Notes under the pieces: generated by a model | What the model saw: the letters and a program-made list of their open reading frames with translations, nothing else | Told to the model about the DNA's origin: nothing | Database searches by the model: none | Assembly (NCBI RefSeq): GCF_021026375.1 | Contig: NZ_JAJNDB010000001.1 | Coordinates: 1,798,001-1,862,000 of the forward strand | DNA from: Actinomycetospora endophytica | GTDB lineage: Bacteria > Actinomycetota > Actinomycetes > Mycobacteriales > Pseudonocardiaceae | DNA: 64,000 bases | Direction of reading: 5' to 3' | Part shown: positions 1 through 64,000 of the stretch, piece by piece | Position numbering within the stretch: position 1 is the stretch's first letter | Layout: the number at the start of each line of letters is the position of its first letter | Translations under genes and position numbers: made by a program

Positions 1-226
1 GGCGGCCCGCCGCGCCGCGATGCGCCCGGCGCAACCGGCGGCCGGGTCCGCCGGGAAGGGCCGGTCCTCGCGTCAGGCCGGCTGAGCCGACCCGGCGCCG
101 TCTCGGCGGCGGATGGGTGCCGGGCTGACGTGTGCGCTGGTGATCAGGGAGTCACTGCGGGGCCGGTCGGAGATCCGATCGACCTCTGGTGGCTCCCTCG
201 CCGTCGGCAGCCCAAGGCCGACCCCC
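1..226. other. Left edge, no gene that can be supported
   Basis: This stretch precedes the stop codon of the ArsA-like gene at 227. The plus-strand frame starting at base 2 is open for 27 codons and stops with TGA at 83-85, so it could be the 3' end of a gene entering from the left. In M. tuberculosis the neighbour here is whiB4, convergent with Rv3680, which would fit. The visible residues are Ala/Arg/Pro-rich and carry no recognisable motif. Nothing is seen in 86-226. Confidence 0.3.
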
Positions 227-1393
227 TCAGGCCGTCAGCAGCTCGCCGATCGCACGCAGGCCGTCGAGGTCGTGCACGTCGGTGGCCATCGCCGGCACGT
301 CGACGATCGGCACGCTCGGGTGCGCGCGCGTGAACCGGGCGAGCACCCGGCGCTCGCGCTCCGCGGTCTCGACCCGGTCCGCGTGCAGACGCAGCACCGC
401 CGCGGCCGTGGCGTCGCCGCGCGCGGCCTCCAGGGTCTCCGCGCCTTCCCGCGCCCGGGCCCCGGAGAGGGTGGCGTGCACCGGGTGGGTCCGGTTGAGG
501 ACCATCCCGGCGAGCGGCATCTTCTCGTTGCCCAGCCGCTCGACGAAGTAGGACGCCTCGCGCAGCGCGTCCGGCTCCGGCGAGGCCACCACGAGGAATG
601 CCGTCCCCGGGGCGCGCAGCAGCTGGTAAGTCGCGTTCGCGCGCTCCTGGAACCCGCCGAAGAGCGTGTCGAAGGCCTGCACGAACGCCGAGGCGTCGGA
701 GAGCATCTGCCCGCCGAGGATCGTCGAGACGGCCTTGGCGAACAGGTTGAACGTCGAGCCGACGAGCTTGCGCAGCGCCGAGCCGCTCGCCCGCGCGGGC
801 GCCGAGAGCAGCCGGATCATCCGCCCGTCGAGGAACGACGACAGCCGCTGCGGCGCGTCGAGGAAGTCCAGGGCGGACCGTGATGGCGGGGTGTCGACGA
901 TGATCAGGTCCCACCGGCCCGTCGCGGCGAGCTGCCCGAGCTTCTCCATCGCCATGTACTCCTGCGTTCCGGAGAACGACGTGGAGATGGTCTGGTAGAA
1001 GGGGTTGTCGAAGATCGCCTGCGCGCGCTCCGGCGTGGCGTGACCGGAGACCATCTCGTCGAAGGTCCGGCGCATGTCGAGCATCATCGCCTGCAGCTCG
1101 CCGCCCGAGTCGCCGGTCACGGCGTCGGGCACCGCGCGCGGCTCGTTGTCGAGCTCCTCGAGGCCCATCGACTGCGCGAGCCGGCGCGCCGGGTCGATGG
1201 TGAGCACGACGACCTTGCGCCCGCGGGCCGCGGCCCGGAGGGCGAGCGCCGCCGCCGTCGTCGTCTTGCCGACCCCGCCGGAGCCGCAGCAGACGAGCAC
1301 GCGGGTCGCGCGGTCGTCGACCAGCGCGTCGAGGTCGAGGTGCTCCGGGCGGCGGAAGCGCCCGGTCGGCGCGGTACCGGACTCAGCGGCCAT
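227..1393 (-). CDS. ArsA/Get3-like anion-transporting ATPase, Rv3680 type
   Basis: A 388-residue soluble P-loop ATPase of the ArsA/Get3 family. The deviant Walker [11 protein letters not shown], lies at about residues 36-45. It is followed by the [10 protein letters not shown] segment near residue 65 and a switch-like VDTPPS near residue 165. The ATG at 1391-1393 overlaps the end of the upstream paralogue (stop at 1383-1385), so the two are translationally coupled. The order and strand match the Rv3679-Rv3680 pair of mycobacteria, whose products form a complex. No arsenite-efflux gene is nearby, so arsenic resistance is unlikely. A tail-anchored or membrane-protein handling role is only inferred from the family. 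Confidence 0.9.
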
Positions 1394-2447
1394 GGCGCAC
1401 TCCCTGCTCCCGCAGCAGTTCGGCGAGCTCGTAGAGCCCGCCCAGGTCGACGCCGTCGGTGAGCTCGGGCAGCTCGACCTGCGGCATCCCGGCCTCGTCG
1501 AGGCGCGAGCGCACGCCCGCCTCGACCGCGAGCCGTTCGGAGTGCTCGCCCACCTCGGTCAGCAGGCCGTCCATCTCCTCGTCCTTGAGGAACAGCCCGG
1601 CGGCTTCGAGTCCGGCGCGCAGGCCGCTGTCGTCGACCTCTCCGACGCCGTCGGCGGGCACCGGCAGGCGGGCCGGACGGACCCGGTTGACCATGACCGC
1701 CCCGGGCGGGAGGTTCGCGTCCGAGAGCTCCTCGACGGTGTCGAGGGTCTCCTGCACCGGCAGGTCCTCGAGCTGGGTCACGACGTGCACGACCGTCTGC
1801 GGGGAGTGCAGCAGCGCGACGACCCCTTCACTCTGCGTGCGGATCGGGCCGGTCCGCGCGAGCGAGCCCATCGCCTTGGTGACGTCGAGGAACTTCACGA
1901 CGCGGCCGGTGGGCGGCGCGTCGAGGATCACGGCGTCGTAGAGCGGCTGCCGTGAGGCGCGGGAGCGGCGGTCCTCGCCGACGGTGCGCCCGACGCACTC
2001 CTTGACCTTCCCGGTCAGCAGCACGTCGCGCAGGCCCGGGGCGAGGGTCGTCGCGAACTCGACGGCGCCCATGCGGCGCAGGGTCCGGCCGGCGAGCCCG
2101 AGGTTGTAGAACATCTCGAGGTACTCAAGCAGGGCCTCCTCGGCGTCGACGGCGAGGCCGCGGACCTCGCCGCCGTCGGGGGCCACCGCGATCCGCTGCT
2201 CCGAGTAGGGCAGCGGCGGGGTGTCGAAGAGCTGGGCGATGCCCTGGCGGCCCTCGACCTCGACGAGCAGCGTGCGCCCGCCGTCGGCCGCGAGGGCCAG
2301 CGCGAGCGCCGCCGCGAGGGTCGACTTGCCCGTGCCGCCCTTGCCCGTCACGACGTGGAGCCGGGCGGCGGCGAGGGACTCGGGCCAGCGTTCGACGCCC
2401 CCGTCGTCGAGGACGCCGACACTGCCCGGGCGGCGCTGGTTGCTCAC
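1383..2447 (-). CDS. ArsA/Get3-like ATPase, Rv3679 type
   Basis: A 354-residue partner ATPase with Walker [11 protein letters not shown] near residues 34-43, a short Lys-containing P-loop typical of the MinD/ArsA group. A second nucleotide-contact segment, [13 protein letters not shown], is in the middle of the protein. I chose the GTG at 2445-2447 (VSNQRRP...). The frame is open to 2546, but the extra 33 residues are Arg/Pro-rich and unlike the family. The 3' end overlaps the next gene by 11 bp. A heterodimer with that product is expected from the mycobacterial pair. No transmembrane segment is seen. Confidence 0.88.
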
Positions 2448-2626
2448 GGCGACCAGCGTAGGACCGTGCCCGCGGCGCCGTGGCCCCCGGCCGGAGGGCT
2501 GGGTCACACCGGGGTCACGAGCCGGGTCACGGTGCGTGCCTGTCACGTCGGCGCAGGTGTGAGGGGGTACGCGGGCGTCCGGGGCAGGGCCGGGCCCGTC
2601 GGAGCCGACATCTACCCTCGGCGGAC

Positions 2627-2788
2627 ATGAGTGCCCAGACGTGGGAATACGCGACCGTCCCCCTGCTGACCCATGCCACCAAGCAGATCCTCGATCAGTG
2701 GGGTGCGGACGGCTGGGAGCTCGTCACCGTCCTCCCCGGACCGACGGGTGAGCAGCACGTCGCGTACCTCAAGCGGCCGCTGTCGTGA
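2627..2788 (+). CDS. DUF4177 small protein, Rv3678A type
   Basis: A 53-residue protein beginning MSAQTWEYATVPL and containing the DUF4177 signature, an aromatic WEY start, LDQWGADGWELV and a final hydrophobic strand. The ATG at 2627 is preferred over longer openings because it fits the family start. The stop codon TGA (2786-2788) overlaps the GTG of ridA (2785) as GTGA, so the two are coupled. The biochemical role of the family is not known. Confidence 0.85.
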   Translation: MSAQTWEYATVPLLTHATKQILDQWGADGWELVTVLPGPTGEQHVAYLKRPLS

Positions 2789-3243
2789 CCTCGCCCACGG
2801 CGCGGCTGGCCGAGCTCGGGGTCGAGCTCCCGCCGGTCGCGCCGCCGAAGGGCATCTACGTGCCCGCCAAGAAGGTCGGCGCCCAGGTGTGGACGTCCGG
2901 GCAGCTGCCGCTGGTCGGCGGTGAGCTGCCGGCGACGGGGCTGGTCGGCGCGGAGGTCTCGGTCGACGACGCGAAGGCCTACGCCCGCATCGCCGCCCTC
3001 AACGCGCTCGCCGCGATCGACGCCCTCGTCGGGCTCGACGCGGTCGCGTCGGTGGCCAAGATCGTCGGGTTCGTGGCGTCCGCGCCCGGGTTCGGCGGGC
3101 AGCCCCAGGTGGTGAACGGCGCGTCGGAGCTCATGGGCGACGTGTTCGGCTCGTCGGGCGAACACGCCCGCTCGGCGATCGGGGTGGCGGCGTTGCCGCT
3201 GGGCGCCCCGGTCGAGGTTGAGGTCGTCGTCGACCTGGCGTGA
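2785..3243 (+). CDS. RidA/YjgF/YER057c/UK114 family protein, Rv3678c type
   Basis: A 152-residue RidA-family protein. The segment VWTSGQLPLVGGELPATG near residues 39-56 and the C-terminal LPLGAPVEVEVVVDLA match the longer actinobacterial YjgF-like branch. Members deaminate reactive enamine/imine intermediates from PLP enzymes. Whether this branch keeps that activity is uncertain, because the arginine that binds the carboxylate in the RidA subgroup is not obvious here. It starts with GTG overlapping the DUF4177 stop, and its own TGA overlaps the GTG of the next gene. Confidence 0.88.
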   Translation: MTSPTARLAELGVELPPVAPPKGIYVPAKKVGAQVWTSGQLPLVGGELPATGLVGAEVSVDDAKAYARIAALNALAAIDALVGLDAVASVAKIVGFVASAPGFGGQPQVVNGASELMGDVFGSSGEHARSAIGVAALPLGAPVEVEVVVDLA

Positions 3244-4067
3244 GCTTCGGTGGTGCGTGGGCGGACGACGCCCACGGCGGAGGGAGTACGGACGTGGCGA
3301 TCACGGGTGCCGGGATCGACGGGGCACCGGTCGGTGGCGACCGGTCCGACGGAGCCCGTGGCGCCGCCGACGACCGGTCCGGCGGCGCGGAGCGCGCCTG
3401 CCACGACCTCCTCGTCGCGCTCGCCGGGCGCCTGCCCGACCGGCCGCTCTGGCGGCTGCGGGACTGGCTCGCCGCCGAGGCGACGGTCGCGCTGCGCACC
3501 GCGCTCCCGCGCACGCTGCTGCGCCACCGTGTCGGGGTCACCGAGAGCGAGCGGGCCCTGCTGCGCGAGGTCGTGACGGGCTGGCACGGGCCGCTGCGCC
3601 TGGTCGACGCGGTGCTGCATGCCGAGTCCGCCCCGGAGGCCACGGTGACGTTCGCGGAGCCCGGCCGCTCCGCGTGGGACGCCGCCGACCTGGTGCTCCG
3701 CGCCCTGCTCCCCACCGTCGGCGACGTGGGCGAGGTGCGCCGGGCGTGGCGGTCGGGCCCGGCGCGCGCGACCGGCGACGAGGTGCGCGTGGTCCTCGTG
3801 AGCGCGGCCGGTGACCTCCCGGCCCTGACGGGCGCCGTCCAGCGGGCGCTGCGCGCGCACGGCGGCGCCGTGCCCGGCGTCGAGGTCATCGGCGCGGGCA
3901 CCGTCACCACCGCCTACCACCGCGCGGCGCTGGCCGCGTCCGACGTCCTCTGGCGCGCCGGGGCACCGGCCTCGGTGTCCGCCTCCGCCCCGGAGCGGGG
4001 TCCCGGTCTGCCCGGCCCGCGTACCGGGGTGGTTCCCTCACCCCCGGAGCTGGTGCGTCATGGCTGA
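3240..4067 (+). CDS. Unknown protein, first of two tandem paralogues
   Basis: A 275-residue protein I cannot assign. Residues about 54-240 form a domain starting CHDLLVALAGRLPDR and ending near AYHRAALAASDVLW. The same domain recurs in the next gene, starting LHDVLLGLAGRLDDD and ending AYHREALAAAHPL. Shared landmarks are the LAGRL helix, a TE/GEER-LLR motif, a central RRAWR/RESWR, a beta strand RVVLVxxA and the AYHR motif. No membrane segment or signal peptide is seen. It starts by GTGA overlap with ridA and overlaps the next start by 8 bp, so it is part of one operon from DUF4177 onward. Confidence 0.6.
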   Translation: MSFGGAWADDAHGGGSTDVAITGAGIDGAPVGGDRSDGARGAADDRSGGAERACHDLLVALAGRLPDRPLWRLRDWLAAEATVALRTALPRTLLRHRVGVTESERALLREVVTGWHGPLRLVDAVLHAESAPEATVTFAEPGRSAWDAADLVLRALLPTVGDVGEVRRAWRSGPARATGDEVRVVLVSAAGDLPALTGAVQRALRAHGGAVPGVEVIGAGTVTTAYHRAALAASDVLWRAGAPASVSASAPERGPGLPGPRTGVVPSPPELVRHG

Positions 4068-6831
4068 GCCCGGTACCCCGCAGCCCGACGGACCGCGTCC
4101 CCCCTCTCCCCGGACCCGCGGCGACCGCGGGCGTGACCCGGTGGCCCTGGCCGCCTGGCGCCGCGTCGCGGAGCAGCGTCGTCGTGCCGCCGACCCGGAC
4201 GTCGTCGCGGACGACGTGCCCCCGGCGGCCGCCGAGGCCGCGACCCCGAGCGGTGCCGCCGAGATCGGCTCGGGCGGGTCCGGCATCCCCGCGGAGCCGG
4301 TCGCCGCTGCCGAACCGGTGGTGGCCGCCGAGCCCGTGGTGGCCGGGGAGCCGGTCGCCGAGCCCGCCGCGACGGCCGAGTCAGCCGCCGCCACGTCAGC
4401 CGCCGAGCCCGTGGCGGCCGCCCGCCCGGGTCGGCCGTCCACCCCCGAGGCGACGGGAGCCCGCGACGAGGGCCCCGGCACCGGCGGGTTCGCCGTGCCC
4501 GAGAGGCACTCCGCGGCGGACGCCCACGCCACGCCGGACGCCCACGCGGCGCCCGTCGGATCGCCCGAGCCCGCCCCGGCCCGCGCCGGCCACGGTGACG
4601 GACCGCCCCCCGAGGGGCGCCTGCACGACGTCCTGCTCGGCCTCGCCGGGCGTCTCGACGACGACGCCCTCACCTCGGTCCGCGAAATGGTCGCCGCGGA
4701 GGACGACGCCGAGGCCGCCGAGCTGCTCGGCGGGAGCCTGCTCGCCGGCGGGGTCGGGCTCACCGGCGAGGAGCGCTCCCTGCTGCGGCCCTGGTTCACG
4801 GCCGCCCGGGTGGACGCCGACCTGCTCGGTCTGCTGCCCGCCGACCCCGGGGCGCTGGGCCGGTCGGTCCACCGCTTCGCGCCGACGGCCGGTGACCGCG
4901 CGCCGGGCCTGCCGCTCGCGCGGGCGGCGCGCCGCCTGCCCGGCGTCGTCGCGGTGCGGGAGAGCTGGCGGGTGACGCCCGCGGGGTCGGCCCCGGGACC
5001 CGTGCCGCACCGGGTCGTCCTGGTGGAGACGGCGCGCCCCGACGACTGCGACCACGTCGTGCACCACCTCGCCCACGCCGCGCGCGCCCTCGACGACACC
5101 TCGGTCGAGGTCTTCGCCTCCGGCGCGACGCTGCCCGCGTACCACCGTGAGGCCCTCGCGGCGGCCCACCCGCTCGTCGCGGACGACCCGGCGACCGGCC
5201 CGACCACCGCAGCCGCGCCCGCCCCGCCGGTGGAGCGCCCGGCGCCGTCGCGCTTCGGGGCCGTCGACGACGACGAGACCTGGCAGACCGTCGCCGACTC
5301 CGGCGCCGGTCGGGCCGCCGCCGAGCCCGCCGCCACGGTCGACCCGATCACGGCCGGGGCGGCAGCCGGGCAGCCCCTGGACGACGAGGAGCCCGGCCTC
5401 GAGGACCTCGACGAGACCTCCGACGCCGCGCACGCCGCCACACCCGCGCCCCCGGCCGACGACCGGACCGCCGCCCCCGAGGCCCCTGACGCACCGTCGG
5501 AGACCTCGATCGACGACGACCTCTCCTCGACCGCGCGCCGCATCGCCGCGCTGTGGGCGCGGCCCGCGCCCGAGGACTTCTCGGCGCCGCTGCCGCAGGA
5601 GTCGCTCGAACCGACGCGCCTCGAGCCGGACGGCGAGGAGACCGACCCGGTGCCCGACGAGGCACGGCCCGCGGTCGACGACGAGCCGGGCGGGCGCCAC
5701 GGCGTCGTCGGGGAGCCCGACCTGGGGACCACCTCGTTCCGGTCGCCGACTCCGCGGTCGCGGAGCAACGGGCACCGTCTCGACCCGGACGCACCCACCG
5801 ACGGGGTCGCCGACACCGGGAGCCTGAACGGCGCCGCCGCCGGGCCGGGAGCCGACGCGCCCACCGCCGACGACGGGGTGGACGCCGACACCGCCCAGGT
5901 CCAGCGGGCCCGTCACAGCCGCGCCCGTGACGAGGAGGCGCCGCCCGCGACGGAGGACCCCGGGTCGGCGCGCTTCGGGCACGACGCCCGCTTCGGCGCC
6001 GGACCCGGACCGGCCTGGCCCGGCGGTCCGGTCACCGGCGACTCCCGGCCTGGTCCGGACACGCTCTTCACCTCTCCCGTGGAGGTCGGCGAGGGGCCGG
6101 TCACGCTCGGGACGAACGGACACCGGCACGGACCGGTGCCGGCGACGCCGTCCGACGACGAGCCGACGACCCTCGGCACCAACGGCCACCGTCACGAGCA
6201 GGCGGCCGCCCACGAGGAGCCGGCCACCGGCCCCGTCGCCTGGTCCGGGCCCGCGGCGCCCCCGCCGGTCCCGGGCCCGCCACCGGTCCCGGGGCCACCG
6301 CCGGCCGGACAGTCACCCGCCGCACCGCCGCCCCCGGGACCTCCGGCCGCCGGACCGCCGGCGCCCCCCGCCCCGGGCGGCCACGGCACCGTCGGGAACG
6401 GCGCGGGTCCGCGGCGACCCGACCCGGGGCACGAGGTCGCGCCGCCGTGGGCGGCGGCCGACGGCGCCGGTTGGCCCTCGGAGGCACCCGGCTGGAGCCC
6501 GGCCGCGGACGGCGGGCCCGCCCGGCCCCCCGAGGCGGAGAGCACGGCGGCCTGGTCGCCGGAGTTCGACGACTCGGTCGCCCAGCTCTCCGACCGGGAG
6601 CGCGAGCTGCTCGCGCGGCTCCACGAGGAGCTCGCCCAGCGGGAGCGCGCCGAGGGCGCGGACCCGTTCGCGGCGCCGCCCCACCCGCCGTCGGACCGGC
6701 AGAACCCGCCACCGCCCCCGCCGGGCCCGGGTGGGCCGCACCGGCCCCGACCCGGGCGGCCACCCGGACCCCCGGGCGGCCGGGTCAACGGTCACGGCCT
6801 GTCGGGGAACCCGGACGACACCGGCGCCTGA
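4060..6831 (+). CDS. Unknown 923-residue protein with paralogous domain and long proline-rich tail
   Basis: Layout: an Ala/Pro/Glu-rich leader (residues 1-185), the domain shared with the preceding gene (about 188-376), then about 540 residues of acidic and Pro-rich low complexity. The tail carries recurring NGHR/NGHG tetrapeptides (about 5768, 6115, 6181 and 6785), poly-Pro runs, and one predicted charged helix with QLSDRERELLARLHEELAQ near residue 850. There is no membrane segment. The composition suggests a disordered scaffold or interaction arm. It has 8-bp overlap with its upstream paralogue and 22 bp to the MBL gene. The function is unknown, and M. tuberculosis has nothing between ridA and the MBL gene in this order. 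Confidence 0.6.
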   Translation: MAEPGTPQPDGPRPPSPRTRGDRGRDPVALAAWRRVAEQRRRAADPDVVADDVPPAAAEAATPSGAAEIGSGGSGIPAEPVAAAEPVVAAEPVVAGEPVAEPAATAESAAATSAAEPVAAARPGRPSTPEATGARDEGPGTGGFAVPERHSAADAHATPDAHAAPVGSPEPAPARAGHGDGPPPEGRLHDVLLGLAGRLDDDALTSVREMVAAEDDAEAAELLGGSLLAGGVGLTGEERSLLRPWFTAARVDADLLGLLPADPGALGRSVHRFAPTAGDRAPGLPLARAARRLPGVVAVRESWRVTPAGSAPGPVPHRVVLVETARPDDCDHVVHHLAHAARALDDTSVEVFASGATLPAYHREALAAAHPLVADDPATGPTTAAAPAPPVERPAPSRFGAVDDDETWQTVADSGAGRAAAEPAATVDPITAGAAAGQPLDDEEPGLEDLDETSDAAHAATPAPPADDRTAAPEAPDAPSETSIDDDLSSTARRIAALWARPAPEDFSAPLPQESLEPTRLEPDGEETDPVPDEARPAVDDEPGGRHGVVGEPDLGTTSFRSPTPRSRSNGHRLDPDAPTDGVADTGSLNGAAAGPGADAPTADDGVDADTAQVQRARHSRARDEEAPPATEDPGSARFGHDARFGAGPGPAWPGGPVTGDSRPGPDTLFTSPVEVGEGPVTLGTNGHRHGPVPATPSDDEPTTLGTNGHRHEQAAAHEEPATGPVAWSGPAAPPPVPGPPPVPGPPPAGQSPAAPPPPGPPAAGPPAPPAPGGHGTVGNGAGPRRPDPGHEVAPPWAAADGAGWPSEAPGWSPAADGGPARPPEAESTAAWSPEFDDSVAQLSDRERELLARLHEELAQRERAEGADPFAAPPHPPSDRQNPPPPPPGPGGPHRPRPGRPPGPPGGRVNGHGLSGNPDDTGA

Positions 6832-6853
6832 TCGACGCGGCTAGGGTCCGGGC

Positions 6854-7660
6854 GTGACCGACGCGTCCGGGACCGCCCGGCCCGAGCACCCCACCTACGA
6901 GCTCCTCCGTCCCGTCACGGCGGCCGCGAGCGTGGTGCTCGCGGACAACCCGTCCGGGATGACCCTGGACGGCACCAACAGCTGGGTGCTGCGCGCGCCG
7001 GGACAGCGCGGCTGCGTCGTGGTCGACCCGGGCCCCGACGACCCGCGGCACCTCGACGCCCTCGTCGACCAGGGCCCCGTCGAACTCGTCCTGCTCACCC
7101 ACCACCACCTCGACCACAGCGAGAGCGCACGGACGTTCTCGGAGCGGACGGGGGCGCCGGTCCGGGCGCTCGACCCGGAGCTCTGCCTGGGCGCCGAGGG
7201 CCTCGGGGCGGGTGAGGCGCTCGGAGCGGCCGGGCTCGACATCCGCGTGGTCGCGACGCCCGGGCACACCACCGACTCGCTGTGTTTCGTCCTCGACGGC
7301 GACGGCAGCGTGCTGACCGGCGACACCGTGCTCGGTCGCGGCACGACGGTGCTGGGCGACCACCACGGCGCCCTCGGGGAGTACCTGACGTCCCTGCAGC
7401 GGCTCGCCGCGCTCCCGGCGGGGACCACGCTGCTCCCTGGCCACGGCCCCGACCTCACGGACGCTCCGCGGACCGCGCGCGAGTACCTCGCCCACCGCGA
7501 GCAGCGCCTGGACCAGGTGCGGGAGGCGCTGCGGCGGCTCGGGGACGACGTCACGCCGCGGCAGGTCGTGGAGGTCGTCTACGCGGACGTGGACGAGTCA
7601 CTGTGGCCCGCCGCCGACATCTCGGTGGCCGCGCAGCTCGAGTACCTCCGGTCCATGTGA
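6854..7660 (+). CDS. MBL-fold metal-dependent hydrolase, Rv3677c type
   Basis: A 268-residue metallo-beta-lactamase-fold protein. The metal-binding motif THHHLDH is at about residues 81-87. It is followed by the ATPGHT His near residue 137, TGDTV Asp near 156 and the LPGHGP His near 197. A C-terminal helical DNA-binding-like region of the LACTB2/RNase-like subfamily follows. The GTG at 6854 gives the family N-terminus (ELLRPVT...). The substrate is unknown; LACTB2-like members are hydrolases or nucleases. The stop lies inside the bidirectional hairpin shared with convergent crp. Confidence 0.88.
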   Translation: MTDASGTARPEHPTYELLRPVTAAASVVLADNPSGMTLDGTNSWVLRAPGQRGCVVVDPGPDDPRHLDALVDQGPVELVLLTHHHLDHSESARTFSERTGAPVRALDPELCLGAEGLGAGEALGAAGLDIRVVATPGHTTDSLCFVLDGDGSVLTGDTVLGRGTTVLGDHHGALGEYLTSLQRLAALPAGTTLLPGHGPDLTDAPRTAREYLAHREQRLDQVREALRRLGDDVTPRQVVEVVYADVDESLWPAADISVAAQLEYLRSM

Positions 7661-7700
7661 ACAGATGTGGTCGCTGGGACGACCACATTCGTTCACATGG
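7653..7700. terminator. Bidirectional terminator hairpin between MBL gene and crp
   Basis: The left arms CCATGTGAAC (7653-7662) and ATGTGGTCG (7665-7673) pair with CGACCACAT (7680-7688) and GTTCACATGG (7691-7700). This makes a 19-bp stem with a 2x2 internal loop and a 6-nt apical loop. It lies between converging genes and includes the MBL stop codon. There is no clear U tract, as is usual for actinobacterial terminators. Confidence 0.8.
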
Positions 7701-7710
7701 GCCGAAGGCC

Positions 7711-8385
7711 CTACCGGGCGCGGCGGGCCAGGCGGTCCGGCTCGAGGATGAGGACGCTCTTGCCCTCGAGGCGCAGCCAGCCACGGGCCGCGAAGTCGGC
7801 CAGGGCCTTGTTCACCGTCTCGCGCGAGGCGCCCACGAGCTGGGCGATCTCCTCCTGCGTGAGGTCGTGCGTGACCCGCAGCAGGCCGGCCTCCTGCGAG
7901 CCGAAGCGCTGCGCGAGCTGCAGCAGCGCCTTGGCGACGCGGCCCGGCACGTCGGTGAAGATGAGGTCCGCGAGCAGGTTGTTCGTGCGGCGCAGCCGGC
8001 GAGCGACCACGCGCAGCAGCTGCTCGGCGATCTCCGGGCGCTGCGAGATCCATTCCTTGAGCGCCGTGCGATCCATCGAGTAGGCGCGCACGTCGGTCAC
8101 GCAGGTGGCGGTCGACGTCCGGGGGCCGGGGTCGAAGATCGACAGCTCACCGAACATGTCCGACGGGCCGAAGATCGAGAGCAGGTTCTCCCGGCCGTCC
8201 GGGGAGCGGCGCCCGATCTTGACCTTCCCGCTCTGCACGATGAACAGCCGGTCGCCCGGTTCGCCCTCGTTGAAGATGACGGTGCCGCGGGGGAACTCGA
8301 CGCGGTCGAGCGATTCCGTCAACACTTCGATCGCGGCCGGATCCACGCCCTGGAAGATCCCTGCGCGGGCCAGTACCTCGTCCAC
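7711..8385 (-). CDS. crp: CRP/FNR-family cAMP-responsive regulator
   Basis: A 224-residue global regulator with an N-terminal cyclic-nucleotide-binding domain ([16 protein letters not shown] near residue 75 is the phosphate-binding cassette). The C-terminal winged helix has the recognition segment [16 protein letters not shown] near residue 180. It closely matches mycobacterial Crp (Rv3676), including [21 protein letters not shown] chose the GTG at 8383-8385 because GAGGAG lies 7 nt upstream and the family starts (M)[12 protein letters not shown]; the frame is open for 24 more codons that look non-coding. It converges on the MBL gene. Confidence 0.95.
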
Positions 8386-8449
8386 CGTCAAGCTCCTCGC
8401 CGACTCGTCCGACCCGCACGCCCCGGGGCTCCTCGACCCCGCGCCGCAC

Positions 8450-8465
8450 TGTGTCACCAGTCACG
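8450..8465 (-). promoter_or_regulatory. Possible CRP-type operator just upstream of crp
   Basis: TGTGT-N6-TCACG on the plus strand matches the CRP consensus TGTGA-N6-TCACA at 8 of 10 positions. It lies about 65 bp before the crp start. A minus-strand TAGACT at 8482-8477 could be the -10, which would place the site just downstream of transcription start and suggest negative autoregulation. Both elements are inferred from sequence only. Confidence 0.35.
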
Positions 8466-8617
8466 TCTTTCAGAAAAGTCTAGTCGTGTGCAACGCCATG
8501 ATCACGCTGCACGCGCCCGACGCGACCCCCGGGTCTAGCCCCCATGGTCGCCATCCGCGAGCAGCATCCCCCAATCGGACGATCCTACTCGTCATATATG
8601 ACGCCGCTGGGTGAGCG

Positions 8618-8908
8618 TCAGACGCTCGTCGTGTCCCGGGGGGACGTGGCCGTCCCGCGCCCGCGTTTCGACCCTCCCCCACGCTTGCCCAGGTTGCGGA
8701 GCCGGAACATCTGCAGGGCCCCACCGATGCCCTGCCGGAACAGGGCCTTCACCTCGTCGGGGCGGGCGCGCTCGAGGAAGTCCTCGACCTCGTCCTCACG
8801 GACGGTGCCCGAGCGCAGTCTCGTCTCCAGGCGCTCCATGCCCAGGGCGAAGACCATGATGAGCAGGGGGATGAGAACGGCGATCCAGGCGGTCATGGTG
8901 AGACGCAT
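8618..8908 (-). CDS. Small membrane-anchored protein, Rv3675 type
   Basis: A protein of about 96 residues starting MRLTMTAW. One hydrophobic segment ([17 protein letters not shown]) near the N-terminus is followed by a charged cytoplasmic helix with [16 protein letters not shown] and a basic Gly/Arg/Ser-rich tail. The position between crp and nth matches Rv3675, an uncharacterised membrane protein. The start is uncertain: a GTG at 8938 would add 10 residues, and no start has a convincing ribosome-binding site. The function is unknown. Confidence 0.7.
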
Positions 8909-8981
8909 GCTCCCGCACGCGCGCGAAGCGGCGAGCACCGGGGTCGTCCCGGCGTGTCGGTGGGTTCACTACCCTGGACGG

Positions 8982-9755
8982 ATGACCTCGGGGGCCACCA
9001 CGCGCAGCGGCGCGTCCGGCGTGAAGCCGGGCGAGACGCGCCTCGGGCTCGTACGGCGGGCCCGGCGCATGCACCGCGCGCTCGCCGAGGCGCACACCGA
9101 TGCGCACTGCGAGCTCGACTTCACCAGCCCACTGGAGCTGCTGGTGGCCACCGTCCTGTCCGCGCAGACCACCGACGTGACGGTCAACCGGGTCACCCCG
9201 GCCCTGTTCGCGCGCTACCCGGACGCGGCCGCCTACGCCGGTGCCGACCGCACCGAGATGGAGGAGATCCTCCGTCCGACCGGCTTCTACCGGGCGAAGA
9301 CGAACTCGGTGATGTCGCTGGGTGCCGCCCTGGTGGAGAAGTTCGACGGCGAGGTCCCCGGGCGGCTGAAGGACCTGGTCACCCTGCCCGGCGTCGGGCG
9401 CAAGACCGCGAACGTCGTGCTGGGCAACGCCTTCGGCGTCCCCGGGATCACCGTCGACACCCACTTCGGCCGGCTCGTGCGCCGCTGGGCGTGGACCGAC
9501 TCCGAGGACCCGGTGGAGGTGGAGAAGCAGGTCGGGACGCTCATCGAGCGCAAGGACTGGACCATGCTGTCCCACCGCGTGATCTTCCACGGTCGGCGCG
9601 TGTGCCACGCGAAGAAGCCGGCCTGCGGGGCGTGCTCGCTCGCCAAGGACTGCCCCTCGGCCGGGATCGGCGAGACCGACCCGGTGAAGGCCGCCAAGCT
9701 CGTGAAGGGTCCGGAGGCCGATCACCTCCTGGCCCTCGTCGGTCTCGAGCGGTGA
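8982..9755 (+). CDS. nth: Endonuclease III (DNA glycosylase/AP lyase)
   Basis: A 257-residue base-excision repair enzyme that removes oxidised pyrimidines and cleaves abasic sites. The helix-hairpin-helix [13 protein letters not shown] carries the catalytic Lys, and VDTHFGRL carries the catalytic Asp. The [4Fe-4S] ligands C-x6-C-x2-C-x5-C are at the C-terminus ([17 protein letters not shown]). The ATG at 8982 fits the family length; the frame is open upstream to 8544 without homology. Its TGA overlaps the GTG of the thioredoxin gene, opening a four-gene coupled operon. Confidence 0.95.
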
Positions 9756-10399
9756 CGCGCACCGAGGTCGGATCGACCCTGATCGTGGTGATCCTGGTGA
9801 TCGTCGGGGTCATCGCGCTGTGGCCGCGGGACTCCGACGGCGGGTCCGCGCCCCAGCCCGTGCCCACGGCGGCCCCGACGGCGCGCAGCGACCCCGCCGA
9901 GCTGGCCGGGGCCCGGGCGGAGGCCGGCCTCGCCGCCTGCCCGACCCCGACGGCGGGCACCACACCGGCCCGCGCGCCGCTCGCCGGGCTCTCCCTCGAC
10001 TGCCTGGGCGCCCCCGGCCGGGTCGACCTCGGCGCCGCGCTGCCCGGTCGGACGACGCTGGTGAACTTCTGGGCGTCCTGGTGCGGGCCCTGCCGCGAGG
10101 AGATCCCGGCGATCACCGGCTACGCGGCCCAGCCCGGCGCGGCCTCGGTGCTGGGCGTCGACGTGGCGGACGACCCGGCCGACGCCCTCGCGCTGCTGGG
10201 CCAGCTCGGCGCGCACTACCCGTCGGTGTCCGACCCGGGCCAGACCGTCGGGCGCCGCCTGGGCGCGGCGCCGGTGCTGCCGGCGAGCGTCGTCGTGCGG
10301 TCCGACGGCACGGTCGTCCCGCTGCCCGCCCAGGTGTTCGCCTCGCCCGCGCAGGTGCGGACCGCGGTCGACGGCGCGCTGGCCAAGGCGGCCGGATGA
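9752..10399 (+). CDS. TlpA-like membrane-anchored thioredoxin, Rv3673c type
   Basis: A 215-residue extracytoplasmic thiol-disulfide protein. One N-terminal membrane anchor (about residues 7-23, [17 protein letters not shown]) is followed by a Pro/Ala linker. The TlpA/ResA-type domain has the redox motif [11 protein letters not shown] near residue 107 and a cis-Pro loop (LPASVVV). The GTG start overlaps the nth stop (GTGA), and the stop overlaps the NUDIX ATG. A structural disulfide partner is not evident. The substrate is unknown. Confidence 0.88.
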
Positions 10400-11115
10400 G
10401 CAGCCTGCTGCGCCCGCGGGAGGCGCCGGCCTGGCTCGCGGGCCTCGTCGACGGGTGCGGTCGGGCCTCCGCGGACGACGTCCCGCTCCGGCGCCGACCG
10501 GGCGCCGACCCGGCCCGTGAGGCCGCGGTCCTGCTGCTGTTCGGCGAGTCCGACGACGGGCCGGACGTGCTGCTCACCGAGCGCGCGGCCGACATGCGCG
10601 ACCACGCCGGCCAGGTCGCGTTCCCGGGCGGCGGGCTCGAGCCCGACGACGGCGGGGGTCTCGACGCCGCGGTCAGCGCGGCCCTGCGCGAGACCTGGGA
10701 GGAGACCGGCGCCGACCCGGCGGGCATCGTCCCGCTCGCGACGCTGCCGCCGCTGACGATCCCGGTCACCGGGTTCGCCGTGACACCCGTCGTCGCGCAC
10801 TGGCGCCGTCCCGGGCCCGTCGGTGTCGTGGACCCGGCCGAGACGGCCGCCGTCGTGCGGGTCCCGCTCGCCGAGCTCACCGACCCGGCGAACCGGTTCA
10901 CCGTCACCTCGCCCAGCGGCTACCTGGGCCCGGCCTTCGGTGTGCGCGGGCTGCTGGTGTGGGGCTTCACCGCACTGGTCCTGTCCTGGGTCTGTGACCT
11001 CGCGGGGTGGACGATCCCCTGGGACACCTCCGACGTCCGCGACCTCGGCGAGGCGTGGGCCCGTCGGGGAGACAACGAGGCGGCTCGCCGCCGTGAGGGA
11101 GACGCGATCCGATGA
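10396..11115 (+). CDS. NUDIX hydrolase, CoA pyrophosphatase-like, Rv3672c type
   Basis: A 239-residue NUDIX protein. The Nudix box runs from GGGLEPDD through ALRETWEETGADP (roughly residues 76-108). The extra residues between the Gly and REtwEE parts resemble the CoA pyrophosphatase (NudL/YeaB) subgroup, as does the LTERAADMRDHAGQVAFPGG block. CoA or another nucleoside diphosphate derivative is the probable substrate, but this is inference. ATGA overlaps tie it to both neighbours. Confidence 0.85.
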   Translation: MSSLLRPREAPAWLAGLVDGCGRASADDVPLRRRPGADPAREAAVLLLFGESDDGPDVLLTERAADMRDHAGQVAFPGGGLEPDDGGGLDAAVSAALRETWEETGADPAGIVPLATLPPLTIPVTGFAVTPVVAHWRRPGPVGVVDPAETAAVVRVPLAELTDPANRFTVTSPSGYLGPAFGVRGLLVWGFTALVLSWVCDLAGWTIPWDTSDVRDLGEAWARRGDNEAARRREGDAIR

Positions 11116-12308
11116 GCTGGGTCGACATCGTCGTCGTGCTGCTCGCACTCGCCGCCGCCATCTCGGGCTGGCGGCACGGGCTCGCGGTCGCCGCGCTGTC
11201 CTTCCTGGGCGTCATCGGCGGCGCCCTGCTGGGGCTGAAGATCGCGCCGCTGGTCGTCGGGCTGTTCCAGGGCGACACCAGCCGCGTCGTCGTCAGCGTG
11301 CTCATCGTCATCGCCCTGGTGGCGCTGGGCGAGACGCTCGGGGTCTACCTGGGGCGGGCGCTGCGCGACCGGATGCGGCTCAACGCCGTCCGCACGGTCG
11401 ACTCGACGTTCGGGTCGGTCCTGCAGGCCATCACCGCGCTCGTCGTGGCGTGGCTGATCGCGCTGCCGCTCGCGACCTCGTCGAACGTCGCGCTGTCCTC
11501 CGCACTGCGGAACTCCGCGGTGCTCTCGACGGTCGACTCCGTGATGCCGGCCCAGATCCGGGCGCTGCCCAACGAACTGCGCTCGATGTTCGACGCGTCC
11601 GGCTTCCCCGACGTGCTCTCGCCGTTCTCGTCCACCCCGGTGGCCGAGGTGCCCGCGCCGAACCCGGAGCTCGTGCAGGACCCGGTGGTCCAGCGGGCCC
11701 GGGCGAGCGTCCTGAAGATCAAGGGGCGGGCGCCGTCGTGCTCCCGGGCGCTGGAGGGCAGCGGGTTCGTCATCGGGAACGAGCGCGTGATGACGAACGC
11801 CCACGTGGTCGCCGGGACGAACGAGGTCTCGGTGGAGGTGCCGCAGTCCGGGGGCGGCTCGGAGACCGAGTCGGCCCGCGTCGTGTACTACGACGCGCAG
11901 GTCGACGTCGCGGTCCTCGCGGTGCCCGGGCTGGACGCGCGGGCGCTGCCGTTCAACTTCTCCGGCGTGAACACCGGGGACAACGCGGTGGCCCTGGGCT
12001 ACCCGCTCGACGGGCCGTTCTCGTCGTCGCCCGCCAAGATCCGTCAGCGGATCCAGCTGCGCGGCCCCGACATCTACGACTCGTCGACGGTGACCCGCGA
12101 CGTCTACACGATCCGCGGCACGGTGCGATCCGGGAACTCGGGCGGCCCGCTGGTGAACCCGCAGGGCCAGGTCATCGGGGTGGTCTTCGGCGCGGCCGTC
12201 GACCAGGGCGACACCGGGTTCGTCCTCACCGCGGACCAGGTCCGTGCCGCCCTCAACGCCGCGCCGGGGGCGACGAGCCGGGTGTCGACGGGGAGCTGCG
12301 CCGCATAG
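11112..12308 (+). CDS. marP: Membrane-anchored periplasmic serine protease MarP (CvpA + trypsin-like)
   Basis: A 398-residue protein with an N-terminal four-helix CvpA-like membrane domain (about residues 1-140) and an exported chymotrypsin/HtrA-like domain. The catalytic triad is visible: His in TNAHVVAG, Asp in DAQVDVAVL and Ser in SGNSGGPLV. Two Cys (in APSCSRAL near residue 209, and fourth from the C-terminus, SCAA) match the pair that forms the regulatory disulfide in mycobacterial MarP (Rv3671c), which is needed for acid and oxidative-stress survival. The gene closes the nth operon and is followed by a strong bidirectional hairpin. Confidence 0.93.
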   Translation: MSWVDIVVVLLALAAAISGWRHGLAVAALSFLGVIGGALLGLKIAPLVVGLFQGDTSRVVVSVLIVIALVALGETLGVYLGRALRDRMRLNAVRTVDSTFGSVLQAITALVVAWLIALPLATSSNVALSSALRNSAVLSTVDSVMPAQIRALPNELRSMFDASGFPDVLSPFSSTPVAEVPAPNPELVQDPVVQRARASVLKIKGRAPSCSRALEGSGFVIGNERVMTNAHVVAGTNEVSVEVPQSGGGSETESARVVYYDAQVDVAVLAVPGLDARALPFNFSGVNTGDNAVALGYPLDGPFSSSPAKIRQRIQLRGPDIYDSSTVTRDVYTIRGTVRSGNSGGPLVNPQGQVIGVVFGAAVDQGDTGFVLTADQVRAALNAAPGATSRVSTGSCAA

Positions 12309-12323
12309 GTGCGCTGCGCGCTC

Positions 12324-12363
12324 GTGAGCGGTCATTGACGCCAGGGCATCAATGACTGCTCAC
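12324..12363. terminator. Bidirectional terminator between marP and the hydrolase gene
   Basis: A 15-bp stem: GTGAGCGGTCATTGA (12324-12338) pairs with TCAATGACTGCTCAC (12349-12363), with only one G-U pair in RNA, around a 10-nt loop. It lies between convergent genes and includes the stop codon of the minus-strand gene. There is no U tract. Confidence 0.85.
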
Positions 12364-13226
12364 AGGCGCCGGAGGAGCACCTCGGAGACGTGGCGCGGGG
12401 CCTCCTGGTGGGGGAAGTGCCCGACCCGCGGCACCGTCAGGAACTCGTGGTCCTCCGCCCACCGGGACGACGCGCGGGCCACCGACGCGGGCACCCACGG
12501 GTCGTCCTCGCCGTGCAGCGTCAGGACCGGCACGTCGACCCGCCGGTCGATGGCGCGGGCGAAGCGCCGGCCGTCGGGACGGCCCTGGGAACGGACCGCC
12601 CAGCGGAAGTACTCGAGGGAGCAGTGCGAGGTGCGCGGGGTCAGGATCGCCGCCGCGTGCCGGGCGGCCACCCCGGCGAACTCCGGCGCCTCGGGCCAGG
12701 CCGCCCCGGAGCCCGTCGCGAGCAGCTCGCCGGCTCGCGTCCCGCCGTCGCGGCGCAGCGAGCGCTCCGGCAGCCGGGGGAGCTGGAAGAAGGCGACGTC
12801 GCGCAGCGCGGCCGCGTGCCGCCAGGGCCGCCGATGCACCGCGCGCCGCAGCGCCAGGGGGTGCGGGGTCCCGACGACGGCGAGGCGGGACACCACACGC
12901 GGGTGCAGCGCCGCCACCGTCCAGGCGACCGCACCGCCCCACCCGGCGCCGACGATCGTCGCCCGCCGGGCGCCGAGGGCGCGCACGAGCCCCGCGACGT
13001 CACCGGCCAGCGTCCACAGGTCGTAGCCCCGGGGCGGCCGGTCGGAGCCGCAGTAGCCGCGCAGATCGGGCGCGACGACGTGGTGCCCCTCGGCGCCGAG
13101 CGCGGTGAGCTGGTGGCGCCAGGACCACCAGAACTCCGGGAACCCGTGCAGCAGCAGCACCGGGTCGCGGCCCGCCGCCGGGGGACCGCACTCGGCGACG
13201 TGCAGCCGGATGCCGTTGGCCGACAC
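12360..13226 (-). CDS. Alpha/beta hydrolase, epoxide-hydrolase-like (EphE type) without nucleophile Asp
   Basis: An alpha/beta hydrolase of about 288 residues. The oxyanion motif LLHGFPEFWWSW, the cap region, the acid residue in LHGEDDPWVP and the base in VGHFPHQEAP are all present. The nucleophile elbow, normally VGHDWGG in epoxide hydrolases, reads VGAGWGG: the Asp codon is GGG at 12942-12944. It is therefore probably not an active epoxide hydrolase. No ATG start is available. I used GTG at 13226, though a CTG at 13286 overlapping the DUF1469 stop would give an MSQLPDDDP-like start and may be the true one. Its position matches Rv3670. Confidence 0.8.
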   Translation of the reverse strand: MSANGIRLHVAECGPPAAGRDPVLLLHGFPEFWWSWRHQLTALGAEGHHVVAPDLRGYCGSDRPPRGYDLWTLAGDVAGLVRALGARRATIVGAGWGGAVAWTVAALHPRVVSRLAVVGTPHPLALRRAVHRRPWRHAAALRDVAFFQLPRLPERSLRRDGGTRAGELLATGSGAAWPEAPEFAGVAARHAAAILTPRTSHCSLEYFRWAVRSQGRPDGRRFARAIDRRVDVPVLTLHGEDDPWVPASVARASSRWAEDHEFLTVPRVGHFPHQEAPRHVSEVLLRRL

Positions 13227-13282
13227 CGCGCGGTGCCGCCACGGCCCGGCGAGCGTCGCCGGGTCGTCGTCGGGAAGCTGAC

Positions 13283-13762
13283 TCAGGAGGTCGTCGAGGG
13301 GGCGTCCGAGCGGCCGCGGCGCAGCGCCTCGACCGACTCGCGGGCCGTCTCGATGGTTCGCTCCGGAGCGCGGATCTTGCGGACCTTGAGGTAGCCGAGG
13401 AACCCGGCGATGCCCGCGGTGATCAGCATGATCGCGAACGTCACCGCGTAGCCGGCCCACTGCTGGCTCGGCCAGATGAGGTTGAACGCCTCGGCGACGG
13501 CGAAGAAGAAGTAGAAGAGGCTGAACAGCGCGATGACCGCGGCCACCACGAAGAAGATGCTCCCCTGCACCCCCTTCTTGACCTCGGCCGTGACCTCCTG
13601 CTTGGCGAGCTCGACCTCCGCACGCACCAGGGTGGAGACGTGCGTGGTCACCTCCTTCACGAGCGACCCGACGGACGCGTCGCCGGTGGCGCGCACCGGT
13701 TCGGCGTTGAGCGGGATCGAAGGCACCACGGGGGGTCCTCCGGGAGACGACGGCGAGGTCAC
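13283..13762 (-). CDS. DUF1469 (putative Actinobacterial holin-X) membrane protein, Rv3669 type
   Basis: A 159-residue protein with a short polar N-terminus, an amphipathic helix (SLVKEVTTHVSTLVRAEVEL) and two adjacent transmembrane helices (IFFVVAAVIALFSLFYFFFA and YAVTFAIMLITAGIAGFLGY). A charged C-terminal helix with APERTIETARESVEALRRG follows. This is the DUF1469 / holin-X layout. AGGAG lies 6 nt before GTG 13762, deciding the start. Despite the family name it is a conserved chromosomal gene and not evidence of a phage. It probably forms an operon with the downstream hydrolase. Confidence 0.85.
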   Translation of the reverse strand: MTSPSSPGGPPVVPSIPLNAEPVRATGDASVGSLVKEVTTHVSTLVRAEVELAKQEVTAEVKKGVQGSIFFVVAAVIALFSLFYFFFAVAEAFNLIWPSQQWAGYAVTFAIMLITAGIAGFLGYLKVRKIRAPERTIETARESVEALRRGRSDAPSTTS

Positions 13763-13892
13763 GGGCGCTCCTGGCGGGTCGGGTCGAGAGGGAGCACATC
13801 GTGCCACGACCTTGGCGTGACCGAGTCGTGACACGAGCGCACGGCCGGTGTCTTCCCGATCAAGGCCGACCTCAGTCCTCCGTGAGGACGAC

Positions 13893-14336
13893 TCATTCGC
13901 TCGGCGACCGGCGCAGTGCCTTGCGCTGAGATTGCACTCGCTTGTCTTCCATCCGTCGTAGTCGCGCACCGCGACTGGGACGGCGGGGCCGACGAGCAGG
14001 GGGATCCGGGGCGAGGGCCTCCCGCAGCATCGCCGCCAGGCGTCGGCGTGCCGCCTCCCGGTTGCGTCGCTGCGAGCGGTGCTCGGAGGCGGTGACACTC
14101 GCCCGGGTGCCGTCGATGAGACGCGGAACACGGGCGAGCAGGCGGGCGCGGGCCTCGTCGGGGATGCCCGGCGCCTCGGCCAGGTCGACGACGAGCTCGA
14201 CCCGGCTGTCGGCCGTGTTCACGCCCTGCCCGCCAGGACCGGACGAGCGCGAGAACCGCCAGGTCAGGGCGGCCGCGGGCAGCACGACGTCGTCGGAGAC
14301 CCGGAGGTCTCCGGTGGCGTCGTCGTGGCTGTCCAT
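13893..14336 (-). CDS. arfB: ArfB/YaeJ-like peptidyl-tRNA hydrolase (ribosome rescue)
   Basis: A 147-residue class-I release-factor-like protein. The GGQ motif in SSGPGGQGVN (about residues 31-40) catalyses peptidyl-tRNA hydrolysis, and the ASEHRSQRRNREAA block follows. The Lys/Arg-rich C-terminal tail (LRRMEDKRVQSQRKALRRS) is the segment that ArfB inserts into the empty mRNA channel of stalled ribosomes. The start is ATG 14334-14336; the much longer open frame upstream is antisense to real genes. It is divergent from the next gene across 138 bp. Confidence 0.9.
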   Translation of the reverse strand: MDSHDDATGDLRVSDDVVLPAAALTWRFSRSSGPGGQGVNTADSRVELVVDLAEAPGIPDEARARLLARVPRLIDGTRASVTASEHRSQRRNREAARRRLAAMLREALAPDPPARRPRRPSRGARLRRMEDKRVQSQRKALRRSPSE

Positions 14337-14474
14337 GCCTCCAGTGTCCTGGTGCTGTCGAGCGGGTTGGCCTGCGTCGTCAGAGATGCGGCGAGGCTGA
14401 CGCTGGACGTCAGCAACTCCACATCCTCGGGCGGTGACCTGGGACGCAGCCGGCCACCTGGGACGATGGGCGCC

Positions 14475-15215
14475 ATGACCGCCGCGACCACCGACCCGCT
14501 CGCGCCGCTGCTCGACCTGCCCGGCGTGGCGGAGGGCGCGGAGTCCGTCCGCCGACACGTCGAGGCCGTCCACGCGCACCGCACGAACCGCCGCGGCTGG
14601 CCGACGACGGCGGCCGAGGCCGGCACCCGCGCCGCCCGCGCCTCGGCCGCCCTCGACGGCGGCAGTGCGGACCTCCCGGAGGACGGCCCGGTCACCGACC
14701 CGACGCTCGCCGGCGCGCTGCGCGTGGCGGAGGCGCTCGGCGGCCTGCTGCCGACCTGGCGTCGGGCCCCGCTGCAGGCGCTCGCCCGGCTGCACGTCCT
14801 CGCGGCGACCGACCGGGTACCGGAGTCCGATCTCGGCCGACCGCGTCCGGGCAACTGGGTCTCGGCGCGGCTGGACGCGCTGGCGGGCCTCGTCGTCGGC
14901 GGGACGTCCGTGCCGGGGCCGGTCCTGGTCGGCGTCGTGCACGGCGAGATGCTCGCGCTCTCGCCCTTCCTGGTCGCGAACGGCGTCGTCGCGCGGGCGG
15001 CGGCCCGGCTGACGGCCATCTCGACGGGCCTCGACCCCAAGGGCCTCGTCGTCCCCGAGGTCGGCCACCTGCGCACCGCGACCGAGTACTCCGCGGCGGC
15101 CCAGGCGTTCGCGTCGGGCACCCACGAGGGGCTCTCGCAGTGGTTCTCGCACTGCGTCACCGCCTGGAAGACCGGCGCGAAGGAGGCCACCGGCATCGCG
15201 GACGCCGCGGGCTGA
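14475..15215 (+). CDS. Fic/Fido-like protein with degenerate active site, Rv3662c-like position
   Basis: A 246-residue soluble all-helical protein without a definite assignment; actinobacterial relatives are often labelled oxidoreductase with little support. The stretch HGEMLALSPFLVANGVVARA (about residues 157-176) aligns with the Fic core HxEFxxIHPFxDGNGRxGR, keeping PF, N-G and the spacing. The catalytic His is Ser, the metal Asp/Gly are replaced and the Arg is shifted. If the alignment is right, this is an inactive Fido fold. Start ATG 14475 is used; an in-frame ATG at 14466 would add three residues. It lies upstream of ssd, as in mycobacteria. Confidence 0.6.
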   Translation: MTAATTDPLAPLLDLPGVAEGAESVRRHVEAVHAHRTNRRGWPTTAAEAGTRAARASAALDGGSADLPEDGPVTDPTLAGALRVAEALGGLLPTWRRAPLQALARLHVLAATDRVPESDLGRPRPGNWVSARLDALAGLVVGGTSVPGPVLVGVVHGEMLALSPFLVANGVVARAAARLTAISTGLDPKGLVVPEVGHLRTATEYSAAAQAFASGTHEGLSQWFSHCVTAWKTGAKEATGIADAAG

Positions 15216-15309
15216 CGCCGTTCGGGCGAACGCGCCGTCCCCACCGGCAGTGCGGGTCCCGTCCGTCCCCAGGGTGCGGCCTCGTCGTACCGCTGTTCGC
15301 GGCGTCGGC

Positions 15310-16413
15310 GTGACCCTCCCGGGCGTGGACGGACGACGAGTGACGGTGTGCTGCGACGACGAGGACCTCCTGGACGAGGTGGTCCGCGTCGCCGCGGCGG
15401 CGGGATGCGAGCTGGAGCGGGTGCCGGATGCGGCCGCCCTGCGGCGACGATGGCCGGGCGCCGCGATGGTGCTGCTCGACGAGGCGGCGGCGCGGGCGGT
15501 CGCGGGCGTGCGGCTGGGACGGCGCGACGGCGTGGTGGTGCTGTGCCGCGGTGACCCGCCGGGCAGCGTCTGGGAGCGCGCGGTGGCGGTCGGTGCGGAG
15601 CACGTCGTGTCGCTGCCGGAGGGGGAGGACTGGCTGGTCTCGGCGCTGTCGGACACCGTCGAGGAGGGGGCGGTCGGGGACGGGCGGGTCGTCTCGGTGA
15701 TCGGCGGGCGCGGCGGGGCGGGTGCCTCCGTGCTGGCTGCGGCGGTCGCCGTGCGGGCCCACGACGAGGGCGCCCGGGTGCTGCTCGTGGACTGCGACCC
15801 GCTGGGCGGCGGGCTGGATCTGGTCGTCGGCGCGGAGCAGGTCGAGGGGCTGCGCTGGCCGGGGCTCGCGCTCGGCGGCGGCCGGGTCGCGGCGTCGTCG
15901 TTGCACGAGGCGCTGCCCGCGGCCGAGGACGGATCGCCCGCGCTGACCGTGCTCTCCTGCGACCGGCACGGCCCCGGCCCGGCCCCCGACGCGGCGCGGG
16001 CGGTGGTCGACGCGGGCCGCCGCGCGGGCGACACCGTGGTGTGCGACCTGCCCCGGCACCTGACCGACGCGGCCGCGGCGGTGCTCGACGCCTCGGACCT
16101 GACGGTGGTCGTGGTGCCGGCCGAGGTCCGGGCGACGGCGGCCGCGTCCCGGGTGGCCCGGCAGGCGGCCGACCGGGGCGCGACGGTGGCCGTGGTGGTG
16201 CGGGGGCCCTCACCCGGCGGGCTGGTGGGTGACGACGTGGCCGAGGCCCTCGGCCTCGACGTGCTCGTCTCGATCGACGCGGAGCCTGGGCTGGCGGCGT
16301 CGCTCGACCGCGGGGCGGTGCCCGGGGTGCGGCGCGGGCCGCTGGCGGAGGCCGCGGGGGCGGTCCTGGACGCGCTCGACCAGCTCCGGGGAGGGCGGTC
16401 CGCGGCGGCCTGA
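15310..16413 (+). CDS. ssd: Septum-site-determining protein Ssd (MinD/CpaE-like)
   Basis: A protein of about 367 residues with a receiver-like N-terminus (VTVCCDDEDLLDEVVRVA) and a C-terminal MinD/CpaE-like P-loop domain. The Walker A is deviant, IGGRGGAGASVLAAA near residue 120, lacking the usual Lys, as in mycobacterial Ssd (Rv3660c). It is followed by LLVDCDPLGGGLDLVVG. Ssd inhibits septation in mycobacteria, and CpaE-like proteins also place Tad pili. Adjacency to tadA supports either role. I chose GTG 15310 (VTLPGVDGRRVTV); the frame is open from 15250. Confidence 0.87.
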   Translation: MTLPGVDGRRVTVCCDDEDLLDEVVRVAAAAGCELERVPDAAALRRRWPGAAMVLLDEAAARAVAGVRLGRRDGVVVLCRGDPPGSVWERAVAVGAEHVVSLPEGEDWLVSALSDTVEEGAVGDGRVVSVIGGRGGAGASVLAAAVAVRAHDEGARVLLVDCDPLGGGLDLVVGAEQVEGLRWPGLALGGGRVAASSLHEALPAAEDGSPALTVLSCDRHGPGPAPDAARAVVDAGRRAGDTVVCDLPRHLTDAAAAVLDASDLTVVVVPAEVRATAAASRVARQAADRGATVAVVVRGPSPGGLVGDDVAEALGLDVLVSIDAEPGLAASLDRGAVPGVRRGPLAEAAGAVLDALDQLRGGRSAAA

Positions 16414-16499
16414 CCGATGGAACCACGACCCGGCTCACCCGCGCGGTGGGCCGGGTCGTCGTCGTGCGCTGGTGACGATCGCGGCGTTCGGCCCAGCGG

Positions 16500-16537
16500 T
16501 TGTCCCCAGCCGGCACCGAGGGCCCGGGTTGTCCACA
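16500..16537 (+). promoter_or_regulatory. Two DnaA-box-like nonamers between ssd and tadA
   Basis: TTGTCCACA at 16529-16537 is a perfect actinobacterial DnaA box. TTGTCCCCA at 16500-16508 differs by one base and has the same orientation, 29 bp away. They lie in the 202-bp gap upstream of tadA. No other origin feature (AT-rich unwinding element, dnaN) is near, so regulation by or titration of DnaA is more likely than an origin. Confidence 0.4.
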
Positions 16538-16615
16538 GGCGGGCGGCTCGGGCTGGGAGATCGGGGTGCGGGGCGGGGAGCGTCGTCTTCCACGAGAGCG
16601 AGGGCGGTGACGGGA

Positions 16616-17230
16616 ATGGCGGTCGAGGCGGGGAGCGGCGAGGTCGGTGACCTCGTGGAGCGGGTCCGGGCGCGGTTGGCGGGCGCGGGCGGTGAGGCGG
16701 GGGTCGCGGAGCTCGCGGCGGCGGTGCGGGCCGAGGCACGGGGCGTGGTCGGTGACGCCGACGTGCTGGCGGCGGTCCGCGCGCTGCAGCGGGAGTTCGT
16801 CGGCGCGGGGCCGCTGGAGCCGTTGCTGCGCGACCCGGCGACCTCGGACGTGCTCGTCACCGCCCCGGACGCGGTGTGGGTCGATCGCGGGGCGGGCCTC
16901 GAGCGGGCCGCGGTGGAGTTCGCCGACGAGGACGCGGTCCGGCGCCTGGCGCAACGGTTGGCGGCCGCGGCCGGCCGCCGGCTGGACGACGCCAGCCCCT
17001 ACGTCGACGCGCGGCTGCCCGGGAGCGGGGTGCGGCTGCACGCGGTGCTGCCTCCGGTGGCTGCCGACGGGACCTGTGTCTCGCTGCGGGTGCTGCGCCC
17101 GGCCCGGCACGATCTCGACGCGCTCGAGGTGGGCGGCACCGTCGACGCGGCCGGGCGGGCACTGCTCGAGGCCGTGGTGGCCGCGCGGCTGGCCTTCCTC
17201 GTCGTGGGCGGCACGGGGTCAGGAAATACG
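16616..17230 (+). pseudogene. tadA: tadA/cpaF secretion ATPase, truncated in its Walker A by the prophage
   Basis: The first about 204 residues of a TadA/CpaF-family ATPase (Rv3659c type) that powers Tad/Flp pilus assembly. Visible are the N-terminal helical domain, GPLEPLLRDPATSDVLV and the SPYVDARLPGSGVRLHAV block of the family. The sequence then reaches the Walker A, GGTGSG, where Lys should follow; Asn is encoded instead and phage sequence begins. The frame continues through phage DNA to a stop at 17719, giving an unrelated tail. The rest of the gene (Walker B, Asp and His boxes) must lie beyond the right end of the prophage. Start ATG 16616 (MAVEAGSGE). Confidence 0.88.
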
Positions 17231-17255
17231 GTGGTCACACCATACGCTCAGAGGC
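17204..17255. other. Left attachment junction (attL) of the prophage
   Basis: Host codons for VGGTG end around 17216-17224, after which the tadA frame diverges (TCA GGA AAT instead of the expected Ser-Gly-Lys codons). The serine integrase gene starts at 17256, so the phage half of attL is about 30-35 bp. The exact 2-bp crossover cannot be placed without the right junction. It is expected inside GGCACGGGGTC (17210-17220) or immediately after. Confidence 0.8.
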
Positions 17256-18677
17256 GTGCCAGCCGACAAGCTCACTCGGGCAGCGATCTACTGCCGCATC
17301 TCCCAGGACCGGATCGGTGCTGGGCTGGGTGTCGAGCGGCAGCGCGAGGAGTGCCAGGAGCTGGCCGAGCGGCTGGGCTGGACGGTCAGCGGCGTCTACG
17401 TCGACAACGACATCTCGGCGTTCTCCGGCAAGCGCCGTCCGCAGTACGACCGTCTGCTCGCCGACATCCGGGAGGGCCGGGTCGACGCGGTGATCGCCTG
17501 GCACACCGACCGCCTGCACCGCTCACCCATCGAGCTGGAGACCTACATCTCCGCCAGCGAGCGTCACGGGACGCTGACCCACACCGTCCGCGCGGGCTCG
17601 CTGGACCTGAACACACCCTCGGGAAGGATGGTCGCCCGCATGCTCGGAGCTGCCGCTCGCCAGGAGAGCGAGCACAAGGGCGAGCGGATCGCCGCTGCAC
17701 GGGCTCAGGCGGCCCGTGAGGGTCGGTGGCAGGGCGGCATCAGGCCGTTCGGTTTCGAGGCCGATGGAGTGACACTCAGGCCCCAGGAAGCGGCCGAGAT
17801 CAGGCGGGCGGCCGACTCGATCCTTGCAGGCGGGTCGCTGCGGGGGGTCGTGCTCGACCTCAACGGCCGCGGGGTGCTCACGTCGACCGGGCGGACCTGG
17901 CACTCGCGCACCCTCAAGTCGATGCTGATCCGGCCGCGGAACTCGGCCCAGCTCGTCTACCACGGCGAGGTCACCGGTCAGGCTCCGTGGCGGGAGATCA
18001 TCAGCCCGGACGAGCGGCTGCGGATCCAGCAGCTGCTCGCTGACCCTGCGCGCCGCACCTCGACGGGCAACCAGGTGAAGTGGCTGCTGTCGGGCCTGGC
18101 CTTCTGCGGGGTCTGCGGATCTCAGCGGATCGTGTGCAACACCTCGGGCGGGTCGCGGCCCGGCCAGTACCGGCCACCGGCCTACCGCTGCGGCGCCCGG
18201 GAGTTGGTCAAGCGCTCGAACCACCTGGTCCGCCACCAGCCCAACGTCGACAAGCTGGTGACCGAGACCGTCCTCGCTCGCCTGGAGCGCGAGGACGCCC
18301 GGGAGCTGATCACCACCACCGACGCCGCGGTGGACACCGCCGCCATCACGGCCGAGATCGAGACCATCCGGGAACGGCGCACCTCGCTGGCCGAGATGGC
18401 CGCGGACGGCCTGATGAGCCCCGCGGAGTACCGAGTGGCCCTGACGCGGATGAGCGAGCGCACGAGCGAGCTGGAGGCCCAGCTGCTCTCGGTCCCGACG
18501 TCGAGTCCGCTGGCCGTGCTGGTGAACGCCGAGGACGTGCACGAGGTCTGGGAGGGCCTGGACCTCGGCCGGAAGCGAGCGGTGATCGACGCGCTGATGA
18601 CCGTCACTCTGATGCCGAGTAAGAACCGGGGCCCGGTGTTCGACGCAGAGAGCGTGGACATCACCTGGAAGATGTGA
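17256..18677 (+). CDS. int: Large serine recombinase (phage integrase)
   Basis: A 473-residue serine integrase. The N-terminal resolvase domain has the catalytic Ser in YCRISQD (Ser16), and the conserved Arg pair in DNDISAFSGKRRPQYDRLL and IAWHTDRLHRS. A recombinase domain with GGIRPFGFE and the long-insertion segment LRGVVLDLNGRGV follows. The zinc ribbon starts LAFCGVCGSQRIVC and closes at YRCG. A coiled coil lies near the C-terminus (ITAEIETIRERRTSLAEM). GTG 17256 gives VPADKLTRAAIYCR; the frame is open far upstream into tadA but that part is host DNA in another frame. It catalyses attP x attB integration, here in tadA. Confidence 0.95.
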   Translation: MPADKLTRAAIYCRISQDRIGAGLGVERQREECQELAERLGWTVSGVYVDNDISAFSGKRRPQYDRLLADIREGRVDAVIAWHTDRLHRSPIELETYISASERHGTLTHTVRAGSLDLNTPSGRMVARMLGAAARQESEHKGERIAAARAQAAREGRWQGGIRPFGFEADGVTLRPQEAAEIRRAADSILAGGSLRGVVLDLNGRGVLTSTGRTWHSRTLKSMLIRPRNSAQLVYHGEVTGQAPWREIISPDERLRIQQLLADPARRTSTGNQVKWLLSGLAFCGVCGSQRIVCNTSGGSRPGQYRPPAYRCGARELVKRSNHLVRHQPNVDKLVTETVLARLEREDARELITTTDAAVDTAAITAEIETIRERRTSLAEMAADGLMSPAEYRVALTRMSERTSELEAQLLSVPTSSPLAVLVNAEDVHEVWEGLDLGRKRAVIDALMTVTLMPSKNRGPVFDAESVDITWKM

Positions 18678-18681
18678 CTCC

Positions 18682-19230
18682 GTGCCCATCGACGCGACGC
18701 AGGCTGCCCTCCTCGGGGCCGCGGTCGGTGCGAGCGCGTCCCTGATCGGTGCATACCTCAGCGCCCGGGTCACCCGCGCGAACAGCTACCGGCAGGTCCT
18801 CTACCTCAAGCGCATCGAGACCTACGAGGACCTCTGGATGGCGATCGAGCGCTGGGCGGACACGGAGACGCTGGCCATCACGCCGCAGGAGGACCGCCTC
18901 GCCGCGAGGGTGCAGCTCTACGCTTCGGTGCCTGTCAGCGGGAACTTCGGCATCCTGCTGGAGCACCTCGATGCTGCGATCAACGGCAGGAACGCTGCCG
19001 ATGGGCCCGACCTCGACGCGGAGCGAACCCTCCTGGACTGGAGTCGGCTTCTGATCTACCTCATCGGGGACGACAGCCAGAAGGTGGCCAAGGCCCGATG
19101 GCTCGACATCAAGAGGTTCGACAGGTACGACAGGTTGGCCAGGAACCAGGTCGACGACAGTCGCTTCGAATCTGATGACGAACCGACCGCGGGGCCGCGA
19201 AGCGGTCGGTCTGACCCCGACCGACGGTAA
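18682..19230 (+). CDS. Unknown membrane-anchored phage protein
   Basis: A 182-residue protein. The N-terminal hydrophobic stretch AALLGAAVGASASLIGAYLSA (about 8-28) looks like a single membrane anchor. A soluble helical domain rich in Trp and Arg follows (YLKRIETYEDLWMAIERWAD). The C-terminus is charged (DDEPTAGPRSGRSD). It starts with GTG 5 bp after the integrase stop, so it is probably cotranscribed with it. There is no recognised family. N-anchored helical proteins of this kind next to integrases are sometimes exclusion or lysogeny-conversion factors, but nothing here proves it. Confidence 0.65.
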   Translation: MPIDATQAALLGAAVGASASLIGAYLSARVTRANSYRQVLYLKRIETYEDLWMAIERWADTETLAITPQEDRLAARVQLYASVPVSGNFGILLEHLDAAINGRNAADGPDLDAERTLLDWSRLLIYLIGDDSQKVAKARWLDIKRFDRYDRLARNQVDDSRFESDDEPTAGPRSGRSDPDRR

Positions 19231-19281
19231 GCTGGCGCTACCCGGCACCCCGCAGCCACCCTCCTCGTTCCAGGAGTTCTG

Positions 19282-19413
19282 GTGGCAGATCCGCAGCCCG
19301 ACCCCATCGCCGCCCGAGCGCGCGAGCTGGCGGCTGCGGCCCCTCCGCTGACCGACGAGCAGCGAGCCCGCCTGCGGGCGCTGCTGCGTCAGCAGAGGTC
19401 GCGCCAGGCGTAG
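19282..19413 (+). CDS. Small unknown phage protein (43 residues)
   Basis: A 43-residue ORF, GTG 19282 to TAG 19411, reading VADPQPDPIAARARELA then LTDEQRARLRALLRQQRSRQ. AGGAG lies 5 nt upstream (19272-19276), a strong start signal. The composition, a helix-turn-helix-like pair of Arg/Ala-rich helices, resembles small proteins found in many actinobacterial prophages. Its last 25 bp overlap the end of the convergent DUF732-like gene. The function is unknown. Confidence 0.6.
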   Translation: MADPQPDPIAARARELAAAAPPLTDEQRARLRALLRQQRSRQA

Positions 19414-19904
19414 ATCACGATGTTGTTGAAGTACCAGGTGCTGGTCTGAGGCGGCTGTCCGAACGACTCGTTCGACCACTTGCCTTCGAGTCTCGACATC
19501 ACCTGCCCCTGGTTGTAGCCCTGGGCGCCGAGCTGGCAGGCCTCCTGGCCCGCAGAGACCCACGCCGTGCTGTGGGCCTCGACGCGCGAACGGTCGTACT
19601 GGGGCCCGAAGAAGGTCATGTCCCCGACGGTCTGCGTCAGGTCGGTGAGGTACCGCTGCGTCTGGGCTGCTGCGATCGAGCCCGGAGTCGGCCCCGGGGC
19701 GGCGGCCGGGATGGCGGTGTTGGCGCGGTGGCCGTCCCCGATCAGCAGCGCGATGAGCAGGAGCACCACGGCCAGCCCGATCGAGCCGAACAGACCCGGC
19801 AGGAACCAGGTCGGCAGCAGCGGCTTCGGGTCGTCCTGAGCCTGCTGTGCGACCTCGATGCGCTCGGTCGGTGCGTCCAGCTCCAGCACGGCGTGACGGC
19901 CCAC
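19389..19904 (-). CDS. DUF732-like membrane-anchored exported protein
   Basis: A 171-residue protein: a 30-residue cytoplasmic leader, one transmembrane segment (about 35-55, PGLFGSIGLAVVLLLIALLI), a Pro/Ala linker and an extracytoplasmic domain. This domain has YLTDLTQTVGDM, then VSAGQEACQLGAQGYNQGQV, and ends in a conserved Cys (WRDLC). This is the DUF732 pattern of actinobacterial secreted proteins, with two Cys likely paired. The start is GTG 19904 with GGGGGA 6 nt upstream. It is the only minus-strand gene in the left arm, facing the integrase, so it is probably expressed in the lysogen. Confidence 0.7.
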   Translation of the reverse strand: MGRHAVLELDAPTERIEVAQQAQDDPKPLLPTWFLPGLFGSIGLAVVLLLIALLIGDGHRANTAIPAAAPGPTPGSIAAAQTQRYLTDLTQTVGDMTFFGPQYDRSRVEAHSTAWVSAGQEACQLGAQGYNQGQVMSRLEGKWSNESFGQPPQTSTWYFNNIVIYAWRDLC

Positions 19905-20276
19905 GATGTCCCCCGACGATCGAGCGCCCCAACTGGCGCAGTTGCCCGATAGTCGTGGGCCGATCGGACCTCGTTACAGACCCGTCACCCGGACCACCTG
20001 GCCGAGTGCCTCGGCACGCCGCAGGCCCCGCGCCCGGGGAGGTCACGGGGCCTGCGAGCTGAGACGTCCGCGGCAAGGCAGACGGACGGCTCTCGGCCGA
20101 ACGAGAAGACCTGGGGGAAGAGTCGGCTCGTCCGGACCAGCCCCCTTGGTACACCGTTTGAATTGATCGGCGTAGGACCTCTCAGGCTCGATCTCAGGAA
20201 TTGTTGCGGCTAGTTGCCACAATCGCTTGAAACGGTGAGGTCAAGCACCTTCACTCGAATAGAGCAAGGCGATCAA
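19905..20276. promoter_or_regulatory. Divergent control region between the DUF732-like gene and the winged-helix genes
   Basis: A 372-bp gene-free stretch. It holds a palindrome CAACTG-gcg-CAGTTG (19930-19944) just upstream of the minus-strand start, and a 9-bp stem CAGGCCCCG/CGGGGCCTG (20022-20030 with 20046-20054). An imperfect dyad ATTGT-N14-ACAAT (20200-20223) precedes the plus-strand winged-helix gene. It is the most likely lysogeny/lytic switch region, but I cannot assign -10/-35 boxes with confidence. Confidence 0.45.
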
Positions 20277-20537
20277 ATGGTCGGTGGTTATCGTTTCCCC
20301 ATGCAGACGACGAAGGTGGACGGCCGGAAGACCCGTCGCCGTGCGGTGCACAAGCTCCTCGACTTCGGCCACCAGAACCCGGGGCCACACACGATCCATG
20401 ACCTGGCCACGGGCATCGAGATGACTGAACGTTCGGTGAAGTACGGCATCCGTGAGTTGAAGACCGACAACCGGATCAGCGCAGACATCTGGTGGACCCA
20501 GGAGGGCAAGCGGGCCCTCTGGACGTTCCACCTGTAG
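20277..20537 (+). CDS. Winged-helix DNA-binding protein
   Basis: An 86-residue protein with a compact winged-helix fold: a helix (RRAVHKLLDFGHQNP), HTIHDLATGIEMTERSVKYG as the helix-turn-helix, and a wing ending TQEGKRALWTFHL. It shares the pattern HT..DL, T.RSV and TQEGKRALW.F with the N-terminus of the next gene. ATG 20277 has AAGG 9-12 nt upstream; a TTG at 20214 is possible but adds a region overlapping the upstream dyad. It is probably an early regulator or a replication-origin binding protein. It is followed by a hairpin. Confidence 0.7.
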   Translation: MVGGYRFPMQTTKVDGRKTRRRAVHKLLDFGHQNPGPHTIHDLATGIEMTERSVKYGIRELKTDNRISADIWWTQEGKRALWTFHL

Positions 20538-20546
20538 CAAAGAGAA

Positions 20547-20589
20547 ACCCCGCACTCCCTCGGCGGCCAAACCATCGGGAGTACGGGGT
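20547..20589 (+). terminator. Hairpin between the two winged-helix genes
   Basis: Arms ACCCCGCACTCCC (20547-20559) and GGGAGTACGGGGT (20577-20589) pair over 13 bp with one C-A mismatch around a 17-nt loop. It starts 10 bp after the first stop codon and ends 13 bp before the next Shine-Dalgarno. It could be an intrinsic terminator or attenuator that sets the ratio of the two related proteins. Confidence 0.65.
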
Positions 20590-20614
20590 CAACACCTCCC
20601 GAAGGAGGACTGGC

Positions 20615-21982
20615 ATGGGGACATCTTACTTTGTTGCGGCATGCCGATCGACCCCAGAGGCCGATCAGCCGAAGAGGATTCTCGCGGTCGACAAGGTGCT
20701 CGGCTACGGGCTCGTAGTGAACCCGCAGCACGCGCACACGACCAGCGATCTGATGAAGTACACCGGGCTGTCCCAGCGGTCGGTCGAGGGCGCCCAGATC
20801 ACCCTGAGGCGCGAAGGTCTGGCGCACCGCCGGATCCGGATGACCCAAGAGGGCAAGCGAGCCCTGTGGATGTTCACGTCCAACTACGAGAACCCGCGAG
20901 TGATCGCGCTGGCGGAGCGCCTCGGGGCCTCGCCAGAGATCATCGGCATCCCGCAAAAGCACCTGTCGAGTGAGCTCGGAATCGGACGAACCGACCTGAT
21001 GAAGATCGTCGGCATCCCGCAAAGGCCAGACAGCTACCGGTTCGACTGCGAGAGCATGAAGACCTACCGTGCGGGATGCGGACGATCTTCTACGTACCCT
21101 CTGAGCAGGGAAAACGTGGCTCGTAGGCTGGCGGAGGGGGCCGCGGCCCGTAGTACCACCTCATCCCCCTGTGTTGGACGAGGGACTGGGTGTCCCACCG
21201 AACCCATAGCGGCACACGGTGGTACTGCTGCTCGTCGCCGCGCCGACCGCTCCGGCCCCGCCCCTCGCCGCAACCACGGCGACCCTGGTCGGCTCACCGC
21301 CGGGACCTTCAACGGCCGCGACTACCGACCGGACCTCGCCGAGAACTGGTCCCCGGCCGCCCGCCACGAGATGGACGTCGAGACGATCTACGAGGTCTAC
21401 GCCAAGTCCCTCGTCGAGTACGGGCACGAGCCTCCGATCCACGATGACCGGATCAAGGCCAACATCCAGGCCTGGCTCAGCGAGACCGGCGACTGGACCC
21501 ACGTCGCCCGTGCCGTCGCCCGGCTCTTCGACTCCCATCTCAGCGGCCGACGCATCTGGGAGGTCTGCAAGGTCCCTGGCAACCCCGTCCAGTTCGAGCG
21601 CGCCCTCGACGAGGAGTGCCGCGGCAACATCCAGCCCAAGAACCGGGCCGCCAAGGCCGTCCTGGCCACGATGCTCGCCCGCCACGAGGAGAACGCTCCG
21701 GCCGCCGTCGACCAGCGCACCCCGGAGGAGCTGGCCGAGGCGCGACGGGACGCCGAGCACCAGCGCAAGGAGCAGGAGCGCCAGGAGCGCGAGCGGGTTC
21801 AGGCCAGGGCCGAGCAGGACCGGCAGCACGCGAAGGCCCAGCAGGAGCAGATCAAGCAGCGGCTGGCCGAGCGGGAGGCGTACTACGCCGAGCGTCGGGC
21901 CAAGGAGGAACGGGCCCGCCGCTGGGCCCGGGACCCCCGCCACGACCCGAAGAGCCCCGAGTATGTCTACGAGGAGGTCTGA
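20615..21982 (+). CDS. Winged-helix protein with long charged C-terminus (possible replication protein)
   Basis: A 455-residue protein. The N-terminal winged helix (about residues 20-90: AVDKVLGYGLVVNP, HTTSDLMKYTGLSQRSV, MTQEGKRALWMF) is a diverged copy of the preceding protein. A basic, Ser/Gly-rich linker is followed by a helical domain (NWSPAARHEMDVETIYEVYA ... VARAVARLFDSHLSG) and a strongly charged coiled coil (QERERVQARAEQDRQ). The Shine-Dalgarno AAGGAGG at 20602-20608 fixes ATG 20615. The linker (about 21080-21330) is unusual in composition, so a fusion of two older genes is possible. Position and architecture suggest an origin-binding or replication role; this is inference. Confidence 0.6.
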   Translation: MGTSYFVAACRSTPEADQPKRILAVDKVLGYGLVVNPQHAHTTSDLMKYTGLSQRSVEGAQITLRREGLAHRRIRMTQEGKRALWMFTSNYENPRVIALAERLGASPEIIGIPQKHLSSELGIGRTDLMKIVGIPQRPDSYRFDCESMKTYRAGCGRSSTYPLSRENVARRLAEGAAARSTTSSPCVGRGTGCPTEPIAAHGGTAARRRADRSGPAPRRNHGDPGRLTAGTFNGRDYRPDLAENWSPAARHEMDVETIYEVYAKSLVEYGHEPPIHDDRIKANIQAWLSETGDWTHVARAVARLFDSHLSGRRIWEVCKVPGNPVQFERALDEECRGNIQPKNRAAKAVLATMLARHEENAPAAVDQRTPEELAEARRDAEHQRKEQERQERERVQARAEQDRQHAKAQQEQIKQRLAEREAYYAERRAKEERARRWARDPRHDPKSPEYVYEEV

Positions 21983-22005
21983 GAACCGCTGGTACTTCCA
22001 TGAAT

Positions 22006-22037
22006 AACCCCCGCCGGGAATGACATCCGGCGGGGTT
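22006..22037 (+). terminator. Intrinsic terminator after the long winged-helix gene
   Basis: AACCCCCGCCGG (22006-22017) pairs with CCGGCGGGGTT (22027-22037) with one bulged C and a 9-nt loop, followed by CTTCAT. It lies 23 bp after the stop codon, separating this gene from the HNH cluster. Confidence 0.75.
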
Positions 22038-22124
22038 CTTCATGCCCCGCCTGTCTGTCGGCCAGGTCTCCACCTAACGGGTGGAGGGACATCTCGGTCT
22101 CTCCGGAACCTCGGGAGACATGCC

Positions 22125-22781
22125 GTGAACGGCATCAAGAACACCATCGAGAACCCGGCGGGACTTCCCGCCGGGCCGGAAGAGAACTGGAAGCCCATCC
22201 CGGGCTTCCCCGGCTACCTGGCCAGCGACCTCGGCCAGCTCCGCGGCCGGAAGGGCGGCATCCTCGCCCAGCAGATCGACGAGCACGGGTACCACCGCAT
22301 CACGCTGCGCGACGCGCGGGGCCGGAGCCGGACCCGGTTCGTCCACAACGTGATCCTGGAGGCGTTCGTCAGCCTCCGTCCGGCCAAGCTGGACGGCTGC
22401 CACAACGACGGCGACCAGGACAACAACGCGCTGACGAACCTCCGGTGGGACACCCGGTCGGCGAACACCTACGACAAGGTCCGGCACGGCACCCACAACT
22501 ACGGCTCCCGGAACCGGTGCGACTGGGGGCACGAGTACACCGAGTTCAACACCCAGATGGCCAAGGTCAGCGGCGGCTCGGGCCGCCGCTACCGCCGCTG
22601 CCGGGCGTGCAATGCCGCCGGTGCCACCGTCTGGTACGCGGGCAAGCACGGCGAGCAGCTGGACTTCCAGCAGGTCGCCGACGGCAAGTTCGAGACCTTC
22701 CGGGCCGAGCACGAGGCCCGGCTCCGGGAGGACGCCCAGCAGCTCGCTGAGGGCCAGAAGCGCCAGGCGGTGGCCGCGTGA
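22125..22781 (+). CDS. HNH endonuclease with NUMOD4 domain
   Basis: A 218-residue homing-type endonuclease. The N-terminal NUMOD4 domain (WKPIPGFPGYLASDLGQLRG, about residues 22-41) is a DNA-contact module of phage HNH enzymes. It is followed by a beta-rich segment and the HNH core with CHNDGDQDNNALTNLRW near residue 88. The C-terminal part has RCDWGHEY and RCRACN, which may bind zinc. GTG 22125 has GGGAG 8 nt upstream. It could be a free-standing homing endonuclease or a packaging helper. Its stop overlaps the next start, linking it to the small-gene string. Confidence 0.88.
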   Translation: MNGIKNTIENPAGLPAGPEENWKPIPGFPGYLASDLGQLRGRKGGILAQQIDEHGYHRITLRDARGRSRTRFVHNVILEAFVSLRPAKLDGCHNDGDQDNNALTNLRWDTRSANTYDKVRHGTHNYGSRNRCDWGHEYTEFNTQMAKVSGGSGRRYRRCRACNAAGATVWYAGKHGEQLDFQQVADGKFETFRAEHEARLREDAQQLAEGQKRQAVAA

Positions 22782-22942
22782 ACGCCCCGGTGGTGATCGC
22801 CCTGCTGGTGGTCGCCTGCGCCCTTGGAGTGACCGCCCTCGCAAGCCTGGCCGCCGGAGCGCCCGTGCTGGCTCTCGGGCTGACGGTCTGCGCCGGGGCC
22901 AGCCTGACCGGCGCCACGGCCCTGGGTGGTGCGCGCCGATGA
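22778..22942 (+). CDS. Tiny hydrophobic protein (54 residues)
   Basis: GTG 22778 overlaps the HNH stop (GTGA). The 54 residues are almost all hydrophobic or small (VIALLVVACALGVTALASLA, then LALGLTVCAGASL), so two short transmembrane helices are likely. It ends with GARR and its TGA overlaps the next ATG. The function is unknown. Confidence 0.6.
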   Translation: MNAPVVIALLVVACALGVTALASLAAGAPVLALGLTVCAGASLTGATALGGARR

Positions 22943-23130
22943 AGCGGTACGACCTCGACACCGGCGCCCAGCTGACCCGGATCGCGAAGGCCAAGGACGA
23001 CGCCCGGGCCGCGGCCACCGAGGCCCGGGCCCGGCGGGCCGTCGCCCGCCGCGCCCGCGACGGTGAAGACGAGCAGGCCCTCCTGGAGATGCTCGGCATC
23101 GCTCCCGACCCCACCCCGGTCGCCCGGTGA
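22939..23130 (+). CDS. Small charged helical protein (63 residues)
   Basis: ATG 22939 overlaps the previous stop (ATGA). The protein is a single predicted amphipathic helix rich in Ala, Arg and Asp (IAKAKDDARAAATEARARRA), followed by EDEQALLEMLGIAPDP. No family is recognised. It is part of the coupled string of small early genes. Confidence 0.55.
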   Translation: MKRYDLDTGAQLTRIAKAKDDARAAATEARARRAVARRARDGEDEQALLEMLGIAPDPTPVAR

Positions 23131-23294
23131 ACCGGCTGGCCCACGCCGCTGTCGTCGCCTTCACCGCGCCGCTCTGGATCCCGCTCTGGATCGGCTCGGC
23201 GGTGGTGGTGATGCGCACGGCAGATGACTTCGACCAGTTCATCGAGGACGCACAGAACAACGCGCACCTCTTCGTGAAGAAGGCGGCGGTATGA
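23127..23294 (+). CDS. Tiny membrane protein (55 residues)
   Basis: GTG 23127 overlaps the previous stop. A hydrophobic N-terminal half (VVAFTAPLWIPLWIGSAVVV) forms a probable transmembrane helix. The C-terminal half is acidic then basic (RTADDFDQFIEDA ... HLFVKKAAV). The TGA overlaps the next ATG. The function is unknown. Confidence 0.55.
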   Translation: MNRLAHAAVVAFTAPLWIPLWIGSAVVVMRTADDFDQFIEDAQNNAHLFVKKAAV

Positions 23295-23578
23295 CCATCA
23301 ACCTTCCGGTGAAACTCATCCTGGCGGATGTGAACGGTGGTCAGTACGACACCGCTGCGTTGTGCCTGGGATTCCAGCTGGGAATGCTCAACAACTACCT
23401 GCACTACATGGAGGCGATGTTCTTCTTCGACCTCGATGTCGAAGCGCTCCATCAGGCCGACTTGTTGGCGATGAGCCACAACTACGCGGCGACCGTGGTG
23501 GCGCGGACCCAGGACTCGGCCCGGGTGAAGTTCACGCCGCTCGACGACCTGAACACCCTGGCGGTACGGCATGTCTGA
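23291..23578 (+). CDS. Unknown phage protein (95 residues)
   Basis: A soluble 95-residue protein starting MTINLPVKLILADVNGG, with a helical aromatic centre (YLHYMEAMFFFDLDVEALHQ) and a short C-terminal strand region. The ATG overlaps the preceding stop, and the end overlaps the next ATG by 8 bp. No family is recognised. Confidence 0.6.
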   Translation: MTINLPVKLILADVNGGQYDTAALCLGFQLGMLNNYLHYMEAMFFFDLDVEALHQADLLAMSHNYAATVVARTQDSARVKFTPLDDLNTLAVRHV

Positions 23579-23963
23579 CCGCTACGAGCAGCTCCGCGCC
23601 GAGATCGACGCCGAGATCGCGAAGCTCCGCGGGTCGAGCGCCCCGGAGACTCCGGCGAACCCGGCCGACTACGACGACCACTCCGACCGGGCCGAGCTGG
23701 CCGCTCAGGTCGCCCAGGCCGCCCAGCAGGCCGTGGCCCAGGTCCAGGCACCGCCGAAGCCCAGCCCGATCCCACGTGCGCTGCAGCGCCCGAACACGGT
23801 CGCCCCGCCGCCGACCCCGGCGCCCGAGCGCAACGGCCAGCTGGTGCTCGCCACCGGCCAGGCCCCGGTGCGCATCCCCGGCACCAACGTGGCGGTCTCC
23901 GTGGGCATCGAGGTCGGCGGCGACCAACCGGCCGTCCGCCTGCTCTGGCGGGTGGTCGCTTGA
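23571..23963 (+). CDS. Unknown phage protein with N-terminal coiled coil (130 residues)
   Basis: An N-terminal charged helix (YEQLRAEIDAEIAKLRG) and a Gln/Ala-rich helix (VAQAAQQAVAQVQAPP) are followed by a Pro-rich linker. A beta-rich C-terminus contains QLVLATGQAPVRIPGTNVAV. It overlaps both neighbours. The layout suggests an oligomerising adaptor, but no family is recognised. Confidence 0.6.
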   Translation: MSDRYEQLRAEIDAEIAKLRGSSAPETPANPADYDDHSDRAELAAQVAQAAQQAVAQVQAPPKPSPIPRALQRPNTVAPPPTPAPERNGQLVLATGQAPVRIPGTNVAVSVGIEVGGDQPAVRLLWRVVA

Positions 23964-24232
23964 AGATCGAGTTCAAGGTGTCCGGCTCCACCTTCGCCGA
24001 GGTCGTCCGCCAGACCGAGGCCCTGGCCGCCGCCTTCGCCGAGGGCGAGGACGTCCGGATCTACTACGGCAAGGGCTACCTCAAGGACCACCTGTTCGGG
24101 CCGACCCACCGCGACCCCGTCACCACCCCGCCGGAACTGGAGCCCGAGGCCCAGACCGCGTTCGTGGTCCCGGTGCGCCTGGTCGTCGGCCACACCGAGG
24201 ACATCGACGACGACGAGGACCTGGGGGACTGA
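23960..24232 (+). CDS. Unknown phage protein (90 residues)
   Basis: Starts with TTG 23960 overlapping the previous TGA (TTGA). The 90 residues begin as a strand-helix unit (MKIEFKVSGSTFAEVVRQTE) and end in a run of Asp (EDIDDDEDLGD). Nothing is recognised. The next gene begins 2 bp after the stop. Confidence 0.6.
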   Translation: MKIEFKVSGSTFAEVVRQTEALAAAFAEGEDVRIYYGKGYLKDHLFGPTHRDPVTTPPELEPEAQTAFVVPVRLVVGHTEDIDDDEDLGD

Positions 24233-24234
24233 CC

Positions 24235-25023
24235 ATGTGCCTGCTCTGCCCGACCGGGCTGCCCAACGGCGAAGGCCTGCTGTGCTGCTACCGGTGCCGG
24301 GACGGTCTGCGCGATGCCCTCGACGCCGACAACCGCGGCGACTTCGAGCTGACCCCGCCGCTGGCACCGTCGATCCCGGTGCTCGCTGAGCTGGTGACCG
24401 TGCACAAGACCCGCGGCGGGGACGGCGGACGCCGGGCTCCGGGCTTCGAGGGCTCGGTGCCGATCAACCTGCACGCCGCGGCCATGCTCGACCCGCGATC
24501 GACGCCCACCGGCAAGGCCTGGGTGGGTCACGACGGCCGAGTGCACTCGGAGTCCGAGACCCCGCCGCAGCACCCGGCCACCGTCCTCGCAGGCTGGGTG
24601 CGTCTGATCGCCGAGGAGCGGTTCGCCGAGCTGCCGCTCAAGCAGCAGAAGATCGCCCGGCTCAAGCGGGCCTCGTGGCATCAGCTCGGGTCCTCGGTCG
24701 TCGAGCTGGCGGACTACCTCTATCGCCACGTCGACTGGTGCTGCGCGCAGCCCTGGCTCGACGAGTACGCCTCGGCCATCCGTGAGCTGCACTCCCAGCT
24801 GCGCACCGTGACCCGGGTGTTCACCGGCGAGCACCGGCCCGCGGTGATCGGCCGGTGCAACATGATCACCAACCCCGAAGCTCCCCTCGAAGAGCAGGAG
24901 TGGTGCGGCGAGCCGCTCTACACGCCGCGCTCGGGCGACACCATCACCTGCCGCCGCTGCGGGGCGTACTGGCGTCGTCGGGACTGGCTGGTGCTCGGGC
25001 GCGAGATGGAGAACGCGTCATGA
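24235..25023 (+). CDS. Zinc-finger-containing phage protein (262 residues)
   Basis: Two Cys clusters frame the protein: CLLC with CCYRC at the N-terminus (residues 2-21) and GRCNMI ... CGEPL with ITCRRCGAYW at the C-terminus. Together they look like zinc ribbons. The middle is helical with Trp-rich LADYLYRHVDWCCAQPWLDEY. Proteins of this kind occur in actinophage early regions. DNA binding or a role in transcription is plausible but unproven. The ATG at 24235 follows GGGGGAC, and its stop overlaps the next ATG. Confidence 0.65.
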   Translation: MCLLCPTGLPNGEGLLCCYRCRDGLRDALDADNRGDFELTPPLAPSIPVLAELVTVHKTRGGDGGRRAPGFEGSVPINLHAAAMLDPRSTPTGKAWVGHDGRVHSESETPPQHPATVLAGWVRLIAEERFAELPLKQQKIARLKRASWHQLGSSVVELADYLYRHVDWCCAQPWLDEYASAIRELHSQLRTVTRVFTGEHRPAVIGRCNMITNPEAPLEEQEWCGEPLYTPRSGDTITCRRCGAYWRRRDWLVLGREMENAS

Positions 25024-25208
25024 GCACCCCAGCGGAACGGATCGAGGCGTTCCTGCGGCGACGCCAGCGGGCGTTCCCTGGGTCCCACGTCGTCTGGTCG
25101 GACACGTCGTGCCGGGCGGTCCCGCTGATGCTCTCGGACCTGGAGCTGCTCGCGCGGCTCGCCGCAGGGATGGACGGCGACGACGTTCAGAAGGCGGTGA
25201 CCGAGTGA
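25020..25208 (+). CDS. Unknown small phage protein (62 residues)
   Basis: ATG 25020 overlaps the zinc-finger gene stop. It begins with a basic helix (AERIEAFLRRRQRAF) and ends with an acidic one (LELLARLAAGMDGDDVQKAV). Its TGA overlaps the GTG of the HTH gene. The function is unknown. Confidence 0.55.
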   Translation: MSTPAERIEAFLRRRQRAFPGSHVVWSDTSCRAVPLMLSDLELLARLAAGMDGDDVQKAVTE

Positions 25209-25393
25209 AGGTGTGCAGCGATCCGGTGGTGGATCCGGAGGCGCTCGCGGTCCACATCGGCGTCCCGGTCGGGACCATCTACCGCTGGGCCCACGAGGAC
25301 GGCTGGCAGAAGTTCGGGCGGGATCGGCGTCGGCTCTACCGCATCGCCGATGCCGAAGCCTCGGCCGACAAGCGGGGTCGCGACTGGGGATAG
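25205..25393 (+). CDS. Small helix-turn-helix protein (excisionase/MerR-like)
   Basis: A 62-residue protein dominated by a helix-turn-helix: DPEALAVHIGVPVGTIYRWA followed by a GRDRRRLYRIADAEA wing. This is the fold of phage excisionases (Xis) and small MerR-like DNA-binding proteins. It could be the recombination-directionality factor for the serine integrase or an early regulator. GTG 25205 overlaps the previous stop. Confidence 0.65.
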   Translation: MKVCSDPVVDPEALAVHIGVPVGTIYRWAHEDGWQKFGRDRRRLYRIADAEASADKRGRDWG

Positions 25394-25403
25394 CTGACAC
25401 GAC

Positions 25404-25432
25404 TTGACAGCTTCGGAGCCACGCCGAAGACT
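25404..25432 (+). promoter_or_regulatory. Possible promoter and small hairpin after the HTH gene
   Basis: The 184-bp gap 25394-25577 contains a consensus -35 TTGACA (25404-25409) with a poor -10 (AAGACT after 17 bp). A short stem CTTCGG/CCGAAG (25411-25416 with 25424-25429) lies between them. It may drive the next gene group. No gene is seen in the gap. Confidence 0.25.
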
Positions 25433-25577
25433 GATCACAGCCACTCGTGTCTCTTCCGATGGCTTCCCATCTCGCTCACGTCCCGCGAACACCAGCTTCG
25501 GGGACTGCCTTCCGCGTCCACCTTGCCGCGCGGATAGCGGGCGTGAGCGGACCCTCCACGTCGACCCGGGAGGTCGC

Positions 25578-25865
25578 ATGTCCGTGCCCAGCATCGGTCG
25601 CGCCGTGCACTACGTGGCCCGCGGATCCGCTGACGGGGCCTTCCCGCCGGTGTGCCGGGCCGCGGACGTCACCGAGGTCGCTGACGAGGCCCACGTCGGC
25701 CTGGCGGTGAAGAACCCCACCGGGCTGTTCTTCCACCCGCTGGCCATGAACGGCGGCGTGAGCCTCGACGAGGGCACCGACCAGGCCTCCGGCCAGCACC
25801 CGCACCGGCTCTGTGACGGCCGCTTCCACGCACCCGGCACCTGGCATTGGCCCGCGAGGGTGTGA
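25578..25865 (+). CDS. Conserved actinophage small protein (95 residues)
   Basis: Starts MSVPSIGRAVHYVARGSADG with GGGAGG 5 nt upstream of ATG 25578. This opening, followed by CRAADVTEV, VGLAVKNPTGLFFH, a His/Trp-rich end (HPHRLCDGRFHAPGTWHW) and a short length, is a recurrent small protein of actinobacteriophages of unknown role. The His, Cys and Trp positions near the end could bind metal. Confidence 0.65.
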   Translation: MSVPSIGRAVHYVARGSADGAFPPVCRAADVTEVADEAHVGLAVKNPTGLFFHPLAMNGGVSLDEGTDQASGQHPHRLCDGRFHAPGTWHWPARV

Positions 25866-26125
25866 TGTTCCGCAGCTCGCAGCCCGGCCCCGACTGGTTC
25901 CGCTACCAGTACCGCTCGCTGATCCGGGCTACGCACACCCACGCCGAGCTGGACGCCGCTCGGCTGGTCGAGGAGTCGATGCTCCCGCGCCCCGACGACG
26001 ACCAGGGCCAGGACGACGTCCGCGAGACCCCGTCGCGGATGGACCCGATGTGCCCGGACGACAAGGTCGGCTACCTGAGCACCGAGGAGAGCCCGTGGCT
26101 ACCGCCCGACGTTCCAGCGAACTGA
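25865..26125 (+). CDS. Unknown small phage protein (86 residues)
   Basis: ATG 25865 overlaps the previous TGA by one base. An aromatic N-terminus (PDWFRYQYRSLIRATHTH) is followed by acidic residues (RPDDDQGQDDVRE). Nothing is recognised. Its 3' end overlaps the next gene by 31 bp. Confidence 0.55.
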   Translation: MFRSSQPGPDWFRYQYRSLIRATHTHAELDAARLVEESMLPRPDDDQGQDDVRETPSRMDPMCPDDKVGYLSTEESPWLPPDVPAN

Positions 26126-26298
26126 CCGGCCACGAGCGCGCGCTCTCCGACGCCCTCGACGACGTCCTGAGCCGCCAGCACGGCCTGTACTCCAGCCACT
26201 CGGGCTGGGAGCTGCTGATGGAGAACCTCGACGCCTCCGGCTACGCCGTGGTGCCCAAGGCCCTGACCGCCACCCCGGCGGCCACCGACTGCGCATGA
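26095..26298 (+). CDS. Unknown small phage protein (67 residues)
   Basis: GTG 26095 is preceded by GAGGAG 5 nt upstream. The protein is helical (TGHERALSDALDDVLSRQHG) with an aromatic centre. Nothing is recognised. It is followed 10 bp later by a hydrophobic gene. Confidence 0.55.
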   Translation: MATARRSSELTGHERALSDALDDVLSRQHGLYSSHSGWELLMENLDASGYAVVPKALTATPAATDCA

Positions 26299-26308
26299 GG
26301 AGACCACC

Positions 26309-26470
26309 GTGCCGCTGCTGCTGATCCTGCTGATCGTTCTGCTGCTCGCCGGAGCCGGTGGCGTGGGCTTCCTGGGCTCGAACCTGCTCTGGCTGGTCGT
26401 CGTGCTCGTGATCCTCGCTCTGGTGCTGCCGAGCGGTTGGTACTACGGCCACCGAGGAGGTCGTTGGTGA
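26309..26470 (+). CDS. Tiny two-helix membrane protein (53 residues)
   Basis: GTG 26309, with AGGAG upstream. It is nearly all hydrophobic: LLLILLIVLLLAGAGG then NLLWLVVVLVILALVLP, ending GHRGGRW. Two transmembrane helices and a basic C-terminus are predicted, a holin-like or small-regulator layout. The TGA overlaps the next ATG. Confidence 0.6.
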   Translation: MPLLLILLIVLLLAGAGGVGFLGSNLLWLVVVLVILALVLPSGWYYGHRGGRW

Positions 26471-26727
26471 TGCCCGACCGATCCACCGGCGCCTGGCGCC
26501 GTCCCGAGGCCGCGACCGAGCAGACCGGCCAGATCGACATGACGGACCTCTTCGCCCGGCTCGACGCCCTGGACGCCAAGGTCGAGGCCAAGCACCGCCG
26601 TCCGGCCACCAAGGCCCGCCGCCCGATCTCCTGGCAGGCCGTGACCATCGTGGTGGTCGTCGTCCTGGCGCTGTGCGCGCTGGTCGGCTTCTTGGCCGCC
26701 ATCGGCTTCTTCGCCATCGTGCTGTAA
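26470..26727 (+). CDS. Small membrane protein with cytoplasmic coil (85 residues)
   Basis: A polar N-terminus with a short coil (MTDLFARLDALDAKVEAKH) is followed by a basic patch and one long transmembrane helix (WQAVTIVVVVVLALCALVGF) at the C-terminus. Tail-anchored. ATG 26470 overlaps the previous stop. It meets the minus-strand gene end to end (stop at 26727, the other at 26728). Confidence 0.6.
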   Translation: MPDRSTGAWRRPEAATEQTGQIDMTDLFARLDALDAKVEAKHRRPATKARRPISWQAVTIVVVVVLALCALVGFLAAIGFFAIVL

Positions 26728-27219
26728 CTAGGAGGTCAGCAGGTCACCCAGGAACGCCAACGTCAGTACAAGGATGCTGACGACGCGGACTGTCAACTCG
26801 AAAGACTTCCGCTCTAGTGCCCTCGCATAGGTCTTGAGGGAAAAAGGGATGACAACTCCTAGCATCCCTAGGACCCCGCAGAGGACACCCACAATCGCTA
26901 CGACTGTCTTTGAGTCACCATTCGTGAATACTGCGAGCAGGATGATCACGGCGACGAACGCGATGATAGACGGGACAACTACCCGTTTCCCGTAACTCTC
27001 GTAGACTTCCTCTTCGCCTCGGAGGCTCATCCGCCTCCCAAACTCGCGTACACGTTCCGGTCCAATGATGTCGAGCACCACGCTCAGTCCCGCTGCGTAT
27101 GTGGCGACCTTTGCGATACGACCGATCCACACGGTCGACAGCCCGTAGATCGCCATCCCGTCCAGCTTCTGGCCGCTCCACCAGAGCGACAGGGCTTCCC
27201 ACAGCCCGATGTTGTGCAC
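26728..27219 (-). CDS. Reverse-strand multi-pass membrane cargo protein
   Basis: A protein of about 163 residues with four predicted transmembrane segments: IAKVATYAAGLSVVLDIIG, VVVPSIIAFVAVIILLAVF, VVAIVGVLCGVLGMLGVVIP and VRVVSILVLTLAFLGDLL. A charged cytoplasmic loop, EFGRRMSLRGEEEVYESYGK, lies between the first two. It is transcribed against all neighbours and its codon use is clearly less GC-rich, so it is probably a separately acquired cargo (moron) gene. GTG 27219 is the likely start; there is no strong ribosome site. A superinfection-exclusion or defence role is only a hypothesis. Confidence 0.65.
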   Translation of the reverse strand: MHNIGLWEALSLWWSGQKLDGMAIYGLSTVWIGRIAKVATYAAGLSVVLDIIGPERVREFGRRMSLRGEEEVYESYGKRVVVPSIIAFVAVIILLAVFTNGDSKTVVAIVGVLCGVLGMLGVVIPFSLKTYARALERKSFELTVRVVSILVLTLAFLGDLLTS

Positions 27220-27270
27220 CGCGTGAGCGTCCCCCAGCCCATCGCCAGTAGCCGGTAGGGGGTGGCACCG

Positions 27271-27711
27271 ATGGCCTTCGCCGACATCGAGCACGCCCAG
27301 CGTGCCGCGCACATCGTCGAGCTGCGGACCAAGAAGTGGTCCTTCCCGATGATCGCCAAGGAGGTCGGGCTGTCCCGGCAGCGATGCCAGCAGCTCTACG
27401 AGAAGGCGCTCGTGGAAGCGCCCAACCTCAAGGTCGACGAGATGCGCACCGAAGAGGGCGAGCTGCTCGACATGGCGGTGCGCGAACTGCTCGCGATCGC
27501 CATGGACCCCAAGCAGTCCGGCCGCACTCGCATCGAGGCCTGGAACTCGATCGTGAAGGCCTCCGAACGCAAGTCCAAGCTCTTCGGCCTCGACGCCCCG
27601 ACCAAGCACGAGGTGTGGACGCTCGATGAACTCGACCGCGAGCTTCGAGACGTCACCGAGCAGCTTCGCCGAGCTGAGGCTGCAGAAGCTGCAGGAGCTG
27701 CGAGCGGCTAA
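27271..27711 (+). CDS. terS: Terminase small subunit
   Basis: A 146-residue DNA-recognition subunit of the packaging motor. The N-terminal helix-turn-helix (KKWSFPMIAKEVGLSRQRCQ) binds the packaging site. A central oligomerisation helix (GELLDMAVRELLAIAMDPKQ) and a charged C-terminal helix follow. ATG 27271 has a GGGGG Shine-Dalgarno about 10 nt upstream; GTG 27262 lies too close to it. It overlaps the terL start by up to 86 bp. Confidence 0.85.
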   Translation: MAFADIEHAQRAAHIVELRTKKWSFPMIAKEVGLSRQRCQQLYEKALVEAPNLKVDEMRTEEGELLDMAVRELLAIAMDPKQSGRTRIEAWNSIVKASERKSKLFGLDAPTKHEVWTLDELDRELRDVTEQLRRAEAAEAAGAASG

Positions 27712-29297
27712 GCAACGCCTCCAGGACATCGAGACCGAGCGCTCCCGCTCGATCGACGTCTTCTCCGAGCTGGGCTACGTGCCCACGCCCCGGCAGGAGG
27801 TGTTCCACGCCGCCACCGAGTTCAGCGTCCTCTACGGAGGAGCTGCCGGTGGTGGCTGAGTAGGGCAAGACGAAGGCTCTGGTCAGCGAGGGACTGCGCA
27901 AGGCGATCCAGTACCCCGGCATCCGCATCGGGGCGTTCCGGCGCACCTACGGCGAGCTGGAGGAGTCGCTGCTGGCTGAGCTGGCCGCCTACGGCTACGC
28001 CAAGGACCTCGGCGCCCGGTGGAACCAGACCGAGAAGAACCTGACGTTCCCCAACGGCTCGCTGCTGATGTTCCGCTACGCCGAGAACATGCTCGACGCC
28101 ACCCGGCGCCAGGGCGGGCAGTACCAGCTCCTGCTCTTCGACGAGATGACGCTGACCGACCCGCGGGTGATCCGGTTCCTGTCCTCGCGACTGCGCACCG
28201 GTGACCCCGAGCGGCTCCCGGTGCTGGGTGTGCGAGCCGGGAGCAACCCGGGCGGTGTCGGCCACGGCTGGGCCAAGACCACCTTCATCGACCCGACCGA
28301 GGGTGGCACCAAGGTCCACGTCGACGAGCGTGGGCGGACCGTGCGGTTCATCCCGGCCAAGATCGACGACAACCCGCACCTGAACCCGGAGTACGCCGAG
28401 GACCTCAACACCCTCGACGAGGCCACCCGAGCCGCCATGCGTGACGGCTCCTGGACCAGCTTCTCGGGGCAGGTGTTCACGGTGTGGCGCGACGACCGGC
28501 ACATCGTCCCGGCCTCCATCGAGCTACCCGCCTCGTGGCTGCGATACGGCGGACTGGACTACGGCTGGTCGGCTCCCTCGGTCTACGAGCTGATGGCCCG
28601 GGACCAGGACGGCCGGGTGTGGCTCTACGGCGAGCTGGTGATGCGTGAGACGCCCGAGGCCGAGCAGGCCCGCCGGGTGCTCGCGCTGGAAGGCAACCAC
28701 CCGCCGTGCGTGCGGGCCGCGGACCCGGCGATGTGGGGCAAGACCTCCTCGGCGCTGCCGGTGGCGGTCACCTACGCCCACGAGGGCGTCCCGCTTCGCC
28801 GGGCCGACAACGACCGGCTCTCCGGCAAGGCCCGGGTGCACTCGTACCTGGAGGACGGACCGGCCTGCGGCTACCACCGCCAGCTGGGCTGGGCGACCTG
28901 CCCGATGCTCCACGTGCTCGACGGGGCCTGCCCGGAGCTGGTCTCCACCCTGCCGAACCTGGTCTACGACAAGAACCGGCCCGAGGACGTCGACACCCAC
29001 GGCGACGACCACGCATTCGACGCCGCCCGCTACGCCCTGATGTCGGTCGGGGCGACGCCGCACCTGGTGCTCGAAGGCGTGCCCGAGCGCGAGCCGATCA
29101 CCGACCCGTCCGAGCGCCACATCGAGCGCGGCGACGTCGCCTTCCGGCCCGCCGACCTCGACAACGCCGGAGCCCGCCGCCTGGAAGACCACCAGGACCT
29201 GAACGACCTGCAGTCCGACCCGGCGCTGGCCCGGGCCGACGGCGAGCTACCCGAGTGGCTGGGCAAGTCCCAGCGCGCGCCCTGGCTCACCGACTGA
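27626..29297 (+). pseudogene. terL: Terminase large subunit, reading frame broken inside the Walker A
   Basis: Two open segments make one TerL. The first (27626-27859, 77 residues) ends SVLYGGAAGGG then TGA. The second (27864-29297) begins GKTKALVSEGL one frame away. Joined, they give the phage ATPase P-loop GGAAGGGKTK. Between them is TGAGTAG, with stops in both frames, flanked by GGC on each side. The rest is intact: Walker B LLLFDEM, coupling motif, and the RNase-H-like nuclease with GGLDYGWSAP, AADPAMW and DDHAFDAARYAL. It is either a 10-bp frameshift that disables packaging, a sequence error, or a translational hop between the two GGC codons. No ATG for an active C-terminal piece precedes the P-loop Lys. 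Confidence 0.85.
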
Positions 29298-29319
29298 CCC
29301 GACACCACCGGGAGCGCTG

Positions 29320-29706
29320 ATGATCCCCGTCCTGATCACCCTCTGGGCCTGCACCGTGGTCTTCGCGGTGGCGGCCATCGCCGTCACGCCCTGGCTGCGG
29401 CGAGAGCGGGTCATGCGCTCGATGGTGCGCAGGCGCTACATCGCCTTCCGGCGGGACGGTGGCGCCCCGTTCGACGGCCTGCTCGTCGAGTGGGACGAAC
29501 GCACGCTGGTCTTCGCCGACGTGCACACCCGCGGCAGCGGGATGCCCCAGGACGCCGCTCCGGGCCTGCTCTACCTCGACCGCGAACGGATCGACTACCT
29601 GCAGTACGTCGTCGCCGAGCAGGGCGGACCGCCGGTGGCCGTGCCGGACAGCCTCGCCGACATCAACGCCGTGGGTCAGGCCTCCCCGTTCATCAGCGCA
29701 GCATGA
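29320..29706 (+). CDS. Unknown membrane-anchored protein between terL and portal (128 residues)
   Basis: The N-terminal transmembrane helix (LITLWACTVVFAVAAIAV) is followed by a basic patch (WLRRERVMRSMVRRRYIAF). The soluble domain reads like a small beta barrel (FDGLLVEWDERTLVFADVHT ... GLLYLDRERIDYLQYV). GGGAG precedes ATG 29320. A membrane-bound protein at this position is found in several actinophages. The role is unknown. Confidence 0.7.
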   Translation: MIPVLITLWACTVVFAVAAIAVTPWLRRERVMRSMVRRRYIAFRRDGGAPFDGLLVEWDERTLVFADVHTRGSGMPQDAAPGLLYLDRERIDYLQYVVAEQGGPPVAVPDSLADINAVGQASPFISAA

Positions 29707-29727
29707 CCCGAGAGGCGGTGACCGATC

Positions 29728-31155
29728 GTGCTCACCGCCTCCGGACAGATGATCGGCATCGCCGAGGCAGCGAGCGCCCCGGCACCGGCCGGACCGCCCG
29801 CCTCGCGGCTCGGTCTGGAGTCCGACGTCCCCCGCGGTGGCTCCTCGGACTACAACCCGGGCGGGGTGTACCCGAACGGCGCCGAGCGCCGGTCGTTCAT
29901 GGACGAGTGCGCCGGAGCCTACGAGGCCTGCCCGCCGCTCTCGGCCGCGGTGGACGTCACCGCCCGCACCGTGACCGCCGGTGGCCTGGAGGTCGTCCCG
30001 GACGACGACAATGAGGAGGCCGACGAGACCGCACCCCCGCGCGAGGTGCTGCGGCTGCGCAAGCTGCTCAAGTTCGTCAACGAGCGCGAGGACATCCGCC
30101 AGCTGCTGCGCGGGGTCGCGGTCGACGTCCAGGTGTTCGGCGACGCCTTCCTGGAGGTCGTCTGGCTGCTCGGCGAGCCGGTGGGGCTGTACTCGCTCCC
30201 GGCCAACACCATGACCGTGGAGGCCGACGAGCACGGCACGGTGACCGGCTACTCGCAGCGGGTCGACACCCACCCCGAGGCGATCGAGTTCTCACCGAAC
30301 CAGGTCATCCACATCCCGGGTGACTCGGTACGCGGCTCGCTCTACGGGCTCGGCATCGTGCAGAAGGCGTTCTGGCCGATCGCCACCTACCTGTTCGCGG
30401 CGGCGCTGCTCAAGGAGCGGATGCGCCGCGGCGACCCGCCGGACCTGCACGCGGACGCTCCGCTGGAGGTCCCGGAGAACGAACTCAAGACCTGGAAGCA
30501 GCAGTACAAGGTCATGAACGTCGGGGCGGCCAACATCGGCAACCCGATCATCAGCCGCGGCGGCTTCAACATCAACGAGCTGCGCACCGCGGCCCGCTCG
30601 GACCTGGTGGCCATCCAGACCTGGTGCCGCGACTCCATCCTCAACGTGGCCGGTGTGCCGCCCGCCCAGGTCGGCATCATCGAGTCCGGCAATCTCGGCG
30701 GCGGCACCGGCACCAGCCAGTTCAAGACGTTCCGCATCAACACCTGCGGGCCGCTGGGCCAGCTGATCCTGGAGAAGCTGAACTACTTCCTGCTCCGGGC
30801 GTTCGGCATCTCCGGTTGGCACATGGAGCTGAACGAGGTCGACTACCGCGACGACCTGATCATCGAGCAGATTCGGGACATCCGGCTGCGCAACGGCTCC
30901 TGGACGCTCAACGAGCTGCGCGGCGACATCGGCGAGCCCCCGCAGCCCTACGGCGACAACAACGTCGTGGTCGAGCGCAGCTACGTCATGAGCTGGGACC
31001 TGATGCAGGCGTACTCCCAGTCGATGATCAACAAGAACAACAGCGCGGATGCTGCCGCACCCCCTGCTCCGGGAGAGCCAGGACATGCGCCACCGGAGGA
31101 AGAGACGCGCGCTCCGTCATTCCAGGGATGGGACGAACGGGCCCGCCGCCGCTGA
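29728..31155 (+). CDS. Portal protein
   Basis: A 475-residue dodecameric head vertex protein of the HK97/SPP1-type portal family. Signs are the acidic clip region, GDAFLEVVWLLGEPVGLYSL, then FSPNQVIHIPGDSVRGSLYG, which matches the portal stem/crown pattern, and the long C-terminal helices ending in a disordered Pro/Glu-rich tail. GTG 29728 is used. It follows terminase as expected. It forms the DNA channel and binds TerL. Confidence 0.88.
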   Translation: MLTASGQMIGIAEAASAPAPAGPPASRLGLESDVPRGGSSDYNPGGVYPNGAERRSFMDECAGAYEACPPLSAAVDVTARTVTAGGLEVVPDDDNEEADETAPPREVLRLRKLLKFVNEREDIRQLLRGVAVDVQVFGDAFLEVVWLLGEPVGLYSLPANTMTVEADEHGTVTGYSQRVDTHPEAIEFSPNQVIHIPGDSVRGSLYGLGIVQKAFWPIATYLFAAALLKERMRRGDPPDLHADAPLEVPENELKTWKQQYKVMNVGAANIGNPIISRGGFNINELRTAARSDLVAIQTWCRDSILNVAGVPPAQVGIIESGNLGGGTGTSQFKTFRINTCGPLGQLILEKLNYFLLRAFGISGWHMELNEVDYRDDLIIEQIRDIRLRNGSWTLNELRGDIGEPPQPYGDNNVVVERSYVMSWDLMQAYSQSMINKNNSADAAAPPAPGEPGHAPPEEETRAPSFQGWDERARRR

Positions 31156-31168
31156 GAGGAAGACCGCG

Positions 31169-31858
31169 ATGAGCGACAACGTCTGGGCGGCGATCTACGA
31201 ACTCGAAGCCCGCATGACGACCGACTTCGAGGCGCGCAGCAACTGGTGGCGAGACCGCCTCCGCGCCCTCGAACACAGAACGGAGACACAGATGACGAAC
31301 CTCCACGATCGGGCGGGCCAGATCCTCAGCCAGATCGCCAACCTGCAGTCCCAGCAGGCCGCGCTGATGACCGCGGTGCACGCGGCCATCGACGCCGCCG
31401 CCTCGGGCAGCGCCTCGGCGGCCGACGCCAAGGCCCAGGTCGACGCCGCGGCAGCCGACCTCGACTCGGTCTCGCAGGCCGTCACCGACGCGACCACCCA
31501 GATCCAGACCGACATCTCCGAGGTGCAGCCCGCCCCGGCGCCGACGCCTGCTCCGGCTCCGGTGACCCCGGGCCAGGACGGCCCGGCCGTGCAGCCGCCG
31601 GTCAACCCCAGCCCGGTCGACCCGACCGCGCCCCCGGCGGACCCGAACGCCCCGGTGACCCCGGCGCCGACTCCGGTCGAGCCCGGTCAGCCCTCGCCGT
31701 TCAGCCCGCCGTCGGACCCGTCCGCGGGCTCGGACAGCGGCTCGTCCGACGACTCGGGCTCAACGTCCCCGGGTTCGCCGAGCCCCGCCCCGGCGCCCAG
31801 CGTCGACCCCAGCTCCTCGGGCTCGGACGACTCCGGCTCCTCGTCGAGCAACTCCTGA
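31169..31858 (+). CDS. Coiled-coil protein with Pro/Ser-rich tail
   Basis: A 229-residue protein. Residues 1-60 are charged helix; residues 45-110 form an Ala/Gln-rich coiled coil (AGQILSQIANLQSQQAALM ... AKAQVDAAAADLDSVSQAVT). The last 110 residues are Pro/Ala, then Ser/Asp/Gly low complexity. GAGAGGAAG precedes ATG 31169. No family is recognised. Position between portal and protease suggests a head-associated or scaffolding helper. A transcript hairpin follows. Confidence 0.65.
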   Translation: MSDNVWAAIYELEARMTTDFEARSNWWRDRLRALEHRTETQMTNLHDRAGQILSQIANLQSQQAALMTAVHAAIDAAASGSASAADAKAQVDAAAADLDSVSQAVTDATTQIQTDISEVQPAPAPTPAPAPVTPGQDGPAVQPPVNPSPVDPTAPPADPNAPVTPAPTPVEPGQPSPFSPPSDPSAGSDSGSSDDSGSTSPGSPSPAPAPSVDPSSSGSDDSGSSSSNS

Positions 31859-31864
31859 CCGGTC

Positions 31865-31894
31865 GGGGACGGGCTCGACAACGGGCCCGTCCCC
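31865..31894 (+). terminator. Intergenic hairpin after the coiled-coil gene
   Basis: GGGGACGGGC (31865-31874) pairs perfectly with GCCCGTCCCC (31885-31894) around a 10-nt loop. It begins 7 bp after the stop codon. There is no U tract, so it may be an attenuator or processing site rather than a full terminator. Confidence 0.6.
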
Positions 31895-31917
31895 CACCAC
31901 CCCCGCGAGGAGAGGCC

Positions 31918-32295
31918 ATGACTCAGCCCCAGGACGTGACCGTCGGCGACGGCAGCAACGCCCACGCCGATCCGGTGACCGTCGAGCCGAGCGCGCCGGA
32001 GACGTCCACCGACGTGCCGACCAGCGCGACCGGCCAGCAGATCGCCGCGGACGCGGGCTTCACCTCGATCGAGCAGTACGTCGCGTCGGTGCTGGAGAAC
32101 GCTCCGCAGGACGACAACCAGCCGACCATCACGATCCCGGAGCACCTCGTGTCGCTGGCCGAGTGGCTGGCCGATCCGGCGTTCAACACCGCGTTCGTGG
32201 TCGGGCAGACCACCTTCTACTCGTGCACCTTCTGCGGCGGCGTGACCGCCTCGAAGGACGGCCACATCGCCAGCCACAAGAACGCCAGCGGCTGA
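31918..32295 (+). CDS. Small protein with C2H2-type zinc finger
   Basis: A 125-residue protein with an acidic, Thr/Ser-rich N-terminus and a helical region (IEQYVASVLENAPQDD, ISLAEWLADPAF-like). Its C-terminal finger YSCTFCGGVTASKDGHIASH has spacing C-x2-C-x9-H-x3-H. GAGGAGAG lies just upstream of ATG 31918. Classical C2H2 fingers are uncommon in phage head modules. DNA binding is possible. Its stop overlaps the next ATG. Confidence 0.65.
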   Translation: MTQPQDVTVGDGSNAHADPVTVEPSAPETSTDVPTSATGQQIAADAGFTSIEQYVASVLENAPQDDNQPTITIPEHLVSLAEWLADPAFNTAFVVGQTTFYSCTFCGGVTASKDGHIASHKNASG

Positions 32296-32441
32296 TGGCC
32301 GACCAGCCCGCCAACGGTCAGCCGGTGACCGAGGACGAGCCCGTCCCGCCGCCGCGACTCGACCCAGACGAGTTCGTCGTCGCGCGTGGCACGCTGACAG
32401 CCGACAAGTGCGAGCCGCTGATCCAGAAGCGGATCGGCTGA
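32295..32441 (+). CDS. Tiny unknown protein (48 residues)
   Basis: ATG 32295 overlaps the previous stop. It reads MADQPANGQPVTEDEPVPPP then RLDPDEFVVARGTLTADKCE. Acidic, Pro-rich and probably disordered. No function can be given. Confidence 0.5.
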   Translation: MADQPANGQPVTEDEPVPPPRLDPDEFVVARGTLTADKCEPLIQKRIG

Positions 32442-32474
32442 GTCCCACCGGTGCCCACCACCACGGAGCAGTCG

Positions 32475-32927
32475 ATGACCAACCGCAAGCAGCGCCGGGC
32501 TCAACAGGGCCGCCCACACATGCCCGGCTTCGAGGGTCTGATCGCGATGGGTCAGGCCGCTTCGGAAGCCGACGCCGCCGCCCACGGTCACGAAGCCCCC
32601 GGTCCCGACACCCAGGTGGGTATCCTCGCCGACCTGCTGCACAAGCCGTGCAACTCGCCGTGGCCCTCCACGCACAAGGCAAGCGCTTCGTGGCACGTCC
32701 GGGAGGCCCGAGAGTTGCTGGATCGCCTCCAGAACGCCTCGGACGCTCCGCAACCACCCGAGGGCACGCCGGACACAGCGAACGCTCGTGAGCGCGCCGC
32801 GCAGCGCCTGGAGGATGTCGAATCCCTGGTGCGCACCGGCGACTACGCGATCCTGGCGGTCGAGCTGCGCGACCAGGACTCCGCCCGCACCCGGGCGATC
32901 GCAGCAGCGATCCTGGGTCAGGGGTGA
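32475..32927 (+). CDS. Unknown phage protein (150 residues)
   Basis: Starts MTNRKQRRAQQGRPHMPGF, with GGAG 7 nt before ATG 32475. The middle is mixed (LADLLHKPCNSPWPSTHKAS) and the end is helical (RERAAQRLEDVESLVRTGDY ... ARTRAIAAAILGQG). A conserved Trp and His in SASWHVREARELLDRL are visible. Nothing is recognised. Confidence 0.6.
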   Translation: MTNRKQRRAQQGRPHMPGFEGLIAMGQAASEADAAAHGHEAPGPDTQVGILADLLHKPCNSPWPSTHKASASWHVREARELLDRLQNASDAPQPPEGTPDTANARERAAQRLEDVESLVRTGDYAILAVELRDQDSARTRAIAAAILGQG

Positions 32928-32951
32928 CTGGAACCCGGGTATCGTCACGGC

Positions 32952-33224
32952 ATGAGTCGCGTCAAGAAGCTCGTCCGGTGGTTCCGGACGCAGTCGGCGC
33001 GCCTGCCCCTTCCCTTGGCCACCGCCCTGTCCGGTGCTGCCGGGTTCCACTTCGTCCCTCCGGCACTCCAGCCCGTGTTCGTTCTGGTGGCATCGCTCGC
33101 AACTCTGGCGAGCACGTCGGGCTCTTCAAAAAAGTCTGCGGATCGTACTTCTGTTCGACTGCCTTCAAAAAAGCTTCCTGACTTCCGGATTGATTTCTTG
33201 AGGGTTGGCGGAGCGGAAGCTTGA
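32952..33224 (+). CDS. Small membrane protein (90 residues)
   Basis: A basic start (MSRVKKLVRWFRTQSARL), one or two hydrophobic stretches (PLATALSGAAGFHFVPPALQ, PVFVLVASLATLAS) and a basic Ser/Lys-rich C-terminus. It has no clear Shine-Dalgarno, so confidence in the start is low. The local base composition is lower in GC (AAAAAAGT runs at 33127-33135 and 33168-33174). Its stop overlaps the TTG of the next gene. Confidence 0.5.
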   Translation: MSRVKKLVRWFRTQSARLPLPLATALSGAAGFHFVPPALQPVFVLVASLATLASTSGSSKKSADRTSVRLPSKKLPDFRIDFLRVGGAEA

Positions 33225-33400
33225 TCCGGGTCGCCGTCGGCGTGCTCATCGGCGTGCCGATCGGCTGGTTGCTCTCCGAGGTCGGGCGGGGCTGGAAGGC
33301 AGGCTCAGCCGAGGTGCCTGACGGCCCGCCCTTTGCAGGCGACCTGGTCGGCGTCCCACGTCAGCCCGGCGAGCCCGACTGGCTGTTCACCGAGGAGTAG
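33221..33400 (+). CDS. Small membrane protein (59 residues)
   Basis: TTG 33221 overlaps the preceding TGA. It opens with a transmembrane helix (IRVAVGVLIGVPIGWLLSEV) and continues with a polar Pro/Gly-rich tail ending DWLFTEE. The function is unknown. It is followed by the basic-protein gene 15 bp later. Confidence 0.5.
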   Translation: MIRVAVGVLIGVPIGWLLSEVGRGWKAGSAEVPDGPPFAGDLVGVPRQPGEPDWLFTEE

Positions 33401-33415
33401 TCCCGGGAGGCGGTC

Positions 33416-34081
33416 GTGGCTTCTCGTCGTGGTCGCTCCCACCCGCACCGCGGGCACAAGGGCCCGCACCCCGGGGCGCGCGGTAAGCCGCACCCGCACA
33501 AGGGCTCGCACGTGCCCCACCCGGGCGCCCGAGGCCCACACCCGCGCCACGAGAGCCCGGCTCAGGCCGCTGCGGCCCGGGCCAGCCTGACCAAGGCCCG
33601 TGCCGCACACCCCAAGGGCCAGCAGACCTCCGCACAGCTCGCCGCTGAGCGCTCGAACCTGGTGAAGGCCCGAGCCGCTCGCAAGGCGAAGGGACTGCAC
33701 ACCGCCCGGAAGGCGAGTCAGCGCGGCCCGACGGCGCGTCGGGCGCGGACCACCGCCCACCGAGCCCGCCCGGCGACGCACCGGCACGCGGTCACGCATC
33801 GCAGCGTGACCCACCGCAAGGCCGCCCACACCACCGCGACCCGGCGGATGGCCATCCACAAGCGCGCCAGCATCCCGGTGAAGCCGAAGCACTACGGCGG
33901 CCACACCGGCATCACCCGGCATCACTACAACCGCCACGGCCTGGAGAAGGCCGCGCACCGCATCGCCGGGCACCGCAGGCCGATCCGTCCGCGCCGCCGC
34001 CGCTACGTCTGGACGGTGCCCGCCGGACGGCGTCATGGCTGGAACTGGACCAAGCAGCGCAAGCCCAGGAATCAATGGTGA
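33416..34081 (+). CDS. Highly basic His/Arg-rich protein
   Basis: A 221-residue protein with almost no acidic residues. The N-terminal third has repeated HPH/GPHPGARG units, the centre two similar helices (AAAARASLTKARAAHPKGQ and LAAERSNLVKARAARKAKGL), and the C-terminus RRR-H clusters (IRPRRRRYVWTVPAGRRHGW). GGGAGG lies 5 nt before GTG 33416. The composition resembles histone-H1-like or protamine-like DNA-condensing proteins. In the head module it may be packaged with or bind the phage genome. This is inference from composition only. Confidence 0.65.
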   Translation: MASRRGRSHPHRGHKGPHPGARGKPHPHKGSHVPHPGARGPHPRHESPAQAAAARASLTKARAAHPKGQQTSAQLAAERSNLVKARAARKAKGLHTARKASQRGPTARRARTTAHRARPATHRHAVTHRSVTHRKAAHTTATRRMAIHKRASIPVKPKHYGGHTGITRHHYNRHGLEKAAHRIAGHRRPIRPRRRRYVWTVPAGRRHGWNWTKQRKPRNQW

Positions 34082-34091
34082 GGAGGTGGCC

Positions 34092-35729
34092 GTGGGCTCC
34101 ATCGGAACCATCGACGCGACATTCCTCGCCCCGGGCATCAGCCACAACAACCGCGAGTACACCCCGGACCTGATCGGCAAGGCCGGGCAGCGCCTCATCG
34201 AGCGGCTGGCCGATCCCGGTGGCCTGCCGGTCACCGTGCTCACCCATCACGGCGCCGGAGACGACTCCGCCCAGATCGCGGGGCGCATCGCCACCGCGGC
34301 GCTCGACGAGAACGGCGTGCTCTCCGGCTCCGTGATCCTGGCCGACACCGTGGCCGGTCGCGACATGCTCGCGCTGACCACGCCGGATGAGTCCGGACGC
34401 CGGTTCCTCGACTCGATGTCGATCCGCGGCTACTGGCTCGGCGACGTACGCACCGAGGACCGCGAGGGCCGCACGGTGATGACCGGCGACGACCTGGAGA
34501 TCGACGGCGTGGACTTCACCGCCACGCCCGGGGTCGACGCCGCCCGCCTCGCGCAGGCCCGCCGGGACGCCGAGGAAGCCCGCGGCACCGGTCGCACTCC
34601 CCTCTACGAGTCGATCGGACATGCCGTGGTGCACGAGGCCAGCGATCCCCAGAAGCCGCACGGCGACGTCACCTACGCCGACCCGGGCTATCAGGACGAC
34701 GGGAAGAAGCGGTATCCGCTCGACACCAAGGGCCACACCCGCTCGGCCTGGGCCTACGTCTCGATGCCGAAGAACGCGGCCAAGTACTCGTCGTCGCAGC
34801 TCTCCTCGGTGAAGTCGAAGATCAAGGCCGCGGCCAAGAAGTTCGGGATCAAGCTGGCCAGCGAGACGAAGCTGGCCGAGGCCTGCGGCCAGCTCGATGA
34901 GCTCACCGAGGCCTACATGGCGATCTCGGCGATGAACGGCCCGGCCGACGTCAACGTCAGCGCGTACGGCATCGACAACCTCGACCTGACCGCCGTGGCG
35001 GCGAAGCTCGGGCAGGCCACGTCCGCGGCCCTGCTCACCCTCGACCCGGACCAGGACAACGACATCGACCTGGACGACGCCGAGGGCGAGGTCGACGACA
35101 CCGAGCCCGCGGACGACGACGCGGTGACCTCGATCTGCGCCGACTGCGGCGCCGAGATCCCGAACGACGCCAAGTTCTGCCCCTCCTGCGGGGCCCAGAT
35201 CACCGACGACTCGGACACCGAGTCCGCACGAAAGGGGCCCGACGTGGCCGAGACCGACAGCAGCAGCGACGGCGGGACGACGTTCTCCATGGACGACATC
35301 ACCAAGCTCGCGAACGCCCTGGCCAAGGCCATCAAGGGCGACACCTCCGACGACGCCGACAGCGGCAGCGAGGACTCGCAGGAGTCCGCCGACAAGGGCA
35401 CGCCCGCCACCGAGGCCAAGACCGAGACCGGGGAGACCGACTACGCCGCGCTCGTGGCCGCCGAGGTGGCCAAGGCCAAGGAGGCGATGGCCAAGGAGTT
35501 CGCCCCGGTCATGGCGAAGGCCCTGGCCGAGCAGCGCGACGCCATCCGCGACGAGCTGGTCTCCAGCGGCGGGTCGCCCAACCGCGCCGGAATGATCGAG
35601 TCGCTGCGCAAGGAGGGCGGCATGGGCGACCAGACGCCCATCCACCAGCTGCCCGCCCAGGAGCAGGACAAGCGCCGCGCCGAGCTGTGGGCCACGGCCC
35701 TCGACCTCGGCGGCGTCCAGCGCATCTGA
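34092..35729 (+). CDS. Prohead protease fused to zinc ribbon and scaffold
   Basis: A 545-residue capsid-maturation protein. Residues 1-170 are protease-like, with LTHHGAGDDSAQIAGRI (His) and the Ser in RFLDSMSIRGYW. A DUF6582-type unit (YADPGYQDDGKKRYPLDT, about 195-260) follows. Residues about 349-371 form a zinc ribbon, CADCGAEIP with FCPSCGAQI, inside an acidic linker. The last 150 residues are a scaffold-like coiled coil (VAAEVAKAKEAMAKEFAPVM). GTG 34092 is 5 nt after AGGAGG. It is expected to assemble with and then be cleaved from the capsid shell. A zinc ribbon at this place is unusual. Confidence 0.82.
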   Translation: MGSIGTIDATFLAPGISHNNREYTPDLIGKAGQRLIERLADPGGLPVTVLTHHGAGDDSAQIAGRIATAALDENGVLSGSVILADTVAGRDMLALTTPDESGRRFLDSMSIRGYWLGDVRTEDREGRTVMTGDDLEIDGVDFTATPGVDAARLAQARRDAEEARGTGRTPLYESIGHAVVHEASDPQKPHGDVTYADPGYQDDGKKRYPLDTKGHTRSAWAYVSMPKNAAKYSSSQLSSVKSKIKAAAKKFGIKLASETKLAEACGQLDELTEAYMAISAMNGPADVNVSAYGIDNLDLTAVAAKLGQATSAALLTLDPDQDNDIDLDDAEGEVDDTEPADDDAVTSICADCGAEIPNDAKFCPSCGAQITDDSDTESARKGPDVAETDSSSDGGTTFSMDDITKLANALAKAIKGDTSDDADSGSEDSQESADKGTPATEAKTETGETDYAALVAAEVAKAKEAMAKEFAPVMAKALAEQRDAIRDELVSSGGSPNRAGMIESLRKEGGMGDQTPIHQLPAQEQDKRRAELWATALDLGGVQRI

Positions 35730-35749
35730 GCGACGTCCAGCGGCACGGG

Positions 35750-35759
35750 ACCCCTCTCA
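35750..35759 (+). repeat. Intergenic decamer ACCCCTCTCA, copy 1
   Basis: The first of a set of identical or near-identical intergenic decamers in the late region (also 43505, 55502, inverted at 56693, and 9 of 10 bases at 59018). This copy lies 21 bp after the protease stop codon and before the terminator. Confidence 0.6.
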
Positions 35760-35781
35760 ACGCCCTGCCAACACGCACTCA

Positions 35782-35809
35782 AGCCCCCGGTCCACACCGG
35801 GGGCTTTTT
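35782..35809 (+). terminator. Intrinsic terminator before the capsid gene
   Basis: AGCCCCCGG (35782-35790) pairs with CCGGGGGCT (35797-35805), with a 6-nt loop and a T5 run (35805-35809). This is the most canonical terminator in the prophage. The capsid gene starts 21 bp later, so separate control of capsid expression is likely. Confidence 0.9.
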
Positions 35810-35829
35810 CATGTCCAGAGGAGCTAACC

Positions 35830-37215
35830 GTGGCCGGAATGTCACAGCTGGGTGAGGCCCTGACCGCCGGTCAGGCCGGAGCCCTCGTCCAGAAGCGCAT
35901 CAGCCCGCTGATCGTCGACCTGCAGCGTCGCTTCTCGGTGTTCGTCACCGCGGTGCCGACCGAGTCCTGGGATTCGACGGTCTACAACTTCAACCGGCGC
36001 CTGCAGCGTCCCGGTGGCGGCTTCGTCACCGACGGCGGCGCCGTGCCGATGAGCAACAGCGTGTGGGAGCAGAAGGCCTTCACGCTGCGGAACATGCAGG
36101 CCGTCGGTGCCGTCACCGGCTACGCCCAGGCCGTCACCCGCTCGCTGGTCGGTGACCTGGAGCGCGAGGAGTACGAGGCCACCGCCGAGAGCCTGGTCTG
36201 GGACATCGAGACCGCGCTCGGATGGGGTTGTGCCGGGGCCACCCAGTACGGCCCGGCCCCGCAGTTCGACGGGCTCAACTCGCTCGTCACCCAGTTCGCC
36301 TCGACCTCGCAGCTGCGCCAGAACGCGATCGAGACCTCGGGGGCGAGCTTCGCCCTCACCCATCTCGACCACCTCTACGACCTGGTCCGCACCAACGCGG
36401 CGATGAACATCGGGTCGAACTACATGTTCGTCATGACCCCGACCGCGCAGAGCCGCTTCGAGCAGCTGCTCGTCCCCGAGCAGCGGTTCGTCAACCAGGT
36501 CGAGATCGCGGCCGGGATCATGTGCAACTCGTACAAGGGCGTGCCGATCGTCCCGTCCTCGTTCCTGGGCAACACCTGGGCCGCGAGCATGGGCACCGTC
36601 ACCGGCACCCCGGGCACCACCGGCGGCACGCTGGCCGCGGGCGACTACTACTACGTCGTCGTCCCGATCATGTCCCGCGCCGGTCGCGGCAACCCCTCGA
36701 CCGAGGTCCACGTGACCACCACCGGCACCACCAGCACGGTCTCGCTGGCCTTCACCCCGCCGGTCGGCCCCGAGGGCTCGGTCCCGCTGCACTACGAGGT
36801 CTACCGGGGCTCGTCCACCGGCCAGGAGGTCCTGCTGGGCGTCGTCGACGCCACCCCGCAGGTCCAGGGCGACAACGTCACCCGCATCTACGCCACCGGG
36901 ATCACCGACACGGGCACCACGCTCGTGCCGACCTGGAACTCGGGCAGCCAGGTGCCGACCCAGTACCCGGCCAGCTACCAGAACGGCTCGGGCGCGAAGC
37001 TGCCGGTCGGCGGGGGCGAGGACATCTACCTCATCCCGCGGGACAAGAACATCATGTGCCGCCCGATCGTGCGGGACATCCAGCCGGTGCAGGTGGCCGC
37101 CACGGTCAACCAGCCCGACGCCCGCCCGTTCGCGCTCGTCTCCGACACCACGTTCGCCCTGCGGGCCGAGCGCTACGTCGGCCGCCTGCGCAACGTGGTC
37201 ACGGCGCTGTCCTGA
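35830..37215 (+). CDS. Major capsid protein with inserted Ig/FN3-like domain
   Basis: A 461-residue capsid subunit, probably HK97-fold. The order (after protease/scaffold, before connectors), size and pattern support this: N-arm, long helix ALTHLDHLYDLVRTNAAMNI, P-domain, and a C-terminal strand DIQPVQVAATVNQPDARPF. Residues about 255-365 are different: GTPGTTGGTLAAGDYYYVVV ... GSVPLHYEVYRGSSTGQEVL reads as a beta-sandwich of the FN3/Ig type inserted in the fold, likely displayed on the capsid surface. GTG 35830 follows GAGGAG. The preceding terminator suggests its own promoter. Confidence 0.85.
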   Translation: MAGMSQLGEALTAGQAGALVQKRISPLIVDLQRRFSVFVTAVPTESWDSTVYNFNRRLQRPGGGFVTDGGAVPMSNSVWEQKAFTLRNMQAVGAVTGYAQAVTRSLVGDLEREEYEATAESLVWDIETALGWGCAGATQYGPAPQFDGLNSLVTQFASTSQLRQNAIETSGASFALTHLDHLYDLVRTNAAMNIGSNYMFVMTPTAQSRFEQLLVPEQRFVNQVEIAAGIMCNSYKGVPIVPSSFLGNTWAASMGTVTGTPGTTGGTLAAGDYYYVVVPIMSRAGRGNPSTEVHVTTTGTTSTVSLAFTPPVGPEGSVPLHYEVYRGSSTGQEVLLGVVDATPQVQGDNVTRIYATGITDTGTTLVPTWNSGSQVPTQYPASYQNGSGAKLPVGGGEDIYLIPRDKNIMCRPIVRDIQPVQVAATVNQPDARPFALVSDTTFALRAERYVGRLRNVVTALS

Positions 37216-37276
37216 TCACGCCTCCGGCTTCGGGCCGGATGCCGCGCGCTCGTTGTGGTGGCGGGTCGCGCACGGG

Positions 37277-37318
37277 CCGGAAGCCCACGGATCCCATCGT
37301 CCGTGGGCTTCCGGTTCC
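37277..37318 (+). terminator. Strong terminator after the capsid gene
   Basis: A perfect 15-bp stem: CCGGAAGCCCACGGA (37277-37291) with TCCGTGGGCTTCCGG (37300-37314), 8-nt loop, followed by TTCC. With the terminator at 35782 it brackets the capsid gene as its own unit. Confidence 0.85.
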
Positions 37319-37343
37319 CCGCCGTCGAGGACAGGAGAACGTC

Positions 37344-37595
37344 GTGAAGAACGTGCATCACCCCGTCGGCGGCACCCGCGTGCCGAATCCCGACGGCGGT
37401 TCCTACGAGTGGCCCGAGGGCGGTGGCGAGGTACCGGTCGACGACCACACCGCGCGCGAGCTGGGGCTCATCGAGGGCTTCACCGTCACCGGTGAGGCCG
37501 ACGAGTCGCGGCCCAAGCCCCCGCCGGACCGGGCCGCCGAGAAGACCTCGGACAAGTCCGAGAAGGGCAAGCGCACCGCCTCGGTGCAGGAGTAG
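37344..37595 (+). CDS. Small unknown virion-module protein (83 residues)
   Basis: GTG 37344 with AGGAGAAC upstream. A short folded head (HHPVGGTRVPNPDGGSYEWP, then EVPVDDHTARELGLIEGF) is followed by a charged disordered tail (ESRPKPPPDRAAEKTSDKSE). The head resembles that of the gene at 41144 (HPVDAPDGSWLLPGQTAEWD). It may be a small head or decoration protein. There is no firm assignment. Confidence 0.6.
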   Translation: MKNVHHPVGGTRVPNPDGGSYEWPEGGGEVPVDDHTARELGLIEGFTVTGEADESRPKPPPDRAAEKTSDKSEKGKRTASVQE

Positions 37596-37610
37596 TCGCG
37601 GGGGTGCCAG

Positions 37611-38984
37611 ATGGCCACGCTCGGCGTCTGGAACCTCTCGCCCTACGACCTTTCCGACGGGGCTGGGGTGACCATCTCCTCCGGCTCCGTCGGGGTCCAG
37701 ACCGTCACGCCGTGGCTGACCCGGGCGGTCATGGCGGGCCTGCTGACGATCACCGACGGCAGCCCCGCTCCAGCGCTCGGCCCGGTTGCCGTGCCGCAGA
37801 CCGCGCCGGTCACCTCCACGATCGCGGTCACCACGAGCCCGAACCCGACGGTGGGTGCGGGCCAGCGCCTCCCGGTCGACGCGACCGCGGCGATCGCCAC
37901 CCCGGTGCTGCCTCCGGCCGCGCCCAACGTGGTGGTCGACCTGGTCAAGGTCGACGCCAGCAGCCACAGCGTCATCCCGGTGCCCTACGGCGCCGACACC
38001 ATCCTTCCGGCCACCTACGCCACGCTGAGCGCCCAGGGCGCCGCGGTGCGGCTGTTCGGCACCACCGGCGGCTGGGTCGCGGTGCTGATCGCTCCGATGG
38101 CCACCAACTCGGCCACCCAGGACGCTCGCACCGCGGCGACCCTGACGTCCATCCAGGCCGCGGCCGTGACCCTGGCCGGGGCCCAGAGCGTCACCGGCGA
38201 GAAGACCTTCACCAGCCCGATCCACGGCTCCACGGCCACCCTCTCGGGTTCGCTGTCGGCCGCCTCGGCCAGCCTGACCGGGCTGCTGGGCGCTGGCTCG
38301 GCCTCGATCTCCGGAGCGCTCTCCGCCGGGTCAGCCACCATCGCCGGTGCGTTGGGCGCGCAGAGCGCTTCGGTCACCGGAGCGCTATCGGCTGGTTCGA
38401 TCTCGACCTCGGGCGCAGCCACGGTCGGTTCGCTGTCCTCCACCGGTGTCGTCAGCGCGACGTACGGCTCGTTCAGCAACCTCGTCTCGGCCCCGTTCAT
38501 CGACGCGGGCGCCAGCGGCTTCTACACCACCGCGTCCAGCAGCTTCGGTGCGATGAGCACCGGGCCGATCACCACCACCGGGAGCATCAACGCCAGCGTC
38601 TCGGTCGGCGCGACGCTGAACGTCGTCGCGGGTGGCGACGTGCATGGGACCAACGGCGTCTTCACCGGCACGGTCACCTCGAACGGCACGGTGCTGACCT
38701 CCGACGAGCGCCTCAAGCAGAACTTCACCGACATCGAGCCCGCGGTGCTCGACGAGCTGCTGGCGGCCCCGGTGCGCGAGTGGGAGTTCACCGGTAGCGA
38801 CGAGCGCCGGATCGGACCCACCGCCCAGGCCGTGCCCGCGGTGCTGCGCAGCACCCGGCCCGGCAGCCACTACCTCGGCATCAAGGCAGAGTCCCTGGTC
38901 GGGGCCCTGCTCGCCCTCGCGCAACGCCAGCACGCCCGGCTCACCGACCTCACGGCTCGACTCGACGCTCTGGAGGGCCGATGA
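37611..38984 (+). CDS. Fibre-like protein with C-terminal S74 intramolecular chaperone
   Basis: A 457-residue protein. The N-terminal about 180 residues form an attachment domain. The centre has short Ser/Ala/Gly repeats (LSGSLSAASASLTGLLGAGS and similar) typical of a trimeric beta-helix shaft. The last about 95 residues match the peptidase-S74/ICA chaperone: TSDERLKQNFTDIEP, a GPTAQAVP strand and LVGALLALAQRQHARLTDLT. In that family the chaperone trimerises the shaft and cleaves itself off before the SD of the SDxRLK motif. It sits between capsid and connector genes, an odd place for a tail fibre; a head fibre is possible. Confidence 0.8.
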   Translation: MATLGVWNLSPYDLSDGAGVTISSGSVGVQTVTPWLTRAVMAGLLTITDGSPAPALGPVAVPQTAPVTSTIAVTTSPNPTVGAGQRLPVDATAAIATPVLPPAAPNVVVDLVKVDASSHSVIPVPYGADTILPATYATLSAQGAAVRLFGTTGGWVAVLIAPMATNSATQDARTAATLTSIQAAAVTLAGAQSVTGEKTFTSPIHGSTATLSGSLSAASASLTGLLGAGSASISGALSAGSATIAGALGAQSASVTGALSAGSISTSGAATVGSLSSTGVVSATYGSFSNLVSAPFIDAGASGFYTTASSSFGAMSTGPITTTGSINASVSVGATLNVVAGGDVHGTNGVFTGTVTSNGTVLTSDERLKQNFTDIEPAVLDELLAAPVREWEFTGSDERRIGPTAQAVPAVLRSTRPGSHYLGIKAESLVGALLALAQRQHARLTDLTARLDALEGR

Positions 38985-39670
38985 GCACCCCGATCCCCTG
39001 GGCGTCCCCGTCGTTCATCACCGTCGACGAGTTGCGGGCCGGGGCGTTCTCCGAGGTCGTCGAGTTCTACGCCAACAACCTCGACTACCTCGACGAAGTG
39101 GTCATCACCGCCTCGCAGGACATCGAGGACCGCTGCGACCGGCGCTTCCTGCCGTTCACCGACCTCGTGGAGACCCACACCGCCGAGGGCATCGACCCCG
39201 ACGGGCTGGGCTTCGCCGACTCCGACCTCGGGCCGCTGGGCCTGGAGGGCTCGCTCGCGCTCTCGCAGGCGCGGGCCTACGGCTACCAGGGCCTGGTCCG
39301 GGACGTCTGGCTGCGCCAGCACGCGCCGCGCCGGGTGGATCTGTGGGCCTACACCGCGGTCTCGGTTCGCATCGACCGGCCGTGGGGCGACTTCACCGTG
39401 CTGCCGACCGACGCCTGGACCGGGCCCACGCTCGACACCGGCCACATGCGCTTCCGGATCGGCACGCTGATCCCGCAGGGCTCGGAGATCACGGTGACCT
39501 ACTCCGGCGGCTACGTGAACGGCATGCCGCACACGCTCAAGCAGGCCGCCCGGCTGGAAGCCATCAAGCGGCTGATCCGCGAAGTGGATCCGTCGGCCCG
39601 GCCGAACGAGTCCACCGACGCCCTGGAGGCCGACGTCGTGGAGGCCCTGGCGGGCTACGCGCGCTACTGA
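38981..39670 (+). CDS. Head-tail connector/adaptor
   Basis: A 229-residue protein matching the gp6/DnaT-like head-completion group. An N-terminal helix-rich part (ITVDELRAGAFSEVVEFYAN, then DIEDRCDRRFLPF) is followed by a beta region and a final helix used for ring formation (LKQAARLEAIKRLIREVDPS). The ATGA overlap with the S74 gene couples them. It probably sits under the portal. Confidence 0.75.
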   Translation: MSTPIPWASPSFITVDELRAGAFSEVVEFYANNLDYLDEVVITASQDIEDRCDRRFLPFTDLVETHTAEGIDPDGLGFADSDLGPLGLEGSLALSQARAYGYQGLVRDVWLRQHAPRRVDLWAYTAVSVRIDRPWGDFTVLPTDAWTGPTLDTGHMRFRIGTLIPQGSEITVTYSGGYVNGMPHTLKQAARLEAIKRLIREVDPSARPNESTDALEADVVEALAGYARY

Positions 39671-39683
39671 CCTGGCCTCCGAA

Positions 39684-39854
39684 TCAGGAATCCAGGGTCG
39701 CCTTGACCCACTCGCCAGGTGCGTAGAGAGCAACGGTGCGCTCGGCTTGCGGCTGGTTCTGCTGAACCTTGAGCGCTCCGCCGTCGACCTGAATGGCGTT
39801 GGCGTCGGAGAAGTCCTCGCCCTTGGGTGCCATACGCGTAATGACCTTCACCAT
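39684..39854 (-). CDS. Small reverse-strand actinophage protein (56 residues)
   Basis: A 56-residue protein reading MVKVITRMAPKGEDFSDANA, then IQVDGGALKVQQNQPQAERT and VALYAPGEWVKATLDS. Comparable short proteins with a KVITRM.P.G...DA..., VDGGAL..LQN and YAPGEW pattern recur in actinophages on the strand opposite to the late genes. It lies head-on inside the connector/tail-completion operon and needs its own promoter. The function is unknown; I recognise the pattern but know no assay. Confidence 0.65.
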   Translation of the reverse strand: MVKVITRMAPKGEDFSDANAIQVDGGALKVQQNQPQAERTVALYAPGEWVKATLDS

Positions 39855-39893
39855 GTGCCGCGACCTTACGCGGACGGCCTTCTGGAGGCCGCG

Positions 39894-40406
39894 ATGCCCT
39901 TCGAGTCCGCTGTCGTCGTCGAGGGCCAGCAGATCGGCCACGGCTTCGGCGACCTGATCGCCGCGGCCGAGGGCATCGAGACTCTCGCCTGGCCCGCCAT
40001 CGTCGAGGACTTCCACGCCATGGAGGAGCGCCGGTTCGAGGCCGAGGGTCCCGGCTGGTCGCCGGACTCTCCGGCCACCGCCTCCATCAAGTCCTCCCGC
40101 GGCATCCCGTCGAGCGGCAGGGTGCTGGAGGGCACCGGCGAGCTGCGCCGGGCGCTGACCAGTTCCCACGCGCCGGGCTCGAAGGTCGACATGAGCCCCG
40201 AGGAGCTGTTCGTCGGCACCGACCTGCCCTACGCCACCTACCACCAGCAGGGCGCGCAGATCGAGGTGTTCGGCCGCGGCCACGCCACGCTCCCCGCCCG
40301 GCCGCTGGTGGTGGTCACCGAGGAAGACGTCCTGCGCTGGACGCGCATCGTGCAGGCCGCTCTGCGGGTCGGCCCCGGCAACGCGAAGTCGGTGATCCTG
40401 GAGTGA
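39894..40406 (+). CDS. Virion morphogenesis / tail-completion protein (gpG-like)
   Basis: A 170-residue protein of the phage virion morphogenesis family: a helical N-terminus (AWPAIVEDFHAMEERRFEAE), a loop with SRGIPSSGRVLEGTGELRRA and a beta C-terminus (YATYHQQGAQIEVFGRGHAT, LPARPLVVVTEED). ATG 39894 has GGAGG 5 nt upstream. It acts in joining head and tail. The end overlaps the next GTG (GTGA). Confidence 0.78.
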   Translation: MPFESAVVVEGQQIGHGFGDLIAAAEGIETLAWPAIVEDFHAMEERRFEAEGPGWSPDSPATASIKSSRGIPSSGRVLEGTGELRRALTSSHAPGSKVDMSPEELFVGTDLPYATYHQQGAQIEVFGRGHATLPARPLVVVTEEDVLRWTRIVQAALRVGPGNAKSVILE

Positions 40407-41128
40407 GCCCGAACCTGCCCCCGATGCCGAGCCCCGAGGGCGCCGAGCAGGCCACGCCCGGCGAAGGCCCGCACGCCGCCGGGGCCGCGCCGGGGGAGTT
40501 CCACCCCGAGCCCCGCCCGCTCTCGCCGCGAGGCGGCGGTCTGGGCCCGATGGTGGGCGCGCACAGCGTCCGCGACGCGGTGGAGTCGGTGTTCACCCGC
40601 CGGATCCCGAGCTACGTCGCCGAGGCCCGGCGGCGTCACCCTGAGATCACCAACCCGCCGTTGGCGGACTGGCACGACTGGGTCAACCAGCCCGGCGTCG
40701 GCCCGGTGAACCCGGGCAACGCCCCGCGGTTCGTCATCTTCGTGCCCGGCACGCTCTCGGTCCGGCGCAAGGGCGACGGCAGCCACGCGGTCGACTGGAT
40801 GACCCAGGTCCAGATGTGGCTGTGGGGCTCGAACTGGCGCAGCGTCGACGACCGGCTGGGCCTCTACCTGGCCTCGGCGCGGATGTGCCTGCTGCAGAAC
40901 CCGTCGCTGGACGGCTTCGCGCGCTCGGTCACCTGGCGCGGCGAGACGATCTCGCCGGTCGCCCCGAACCAGGCCACCGGCAACCACACCTGGGGCCAGG
41001 CCCGCCTCGAAGTCGCGATCCACGTCGATCCGGTCGTCAGCGCGTTCGCCGGGCCCGCTCCGCTCGACCCCGACACGCCCCCGCCGGACCCCACCGCGAT
41101 CACCGGGGCCGAGATCACCCTCACCTAG
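40403..41128 (+). CDS. Putative tail terminator / neck protein
   Basis: A 241-residue protein: a disordered Pro-rich leader of about 45 residues, a helix (VRDAVESVFTRRIPSYVAEA) and a beta-rich domain with FVIFVPGTLSVRRK and VQMWLWGSNWRSVDD, ending in Pro/Asp-rich sequence. Order between gpG-like and sheath suggests the tail terminator ring protein. There is no direct motif, so this is positional inference. Confidence 0.6.
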   Translation: MSPNLPPMPSPEGAEQATPGEGPHAAGAAPGEFHPEPRPLSPRGGGLGPMVGAHSVRDAVESVFTRRIPSYVAEARRRHPEITNPPLADWHDWVNQPGVGPVNPGNAPRFVIFVPGTLSVRRKGDGSHAVDWMTQVQMWLWGSNWRSVDDRLGLYLASARMCLLQNPSLDGFARSVTWRGETISPVAPNQATGNHTWGQARLEVAIHVDPVVSAFAGPAPLDPDTPPPDPTAITGAEITLT

Positions 41129-41143
41129 GAAGAGGTCGCGCTC

Positions 41144-41512
41144 ATGCACGTGCGCAACATCGCCAGCCACCCGGTCGACGCCCCCGACGGCTCGTGGCTG
41201 CTGCCCGGTCAGACCGCCGAGTGGGATGACGAGGACTTCGCCAGCCAGATGGTCGAGGCGAAGCTCGTCGAGGACGTCGACCAGGCCCCGAGTGGCTCGT
41301 CCGGAGGCTCCAACACGGCCTCCAACGACTCATCGACTACTTCGACGCCGAGTTCTGGAGTCCAGAACGGCTCCAACACGCCGTCGAGCCCCTCCAGCAC
41401 GCCCGCGGCGCCCTCGCCCGGCCCGGTGACCCCCTCGCAGCCCTCAGCGGCCCCGTCCGCAACGAACGACTCGGCCCCTGCGGCCCCGACGAGTGAGGAC
41501 ACGACCTCATGA
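41144..41512 (+). CDS. Small protein with Ser/Pro-rich tail, upstream of sheath
   Basis: A 122-residue protein. The first about 45 residues (VRNIASHPVDAPDGSWLLPG, then TAEWDDEDFASQMVEAKLVE) look like a compact fold related to the gene at 37344. The remaining 75 residues are Ser/Thr/Pro/Ala low complexity. GGAAGAGG precedes ATG 41144. Its stop overlaps the sheath ATG. The role is unknown. Confidence 0.6.
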   Translation: MHVRNIASHPVDAPDGSWLLPGQTAEWDDEDFASQMVEAKLVEDVDQAPSGSSGGSNTASNDSSTTSTPSSGVQNGSNTPSSPSSTPAAPSPGPVTPSQPSAAPSATNDSAPAAPTSEDTTS

Positions 41513-43011
41513 GCAGCATCCAGGCCCCGGGCACCAAGGTCTTCGCGCAGACCGCGCTGCCCTCCTCGACCGCGAACCCGTCCACCTCGACGTGGTTCGC
41601 CGCCGGACCGACCCAGCGCGGTGCGGTCGGCACCCCGATCACGCTGAACTCGATGGCCGACTACGCCCACTTCTGCGGCCAGCGGACCCCGGCCACGGCG
41701 CTGTTCTACGACGCGCTGGAGCTGTTCTTCCGCGACGGCGGCACCCAGGCCCTGGTCTCGCGGCGGGTCGGCGGATCCGCGGCCACCGCGAGCCTGATGC
41801 TCAAGGACAAGGGCACCTCCGGCGGCCAGAACACCCTGCAGGTGCAGGCCAACTCGCCGGGCGCCTGGGGCAACCAGGTGACCGTCGAGGTCGACGCGGC
41901 GGGCACCAACGGCTTCACGCTGACCGTCTCCGGTCCCGGCGACACCGCAGGCACCACCTTCATCGAGGTCTCGCCGACGCTGTCGAGCCCGGCCGACGCG
42001 GTGAACTGGTCCTCGGCGAGCCGGTTCGTGACGATCTCCGACCAGGCCTCGTCGACGACCGCGCCGAACAACATCCCGGCGACGATTGCGGGCACCGCGC
42101 TGGCCCTGGGCGCCGACGACAACGGCTCGGTCACGGACACGACGATCGCCGCCGACCTCGCGGTGTTCGCTCAGGACTTCGGCCCCGGCCAGGTCTCGGT
42201 GCCCGGCGCGACGACCGACACCGCGCACCGGGCGATCCTGGTTCACGCCACCAGCAACAACCGGGTGGCGCTGCTCGACGCGGTGGACACCCCGGTCGCC
42301 AGCACGCTGCTCACCGAGGCCACCAACGCGGTGGCCAACGGCGTGGACCTGGGCCACGGCGGCATCTTCGCTCCCTGGGTGAAGATTCCCGGCGTCCCGG
42401 CGCAGGGCCCGATCCCGACTGCGCTGCGCACCGTCCCGCCGTGCGCGCTGGCCGCGGCCGGGTGCTCTCGGGTCGACGCCGCGGGCAATCCGAACGTCGC
42501 CCCCGCGGGCGACTCGGGTGTCTCCTCGTACGCCGTCGGGGTCACCCAGGTGTTCTCGGAGTCCGACCGCGCCAACCTCAACCAGGCGGGCGTGAACGTC
42601 GTCCGGTACTTCAACGGGGCCCAGCAGGTGAAGCTCTACGGCTTCCGGACGCTGAGCCAGGACCCGCTGCACATCCAGATGAACTGGGCCCGGCTGGACA
42701 TGGCCATCTTCTCCGACGCCGCGCGCATCGGTGAGCAGGTCGCCGGATGGGCGCAGATCGACGCCCGCGACCAGGTCTTCGCCGCGTTCAAGGGCGCGCT
42801 GACCGGGATGCTGTCGAACTACTGGATGGCGAACGCGCTCTACGGCGTCGACCCGTCCGATGCGTTCTCCGTCGACGTCGGTTCCGACGTGAACACGGTC
42901 GCGACCCGGCAGGCCGGGCAGATCAACGCGTCGATCGCGGTGAAGCGTTCCCCGGTCGGCGAGTTCGTCAACATCGGCGTCGTCTCGGTGCCGATCTCGC
43001 AGAACTTCTGA
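41509..43011 (+). CDS. Tail sheath protein
   Basis: A 500-residue contractile sheath subunit. Sheath signs are the N-terminal STSTWFAAGPTQRGAVGTPI, a beta-rich middle domain, LGHGGIFAPWVKIPGVPAQG with PCALAAAGCSRVDA, and the conserved C-terminal helix/strand pair NQAGVNVVRYFNGAQQVKLY to MALNWARLD-type residues. The end (KRSPVGEFVNIGVVSVP) is the strand-exchange arm. It shows that this phage has a contractile tail. ATG 41509 overlaps the previous stop. Confidence 0.92.
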   Translation: MSSIQAPGTKVFAQTALPSSTANPSTSTWFAAGPTQRGAVGTPITLNSMADYAHFCGQRTPATALFYDALELFFRDGGTQALVSRRVGGSAATASLMLKDKGTSGGQNTLQVQANSPGAWGNQVTVEVDAAGTNGFTLTVSGPGDTAGTTFIEVSPTLSSPADAVNWSSASRFVTISDQASSTTAPNNIPATIAGTALALGADDNGSVTDTTIAADLAVFAQDFGPGQVSVPGATTDTAHRAILVHATSNNRVALLDAVDTPVASTLLTEATNAVANGVDLGHGGIFAPWVKIPGVPAQGPIPTALRTVPPCALAAAGCSRVDAAGNPNVAPAGDSGVSSYAVGVTQVFSESDRANLNQAGVNVVRYFNGAQQVKLYGFRTLSQDPLHIQMNWARLDMAIFSDAARIGEQVAGWAQIDARDQVFAAFKGALTGMLSNYWMANALYGVDPSDAFSVDVGSDVNTVATRQAGQINASIAVKRSPVGEFVNIGVVSVPISQNF

Positions 43012-43024
43012 GAGCAGCTCGGTC

Positions 43025-43042
43025 GGCATTCCTAGGAATGCC
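43025..43042. repeat. Perfect 18-bp palindrome between sheath and tube genes
   Basis: GGCATTCCTAGGAATGCC is its own reverse complement with no loop. It lies 14 bp after the sheath stop and before the tube Shine-Dalgarno (GAGGAGG at about 43056). It could be a protein-binding dyad, or a transcript stem modulating sheath-to-tube stoichiometry. Confidence 0.6.
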
Positions 43043-43068
43043 CCGGCGCAACATGAGGAGGTCGGTCC

Positions 43069-43488
43069 ATGTCGACCGAGCAGATGTATCTCACCACCGT
43101 CCATATCGACGATCCAGCGTTCGGGGATCTGGGCGTGTGGGACAAGCGGACGGGTGGTGACACCCAGATCGCGGCGACCAAGCACCGTCCCGGCGGGATG
43201 GGCCCGGAGAAGACCTACCGCTCCCTGCCCACCTACTCCGACATCACCGTCACGCGGGTCATCGAGCCCGACCGCGGTGACTACGAGCTGTTCCGTCGGT
43301 TGAAGTCGGCCGCGGGCCGGGTCTACGGGACGGTCACCGAGCAGCCGCTCGACGACGACGGCCACCCGCAGGGTGACCCGTCGAGCTGGTACGGGCGCCT
43401 GGCCAACTGCAAGCCGGGCCAGACCGACTCGAACGGCACCGCGATCCGCTCGATGGAAGTCGACTTCCACGTCGAGACGATCACCTAA
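43069..43488 (+). CDS. Tail tube protein
   Basis: A 139-residue beta-rich protein directly after the sheath: LTTVHIDDPAFGDLGVWDKR, then RSLPTYSDITVTRVIEPDRG and SMEVDFHVETIT. Size, order and strand pattern fit the inner tube subunit of contractile tails. GAGGAGG precedes ATG 43069. Confidence 0.82.
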   Translation: MSTEQMYLTTVHIDDPAFGDLGVWDKRTGGDTQIAATKHRPGGMGPEKTYRSLPTYSDITVTRVIEPDRGDYELFRRLKSAAGRVYGTVTEQPLDDDGHPQGDPSSWYGRLANCKPGQTDSNGTAIRSMEVDFHVETIT

Positions 43489-43504
43489 GCGCGAGCACGG
43501 AAGG

Positions 43505-43514
43505 ACCCCTCTCA
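43505..43514 (+). repeat. Intergenic decamer ACCCCTCTCA, copy 2
   Basis: An exact copy of the decamer at 35750, here ending 3 nt before the ATG of the tail-assembly chaperone gene and following GGAAGG. It may overlap the translation-initiation region. Confidence 0.6.
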
Positions 43515-43517
43515 GCC

Positions 43518-44177
43518 ATGACCCACGCCCAGGGCGAGTTCGCCCCCACCTCTGCGGCGCTGGACATCCAGCCGTCCACGCCGCAGCCCTCGTCGCCGGA
43601 CGCTCCCGAGGCCGTGCGCTCCCCGCTGGGGAACCTGCGCGCGCAGCGAGAGGCCCGGCTCAAGAAGCTCTACCTGGACCTGCGGGTGCCCGGCTGGGGC
43701 GATGACCCCGAGCTGGACCCGCGGGTGTTCGTGTACGTGCGCTGCCGCCCGCTCAAGCCCTCCGAGCTGGCGGGCATCCAGGAGGCGCAGTCCAAGCGCG
43801 GCAAGAACGCGCAGGGCAAGCTCCCGAAGGACCAGATGGCCTGGATCGACCGGGCCAACGCCGACCTCATCGCCACGGCGTGCCTGGAGGTCTGGGCGTA
43901 CTCCGGTCCGGACGAGCCCGACCCGGCCACGCTCTCCGACGACGAGCGGCTCTCGCTCAACGCCGAGGACTGGCACGGCGCCAAGACCCGGTTCGACGGC
44001 GACCTCGCCGACGCGCTGGGCATGGAGCGGAACTTCGAGGGCAAGCCGCCCGCCGCGGTGGACGTGGTGCGCGGGCTGTTCCTGCACGACGGCGACGTCA
44101 TGCAGGCCGTCGAGCGGCTCACGAAGTGGTCGAACCTGCGCGCCAACCAGGAAGAGCAGGATTTTACGACTGGCTAG
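43518..44177 (+). CDS. Tail assembly chaperone, short (unshifted) form
   Basis: A 219-residue product with a disordered N-terminus, a beta part (KKLYLDLRVPGWGDDPELDP ... FVYVRCRPLK) and a helical part rich in Asp/Glu ending ANQEEQDFTTG. This is the G-like partner of a G/GT tail-assembly chaperone, located between tube and tape measure as in most long-tailed phages. Chaperones of this type coat the tape measure during tail assembly and are absent from the virion. Confidence 0.8.
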   Translation: MTHAQGEFAPTSAALDIQPSTPQPSSPDAPEAVRSPLGNLRAQREARLKKLYLDLRVPGWGDDPELDPRVFVYVRCRPLKPSELAGIQEAQSKRGKNAQGKLPKDQMAWIDRANADLIATACLEVWAYSGPDEPDPATLSDDERLSLNAEDWHGAKTRFDGDLADALGMERNFEGKPPAAVDVVRGLFLHDGDVMQAVERLTKWSNLRANQEEQDFTTG

Positions 44178-44386
44178 TCAATGAGTCGCCGGACATCGCG
44201 ATTGCCGCGTACGGGGCACGGCTGGGGATTCCCCCGGAGATGTACCTGACCGCCGAACGTGATGATGCGTCGATTCTGCGCGCGGTAGTTCAGCGAGCTC
44301 TCTACGACGATGCGGAACAACGCAAGCATGAAGTAGAGGCCACCGGTAAATCCGTCGCGCAGGAAGTCGCGAAACTTCTCGGCTAA
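43518..44386 (+). CDS. Tail assembly chaperone, -1 frameshift fusion form
   Basis: Near its end the first frame reads GAT TTT ACG (44160-44168). The -1 frame reads GGA TTT TAC and stays open to TAA at 44384-44386, adding FYDWLVNESPDIAIAAYGAR and a helical end (AQEVAKLLG). The T4 run at 44162-44165 lets Phe-tRNA slip from TTT to TTT, the expected site. The second part has no good start codon of its own. The fused GT-like product is about 289 residues. Confidence 0.75.
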
Positions 44387-44402
44387 GGGGGTGCGAGCCC
44401 CC

Positions 44403-47400
44403 ATGCCCGCCAACATCGAAGACGTCGGCATCCGTGTCGCTCTCATGGGTCGCGGTGACTACATCGCGTCGATGCGGGAGATGCAGAAGTCGCTCGACGA
44501 CTTCGTAGCCGCCAACAAGGCGGCTGGAACGTCGGCCAAGGGCATGGGGGTCTCCACCGACGAGTCCAAGGCGGCGGTGGACCGGCTCAAGGCCGCCACC
44601 CAGACCGCCATCGGGGCGCAGCGGGAGTACGAGGCCGCGCTCAAGCAGGCGGCCACGGCGGCCAAGGAGGCAGCCTCTAGCGACGACGCCGCGGCGCAGT
44701 CCCGCAAGCGGGCCGCCGACCAGCAGGTGACCAGCTCGAAGGCGGCGCGCGACGCAGCGCTGGCCGAGCAGCAGGTCGCCAAGGACGGCGTGAAGGCCGA
44801 GGAGGACCTGGCCGAGCGCACCCGGCTGGCCGGGGTCAAGAAGCAGTCCACCTGGGATTCGTTCAAGCAGACCGTGCTCGGGGCCTCGACCGGCATCACC
44901 GGTGCCTCGGCCGGGATCGCGGCCAAGGAGGCCGACAGCGCCGCGAAGATCGAAGCGGCCAACGTCCGCAAGAGCGCGTCCTGGGGTCAGGCCCTCAAGG
45001 CCTCGCAGATGTTCGCGGTCGGGCTCGGGGTGGCGCTGGTCGGCGTCTCAGCGACGACCATCAAGAGCGCCTCGGACTTCCAGGCCTCGATGGAGCGCAT
45101 CTCCACCCAGGCCAACGTCCCACAGGCAGCGATCAAGGGGCTCTCCGACGGCGTCCTCCAGCTCGCGGGCCAGGTCGGTGAGGATCCCGGGTCGCTGGCC
45201 GACGCGATGTATCACGTCCAGTCCTCGTTCGCCGGGGCCGGACTGTCTGCGCAGAAGTCGATGGACATCCTGCGGGTGGCCGCTGAGGGCGCCCGAATCG
45301 GCGGAGCGAACCTCGTCGACGTCACCAACGCCATGGACGCCGCGATCGTCTCCGGCATTCCCGGCGTGCAGGATTACAACAAGGCGATGGGTGCGCTGAA
45401 TGCCACCGTCGGTGCCGGTGACATGAGCATGCAGAACCTGGCCGAGGCGCTGGGTACTGGTGCGCTCGCGGTCATCAAGAACTACGGCGTCACCATGAAC
45501 GACGCCTCGGCCGCGCTGGCGGTATTCGGTGACAACAACATCCGGGGCGCCCAGGCCGGTACCCAGCTTCGGATGTCGGTGCAGGCGTTGTCGACGCCGA
45601 CGAAGGCCGGAGTCGCGGACCTGGCGAAGCTGGGAATGACCCAGAAGCAGCTCGCCGATGACATGCGCACCGGTGGCCTCAACAAGGCAATGATCGACCT
45701 GAACACGCACATGCAGAAGGCAGGTATCACCGGCGACAAGACCGGCCAGTTCATCACCGAGGCATTCGGCAAGAAGGCCGGTACCGGCATCGCGGTGCTG
45801 ATGGGGCAGTTCGATCGCTTCCAGCAGAAGCTCGGTGAGGTCGACAAGGGCGCGAACACCTTCGCTCAGTCGTGGGCCGGAACCCAGGCCACCTTCCAGG
45901 GAAAGCTCAAGGACATGGAGGCCGGGGCTCAGGCCACCGGCATCAAGATCGGCATGGCGCTGCTACCCATCGCCGGGAAGGTCCTCGACGTCTTCACCTG
46001 GGCGTTCTCCGGCGTCGGCCGGGTGCTCGACTGGCTCGGCGACCACAAGTGGGCCGTGATCGGCATCGGGGCCGCGATCGGCACGGCCCTGATTCCCGCC
46101 CTGATCGCGGCCACGATCGCCACCTGGAACTTCACGGTGGCGCTGCTGGCCAACCCGTTCACCTGGATCGTCATCGGGGTCGGGCTCGTCGTGGCCGCCA
46201 TCGCCTGGCTGGCCATGAACTGGGGCACCGTCACGAAGGCGGTCGGGGCGGCCTGGCATTGGCTCTACGACAACGCCGTGAAGCCGGTGACCGACGCCAT
46301 CGGTACGGCCTGGCACGCGGTCTACACCAACGTGATCAAGCCGGTCGGTGACTTCTTCGCCTCGACCTTCCGGGCCATCGGTGCCGCGGGCTCGTGGCTC
46401 TGGCACAACGCGCTGGAGCCCGCGTTCAACGGCATCGTGACGGTCCTCAAGTGGGCCGGGGCGATCATCTTCACGATCCTCGTCGCGCCGTTCGTGCTGG
46501 CGTTCAACCTGATCAAGGGTCCGGCGCTGATCTTCTGGCACAACGTCATCGAGCCGATGGCTCACGGCGTCGCCGCGGCGTTCATCTGGCTCTGGAACAA
46601 CGGCGTCCTGCCGGTCGCGAACTGGATCGGCGACAAGTGGAACTGGCTCTACAACAACGTCTTGCGACCGGTCGGTCAATGGATCGTCGACCGGCTGCAC
46701 GACACCGGTGCCGGATTCCAATGGTTGTGGAACAACGCCGTCGTTCCGGTGGCCAACTGGATCGGTGACAAGTGGCATTGGCTGCACGACAATGTCATGC
46801 GGCCGGTCGGCCAATGGATCATAGATCGACTGCACGATCTCGGCGCCGTTTTCGAGTGGCTGTGGAACAACGCCGTTCTGCCGGTGATCAACTGGATCTC
46901 CGACAAGTGGCATTGGCTGCACGACTCGGTGATGAAGCCGGTCGGCGACGCGATCGGCACCGTGATCCACGACGTCGGTCAGGCGTTCTCGAACGTCGTC
47001 GACTGGATCAGCCGTACCTGGCAGACGATCAAGGACATCGTCTCGGTGCCGGTGCACTTCGTGGTCGACACCGTCTACGGCAAGGGCATCAAGCCCACCT
47101 GGGACGCCATCGCCGGAGTCTTCGGGCTGCCGAAGGCCCCCGCGGCCCCAGGCTTCGCCACCGGCGGTGTGGCCGGGGACCCGGTCTACGCCGACTCGGG
47201 GGCGGTGATGCCCGGCTACGCGCCGGGGATCGACTCGATCCACGCCATGGTCTCGCCCGGCGAGGCGATCATGGTTCCGGAGTGGACCAGGATCATGCGG
47301 GGGCTGTTCGGTCCGAACGCCATCGACATGATGAACATGGCGGCGATGGGTGGGCGGGCCGGGCCGATGGGCAACGTCGGCGGGCTCGCGTTCGCTGCCG

Positions 47401-48398
47401 GTGGCGCCGTCGGCGACCTCCCGGCGGTGCCGCTGCCGCGGCCCGGACCCAGCGTCGGGATCGCGCAGTCGGCGCTGTCGATGTTCTCCAACCTGTTCAA
47501 CATCCCGCAGCTGATCACCGACCCGAAGGGCTACTTCACCAGCCTCTTCCGCCCGGTCACCGACCCGCTCAACGGGATGGGGACGTCGCGGTTCATGGAG
47601 GCCATGAAGGACGTCCCCGGCAAGGCGATCGACGGCATCGTCGCCAAGGTCAAGGACTGGCTGTCGTCGATGATGTCCGGCGGTGCAGCGATGGGACCCG
47701 AGTCCGCGTCGCACGCCCTCGACATCGTCAACGCCGCCAAGGCCAAGGGCCTGCACCACGACGCCGCGGTCATCGCCCTGATGACCGGCATGCAGGAGTC
47801 CGGCATCCGGGTGCTGGCCAACCCGGCCGTCCCGGCGTCGATGGCTCTGCCGCACGACGGGGTGGGCCATGACCACGACTCGGTCGGCATCTTCCAGCAG
47901 CGCCAGAGCTGGGGGCCGACGCCGCTGCTGATGAACCCGTTCGGTAGCGCTGAGCTGTTCTACAACAAGCTCGGCGGCGGTCCCTACGGGGACTTCGGCT
48001 CCGCGGCCCAACGGGTGCAGGTCTCGGCGTTCCCCGGGGCCTACTCGAAGTGGCAGGGACAGGCGACCGCGCTCGCCGGTCCGACGTTCGCCGGTGGCGG
48101 CATCGTCGGCCTGCCCTTCGGGGGAGCGCGCGCAGTCGGCGGCTCGATCAGCCCGGGGGCGTCCTACTGGGTCGGCGAGCAGGGGCCCGAGCTGGTCACG
48201 CCGAACGTCCCGGGGATGGTCATCCCGTCCTCGGGCTCGGAGTCGGTCGCCGAGGGCTCCGGGTTCACGCCCGGCCCGCGGGTGGTCTTCGAGAACGGGG
48301 CCATCCAGATCAGCGGGGTCACCGACCCCGTGATGGCGGCCAACGCCGCGGCCAACGCGGTGGCCAAGCGGGTCTCGGACTCGATCGCCCGCCAGTAA
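44403..48398 (+). CDS. Tape measure protein with C-terminal muramidase-like domain
   Basis: A 1331-residue protein that sets tail length. Order: N-terminal Ala/Lys coiled coil (60-160), TMP core (about 195-540), a hydrophobic segment IGIGAAIGTALIPALIAATI continuing to about 606, and Trp-rich repeats. Three repeats are near-identical 45-residue units (about 727-861) with WLWNNAVVPVANWIGDKWHW. The last part (about 1102-1220) is the actinophage transglycosylase-like domain with MTGMQESGIRVLANPAVP and GVGHDHDSVGIFQQ, probably cutting peptidoglycan on entry. ATG 44403 is chosen; GTG 44391 has no room for a ribosome site. Its N-terminus follows the chaperone by 16 bp. Confidence 0.92.
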   Translation: MPANIEDVGIRVALMGRGDYIASMREMQKSLDDFVAANKAAGTSAKGMGVSTDESKAAVDRLKAATQTAIGAQREYEAALKQAATAAKEAASSDDAAAQSRKRAADQQVTSSKAARDAALAEQQVAKDGVKAEEDLAERTRLAGVKKQSTWDSFKQTVLGASTGITGASAGIAAKEADSAAKIEAANVRKSASWGQALKASQMFAVGLGVALVGVSATTIKSASDFQASMERISTQANVPQAAIKGLSDGVLQLAGQVGEDPGSLADAMYHVQSSFAGAGLSAQKSMDILRVAAEGARIGGANLVDVTNAMDAAIVSGIPGVQDYNKAMGALNATVGAGDMSMQNLAEALGTGALAVIKNYGVTMNDASAALAVFGDNNIRGAQAGTQLRMSVQALSTPTKAGVADLAKLGMTQKQLADDMRTGGLNKAMIDLNTHMQKAGITGDKTGQFITEAFGKKAGTGIAVLMGQFDRFQQKLGEVDKGANTFAQSWAGTQATFQGKLKDMEAGAQATGIKIGMALLPIAGKVLDVFTWAFSGVGRVLDWLGDHKWAVIGIGAAIGTALIPALIAATIATWNFTVALLANPFTWIVIGVGLVVAAIAWLAMNWGTVTKAVGAAWHWLYDNAVKPVTDAIGTAWHAVYTNVIKPVGDFFASTFRAIGAAGSWLWHNALEPAFNGIVTVLKWAGAIIFTILVAPFVLAFNLIKGPALIFWHNVIEPMAHGVAAAFIWLWNNGVLPVANWIGDKWNWLYNNVLRPVGQWIVDRLHDTGAGFQWLWNNAVVPVANWIGDKWHWLHDNVMRPVGQWIIDRLHDLGAVFEWLWNNAVLPVINWISDKWHWLHDSVMKPVGDAIGTVIHDVGQAFSNVVDWISRTWQTIKDIVSVPVHFVVDTVYGKGIKPTWDAIAGVFGLPKAPAAPGFATGGVAGDPVYADSGAVMPGYAPGIDSIHAMVSPGEAIMVPEWTRIMRGLFGPNAIDMMNMAAMGGRAGPMGNVGGLAFAAGGAVGDLPAVPLPRPGPSVGIAQSALSMFSNLFNIPQLITDPKGYFTSLFRPVTDPLNGMGTSRFMEAMKDVPGKAIDGIVAKVKDWLSSMMSGGAAMGPESASHALDIVNAAKAKGLHHDAAVIALMTGMQESGIRVLANPAVPASMALPHDGVGHDHDSVGIFQQRQSWGPTPLLMNPFGSAELFYNKLGGGPYGDFGSAAQRVQVSAFPGAYSKWQGQATALAGPTFAGGGIVGLPFGGARAVGGSISPGASYWVGEQGPELVTPNVPGMVIPSSGSESVAEGSGFTPGPRVVFENGAIQISGVTDPVMAANAAANAVAKRVSDSIARQ

Positions 48399-48418
48399 TC
48401 GCACGAGCCCGAGGGGGT
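48397..48418 (+). repeat. 22-bp imperfect repeat, copy 1
   Basis: Runs AATCGCACGAGCCCGAGG then GGGT, just after the tape-measure stop and ending 4 bp before ATG 48423. It recurs with 3 mismatches at 50087-50108, immediately before the hub gene. The two copies bracket the LysM gene and the SLATT-like cargo gene. Confidence 0.5.
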
Positions 48419-48422
48419 CGAG

Positions 48423-49328
48423 ATGGCGCCGGACGTCTACGCCACGCCGATCGACCCCCCGGGCCCGGCGGTCGGCTTCCGGCTGCTCGGGGACGGCAAG
48501 ATCTCGGACTACAGCTCGGGCGGGTACGCCTGGACCGCGGTCGACCGATCGCACCGGCAGCCCTACGTCGAGTACACCTCGGACCTGCTCGCCCAGATCG
48601 AACTCCCGCTGATGCTCGACGGGATCAGCACGAACACCGCGGTCAACAACACCTCGGTCGAGCCCCAGGTGGCCGCGATCAAGTCCTGGCGCAAGCCCAA
48701 CGCCTCGACCGGCAAGGGCACCGTGCTCTCGCTGACCGGCCCGGTGGACACCGTCGGAATCTCCGGCTGGGTGGTCATGTCGCTCTCGCTCGACGAGGCC
48801 ATCCGCGCGAGCAACGGGGTGCGGATCCAGCAGAAGCTCACGCTGACGCTGATGGAGTACACCGACACCAACTCGGCCCTGACCGCCTCTCCGGCGGCCG
48901 AGGCCTCGGTGTCGCTGCCCTACCCGTTCAACATGCTCAGCCCGCAGCTGCAGGGCCTGGCGGGCCAGTACACCGGCAACCTCGCCGAGCTGGCCGCGCA
49001 GTTCTCCTCGAACCTGTCCGGGCTGCAGGAGTACGTCGCCCAGAACGGGCCCTCGCTGGCCAAGCTGGCCAACGCGGTGCCCCAGCTCCAGCAGCAGGTC
49101 CACGACGAGCTGGCTCAGCTGGCCGCGGCGCTGCCCTCGGTGCTGGCGACGCTGCCGACCTCGACAACCACCACGCACCGGGTCGTGGTGGCCAAGCCCG
49201 GCGACACGCTGGAGAAGATCGCGCAGCGGGAACTAGGGGATTGGCGCAAGTGGCCCGCCCTAGCAACGATCAACAGTCTGCGGGACCCCGACCTAATCTA
49301 CGTCGGTCAGAAGATCCTGCTTCCTTGA
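48423..49328 (+). CDS. LysM-domain baseplate protein
   Basis: A 301-residue protein. Residues 30-165 are beta-rich (IELPLMLDGISTNTAVNNTS, VVMSLSLDEAIRASNGVRIQ). A helical spacer with LSGLQEYVAQNGPSLAKLAN follows. The C-terminal LysM (about 257-301: HRVVVAKPGDTLEKIAQREL, then the YVGQKILLP end) binds glycans or joins hub subunits. Such proteins join the tape measure to the hub in contractile tails. Confidence 0.83.
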   Translation: MAPDVYATPIDPPGPAVGFRLLGDGKISDYSSGGYAWTAVDRSHRQPYVEYTSDLLAQIELPLMLDGISTNTAVNNTSVEPQVAAIKSWRKPNASTGKGTVLSLTGPVDTVGISGWVVMSLSLDEAIRASNGVRIQQKLTLTLMEYTDTNSALTASPAAEASVSLPYPFNMLSPQLQGLAGQYTGNLAELAAQFSSNLSGLQEYVAQNGPSLAKLANAVPQLQQQVHDELAQLAAALPSVLATLPTSTTTTHRVVVAKPGDTLEKIAQRELGDWRKWPALATINSLRDPDLIYVGQKILLP

Positions 49329-49409
49329 CTCTGGTAGACCCGGGACCGGTGAATCTACTCTGCTCCTCACGCGGCGGACGGGTGACCGCTGAAAAGGAGC
49401 TGGTGGATA

Positions 49410-50039
49410 GTGGGGGATGACGGTCAGGGTAAGAAGGGGAGGCCTCGGCGTAGGCCTATCCGCTCCTCGGATGACTGGCGGCACTCCGAGGGCCTGTTAA
49501 ATACCCAATGGCGACAATCGGTGTCTCAGCGTCCGCAGTCGCTTGGGGGCCGCTACGGCGGATCCGTTTACGGATACGACCCTACTGTGAAAGCCGTGTT
49601 CGACTATCGGTCGGAGTACGTGAGGGACGCCAAGGACGGCGTCGGTAACGCACGGAGACGCGCTGCCCGCTTCACCCTTCTCTACTGGGTCCTGCGGCTC
49701 GGTGTGATCACTTGCGGAGCCCTAGTCGCGATCTTTAGCGCGGCGCAGCTTCCGCTGTGGCTAGTTGGAACGTGTGGTGCACTCGCGGCAGCGGCTGAGG
49801 CCGTGCTCATTGCCGCGAACCTCCAGCAGCGGTCTGTCGTGTGCGGTCTGCTCGCGGACGAGATGAGCGCAGAACTTAGGTCCTATGAACTTCAAGTCGG
49901 CCCCTACAAAGACGACACCAGAATCGAAAATCTGCACGAAAAGATCGAGGACCTGAGACGTAAGGCGTCAACCGAGAAGTTCCGACTCGACAGCGCTCCG
50001 GAGAGAGGTTCCGACGAGTCGAGCAGCTCGGCTAAGTAG
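49410..50039 (+). CDS. DUF4231/SLATT-like two-helix membrane protein (cargo gene)
   Basis: A 209-residue protein. The basic N-terminus (about 60 residues) is followed by a helix with FDYRSEYVRDAKDGVGNARR, two adjacent transmembrane helices (YWVLRLGVITCGALVAIFSA and LWLVGTCGALAAAAEAVLIA), and a cytoplasmic helix with LLADEMSAELRSYELQVGPY plus a charged end. This is the DUF4231/SLATT layout, whose members are predicted membrane effectors of defence systems. Its base composition is lower in GC than the flanking baseplate genes, and it interrupts the LysM-hub pair. AAGGAG lies 10 nt before GTG 49410. The family call is by layout, not alignment. Confidence 0.65.
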   Translation: MGDDGQGKKGRPRRRPIRSSDDWRHSEGLLNTQWRQSVSQRPQSLGGRYGGSVYGYDPTVKAVFDYRSEYVRDAKDGVGNARRRAARFTLLYWVLRLGVITCGALVAIFSAAQLPLWLVGTCGALAAAAEAVLIAANLQQRSVVCGLLADEMSAELRSYELQVGPYKDDTRIENLHEKIEDLRRKASTEKFRLDSAPERGSDESSSSAK

Positions 50040-50086
50040 CGGCACCTGAGAGGCCTAACCCAGAACGCTCCTGCCTTCGCGGGCTA

Positions 50087-50108
50087 AATCGCACGGCCCC
50101 GAGGGAGT
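50087..50108 (+). repeat. 22-bp imperfect repeat, copy 2
   Basis: Runs AATCGCACGGCCCCGAGG then GAGT, 19 of 22 identical to 48397-48418, ending 6 bp before ATG 50115 of the hub gene. As with copy 1 it lies directly in front of a baseplate gene. Confidence 0.5.
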
Positions 50109-50114
50109 TGGCTC

Positions 50115-51149
50115 ATGGCTGGGTACTGGCCGAACGCTGCGCTCCGCGACCAGTACTGGCCGCACGACCTCCGGCTCAACGGCGAGGCGCTGCCCGGCGA
50201 CATGGCCAACAAGCTCACCACCGGCGCGGTCAGCCGCTCGATCACCCAGGCCTCGACGATCCAGATGGTCTTCGAGGACGGCAACCGCGCGCTGCTCTCC
50301 CACACCGGGGCTGACCCGTTCCAGTACCCGGCGCCGCGCTACGTCTACGGCATACCCACCGGCCACTCGCTGGTGCAGTTCTCGAAGAACGGCGACCAGC
50401 TCACGCTCACCGCCGAGGACGCGGTCATCAACCTGCTGCGGAACTTCACCGGGCAGAAGAACCAGGCCCCGGGCACACGCACCCGGGTCGACTTCGCCAA
50501 GCAGCTCTGCGACGAGGCCCGGGTGCCGTTCATCGCCGACTACGACGCCGCCCCGCTGGCCGCGCCGGTCTCGCGTGGGGGTACCAACGCCCCCAACGAG
50601 GACTCCTGGACCTGCCTGACCCGGCTGGCCCAGGACGTCGGGTGGCGCTGCTTCTCCGACGGCACCTCGGTGCTGTTCGGGCCGGACTCCTGGCTGCTCT
50701 CCTGGCCCGGCGGCCCGGCCATGACCATCGCCGAGCGCACCGGTGGTGTGGACGTCATCGACGGCGAGATGGACTCCGGCAAGCCGGTCGGCACCCTCAA
50801 CGTCACCTCACGGGCCTCGGCCTGGTTCGCCGACCCCGGCGCCTGGGTGCGGGTTACCGCGGGGATGGGGCCGTTCTCCGGCGACTGGATCGTCTCGGAG
50901 ATCAACCGGCAGGACCTGGCCTCGGACCAGCTCGCGGTCGCGCTCATCGCCCCCACGCCGGTCAAGCCCGAGCCCACCGCCTCGGGCACCAGCACCACCA
51001 ACGACGACCCGAACGTCTCGGTGCCGATCGCCGGGACCGAGCAGCGGATCATCATCCGGCTGCAGGCCCTGGGCTACCGGCCGGGAGCGGGCGGGGTCTT
51101 CTCGGTCCCGCAGTCCGTGCTCGACCGCGTGCAGTACGGAGATGCCTGA
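50115..51149 (+). CDS. Baseplate hub protein (gpD-like)
   Basis: A 344-residue protein with the hub-type series of beta barrels: NKLTTGAVSRSITQASTIQM, VQFSKNGDQLTLTAEDAVIN, then DEDSWTCLTRLAQDVGWRCF-like text (NEDSWTCL...) typical of phage late control gene D / gp27-like domains. The C-terminal part ends IRLQALGYRPGAGGVFSVPQ. It forms the central hub to which the spike attaches. GAGGGAG precedes ATG 50115. Confidence 0.78.
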   Translation: MAGYWPNAALRDQYWPHDLRLNGEALPGDMANKLTTGAVSRSITQASTIQMVFEDGNRALLSHTGADPFQYPAPRYVYGIPTGHSLVQFSKNGDQLTLTAEDAVINLLRNFTGQKNQAPGTRTRVDFAKQLCDEARVPFIADYDAAPLAAPVSRGGTNAPNEDSWTCLTRLAQDVGWRCFSDGTSVLFGPDSWLLSWPGGPAMTIAERTGGVDVIDGEMDSGKPVGTLNVTSRASAWFADPGAWVRVTAGMGPFSGDWIVSEINRQDLASDQLAVALIAPTPVKPEPTASGTSTTNDDPNVSVPIAGTEQRIIIRLQALGYRPGAGGVFSVPQSVLDRVQYGDA

Positions 51150-51439
51150 TGACCGACCCGTCCGTGGCCGCGCTGCACCGCGGGTTGCTCGGCCCGAGCC
51201 ACACCAAGCCGCAGAGCCCGCAGTTCCCCAACCCGGTGCCGATCACCGTGCTCGACGGAGGCTCGCCGGAGGGCGTGCGCTTCACCGTCGACGGGCTCGA
51301 CTCGTCCTGGGCGTTCGGCCCGGCGCCGTTCCCGCGCCCGGTGCAGGGCCAGGTCCCGCCCGGCGGCACCAAGGGTGTCGCCGTCTTCGCCCCGAACTCC
51401 GAGACCGCCTGGATCGTCGCGCTCTTCGACTGGCCCTGA
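51149..51439 (+). CDS. Small baseplate protein (possible spike/adaptor, 96 residues)
   Basis: ATG 51149 overlaps the hub stop (TGATG). A short N-terminal helix (SVAALHRGLLGPSHT) is followed by a beta domain (FPNPVPITVLDGGSPEGVRF ... VAVFAPNSETAWIVALFDWP). Its order between hub and gp25-like resembles that of small spike or OB-fold proteins, but it lacks the HxH metal motif of spike tips. The assignment is tentative. Confidence 0.6.
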   Translation: MTDPSVAALHRGLLGPSHTKPQSPQFPNPVPITVLDGGSPEGVRFTVDGLDSSWAFGPAPFPRPVQGQVPPGGTKGVAVFAPNSETAWIVALFDWP

Positions 51440-51452
51440 TCGGGAGGACGAC

Positions 51453-51806
51453 ATGACCCAGCCGCTGCCGACCACCACCGGGCCGCAGCACTTCGCCCTG
51501 CCGTTCAACCTGCAGGCCAACGGCAGCTACGGCGTGGTCGACCAGGACTCCTCCGACGACGTCATCTCGTGCGTGCGGGTGCTGCTCGCGACCCGTGTCG
51601 GAGAGCGCCTGGAAGTCCCGCAGTTCGGCATCCCGGACCCGACCTTCGCGGTCGGCAACCCGGGCTGGCCCGGGGTCCTGGAGAACGCGGTGGCCCGCTG
51701 GGAGCCGCGCGCGGCCGGGCACGCCATCCCGACGGTCGTGCACGAGGACGGCACCGCCGAGGTCGTGGCCGCCGTGCCCTCCCACCCGGGCGGCCCGGCG
51801 GTGTGA
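51453..51806 (+). CDS. Baseplate wedge protein (gpW/gp25-like)
   Basis: A 117-residue protein of the gp25/gpW fold: LPFNLQANGSYGVVDQDSSD, VISCVRVLLATRVGERLEVP, then QFGIPDPTF and a C-terminal strand. The central RVGER-x-PxFG pattern marks the lysozyme-like wedge family found in all contractile systems. GGGAGGACGAC precedes ATG 51453. Confidence 0.85.
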   Translation: MTQPLPTTTGPQHFALPFNLQANGSYGVVDQDSSDDVISCVRVLLATRVGERLEVPQFGIPDPTFAVGNPGWPGVLENAVARWEPRAAGHAIPTVVHEDGTAEVVAAVPSHPGGPAV

Positions 51807-51856
51807 GGCCGTCTCCGTCGATCTGAGCGCCCGCCCAGCAGCCCCAGGAGGCCCGC

Positions 51857-53071
51857 GTGACCGCGCCCCAGCTCTCGCCCCCGGCCGTGGTGGGCAACGC
51901 CATCCAGCTCCCGGTGGTGACCGACCCGGACGTGCTCACCGCCGAGGGGATCGCCTACCTGCAGGCCATCCAGCCGGGCTGGACACCGCACGAGGGCCAG
52001 CTCGACGTGGCCATGATCGAAGTCTTCGCCCGCATGGTGGCCAACGCCGCCCGGGTCATGACCACGGTGCCGCTGTCGATCTTCCAGTACCTCGGCCAGC
52101 AGCTGTTCGGGATCCCGCCGCTGGGTGGCCAGTACGCGACCATGAACGTGCAGGTCACCACGGTCAACAACTTCGGCTACACCATCGGGGCCGGGACCCA
52201 GGTGCTGCTGATGTACGGGCCGAACCAGAGCTTCCTGTTCCAGTTCGCTGCCTCGCTGGTCATCCCGCCCGGTTCGACCACCGGCACCGCGGTGCTGGTC
52301 TCGGCCAACGCCAGCTCGGAGTCCAACGGGGTGCTGGCCAACAACCTGGTGCTCGTCGACGGGCTCGCCGGGGTCGACTCGATCGTCTGCACCGACTCGC
52401 CACAGGCACCGACGGGCGGCGCCGACGCCGAGACCCAGACGACCTACCTCGACCGGCTGCGTCGCGAGATCAGCCTGCTCACGCCCCGGCCGATCCTCGC
52501 CGGGGACTTCGCCACCATCGCCCTGAACCAGGTCGGGGTGGCGCGCGCGGTGGCCCTCGACGGCTACAACCCGGGCGACGGGACCGCGAACAACTCGCTG
52601 ATGGTCACCGTCTGCGCGGTCGACGCCGGGGGCGAGGCCCTCGGCGCCGACCACAAGAACGAGCTGATCGCCTACCTGGAGGCCACCCGCTCGGTGAACT
52701 GGGTCGTGCACGTCATCGACCCGACGTACACCACGGTGAACGTCACCGCTCAGATCAACGTCAAGCGGGGCTATTCCCTCAACGATGTGAAGTCGGCGGT
52801 CGCCGCGGCCATCACGAACTACGTCTCATCCCGCTACTGGGGTGCATCGGTGGATTCCGACGGCAATCCCACCGCGGATTGGTACAACACCACCGTCGTG
52901 CGCCAGCTCGGCGTTGTGGGCGCCATCTCGAACATTCCTGGGCTCGCCTGGGTCGACAGCGTCTCGCTTTCCGCGGGGAACGCTTCACCGGCAGACCAGG
53001 ACGTGAACCTGTCCGGCCCGGTTCCTCTGACGACGCCGGGAAACATCAACGTCGCCGCGACTTACTCGTAA
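51857..53071 (+). CDS. Baseplate J-like protein
   Basis: A 404-residue baseplate protein of the gpJ family. Features are PGWTPHEGQLDVAMIEVFAR near the start, a beta-sandwich (TIGAGTQVLLMYGPNQSFLF), the conserved ETQTTYLDRLRREISLLTPR, and a late TVNVTAQINVKRGYSLNDVK. It builds the wedge ring with gp25-like and gpI-like proteins. GTG 51857 follows AGGAGG. Confidence 0.87.
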   Translation: MTAPQLSPPAVVGNAIQLPVVTDPDVLTAEGIAYLQAIQPGWTPHEGQLDVAMIEVFARMVANAARVMTTVPLSIFQYLGQQLFGIPPLGGQYATMNVQVTTVNNFGYTIGAGTQVLLMYGPNQSFLFQFAASLVIPPGSTTGTAVLVSANASSESNGVLANNLVLVDGLAGVDSIVCTDSPQAPTGGADAETQTTYLDRLRREISLLTPRPILAGDFATIALNQVGVARAVALDGYNPGDGTANNSLMVTVCAVDAGGEALGADHKNELIAYLEATRSVNWVVHVIDPTYTTVNVTAQINVKRGYSLNDVKSAVAAAITNYVSSRYWGASVDSDGNPTADWYNTTVVRQLGVVGAISNIPGLAWVDSVSLSAGNASPADQDVNLSGPVPLTTPGNINVAATYS

Positions 53072-53093
53072 GTCCGAGAATCAGGAGCCGACC

Positions 53094-53711
53094 ATGCGCA
53101 AGATGCGCCAGACGGACCTCAAGGCGTACACGAAGCAGATCAACCTCTCCACCGATGCGCTGTGGCTGGTGCTGCTCTCGCCGAGCTACACGCCGAACTA
53201 CGACACGCACATCCTCTACTCGGACGTGTCCGGCTTCGAGCTGGCCTCCGGCGGCGGCTACACCCCGGGCGGCATCCAGCTCACCGGCCAGGCGATCAGC
53301 TACGTCACCGCCGCGAGCTGGAGCTACTCCTGGGCGGCGAGCACCCCGCACGTGGTCGACGACGTGGTGCGGCCGAGCAGCGCGAACGGGTTCCTCTACC
53401 GCTACACCGGCGCGGGGACCTCGGGCAGCTCGGCTCCGGCCTTCCCCACCACGCCCGGCGTGGCGGTGGCCGACGGGACGGCAACCCTGGAGTGCGTCGG
53501 CTCGGGCGTCACACAGATCAGCGCCTCGAACGTCACCTGGGGCGCGCCGTTCACCGCCGGGCCCGCCCGCTACGCCGCGCTGATCGACAAGACCCCGGGC
53601 ACGCCGATCCTCATCGGCCTCTCGGACTTCGGGTCCTCGATCACCGGCCAGTCCGGCGCCTTCTCCGAGCAATGGAACGCCGAGGGCATCTTCCTGCTCT
53701 TCGAGCAGTAG
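53094..53711 (+). CDS. Baseplate-attached fibre or adaptor protein (205 residues)
   Basis: A beta-rich protein: LWLVLLSPSYTPNYDTHILY, a Gly/Tyr-rich segment (FELASGGGYTPGGIQLTGQA) and a carbohydrate-module-like stretch with VDDVVRPSSANGFLYRYTGA and a final receptor-like region. The FLYR.T..GTSG pattern is common in tail-fibre connector modules. It sits between gpJ and gpI. The exact role is unclear. Confidence 0.65.
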   Translation: MRKMRQTDLKAYTKQINLSTDALWLVLLSPSYTPNYDTHILYSDVSGFELASGGGYTPGGIQLTGQAISYVTAASWSYSWAASTPHVVDDVVRPSSANGFLYRYTGAGTSGSSAPAFPTTPGVAVADGTATLECVGSGVTQISASNVTWGAPFTAGPARYAALIDKTPGTPILIGLSDFGSSITGQSGAFSEQWNAEGIFLLFEQ

Positions 53712-53756
53712 GCCGCCCGACCTCGGACAACCACATGACGTGAGGGGTGGGTCTCG

Positions 53757-55502
53757 GTGGCGATCACGTTCGTCGGAGCCATCGAGGCCCACACCAGCGT
53801 CCCGGGCAACGGGACGGCCACCGCCACCACCGCCTCGTTCACCCCGGCGGTGGGCGAGCTGCTCGTGGTCAAGGTCGGCACCGGCTCCTCCCTGGTGTCG
53901 TTCTCGGCTCCGAGCGGTGGCAGCCTCACCTACTCGCTCAAGGCCAGCTCGGGCGCGGTCTCCGGCTATGGCGAGGGCGCCATCTTCGTGGCCACGGTGG
54001 CCACGTCGGCCGCCATGACGGTGTCCGTCACATTCAACGACACCTCGGTCCAGGCTTCGGCTGGTGAGGTCGTCGTCGAGCGGTACACCGGGGTCGCCAC
54101 CGGGGGCTCTCCGGCGACCAACGTTGTCGAGAACACCACCGCGCAGTCCACGCTGACCACCACGGCGTCGAACTCGGTGCTGACCTACATCGACGTCGAC
54201 TACAACGGCACGACAGGCACGCCGACATATGTCAACGGCGGGACTCAGACTGCGCTTTACCAGAACAGCAGCGTCCTCTCGTGTTATTCGGCGCGGATGA
54301 CGACGACTGCGTCCGGGTCCTATAGCTACGGCCTCTCGGCTCCCGCGAGCCAGAAGTCAACGCTGGTCGCGATCGAGATCCTCAGCGCCGCGACCGACGT
54401 CAGCCACCAGTCGAGCCCCGGTGGGGCGGAGCAGGGGAACCCGCACGAGACGCTCGCGGTCGACTACGTCCACCAGTCGAAGCCGAGCGGTGCCGAGCAG
54501 GGCTCTCCGGCCGACACCCACAGCATCGGCTCGGTCCAGCACGACACCTCGGCCCAGGGGGCCGAGCAGTCGGGCACGGCGGGGGAGTCGCCGACCACCG
54601 CGACCACGTTCGCCTACGACCCGTCGCCCGAGGGCGCCGAGCAGGCCGACTTCCAGCAGACCGATGCGCTCGACCTCGTGGTGCGCGAGGCCCCCGGCAC
54701 CTCCGGGGAAATCACCATCGACCCGGACGCGGTCGAGGAGCCGTTGCCGCCGGAGCTACCCGACGCGCCCACCGAGGCTGCCCAGGGCCTCGTGGGAGCC
54801 CCGCAGGTGTCCGAGGCCGCGCTGCGCTTCTACGCCTCACTCGGTCAGGCCTTCATCGAGGGCGACGGCGACCGCGGGTGGCCGCTGCTGCGCTTCTGCG
54901 AGTCCGGCGGGCGGCTGCTGCAGAACATCGAGGACGTCACCAAGGGCTCGGCCGGAGCGCCGGGCTGGTCGGCGCTGTTCGACCTCTCCCGCTGCCCCAC
55001 CTACGGGCTGCCATGGCTGGGGCAGATGGTCGGGGTGGTCGTCGACCCGACCCTGACCGATACCGAGCAGCGTCAGCAGATCTACGACGAGGCGGCGACC
55101 GGCCGAGGCACCCCGGCGCGGCTGCGCCAGGTGGCGCTGTCGTTCCTGCGGGGACCGGCGCCCGAGGTCGAGGTCATCGAGCGCGACGGCAACGCCTGGA
55201 CGGTCACCGTGACCGTCTACGCGGCGCAGCTGGTCGGCAAGAGCTACGCCGAACTCGCGGCGGAGTTCCCGACGTATCCGCAGCTCAACGCGGCCTACGC
55301 GACCTATGAGGACTACGCGGTCGGCTACAACGAGCTGAACGCCGCGCTGCAGGCCGCCAAGCCCGCCGGGCTGATCCTCAACCTCGTCGTCCGCACCGGT
55401 GCCTCGTACGCCGTGCTCTCGCGCGAGCTCCCGGCTTACCCGCAGCTCGACTCCGCCTTCACCGACTACGCGCACATGATCGGTGCCGTGCCGGTGAGCT
55501 GA
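53757..55502 (+). CDS. Adhesin-like domain fused to tail protein I (gpI-like)
   Basis: A 581-residue fusion. Residues 1-205 are a beta-rich domain (ATASFTPAVGELLVVKVG, VVERYTGVA, a YSYGLSAPASQKSTLVAIEI end) that recurs in the genes at 59774 and 61024. Residues about 215-300 hold four spaced copies of a [PA]xGAEQ repeat (SSPGGAEQG, SKPSGAEQG, TSAQGAEQS, PSPEGAEQA). Residues about 345-581 are the gpI-like baseplate part with GLPWLGQMVGVVVDP and GRGTPARLRQVALSFL. It appears to display an adhesin directly on the baseplate. GTG 53757. Confidence 0.78.
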   Translation: MAITFVGAIEAHTSVPGNGTATATTASFTPAVGELLVVKVGTGSSLVSFSAPSGGSLTYSLKASSGAVSGYGEGAIFVATVATSAAMTVSVTFNDTSVQASAGEVVVERYTGVATGGSPATNVVENTTAQSTLTTTASNSVLTYIDVDYNGTTGTPTYVNGGTQTALYQNSSVLSCYSARMTTTASGSYSYGLSAPASQKSTLVAIEILSAATDVSHQSSPGGAEQGNPHETLAVDYVHQSKPSGAEQGSPADTHSIGSVQHDTSAQGAEQSGTAGESPTTATTFAYDPSPEGAEQADFQQTDALDLVVREAPGTSGEITIDPDAVEEPLPPELPDAPTEAAQGLVGAPQVSEAALRFYASLGQAFIEGDGDRGWPLLRFCESGGRLLQNIEDVTKGSAGAPGWSALFDLSRCPTYGLPWLGQMVGVVVDPTLTDTEQRQQIYDEAATGRGTPARLRQVALSFLRGPAPEVEVIERDGNAWTVTVTVYAAQLVGKSYAELAAEFPTYPQLNAAYATYEDYAVGYNELNAALQAAKPAGLILNLVVRTGASYAVLSRELPAYPQLDSAFTDYAHMIGAVPVS

Positions 55503-55511
55503 CCCCTCTCA
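55502..55511 (+). repeat. Intergenic decamer ACCCCTCTCA, copy 3
   Basis: An exact copy, overlapping the last base of the gpI-like stop codon and 21 nt before the GTG of the next fibre gene. GAAAGGAA lies between. Confidence 0.6.
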
Positions 55512-55532
55512 TGCCAGCGAAAGGAATGACTC

Positions 55533-56657
55533 GTGGCTCAGAACACCGCGCGTCTCGGGCTGCGCTATCCCGAGGCTGAGGACTCGAACGATGTCCCGGG
55601 CGACATCCAGAAGCTGGCACAGGGGCTGGATCTGCTCGCCGTGTCGTTCTCCCGGGACGTGGCCAACAACCGGCCCACGTCGAGCGCTCCCACCGGCACC
55701 CCCGGGCAGAACAACTACAACCCGGGGACGCAGGGCCGGTGGTTCTACGCCACCGACACCGGGAAGCTCTCGTACGACTTCGGTGGCGGCTGGATGACGC
55801 TCTCGGACGTCGCCAGCTACATCTCGGCCAAGGGCGATCTGCTGGTCGGCTCCGCGGCCAACCAGCTCGTGCGGGTGCCGGTCGGCTCCGACGGTTACGC
55901 CCTGGTCGCGCGCTCCTCGGCCGCGCAAGGCGTGGACTGGGAGCCCCAGGCCGGTCAGGCCCTCAACCTCTCGGGCGCCACCCAGGCGACCCGGTTCGTC
56001 GGCGGCACGCACAACGGGCCGCCGTCTTCGGGGACGTTCTCGGCCGGGGACTTCGTCATCGACAACCTCTCCGACGTCTGGGTCTGCGTCTACCCCGGAT
56101 CGCCTGGCCAATGGATTCGCAATGGTGGTGACACTCCGGCGTTCTTCACTAACGGTGGCGGGAACTGGTCCGTCGCCAGCGGCAGTTCGGCCAACATCAA
56201 CAACTGGAACACCTCGGGCATTCTCGACACCACCGGCGGGGTGACGTCTTCCGGGTTCGTCATCACCCGGCCGGGCATCTGGGTGTTCAGCTTCGGTGTC
56301 GACATGTTCTACAACACGGTGAACACCATTCCGTGGGCAGGTGCGACTGCCGGAATGCAGCGCAACGGAAGTCTCCCGCCTGGGACGGGTAAGTACCGCA
56401 GCGCGGCGTTCGCCAACGCGGCAGGCACAGCGACGAGTCCGACCGTTGGCACGTCAGGAACCGGCGCCCCCGTTCTCTGGTTCAATCAGCAGAACGCGGG
56501 AGCACCCCGCTTCCAGGGCTCTGCCTCATTCGTGTATCCCGTGCCGCTTTCGGTGGGCGACGTGATGAGCGTTTTTGTCAACCAGTCGAACACCTCGTCG
56601 CTCCCCCTCAGCTCGTACTCGGACAACTTCATGTCCGGTTTCTGGCTGCGCGACTGA
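55533..56657 (+). CDS. Tail fibre protein with C-terminal receptor-type domain
   Basis: A 374-residue fibre. The N-terminal attachment part is typical of actinophage fibres: AQNTARLGLRYPEAEDSNDV and DIQKLAQGLDLLAVSF, followed by GRWFYATDTGKLSYDFGGGW. The C-terminal about 150 residues (ITRPGIWVFSFGVDMFYNTV ... SYSDNFMSGFWLRD) look like a C1q/TNF-type jelly roll for receptor binding. GTG 55533. Confidence 0.8.
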   Translation: MAQNTARLGLRYPEAEDSNDVPGDIQKLAQGLDLLAVSFSRDVANNRPTSSAPTGTPGQNNYNPGTQGRWFYATDTGKLSYDFGGGWMTLSDVASYISAKGDLLVGSAANQLVRVPVGSDGYALVARSSAAQGVDWEPQAGQALNLSGATQATRFVGGTHNGPPSSGTFSAGDFVIDNLSDVWVCVYPGSPGQWIRNGGDTPAFFTNGGGNWSVASGSSANINNWNTSGILDTTGGVTSSGFVITRPGIWVFSFGVDMFYNTVNTIPWAGATAGMQRNGSLPPGTGKYRSAAFANAAGTATSPTVGTSGTGAPVLWFNQQNAGAPRFQGSASFVYPVPLSVGDVMSVFVNQSNTSSLPLSSYSDNFMSGFWLRD

Positions 56658-56672
56658 CGCGGCCCCACAGAC

Positions 56673-56718
56673 CCCCACCGCCAGCGTGCTCTTGAGAGGG
56701 GTCCGGCTGGCGGTGGGG
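56673..56718 (+). terminator. Terminator hairpin after the fibre gene, with inverted decamer in its loop
   Basis: CCCCACCGCCAGC (56673-56685) pairs with GCTGGCGGTGGGG (56706-56718). The 20-nt loop contains TGAGAGGGGT (56693-56702), the exact reverse complement of the recurring late-region decamer. There is no U tract. Confidence 0.75.
56693..56702 (-). repeat. Decamer ACCCCTCTCA, inverted copy
   Basis: The only copy on the minus strand, positioned in the loop of the 56673-56718 hairpin. Confidence 0.55.
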
Positions 56719-56750
56719 AACCTTCGCTACAGCTTCGGTGAGGAGAACCG

Positions 56751-57164
56751 ATGAGCGTCAGTCGGGGCATCAGGAAGCTGTGGCAACAGCAGCCTGGGCT
56801 GCTCGATGGCTTCGTGACGGATGTCCTGACGACATTCGCCCTCGGGAGCTTCATGGTCACAGGAGGTCGAGATCGCACGGTCGCTGCAGCGTTCTCGGTC
56901 ATCAACCAGAACGGCGGACCAGAACTCTGGGGAACGTTCTTCCTGGTTCTGGGTGTCGTGATGCTGGGTTCGATCGTGTTCCCGCCGCGCTTTTTGGGTG
57001 TCGTTCTAGGAATGGCGGCGTTGTACTACGTCTTGGTCGCGTTGTTCTTCGGATACGCGGCGGCTCATGATACGGGGGCATCATGGATCGGAACGGTATT
57101 GTTCATGAAGGTGGCGATTACCCACGTGTCTCGCGGGGTCATCTACCTCGGTGGACCCCGGTGA
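56751..57164 (+). CDS. Multi-pass membrane protein (137 residues)
   Basis: Three to four predicted transmembrane helices: VLTTFALGSFMVTGG, WGTFFLVLGVVMLGSIVFPP, LGVVLGMAALYYVLVALFFG and a terminal WIGTVLFMKVAITHV. GAGGAGAACC precedes ATG 56751. It has lower GC than the fibres. The location at the end of the tail module, followed by another membrane protein, resembles a lysis or holin cassette, but it could also be cargo. Its stop overlaps the next GTG. Confidence 0.6.
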   Translation: MSVSRGIRKLWQQQPGLLDGFVTDVLTTFALGSFMVTGGRDRTVAAAFSVINQNGGPELWGTFFLVLGVVMLGSIVFPPRFLGVVLGMAALYYVLVALFFGYAAAHDTGASWIGTVLFMKVAITHVSRGVIYLGGPR

Positions 57165-57691
57165 GCAACGATGGCATCGAGATTCGTCTGTCGCGCGATC
57201 CGGTCCAGGCCATGTTCTTCGTGGGCACCGTGCTCGGTGCCATCCTCGCGGTCTTCTTCCTCCCGGCCCGGTCACCTTCGACCGTCGGAACCTTCCCGAC
57301 GTGGCTCAGCGTCGTCTTCTACGCCAACATCGGCATCTGGGCCGTCGTCGGGCTCTGGGGGATGCTCACGAAGCTCCCGCGCCAGCTCAACCCGAGCACC
57401 TACCGGTTCCTGACCCGCCAGCTCTGGCTGGAGCGGATCGGCTGCTACGGCGTGGGGTGGAACTGCTGGTCCTTCGCCGCTGCCGCGATCGGCGTCAACG
57501 GCTGGCACGGGTTCAGCTCGGCCACCTGGCTCTTCTGCGTCGGCCTCGGGCTCGGCATCCGGATCCGCTACATCCACGTCGACCTCGCCAAGCTGCGCGA
57601 GTTCTACCGAAGCTTGGTCAACGAGTACCTGCAGTCGGTCGATGACACCGGGGCCGAAGGCGACGGCTCCGGAGAGGCAGCGCCGTCGTGA
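57161..57691 (+). CDS. Multi-pass membrane protein (176 residues)
   Basis: GTG 57161 overlaps the previous TGA. Four hydrophobic segments (AMFFVGTVLGAILAVFFLPA, WLSVVFYANIGIWAVVGLWG, CYGVGWNCWSFAAAAIGVNG, WLFCVGLGLGIRIRYIHV) are followed by a charged tail. Nothing specific is recognised. It may work with the preceding protein and with the next, to which it is coupled by GTGA. Confidence 0.6.
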   Translation: MSNDGIEIRLSRDPVQAMFFVGTVLGAILAVFFLPARSPSTVGTFPTWLSVVFYANIGIWAVVGLWGMLTKLPRQLNPSTYRFLTRQLWLERIGCYGVGWNCWSFAAAAIGVNGWHGFSSATWLFCVGLGLGIRIRYIHVDLAKLREFYRSLVNEYLQSVDDTGAEGDGSGEAAPS

Positions 57692-58197
57692 TCCTGATGA
57701 CCTGGCTCGCGGCGATGCCGACGCCGAGTCCCCCGACGAACACCCCCGCTACACCTGCAGACGGGGGCGGCACGCTCGCGGCCTACGTCGCACTAGCGGT
57801 GGCGATCCTGACTCCGCTCGCGGCGATGGTGAAGGCGCTGGCGAGCTGGCGCTCCCGCCGCCAACGCAAGGCCGAGACCGACGGCAACTTCATCAAGAAC
57901 GAGTCGGTCATCTCCGGCATGACGCTGCAGTCCTGGCAGGAGTCCCGCCAGGAGGTCAAGGACGCCCGCGCCGAGGCCAAGGAGGCCCGAGAGCGCGCTC
58001 AAGCTGCGGAGACGCGGGCCGATCACGCCGACGACCGGGCCGACCAGGCCGAGACCCGTCTGCGCAAGGCAGAGGCCCGCATCGACGAGCTGGAGGCGGC
58101 GTTCAAGGCCTTCCAGCGCCGCGTCGCCGCCTGCTCGGTGGCTGACCCGCCTGGGTGCCCGCTGCGTGAGGCCGTCGTCGAACTGCCGACTCCGTAG
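57688..58197 (+). CDS. Membrane protein with long coiled coil (possible holin/antiholin)
   Basis: A 169-residue protein: an N-terminal Pro/Thr linker, one transmembrane helix (LAAYVALAVAILTPLAAMVK), a basic patch (SWRSRRQRKAETD) and an approximately 75-residue coiled coil (DARAEAKEARERAQAAETRA and following). GTG 57688. A single-pass protein with a coil behind two multi-pass proteins is compatible with a lysis-control cassette. No lysin gene is visible yet, so this remains open. Confidence 0.6.
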   Translation: MILMTWLAAMPTPSPPTNTPATPADGGGTLAAYVALAVAILTPLAAMVKALASWRSRRQRKAETDGNFIKNESVISGMTLQSWQESRQEVKDARAEAKEARERAQAAETRADHADDRADQAETRLRKAEARIDELEAAFKAFQRRVAACSVADPPGCPLREAVVELPTP

Positions 58198-58205
58198 GAG
58201 GAGCC

Positions 58206-58997
58206 ATGAGCACGCCGGTGGCGTTCACCTACCAGAAGGTCTGGGTCCGAGCCCAGTACGCCGACCTGCACACCGGCAGCCCCATCGTCGGGCGCCATCT
58301 GCAGGCCGTGCCGAGCGCACGCTGGTTCACCGACACCGACCACCAGGTGATCCTGGGGCCCTCACCCGTCGCCGAAGTGACCGACTCGTTCGGCCGGGTG
58401 GCGGTGCTGCTGGAGTGCCTCGACGACCCGCGGCTCAACCCGCAGGGCGCGACCTGGCAGATCACCGACCCGCTGCGCCGGACCTTCCCGCTGCGCGTCT
58501 CGGTGGACACTCCGGTGTTCCACGCGCCGACCCCGGCTCCCGGCCAGGATCGCGATCCCCTCGACGGCCAGCAGGTCATCGACCTGGCCTCGGTGCTGCC
58601 CGAGGCGGCCCCCGACGGCGGCACGGTGCAGATCGAGCAGGGCCCGCAGGGCATCCAGGGAGTGCCGGGCCCGCCGCTGGCCCCGCCGATCCGCCTGGAC
58701 TACCAGCCGATGGTCTCCATCGACTGCAGCCGCGGCGACCACTTCCGGATCACCCTCGGAGGCCCGTTGGTGCTCGCCGAGCCCACGCACCCGGTCGACG
58801 GCGCCCGGCTGTTCGTGGAGCTGATCCAGGACCAGGTCGGGAACCGCCCGTTGACGCTCGACCCGATCTTCAACCTCGGGTTCGACATCAACTCGATCGA
58901 CCTCTCGCCCCAGCCCGGCAGGCGCGACCACCTCGGCGCGATGTTCAACGCCGACGTCGGCCTGTGGGACGTCGTGGGCATGGTCCGCGGCTACTGA
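58206..58997 (+). CDS. Tail fibre/minor tail protein with short collagen-like motif
   Basis: A 263-residue beta-rich protein. It begins FTYQKVWVRAQYADLHTGSP and has a short collagen-like run, GPQGIQGVPGPP, near residue 147. It ends with a domain DHFRITLGGPLVLAEPTHPV ... GLWDVVGMVRGY. This last part matches the common fibre-tip module in which a homogeneous beta barrel follows a Gly-X-Y linker. GGAGGAGCC precedes ATG 58206. Confidence 0.65.
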   Translation: MSTPVAFTYQKVWVRAQYADLHTGSPIVGRHLQAVPSARWFTDTDHQVILGPSPVAEVTDSFGRVAVLLECLDDPRLNPQGATWQITDPLRRTFPLRVSVDTPVFHAPTPAPGQDRDPLDGQQVIDLASVLPEAAPDGGTVQIEQGPQGIQGVPGPPLAPPIRLDYQPMVSIDCSRGDHFRITLGGPLVLAEPTHPVDGARLFVELIQDQVGNRPLTLDPIFNLGFDINSIDLSPQPGRRDHLGAMFNADVGLWDVVGMVRGY

Positions 58998-59017
58998 GCC
59001 GCCCTCATTCGCCGTAT

Positions 59018-59026
59018 CCCCTCTCA
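59018..59026 (+). repeat. Intergenic motif CCCCTCTCA, fifth copy
   Basis: Nine of the ten decamer bases (the first A is T), located 13 nt before ATG 59040 and followed at once by the Shine-Dalgarno AAGGAG. Confidence 0.5.
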
Positions 59027-59039
59027 AGAAGGAGACGCC

Positions 59040-59288
59040 ATGGAGCGCAACTGCATCGGCTGCGGGCAGGTCGACGACCACCCGCGCCACCACATCAGCA
59101 TCGGCGAGGACGACGTCTTCTGGCACATGGACTGCCACGCGCGCTCCGGCCAGGGCTGCGAGCTGTGCAAGGCGGTCGTCGACTCGGCCGGAGAGCTCAA
59201 GGGCGACGAGCTGCGCGCCCACATCCAGCAGAACGACCCCGCGAAGCAGGTCCTGGTCGCCCGGGGCCTCGTCGCCCAGGAGGGCTGA
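59040..59288 (+). CDS. Small Cys/His-rich zinc-binding protein (82 residues)
   Basis: Starts MERNCIGCGQVDDHPRHHIS and continues with FWHMDCHARSGQGCELCKAV. The C-x2-C, H-x3-HH, H-x2-C and C-x2-C groups could hold one or two zinc ions. The C-terminus is helical (GDELRAHIQQNDPAKQVLVA). AAGGAG precedes ATG 59040. The role is unknown; such proteins are common between fibre genes in actinophages. Confidence 0.65.
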   Translation: MERNCIGCGQVDDHPRHHISIGEDDVFWHMDCHARSGQGCELCKAVVDSAGELKGDELRAHIQQNDPAKQVLVARGLVAQEG

Positions 59289-59291
59289 TCT

Positions 59292-59705
59292 ATGGCGAAC
59301 ATCGACCAGGCCGAGGCGATCCTTCTCCTCAAGGCCCTGCTCAGTAATACGGCCTACACCGTTCCCGGAGCGCAGTACGCCGCGATCGACACGAGCACTA
59401 CCGCACCCACGTCGACGTCGTTCGGCTCTGAGGCCTCCGGCGGTGGATACGCCCGGGCTGCGCTCTCGGTGACTGCCGCCGCGGCAGGCTCGGGCGGCAA
59501 CGCGGGCCTGGCGTACTCCCCGTCGAGCGGGGCGCTGAACTACACGAACATGCCCGCGGGCACGTTCTCCTCGATCGAGGTGTTCAACGCCGCCACGGGC
59601 ACGACCCGACGGCTCCTCTTCGGCGCGTTGGCTTCGTCCAAGACGCTGGCTGCGGGAGACACGCTCTCGATCGCCGCCGGACAGCTCACGGCGACCCTCG
59701 GGTAG
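59292..59705 (+). CDS. Small virion protein, probable fibre-associated (137 residues)
   Basis: An N-terminal helix (MANIDQAEAILLLKALLSNT) is followed by a Ala/Gly/Ser/Thr-rich beta domain (YAAIDTSTTAPTSTSFGSEA ... LSIAAGQLTATLG). This pattern is shared with small tail-tip decoration proteins of actinophages. It is followed by a strong terminator. Confidence 0.65.
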   Translation: MANIDQAEAILLLKALLSNTAYTVPGAQYAAIDTSTTAPTSTSFGSEASGGGYARAALSVTAAAAGSGGNAGLAYSPSSGALNYTNMPAGTFSSIEVFNAATGTTRRLLFGALASSKTLAAGDTLSIAAGQLTATLG

Positions 59706-59719
59706 CTCTTCATCCCCTC

Positions 59720-59755
59720 AGCCCCCGCCTGCATCCGTGCAGGCGGGGGCTTCGT
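59720..59755 (+). terminator. Intrinsic terminator
   Basis: AGCCCCCGCCTGCA (59720-59733) pairs perfectly with TGCAGGCGGGGGCT (59738-59751), with a 4-nt loop, followed by TCGTC. This 14-bp stem ends the preceding unit; the next gene starts 22 bp later. Confidence 0.88.
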
Positions 59756-59773
59756 CGTGCTGGGAGGCCCACC

Positions 59774-60487
59774 GTGGCGATCAGCTACATCTCCGCGGTG
59801 GTGGCGTCCTCGGCCACCTCGACGTCGCTCGGCACCACGACCCTCACAACCCCGTCGTTCACCCCCAACGCCGGAGACCTGCTGGTCGCCAAGATCGCCA
59901 CCGGCGATGAGCGAGTCACCTCCACCTCGGTCACCGACACCCAGGGCAACACCTGGACCAAGCGGGTCCAGTCGACCCAGACGACCAACAACGCCCTGGT
60001 CGCGATCTGGACGGCAGTCGCCTCGTCGGCCACCTCGATGACCGTGAGCGCTGTGCAGACCAACGCGGCATCGAGCACCGGGTTCCCCGAGGGGCTCTGC
60101 GTCGAGCGGTACTCGGGCGCGACTGTCGCGGCTTCTCCGGCGACGAACACGGTGCTTATCGCCCAGGGATCGGCGATCCAGTCGACGATCACCAGCACCG
60201 TCGCGAACTCGGTCATCGTCTGGCTCGACTCGGACTGGGCACCGGCTCCCGGCACTCCGGCCTACATCAGCCCCGCCTCGGCGACCGGGACCTACTACCA
60301 GGACGCGAACGGGTCGTTCTACTACGCGCAGCAGGCCGCGGCTTCCGTCGGATCGCAGACGTACGGAATGAGCGCCCCGACCAACCAGAAACCCGCGCTG
60401 GCGGCGATGGAGATCATCCCCGCCGCCCCCGTGCGGAGCACCTCCCTCGTGCTCGGCCAGGCCGTCGGTCGGGCCGCGTTGTTCTGA
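59774..60487 (+). CDS. Stand-alone copy of the adhesin-like domain (237 residues)
   Basis: Reads as the same beta domain as the N-terminus of the gpI fusion: TTPSFTPNAGDLLVAKIATG, CVERYSGATVAASPATNTVL and QTYGMSAPTNQKPALAAMEI. Here it stands alone with a short tail (LVLGQAVGRAALF). It is probably a fibre or decoration subunit. GTG 59774. The domain is repeated again from about 61110. Confidence 0.7.
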   Translation: MAISYISAVVASSATSTSLGTTTLTTPSFTPNAGDLLVAKIATGDERVTSTSVTDTQGNTWTKRVQSTQTTNNALVAIWTAVASSATSMTVSAVQTNAASSTGFPEGLCVERYSGATVAASPATNTVLIAQGSAIQSTITSTVANSVIVWLDSDWAPAPGTPAYISPASATGTYYQDANGSFYYAQQAAASVGSQTYGMSAPTNQKPALAAMEIIPAAPVRSTSLVLGQAVGRAALF

Positions 60488-60503
60488 CGACACCAGGAGA
60501 GAC

Positions 60504-61007
60504 ATGAGCACCTACATCGTCCGGAACAGCGCGATGGCCACCACGGCTGCTCCGACCAAGGTCACGACCGGGACAGCGATCAAGACGCTGCTCCAGCTCG
60601 CGCCCAGCTCAGGGAACCCGATCGTCGTCAAGGAGTGGGGCATCTCGTTCGACGGCTCGGCCGCCGCGACACCGATCGCGGTGGAGCTGGTCGACACCTA
60701 CGCCGTGGCCGCCACCGTGACTGCGTTCGTGGCCAACGACGTGCAGCCCTACCTGCGGCTCTCGGACGTGGGCGCGTCATCGGTGACGCTCGGGACGGCT
60801 GCCTCGGGCTACACCGCCTCGGCCGAAGGCACGATCACGCAGACCCGCCATGGAGACCTGCAGCTGGTCGCCCCGTCGAGTCAGTACGTCAAGCAGATGC
60901 CCCTCGGGATGGAGTTCTTCGTCCCCGGCGGCCACTTCCTGCGCATCCGGGTCACGGCACCGACGGCGGTGAACGCCTGGTGCTACGTGATCTACCAGGA
61001 CATGTAG
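60504..61007 (+). CDS. Unknown beta-rich virion protein (167 residues)
   Basis: Starts MSTYIVRNSAMATTAAPTKV and continues with ISFDGSAAATPIAVELVDTY ... FFVPGGHFLRIRVTAPTAVN. A mixed Thr/Ala/Val beta composition without a signal peptide or membrane segment. Comparable small proteins sit beside fibre genes in actinophages and may cap or decorate the fibre. AGGAGAGAC precedes ATG 60504. Confidence 0.65.
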   Translation: MSTYIVRNSAMATTAAPTKVTTGTAIKTLLQLAPSSGNPIVVKEWGISFDGSAAATPIAVELVDTYAVAATVTAFVANDVQPYLRLSDVGASSVTLGTAASGYTASAEGTITQTRHGDLQLVAPSSQYVKQMPLGMEFFVPGGHFLRIRVTAPTAVNAWCYVIYQDM

Positions 61008-61023
61008 CGAGGGGAGCCCGGAC

Positions 61024-64000
61024 ATGGCTCGCTTGGGTCGCGGTCAGCCCATCAAGGTCCATTCCGGGCTCCCGCCCGCTCTCCGGGCGGGTCCAGCATT
61101 CCCGACCTTCATCGGTGCGACCGCTGAGGTCCATGCCGCAGCCGGTTCGGCTGGGACCTACACCCTGACCTCGGCGATCTTCACCCCGAACGTCGGGGAC
61201 CTGATCGTCGTCAAGGCCGCTGGCGGCTACCAGAACATCACCGAGACCGCCGTCAGCGACAGCAACGGCCTGACGTGGACCCTGCAGGCGCAGGCGGCCT
61301 ACGCGCAGGTGGCCAGCTCGCCGACGGCCTCGATCTGGACGGCCACAGCCACCTCGGCGACAAGCATGACCGTCACGGTCACGTACTCCACGTCGATCAC
61401 CGCAGGCAACCTTGAGGACAGCCTGATCGTCGAGCGGTACGCCAACGCCCAAGTCGGCACCGGCGTGTCCCAGGTCGCGGCGAGCGGGAACACGACCACC
61501 ATCACCCCGAGCCAGGCGGGGTCGATCATCACCTGGGCGGACGGCGACTACACCGCCACCGCCACCGCGCCAACTGCTGCCGCCGGGGCGATCACCGGTT
61601 ACAGCCAGAACAGCGGCCAGGAGTCGTTCTACTACGGCTACCAGACCTCGACCGGCACCTCGGCGCAGACGTACGGCATCAGCTCGCCGACTTCAACGAA
61701 GTCCGCGCTCGCTGCAATCGAGCTGGTCCCGTACGCCGGTGGCACGACGTATCAGGCCACCGTAACGCTGAACGGGTCCGGCGGCCTCGCGGCCTCGGGC
61801 ACCGAGATCGGACTCGACTCAGTCTCGCTGGCCGGTGCCGGGTCGCTAAGCCCGACCGGAACCGCGGTCGGGCAGGCCGCGGGCTCCTTCGCGGGTGCTG
61901 GATCGCTGACGTCGACTGCGGTCGGCGTCGCCATGGACACGGTGACCCTGACAGGGTCTGGCAGCTTCTCGGCGAGCGGGACGACCACCGGGGTCTCGGC
62001 TGTGGCGATGGCGGGCTCGGGCTCGCTGTCCACGGCCGCGATCGACGTGGCCTCGGGCTCGGTGACGCTGGCCGGGGCCGGAGGTCTGTCCGCCGCTGGG
62101 ACTACCACCGGCCAGGCATCGGCTGCGCTCGTCGGTACTGGCTCGCTGAGCACCGCAGCCATCGACCTGGCGCAGGACTCCGTGGCGCTCAGCGGATCCG
62201 GGAGCCTGTCGGCGTCCGGAGTGACCACCGGGCAGGCCTCGGTCGCCCTGGCTGGCGCCGGTGCTCTCGCGGCGACCGCGGTGGACCTCGCTCAGGGCAG
62301 CGTCGCGCTGCATGGCGCAGGCGCACTCACCGCGTCCACCCTCGCCACCGGCGTGGCTTCGGTCGCTCTCGTCGGCTCCGGTGCGCTCCAGGCGTCGGGG
62401 ACGGACCTCGGTCTGACGACAGCGGCGCTGGCCGGAGCAGGGATGCTCACGGCTGCCGCCACGGACGTCGCCCAGGGCTCCGTGGGTCTGGCGGGTGCTG
62501 GCGTGCTCAGCGCCGCGGGCACCACCACCGGGATCGCCTCGGCCGCGCTGGCCGGGTCCGGCGTGCTCACGGCGCCTGCCTCGCAGGGCCAGTTCGCCTC
62601 GGTAGCGCTGGCCGGGTCCGGGACGCTGTCGACCTCCGCTATCGACCTCGCCCAGGCCGCGGTCTCGCTGGTCGGAGCAGGCTCCGTGACCGCCGCCGGT
62701 GTCGACGTAGCCCTGGCGATCGTCAACCTGGCCGGATCCGCGGCGCTGGCCGCGAGCGCCACCGACCTCGGGCTGAGCAGCGTCTCGTTGACCGGCTCGG
62801 GAGCGCTCTCCGCGCTCGGGGTGGACATCCAGCCCGCCTCGGTCTCGCTGGCGGGCTCGGGAGCCCTGGCCGCTTCGGCGACCGTGCTGGCGCAGGCCAG
62901 CGTTGCGTTCTCGGTCTCCGGGGGACTGAGCGCCGTGGCGATCGACGTGGCCGCCACCTCGGTGGCGCTGCACGGCTCGGGCACGCTGACCAGCAGCGCC
63001 ATCGACCTCGCCCAGGCGGCAGCTGCGATGGCGGGCACCGGCGCCCTGGCCACCGCAGCGGCAGTCACCGGCCAGGCCTCGGTGGCGTTGGCGGGCTTCG
63101 GCACGCTGGCCGCCAGCGCGCTCGACCTGGCCTACACCTCGGTCGCGTTCGCCGGGGCCGGTTCGCTGAGCGTTCCGGCGACGACCACCGGCATCGCCCA
63201 GGTGGCTCTGGGCGGTCGCGGGGCTCTGAACGCCGCCGCGATCGACGTCGGGCTGACCTCGATGGCCTTGAGTGGATCCGGCGCCCTCTCGGCGACTCCG
63301 CTGATGACCGGGATGGCGTCCGTCGCCTTCGTCGGGGCCGGAGCCCTGGCCGCGGTGGCCCTGGACGTTGCCCTCGACGCGGTCAGTCTCGCTGGGGCCG
63401 GTCAGATGACCACGTCGGCCCTCGACATCGGGCTCGTCGCGGTCACGGTGGCCGGTTCCGGCGGCGTGGCTACGGTCGCGGTCGACGTCGCGATGGGCTC
63501 GGTGGTCCTCGTCGGGTCCGGCGTGCTGTTCGCGAGCCCGGGCGGTGGCCAGTTCACCAGCGCGACGCTCGCGGGCACCGGCGCGTTGACGGCCAGCGGG
63601 ATCGACGTGGCCCCAACCAGCGTCGCCCTGGCCGGTTCTGGCTCGCTCGCGGCCACGGACATCGCCACGGGGCTCGCCAGCGTCGCCCTGGCCGGGACGG
63701 GCGTGCTGACGACCGCCGCGTACGCCCAGCAGTTAGTCGCGGCGACCTTCACCGGCACCGGTGCGCTCGTCGCGAGCGCCATCGACGTCGGGGTGGCCGC
63801 GGCGAGCCTGCACGGGGTCGGCTCGCTCTCGGTCGCGGCGCTGGATGTCGCTCTGGCGGCGGTGGGTCTGGCCGGGACGGGCACCCTCAGCGCGTCTGGC
63901 GGCACGACGGGCCTGGCAGCGGCCTCGATGGCTGGGAACGGCGTCCTGAGCGCCGTAGCGGGGCGCACGGCCACCGAGACGGTGCCGCTGAGCGGCTCGG
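61024..64000 (+). CDS. Giant repeat fibre/adhesin, 3' end outside the window
   Basis: An open frame from ATG 61024 through the last base, at least 992 codons. Residues about 30-240 carry the third copy of the adhesin-like domain (SAIFTPNVGDLIVVKAAGGY, LIVERYANA, QTYGISSPTSTKSALAAIEL). From about residue 240 the protein is a long array of 20-residue units built on [DT]xxxASVALAGSGxLSA, rich in Ala, Gly, Ser and Val. A repeated-strand rod (beta-solenoid or multi-strand shaft) is likely, with a tip domain to the right. It is the largest fibre of the phage as far as seen. Confidence 0.8.
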   Translation, partial: MARLGRGQPIKVHSGLPPALRAGPAFPTFIGATAEVHAAAGSAGTYTLTSAIFTPNVGDLIVVKAAGGYQNITETAVSDSNGLTWTLQAQAAYAQVASSPTASIWTATATSATSMTVTVTYSTSITAGNLEDSLIVERYANAQVGTGVSQVAASGNTTTITPSQAGSIITWADGDYTATATAPTAAAGAITGYSQNSGQESFYYGYQTSTGTSAQTYGISSPTSTKSALAAIELVPYAGGTTYQATVTLNGSGGLAASGTEIGLDSVSLAGAGSLSPTGTAVGQAAGSFAGAGSLTSTAVGVAMDTVTLTGSGSFSASGTTTGVSAVAMAGSGSLSTAAIDVASGSVTLAGAGGLSAAGTTTGQASAALVGTGSLSTAAIDLAQDSVALSGSGSLSASGVTTGQASVALAGAGALAATAVDLAQGSVALHGAGALTASTLATGVASVALVGSGALQASGTDLGLTTAALAGAGMLTAAATDVAQGSVGLAGAGVLSAAGTTTGIASAALAGSGVLTAPASQGQFASVALAGSGTLSTSAIDLAQAAVSLVGAGSVTAAGVDVALAIVNLAGSAALAASATDLGLSSVSLTGSGALSALGVDIQPASVSLAGSGALAASATVLAQASVAFSVSGGLSAVAIDVAATSVALHGSGTLTSSAIDLAQAAAAMAGTGALATAAAVTGQASVALAGFGTLAASALDLAYTSVAFAGAGSLSVPATTTGIAQVALGGRGALNAAAIDVGLTSMALSGSGALSATPLMTGMASVAFVGAGALAAVALDVALDAVSLAGAGQMTTSALDIGLVAVTVAGSGGVATVAVDVAMGSVVLVGSGVLFASPGGGQFTSATLAGTGALTASGIDVAPTSVALAGSGSLAATDIATGLASVALAGTGVLTTAAYAQQLVAATFTGTGALVASAIDVGVAAASLHGVGSLSVAALDVALAAVGLAGTGTLSASGGTTGLAAASMAGNGVLSAVAGRTATETVPLSGS
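61745..64000 (+). repeat. Array of about 60-bp coding repeats in the giant fibre gene
   Basis: About 37 degenerate 60-bp units, each encoding roughly 20 residues with the core SVALAGSGxLSA. Units alternate loosely between an IDVAQ/TDLG-type and a TTTGQA-type linker, which gives a 120-bp higher-order period. The units diverge at the DNA level but keep reading frame and spacing, so selection on protein structure is indicated. The array is cut by the window end. Confidence 0.85.

Follow-up and report, generated by a model that had tools for sequence, protein, structure and literature searches.

A phage-like element with a large serine integrase at the Walker A lysine codon of tadA in Actinomycetospora endophytica, and the same insertion site in other genomes

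The interrupted tadA locus

The window analysed here is a stretch of 64,000 nucleotides from the 6.98-Mb genome of Actinomycetospora endophytica (G000:C9:1798001-1862000), in which the gene tadA/cpaF is interrupted at position 17225 by a phage-like element of 57,360 bp (core to core, 1872585 minus 1815225) with a large serine integrase. The locus contains the following features, given in window coordinates.

15250..16413, + strand: ORF upstream of tadA, weak ParA/CbiA-type ATPase matches (E 8e-5 to 5e-3 across 7 families, of which CBP_BcsQ alone exceeds its cut-off)
16616..17224, + strand: tadA/cpaF 5' part, codons 1-203, ends GGTGSG (PF00437 profile 4-154, 7e-18)
17204..17250, + strand: attL, with bacterial arm 17204-17224, AA core 17225-17226 and phage arm 17227-17250, the latter with CGCTCA at 17245-17250
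17225..17226, + strand: crossover dinucleotide AA, first two bases of the Walker A lysine codon
17227..64000, no strand: phage-like element, in-window portion (ends at window-equivalent 74584)
17256..18677, + strand: large serine integrase, 473 aa, GTG start (Resolvase 6.6e-32, Recombinase 3.8e-7, Zn_ribbon_recom 1.1e-5)
22020..22781, + strand: HNH endonuclease (phrog_1492, 3.3e-50)
28068..29297, + strand: terminase large subunit (phrog_2, 2.1e-24)
29728..31155, + strand: portal protein (phrog_12, 5e-32)
41509..43011, + strand: tail sheath, contractile tail (phrog_17610, 5e-17; phrog_279, 9.8e-14)
44391..48398, + strand: tail tape measure plus a stretch matching an endolysin family (phrog_8927, 9e-50; phrog_971, 6.7e-72)
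48423..49328, + strand: baseplate/endolysin-like protein (phrog_380, 2.3e-10; phrog_975, 1.8e-7)
From G000:C9:1872585 (window-equivalent 74585), outside the window: tadA 3' part (PF00437 profile 155-273, 1.7e-29)

The assignment to TadA/CpaF rests on PF00437 (T2SSE) matches of both halves and on their position within a tad locus, in which two T2SSF genes, a DUF4244 gene and a Tad gene follow downstream with open frames. The ORF upstream of tadA is presumably CpaE/TadZ-like, judging from its position. As the original prediction had stated, the tadA frame runs to GGTGSG, the lysine is then replaced by asparagine (codon AAT), and an integrase start lies close by, namely the GTG at 17256, 29 bases past the AA core and co-directional with the tad genes. 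The 3' part expected to the right is located 10.6 kb past the window end, where it begins K-T-T-V-L-S (AAG ACG ACG GTG) and remains open to its stop. A PF00437 profile search of the whole genome (E 0.001) returned the two tadA halves and no other match, neither an intact tadA elsewhere nor a second PF00437 gene. The split tadA is the genome's only recognisable gene for a Tad pilus motor, and its interruption by an insertion, already proposed from the window, is borne out. The ORF at 16647-18677, a candidate for a TadA-integrase fusion, is the integrase frame; the tadA frame is a different one and stops at 17719. At attR (L001:1498-1503), the phage arm puts an in-frame GTG immediately 5' of the lysine codon, and the tadA 3' half could thus in principle be translated alone.

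The prediction of a serine integrase agrees with its domain content, as PF00239 (111 bits), PF07508 (30.7 bits) and PF13408 (26.1 bits) all exceed their cut-offs. Terminase, portal, and tail genes are found between the att ends, as in a temperate tailed phage, and the GC content of the element is 69.6%, compared to 76.2% in window positions 1-17224. Of 20 PHROGs queries, drawn from part of the element's ORFs, nine returned no family, and the families matched by the remaining queries did not include a capsid protein, a repressor or a directionality factor. An origin from a known isolated phage was considered and rejected for this integrase, since all 983 matching phage records are less than 60% identical (39.8% for the best-ranked row); the 1,028 matches of the S. 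canus integrase discussed below are likewise all below 60% identity. Past the window, at the element's right end, an FtsK/SpoIIIE-like protein is encoded on the minus strand (L003:7673-9919; phrog_1358, 3.7e-40; PF01580), which is unusual near phage structural genes. The genome also encodes a second serine integrase (G000:C12:426980-428320) with 31% identity to the first.

Attachment site

The junctions read ..GGA AA TAC.. at attL and ..GTG AA GAC.. at attR. The second base before AA is a T in attR, where the glycine codon of tadA needs a G, and the first base after AA is a T in attL, where relatives have a G. Barring later mutation, the exchange must have taken place between these mismatching bases, and as only AA is common to both ends in this interval, the core is AA. 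The junction letters thus show that strand exchange took place at the AA that opens the lysine codon. Long direct repeats at the element ends, including the GGCACGGGGTC-type repeat originally predicted, are ruled out by the comparison of both junctions, in which AA is the only unambiguously shared sequence in A. endophytica.

The attP arms are mirror-symmetric around the AA core. In A. endophytica, TGAGCG at -24 to -19 (attR) mirrors CGCTCA at +19 to +24 (attL), and the other elements have mirrored GGTGTC-like and GACACC-like arms. When the arms were paired over 13 shifts, the zero shift gave the best score in all 11 elements (with a tie in G189), with p values against shuffles of 0.001 to 0.029 per element (n = 11), for an arm region picked after inspection of the arms and for elements that are not independent (the G056 and G069 arms are near-equal, and four are Streptomyces elements). 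Both junctions could be read in 11 tadA elements, all of which are compatible with AA at the lysine codon, and A. endophytica fits AA alone.

Elsewhere in the genus the site is uninterrupted, tadA being unsplit in 15 of 17 other species (14 with the full PF00437 stretch and G032 cut at a contig edge); the PF00437 search found no match in G031 and G035, genomes of 59% and 83% completeness. All 15 tadA-bearing relatives encode GGTG-x-GKTT with an AAG lysine codon preceded by C or G. That attB is the P-loop-coding DNA of tadA, as proposed earlier, is well supported, with the same tadA codon used in 15 genomes.

Distribution of the split tadA

Matches to the integrase were found in 149 of 390 family genomes (A. 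endophytica included), 18 named loci, and 21 IMG/VR loci. A search for the site among related integrases had been suggested, and tadA is split at the Walker A lysine codon in 14 further genomes, giving 15 distinct genomes with G000: Longimycelium (G252), a Kutzneria MAG (G225), S. acidiscabies (G391), S. canus (G392), S. speibonae (G398), Prescottella defluvii (G399), and G056, G069, G189, G394, G395, G760, G597, and G533. The junctions were read from both sides in 11 of these; for G760, G597, and G533, the site is placed by a 3' match that starts at the lysine. In G225 a contig end truncates the integrase, in G399 it is frameshifted, and for G189 no integrase was seen.

A TadA half ending at residue 203 or starting at the lysine adjoins 8 of the 48 loci L004-L051 (some of them duplicates). 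Integrase matches better than 1e-70 occur in 36 other genomes, among which tadA is found in two pieces in five, in one piece in 28, and without a match in three. For the 17 genomes behind the named loci, the corresponding numbers are eight (two of them already in the 36-genome set), six, and two, with a 46% match only in the remaining genome. Many of the one-piece tadA rows have one stop within the aligned stretch. In a set of 394 Streptomycetaceae genomes, five (S. canus included) encode an integrase within 1e-90 of the S. canus integrase, and four of these five integrases adjoin a TadA 3' half; the fifth (47% identical) is in a genome with a one-piece tadA. Apart from S. canus itself, tadA is split in three of four genomes with such an integrase. 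The P-loop site is a repeated habit of this integrase group and not an accident.

The two tadA halves lie on one contig in 10 of the 15 genomes and on different contigs in G189, G225, G391, G395, and G398. Element sizes calculated from match positions are ~10 kb in G399, 17 kb in G069, 20 kb in G056, and 37-42 kb in G252 and five Streptomycetaceae, compared to 57.4 kb in A. endophytica. The position of the integrase also varies: it lies next to the tadA 5' half and co-directional with it in G000, G056, G069, and G399, but in G252, G392, G394, G395, and G398 it adjoins the 3' half in antisense orientation. A T2SSE paralogue (~40% identity) is retained in 12 of the 15 genomes, i.e. in all except G000, G056, and G399. 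In the region G399:C1:12000-39000 of Prescottella defluvii (L157, L207, L044), a second serine integrase is encoded at ~C1:15189-16559 in addition to the 10-kb tadA insert, and the ORF adjoining it has a weak TadE match (22.3 bits vs. a cut-off of 22.9). Perhaps two elements reside in one tad locus there.

A second target, eccC

In a search of 10 genomes, all of them carrying such integrases, the TIGR03924 (EccCa) match is interrupted at model position 461-466 in four, namely G323, G393 (Williamsia), G193, and G192 (repeated by G396), with full-length matches in G000, G191, G252, and G056. In all four split genomes the junction falls on AA in the lysine codon of Walker A, and in G192 only AA fits (attL ..GGA AA CAC.., attR ..GTG AA GTC..). 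Three of the 3' pieces (G323, G393, and G193) match both EccCa and EccCb. The neighbourhood comprises EccB, WXG100, a tRNA pseudouridine synthase, and a PGM/PMM gene in G323, and EccD and L13 in G393. We take the esx-4 neighbourhood of M. tuberculosis to have EccC beside EccB/EccD and near truA and rplM/glmM. We call the split eccC loci, which would belong to a type VII secretion system, ESX-4-like, as each examined locus has part of the neighbour set.

Over the first 32 bases, the phage arm at tadA in G189 hardly differs from that at eccC in G192, and the two diverge thereafter. Near-equal att arms thus occur at either gene. A use of eccC where tadA is missing does not account for the choice of target, as G192 and G193 lack a TadA match, but G323 and G393 have a one-piece tadA. 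In G025, a member of the same genus as A. endophytica (L183, L195), eccC is split near DFKGGATF and not at Walker A, and adjoins another related integrase (43% identical), a second site within eccC.

Integrase phylogeny and other targets

The integrase tree comprises 63 rows, from which duplicates (L005, L021, L106), a near-copy (L006, of L008), the short frameshifted L157, and IMG/VR integrases weaker than 1e-40 or of at most 380 residues were left out. Mapped onto this tree, the tadA label (10 rows) requires 7 changes compared to a shuffled mean of 9.4, a value as low being reached in 10 of 500 shuffles, and the eccC label (4 rows) requires 4 changes without clustering (500/500); IMG/VR rows without a known target were scored as "other" and two of them are identical to tadA rows, which inflates the number of changes. 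All 10 tadA rows and three of the four eccC rows fall into one group of 31 rows (support 91), outside of which the Williamsia eccC integrase (L038) is placed.

Among the other targets, as named by eye, that of L007 is a HAD-like stretch, GKPAPDVYL, and L016, L022, and L023 are located where a low-molecular-weight phosphatase gene starts. Such targets, and the one-piece tadA in 28 of the 36 best other carriers, show that P-loop genes are not obligatory for the integrase group taken as a whole. The integrase L008 (near-copy L006; G192, G191) is 85-87% identical to the eccC-associated ones and adjoins a 75-residue ORF reading K-ASLLTHF without a Pfam match, which is perhaps another P-loop ATPase.

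Integrated and free forms

In the assembly of S. acidiscabies NRRL B-16521, one contig breaks off within tadA, four bases upstream of the lysine codon, and a second contig begins at that point. The two sides of attP form the ends of a 32,003-bp contig and are cut at the same position. These ends are joined to an intact attP in an IMG/VR contig of 56,561 bp, and a similar attP was recognised by eye in five further of the 21 IMG/VR loci (L160, L161, L165, L167, and L168). Coexisting integrated and free forms would explain the contig breaks in S. acidiscabies, a pattern seen at the level of the assembly. The 56.5-kb contig contains attP once, whereas a repeated 32-kb circle should show a second copy 32 kb further on, which is at odds with reading it as a repeat of that circle.

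Relation to known systems

Bxb1 is a named case of a large serine integrase phage in a coding gene, groEL1, and the Listeria comK prophage is a case of active lysogeny, in which a phage resides within a gene that excision rebuilds. The tadA element resembles the latter in lying inside a gene which excision would rebuild, but differs in that excision in Listeria is regulated and non-lytic, while the element described here is known from sequence alone. The insertion of large serine integrase phages and elements into coding genes has been catalogued, with targets enriched in competence genes (PMC10083194). The elements in that catalogue share the domains, the short core, the mirror-symmetric attP, and a conserved coding site common to distant integrases, but here the integrases target tadA or eccC at the Walker A lysine codon. 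None of the terms pilus, secretion, ATPase, T2SSE or FtsK occurs in the main text of PMC10083194, although its supplements may list the site. Mobile genetic elements in comK, comYC, comFA, and comM likewise split genes of a DNA-uptake machine, and the idea that elements benefit from disabling uptake was published with these cases (PMC4774983), the main text of which has no word starting with tad. Here, the targets are the Tad motor and an ESX-4-like system in Actinomycetota, and a role in uptake would be by analogy. Among the open-access matches listed, titles and abstract starts mention no prophage in tadA or eccC, and the text seen of PMC12915292 refers to tadA and to a prophage in separate places. 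Insertion into tadA and eccC adds a repeated, codon-exact attachment site, the lysine codon of P-loop export ATPases, to those of the serine integrases. Some of the broken tadA and eccC genes of actinobacteria would then be accounted for as attB sites that are occupied, and integrase/attP sets become available whose attB is widespread among Actinomycetota.

Proposed mechanism and alternative explanations

We propose, with a probability of about 85%, that a temperate phage with a contractile tail has integrated into the Walker A codons of tadA via its large serine integrase, and that this site is a habit of the integrase group. The integrase would have recombined attP with the Walker A-coding DNA by strand exchange at the AA of the lysine codon, leaving a 5' piece of tadA that lacks the lysine and a 3' piece that lacks GGxGxG. 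As both pieces are incomplete, neither a working TadA nor assembly of Tad/Flp pili is expected, and A. endophytica has probably lost both. In the 12 genomes that retain a T2SSE paralogue, pilus loss need not follow. Since nothing is lost with a 2-bp core, excision with the help of a directionality factor should rebuild tadA, and exact restoration is plausible.

Why this site was chosen can be answered in several ways. Most likely, P-loop DNA became the site of the group on account of its conservation and wide occurrence and because the genes concerned are ones that the host can spare. That it is merely a conserved, common and dispensable landing site, from whose loss the element gains nothing, has in our view a little over an even chance of being correct. 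This is consistent with the HAD-like and phosphatase targets of the same group, and the near-equal attP arms at tadA and eccC are as expected from drift between similar P-loop sequences. Yet the two certain targets are both uptake-linked export motors, although a genome has many P-loop genes, which may count against a neutral choice.

An added gain from lost DNA uptake is possible. A prophage can be deleted when chromosomal DNA from outside enters the cell and recombines, and elements may thus profit from disabling uptake machines, as argued for the competence gene insertions (PMC4774983) and in line with the target enrichment reported in PMC10083194. In Micrococcus luteus, deletion of any tad gene except tadB abolished transformation (PMC4322843), and ESX-4 of Mycobacterium smegmatis is induced in recipients and promotes conjugal transfer (PMC9040860), which ties both targets to DNA uptake; by analogy with M. 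luteus, hosts with a split tadA may have lost transformation. A ComEC-type PF03772 match is present in 14 of the 15 split genomes, but this does not discriminate, as it is also found in 10 of 14 control genomes and is absent from the split genome G225. The retained T2SSE paralogues and the other targets of the integrase group speak against this explanation, which we regard as rather unlikely; to our knowledge, these other targets have no role in DNA uptake. Equally tentative is its most explicit version, in which the group targets the Walker A lysine codons of TadA (competence pilus) and of EccC of ESX-4 (conjugal recipient), so that lysogeny would shut off the uptake of chromosomal DNA and shield the prophage from curing until exact excision returns the machine. 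A comparison of lysogens with cured strains could tell whether Tad pili and ESX-4 serve DNA uptake in actinobacteria at large.

It is less probable still, and in our view unlikely, that the phage excises without lysis under set conditions, allows Tad pili to be made when needed, and then reinserts. Such active lysogeny, the kind of switch put forward in the original prediction, would fit the exact site, the open tad frames on either side of the insertion, and the S. acidiscabies contigs, which suggest mixed states. In A. endophytica, moreover, the placement of the integrase just downstream of the core and its direction mean that tad transcription could reach it, but the varying side and direction of the integrase in other elements argue against a general coupling to the tad promoter. 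Finally, nothing was found in favour of an assembly chimera of phage and chromosome, which has a negligible probability, given that the complementary tadA halves and both junctions lie on one 2.2-Mb contig and that 14 other genomes show the identical codon split.
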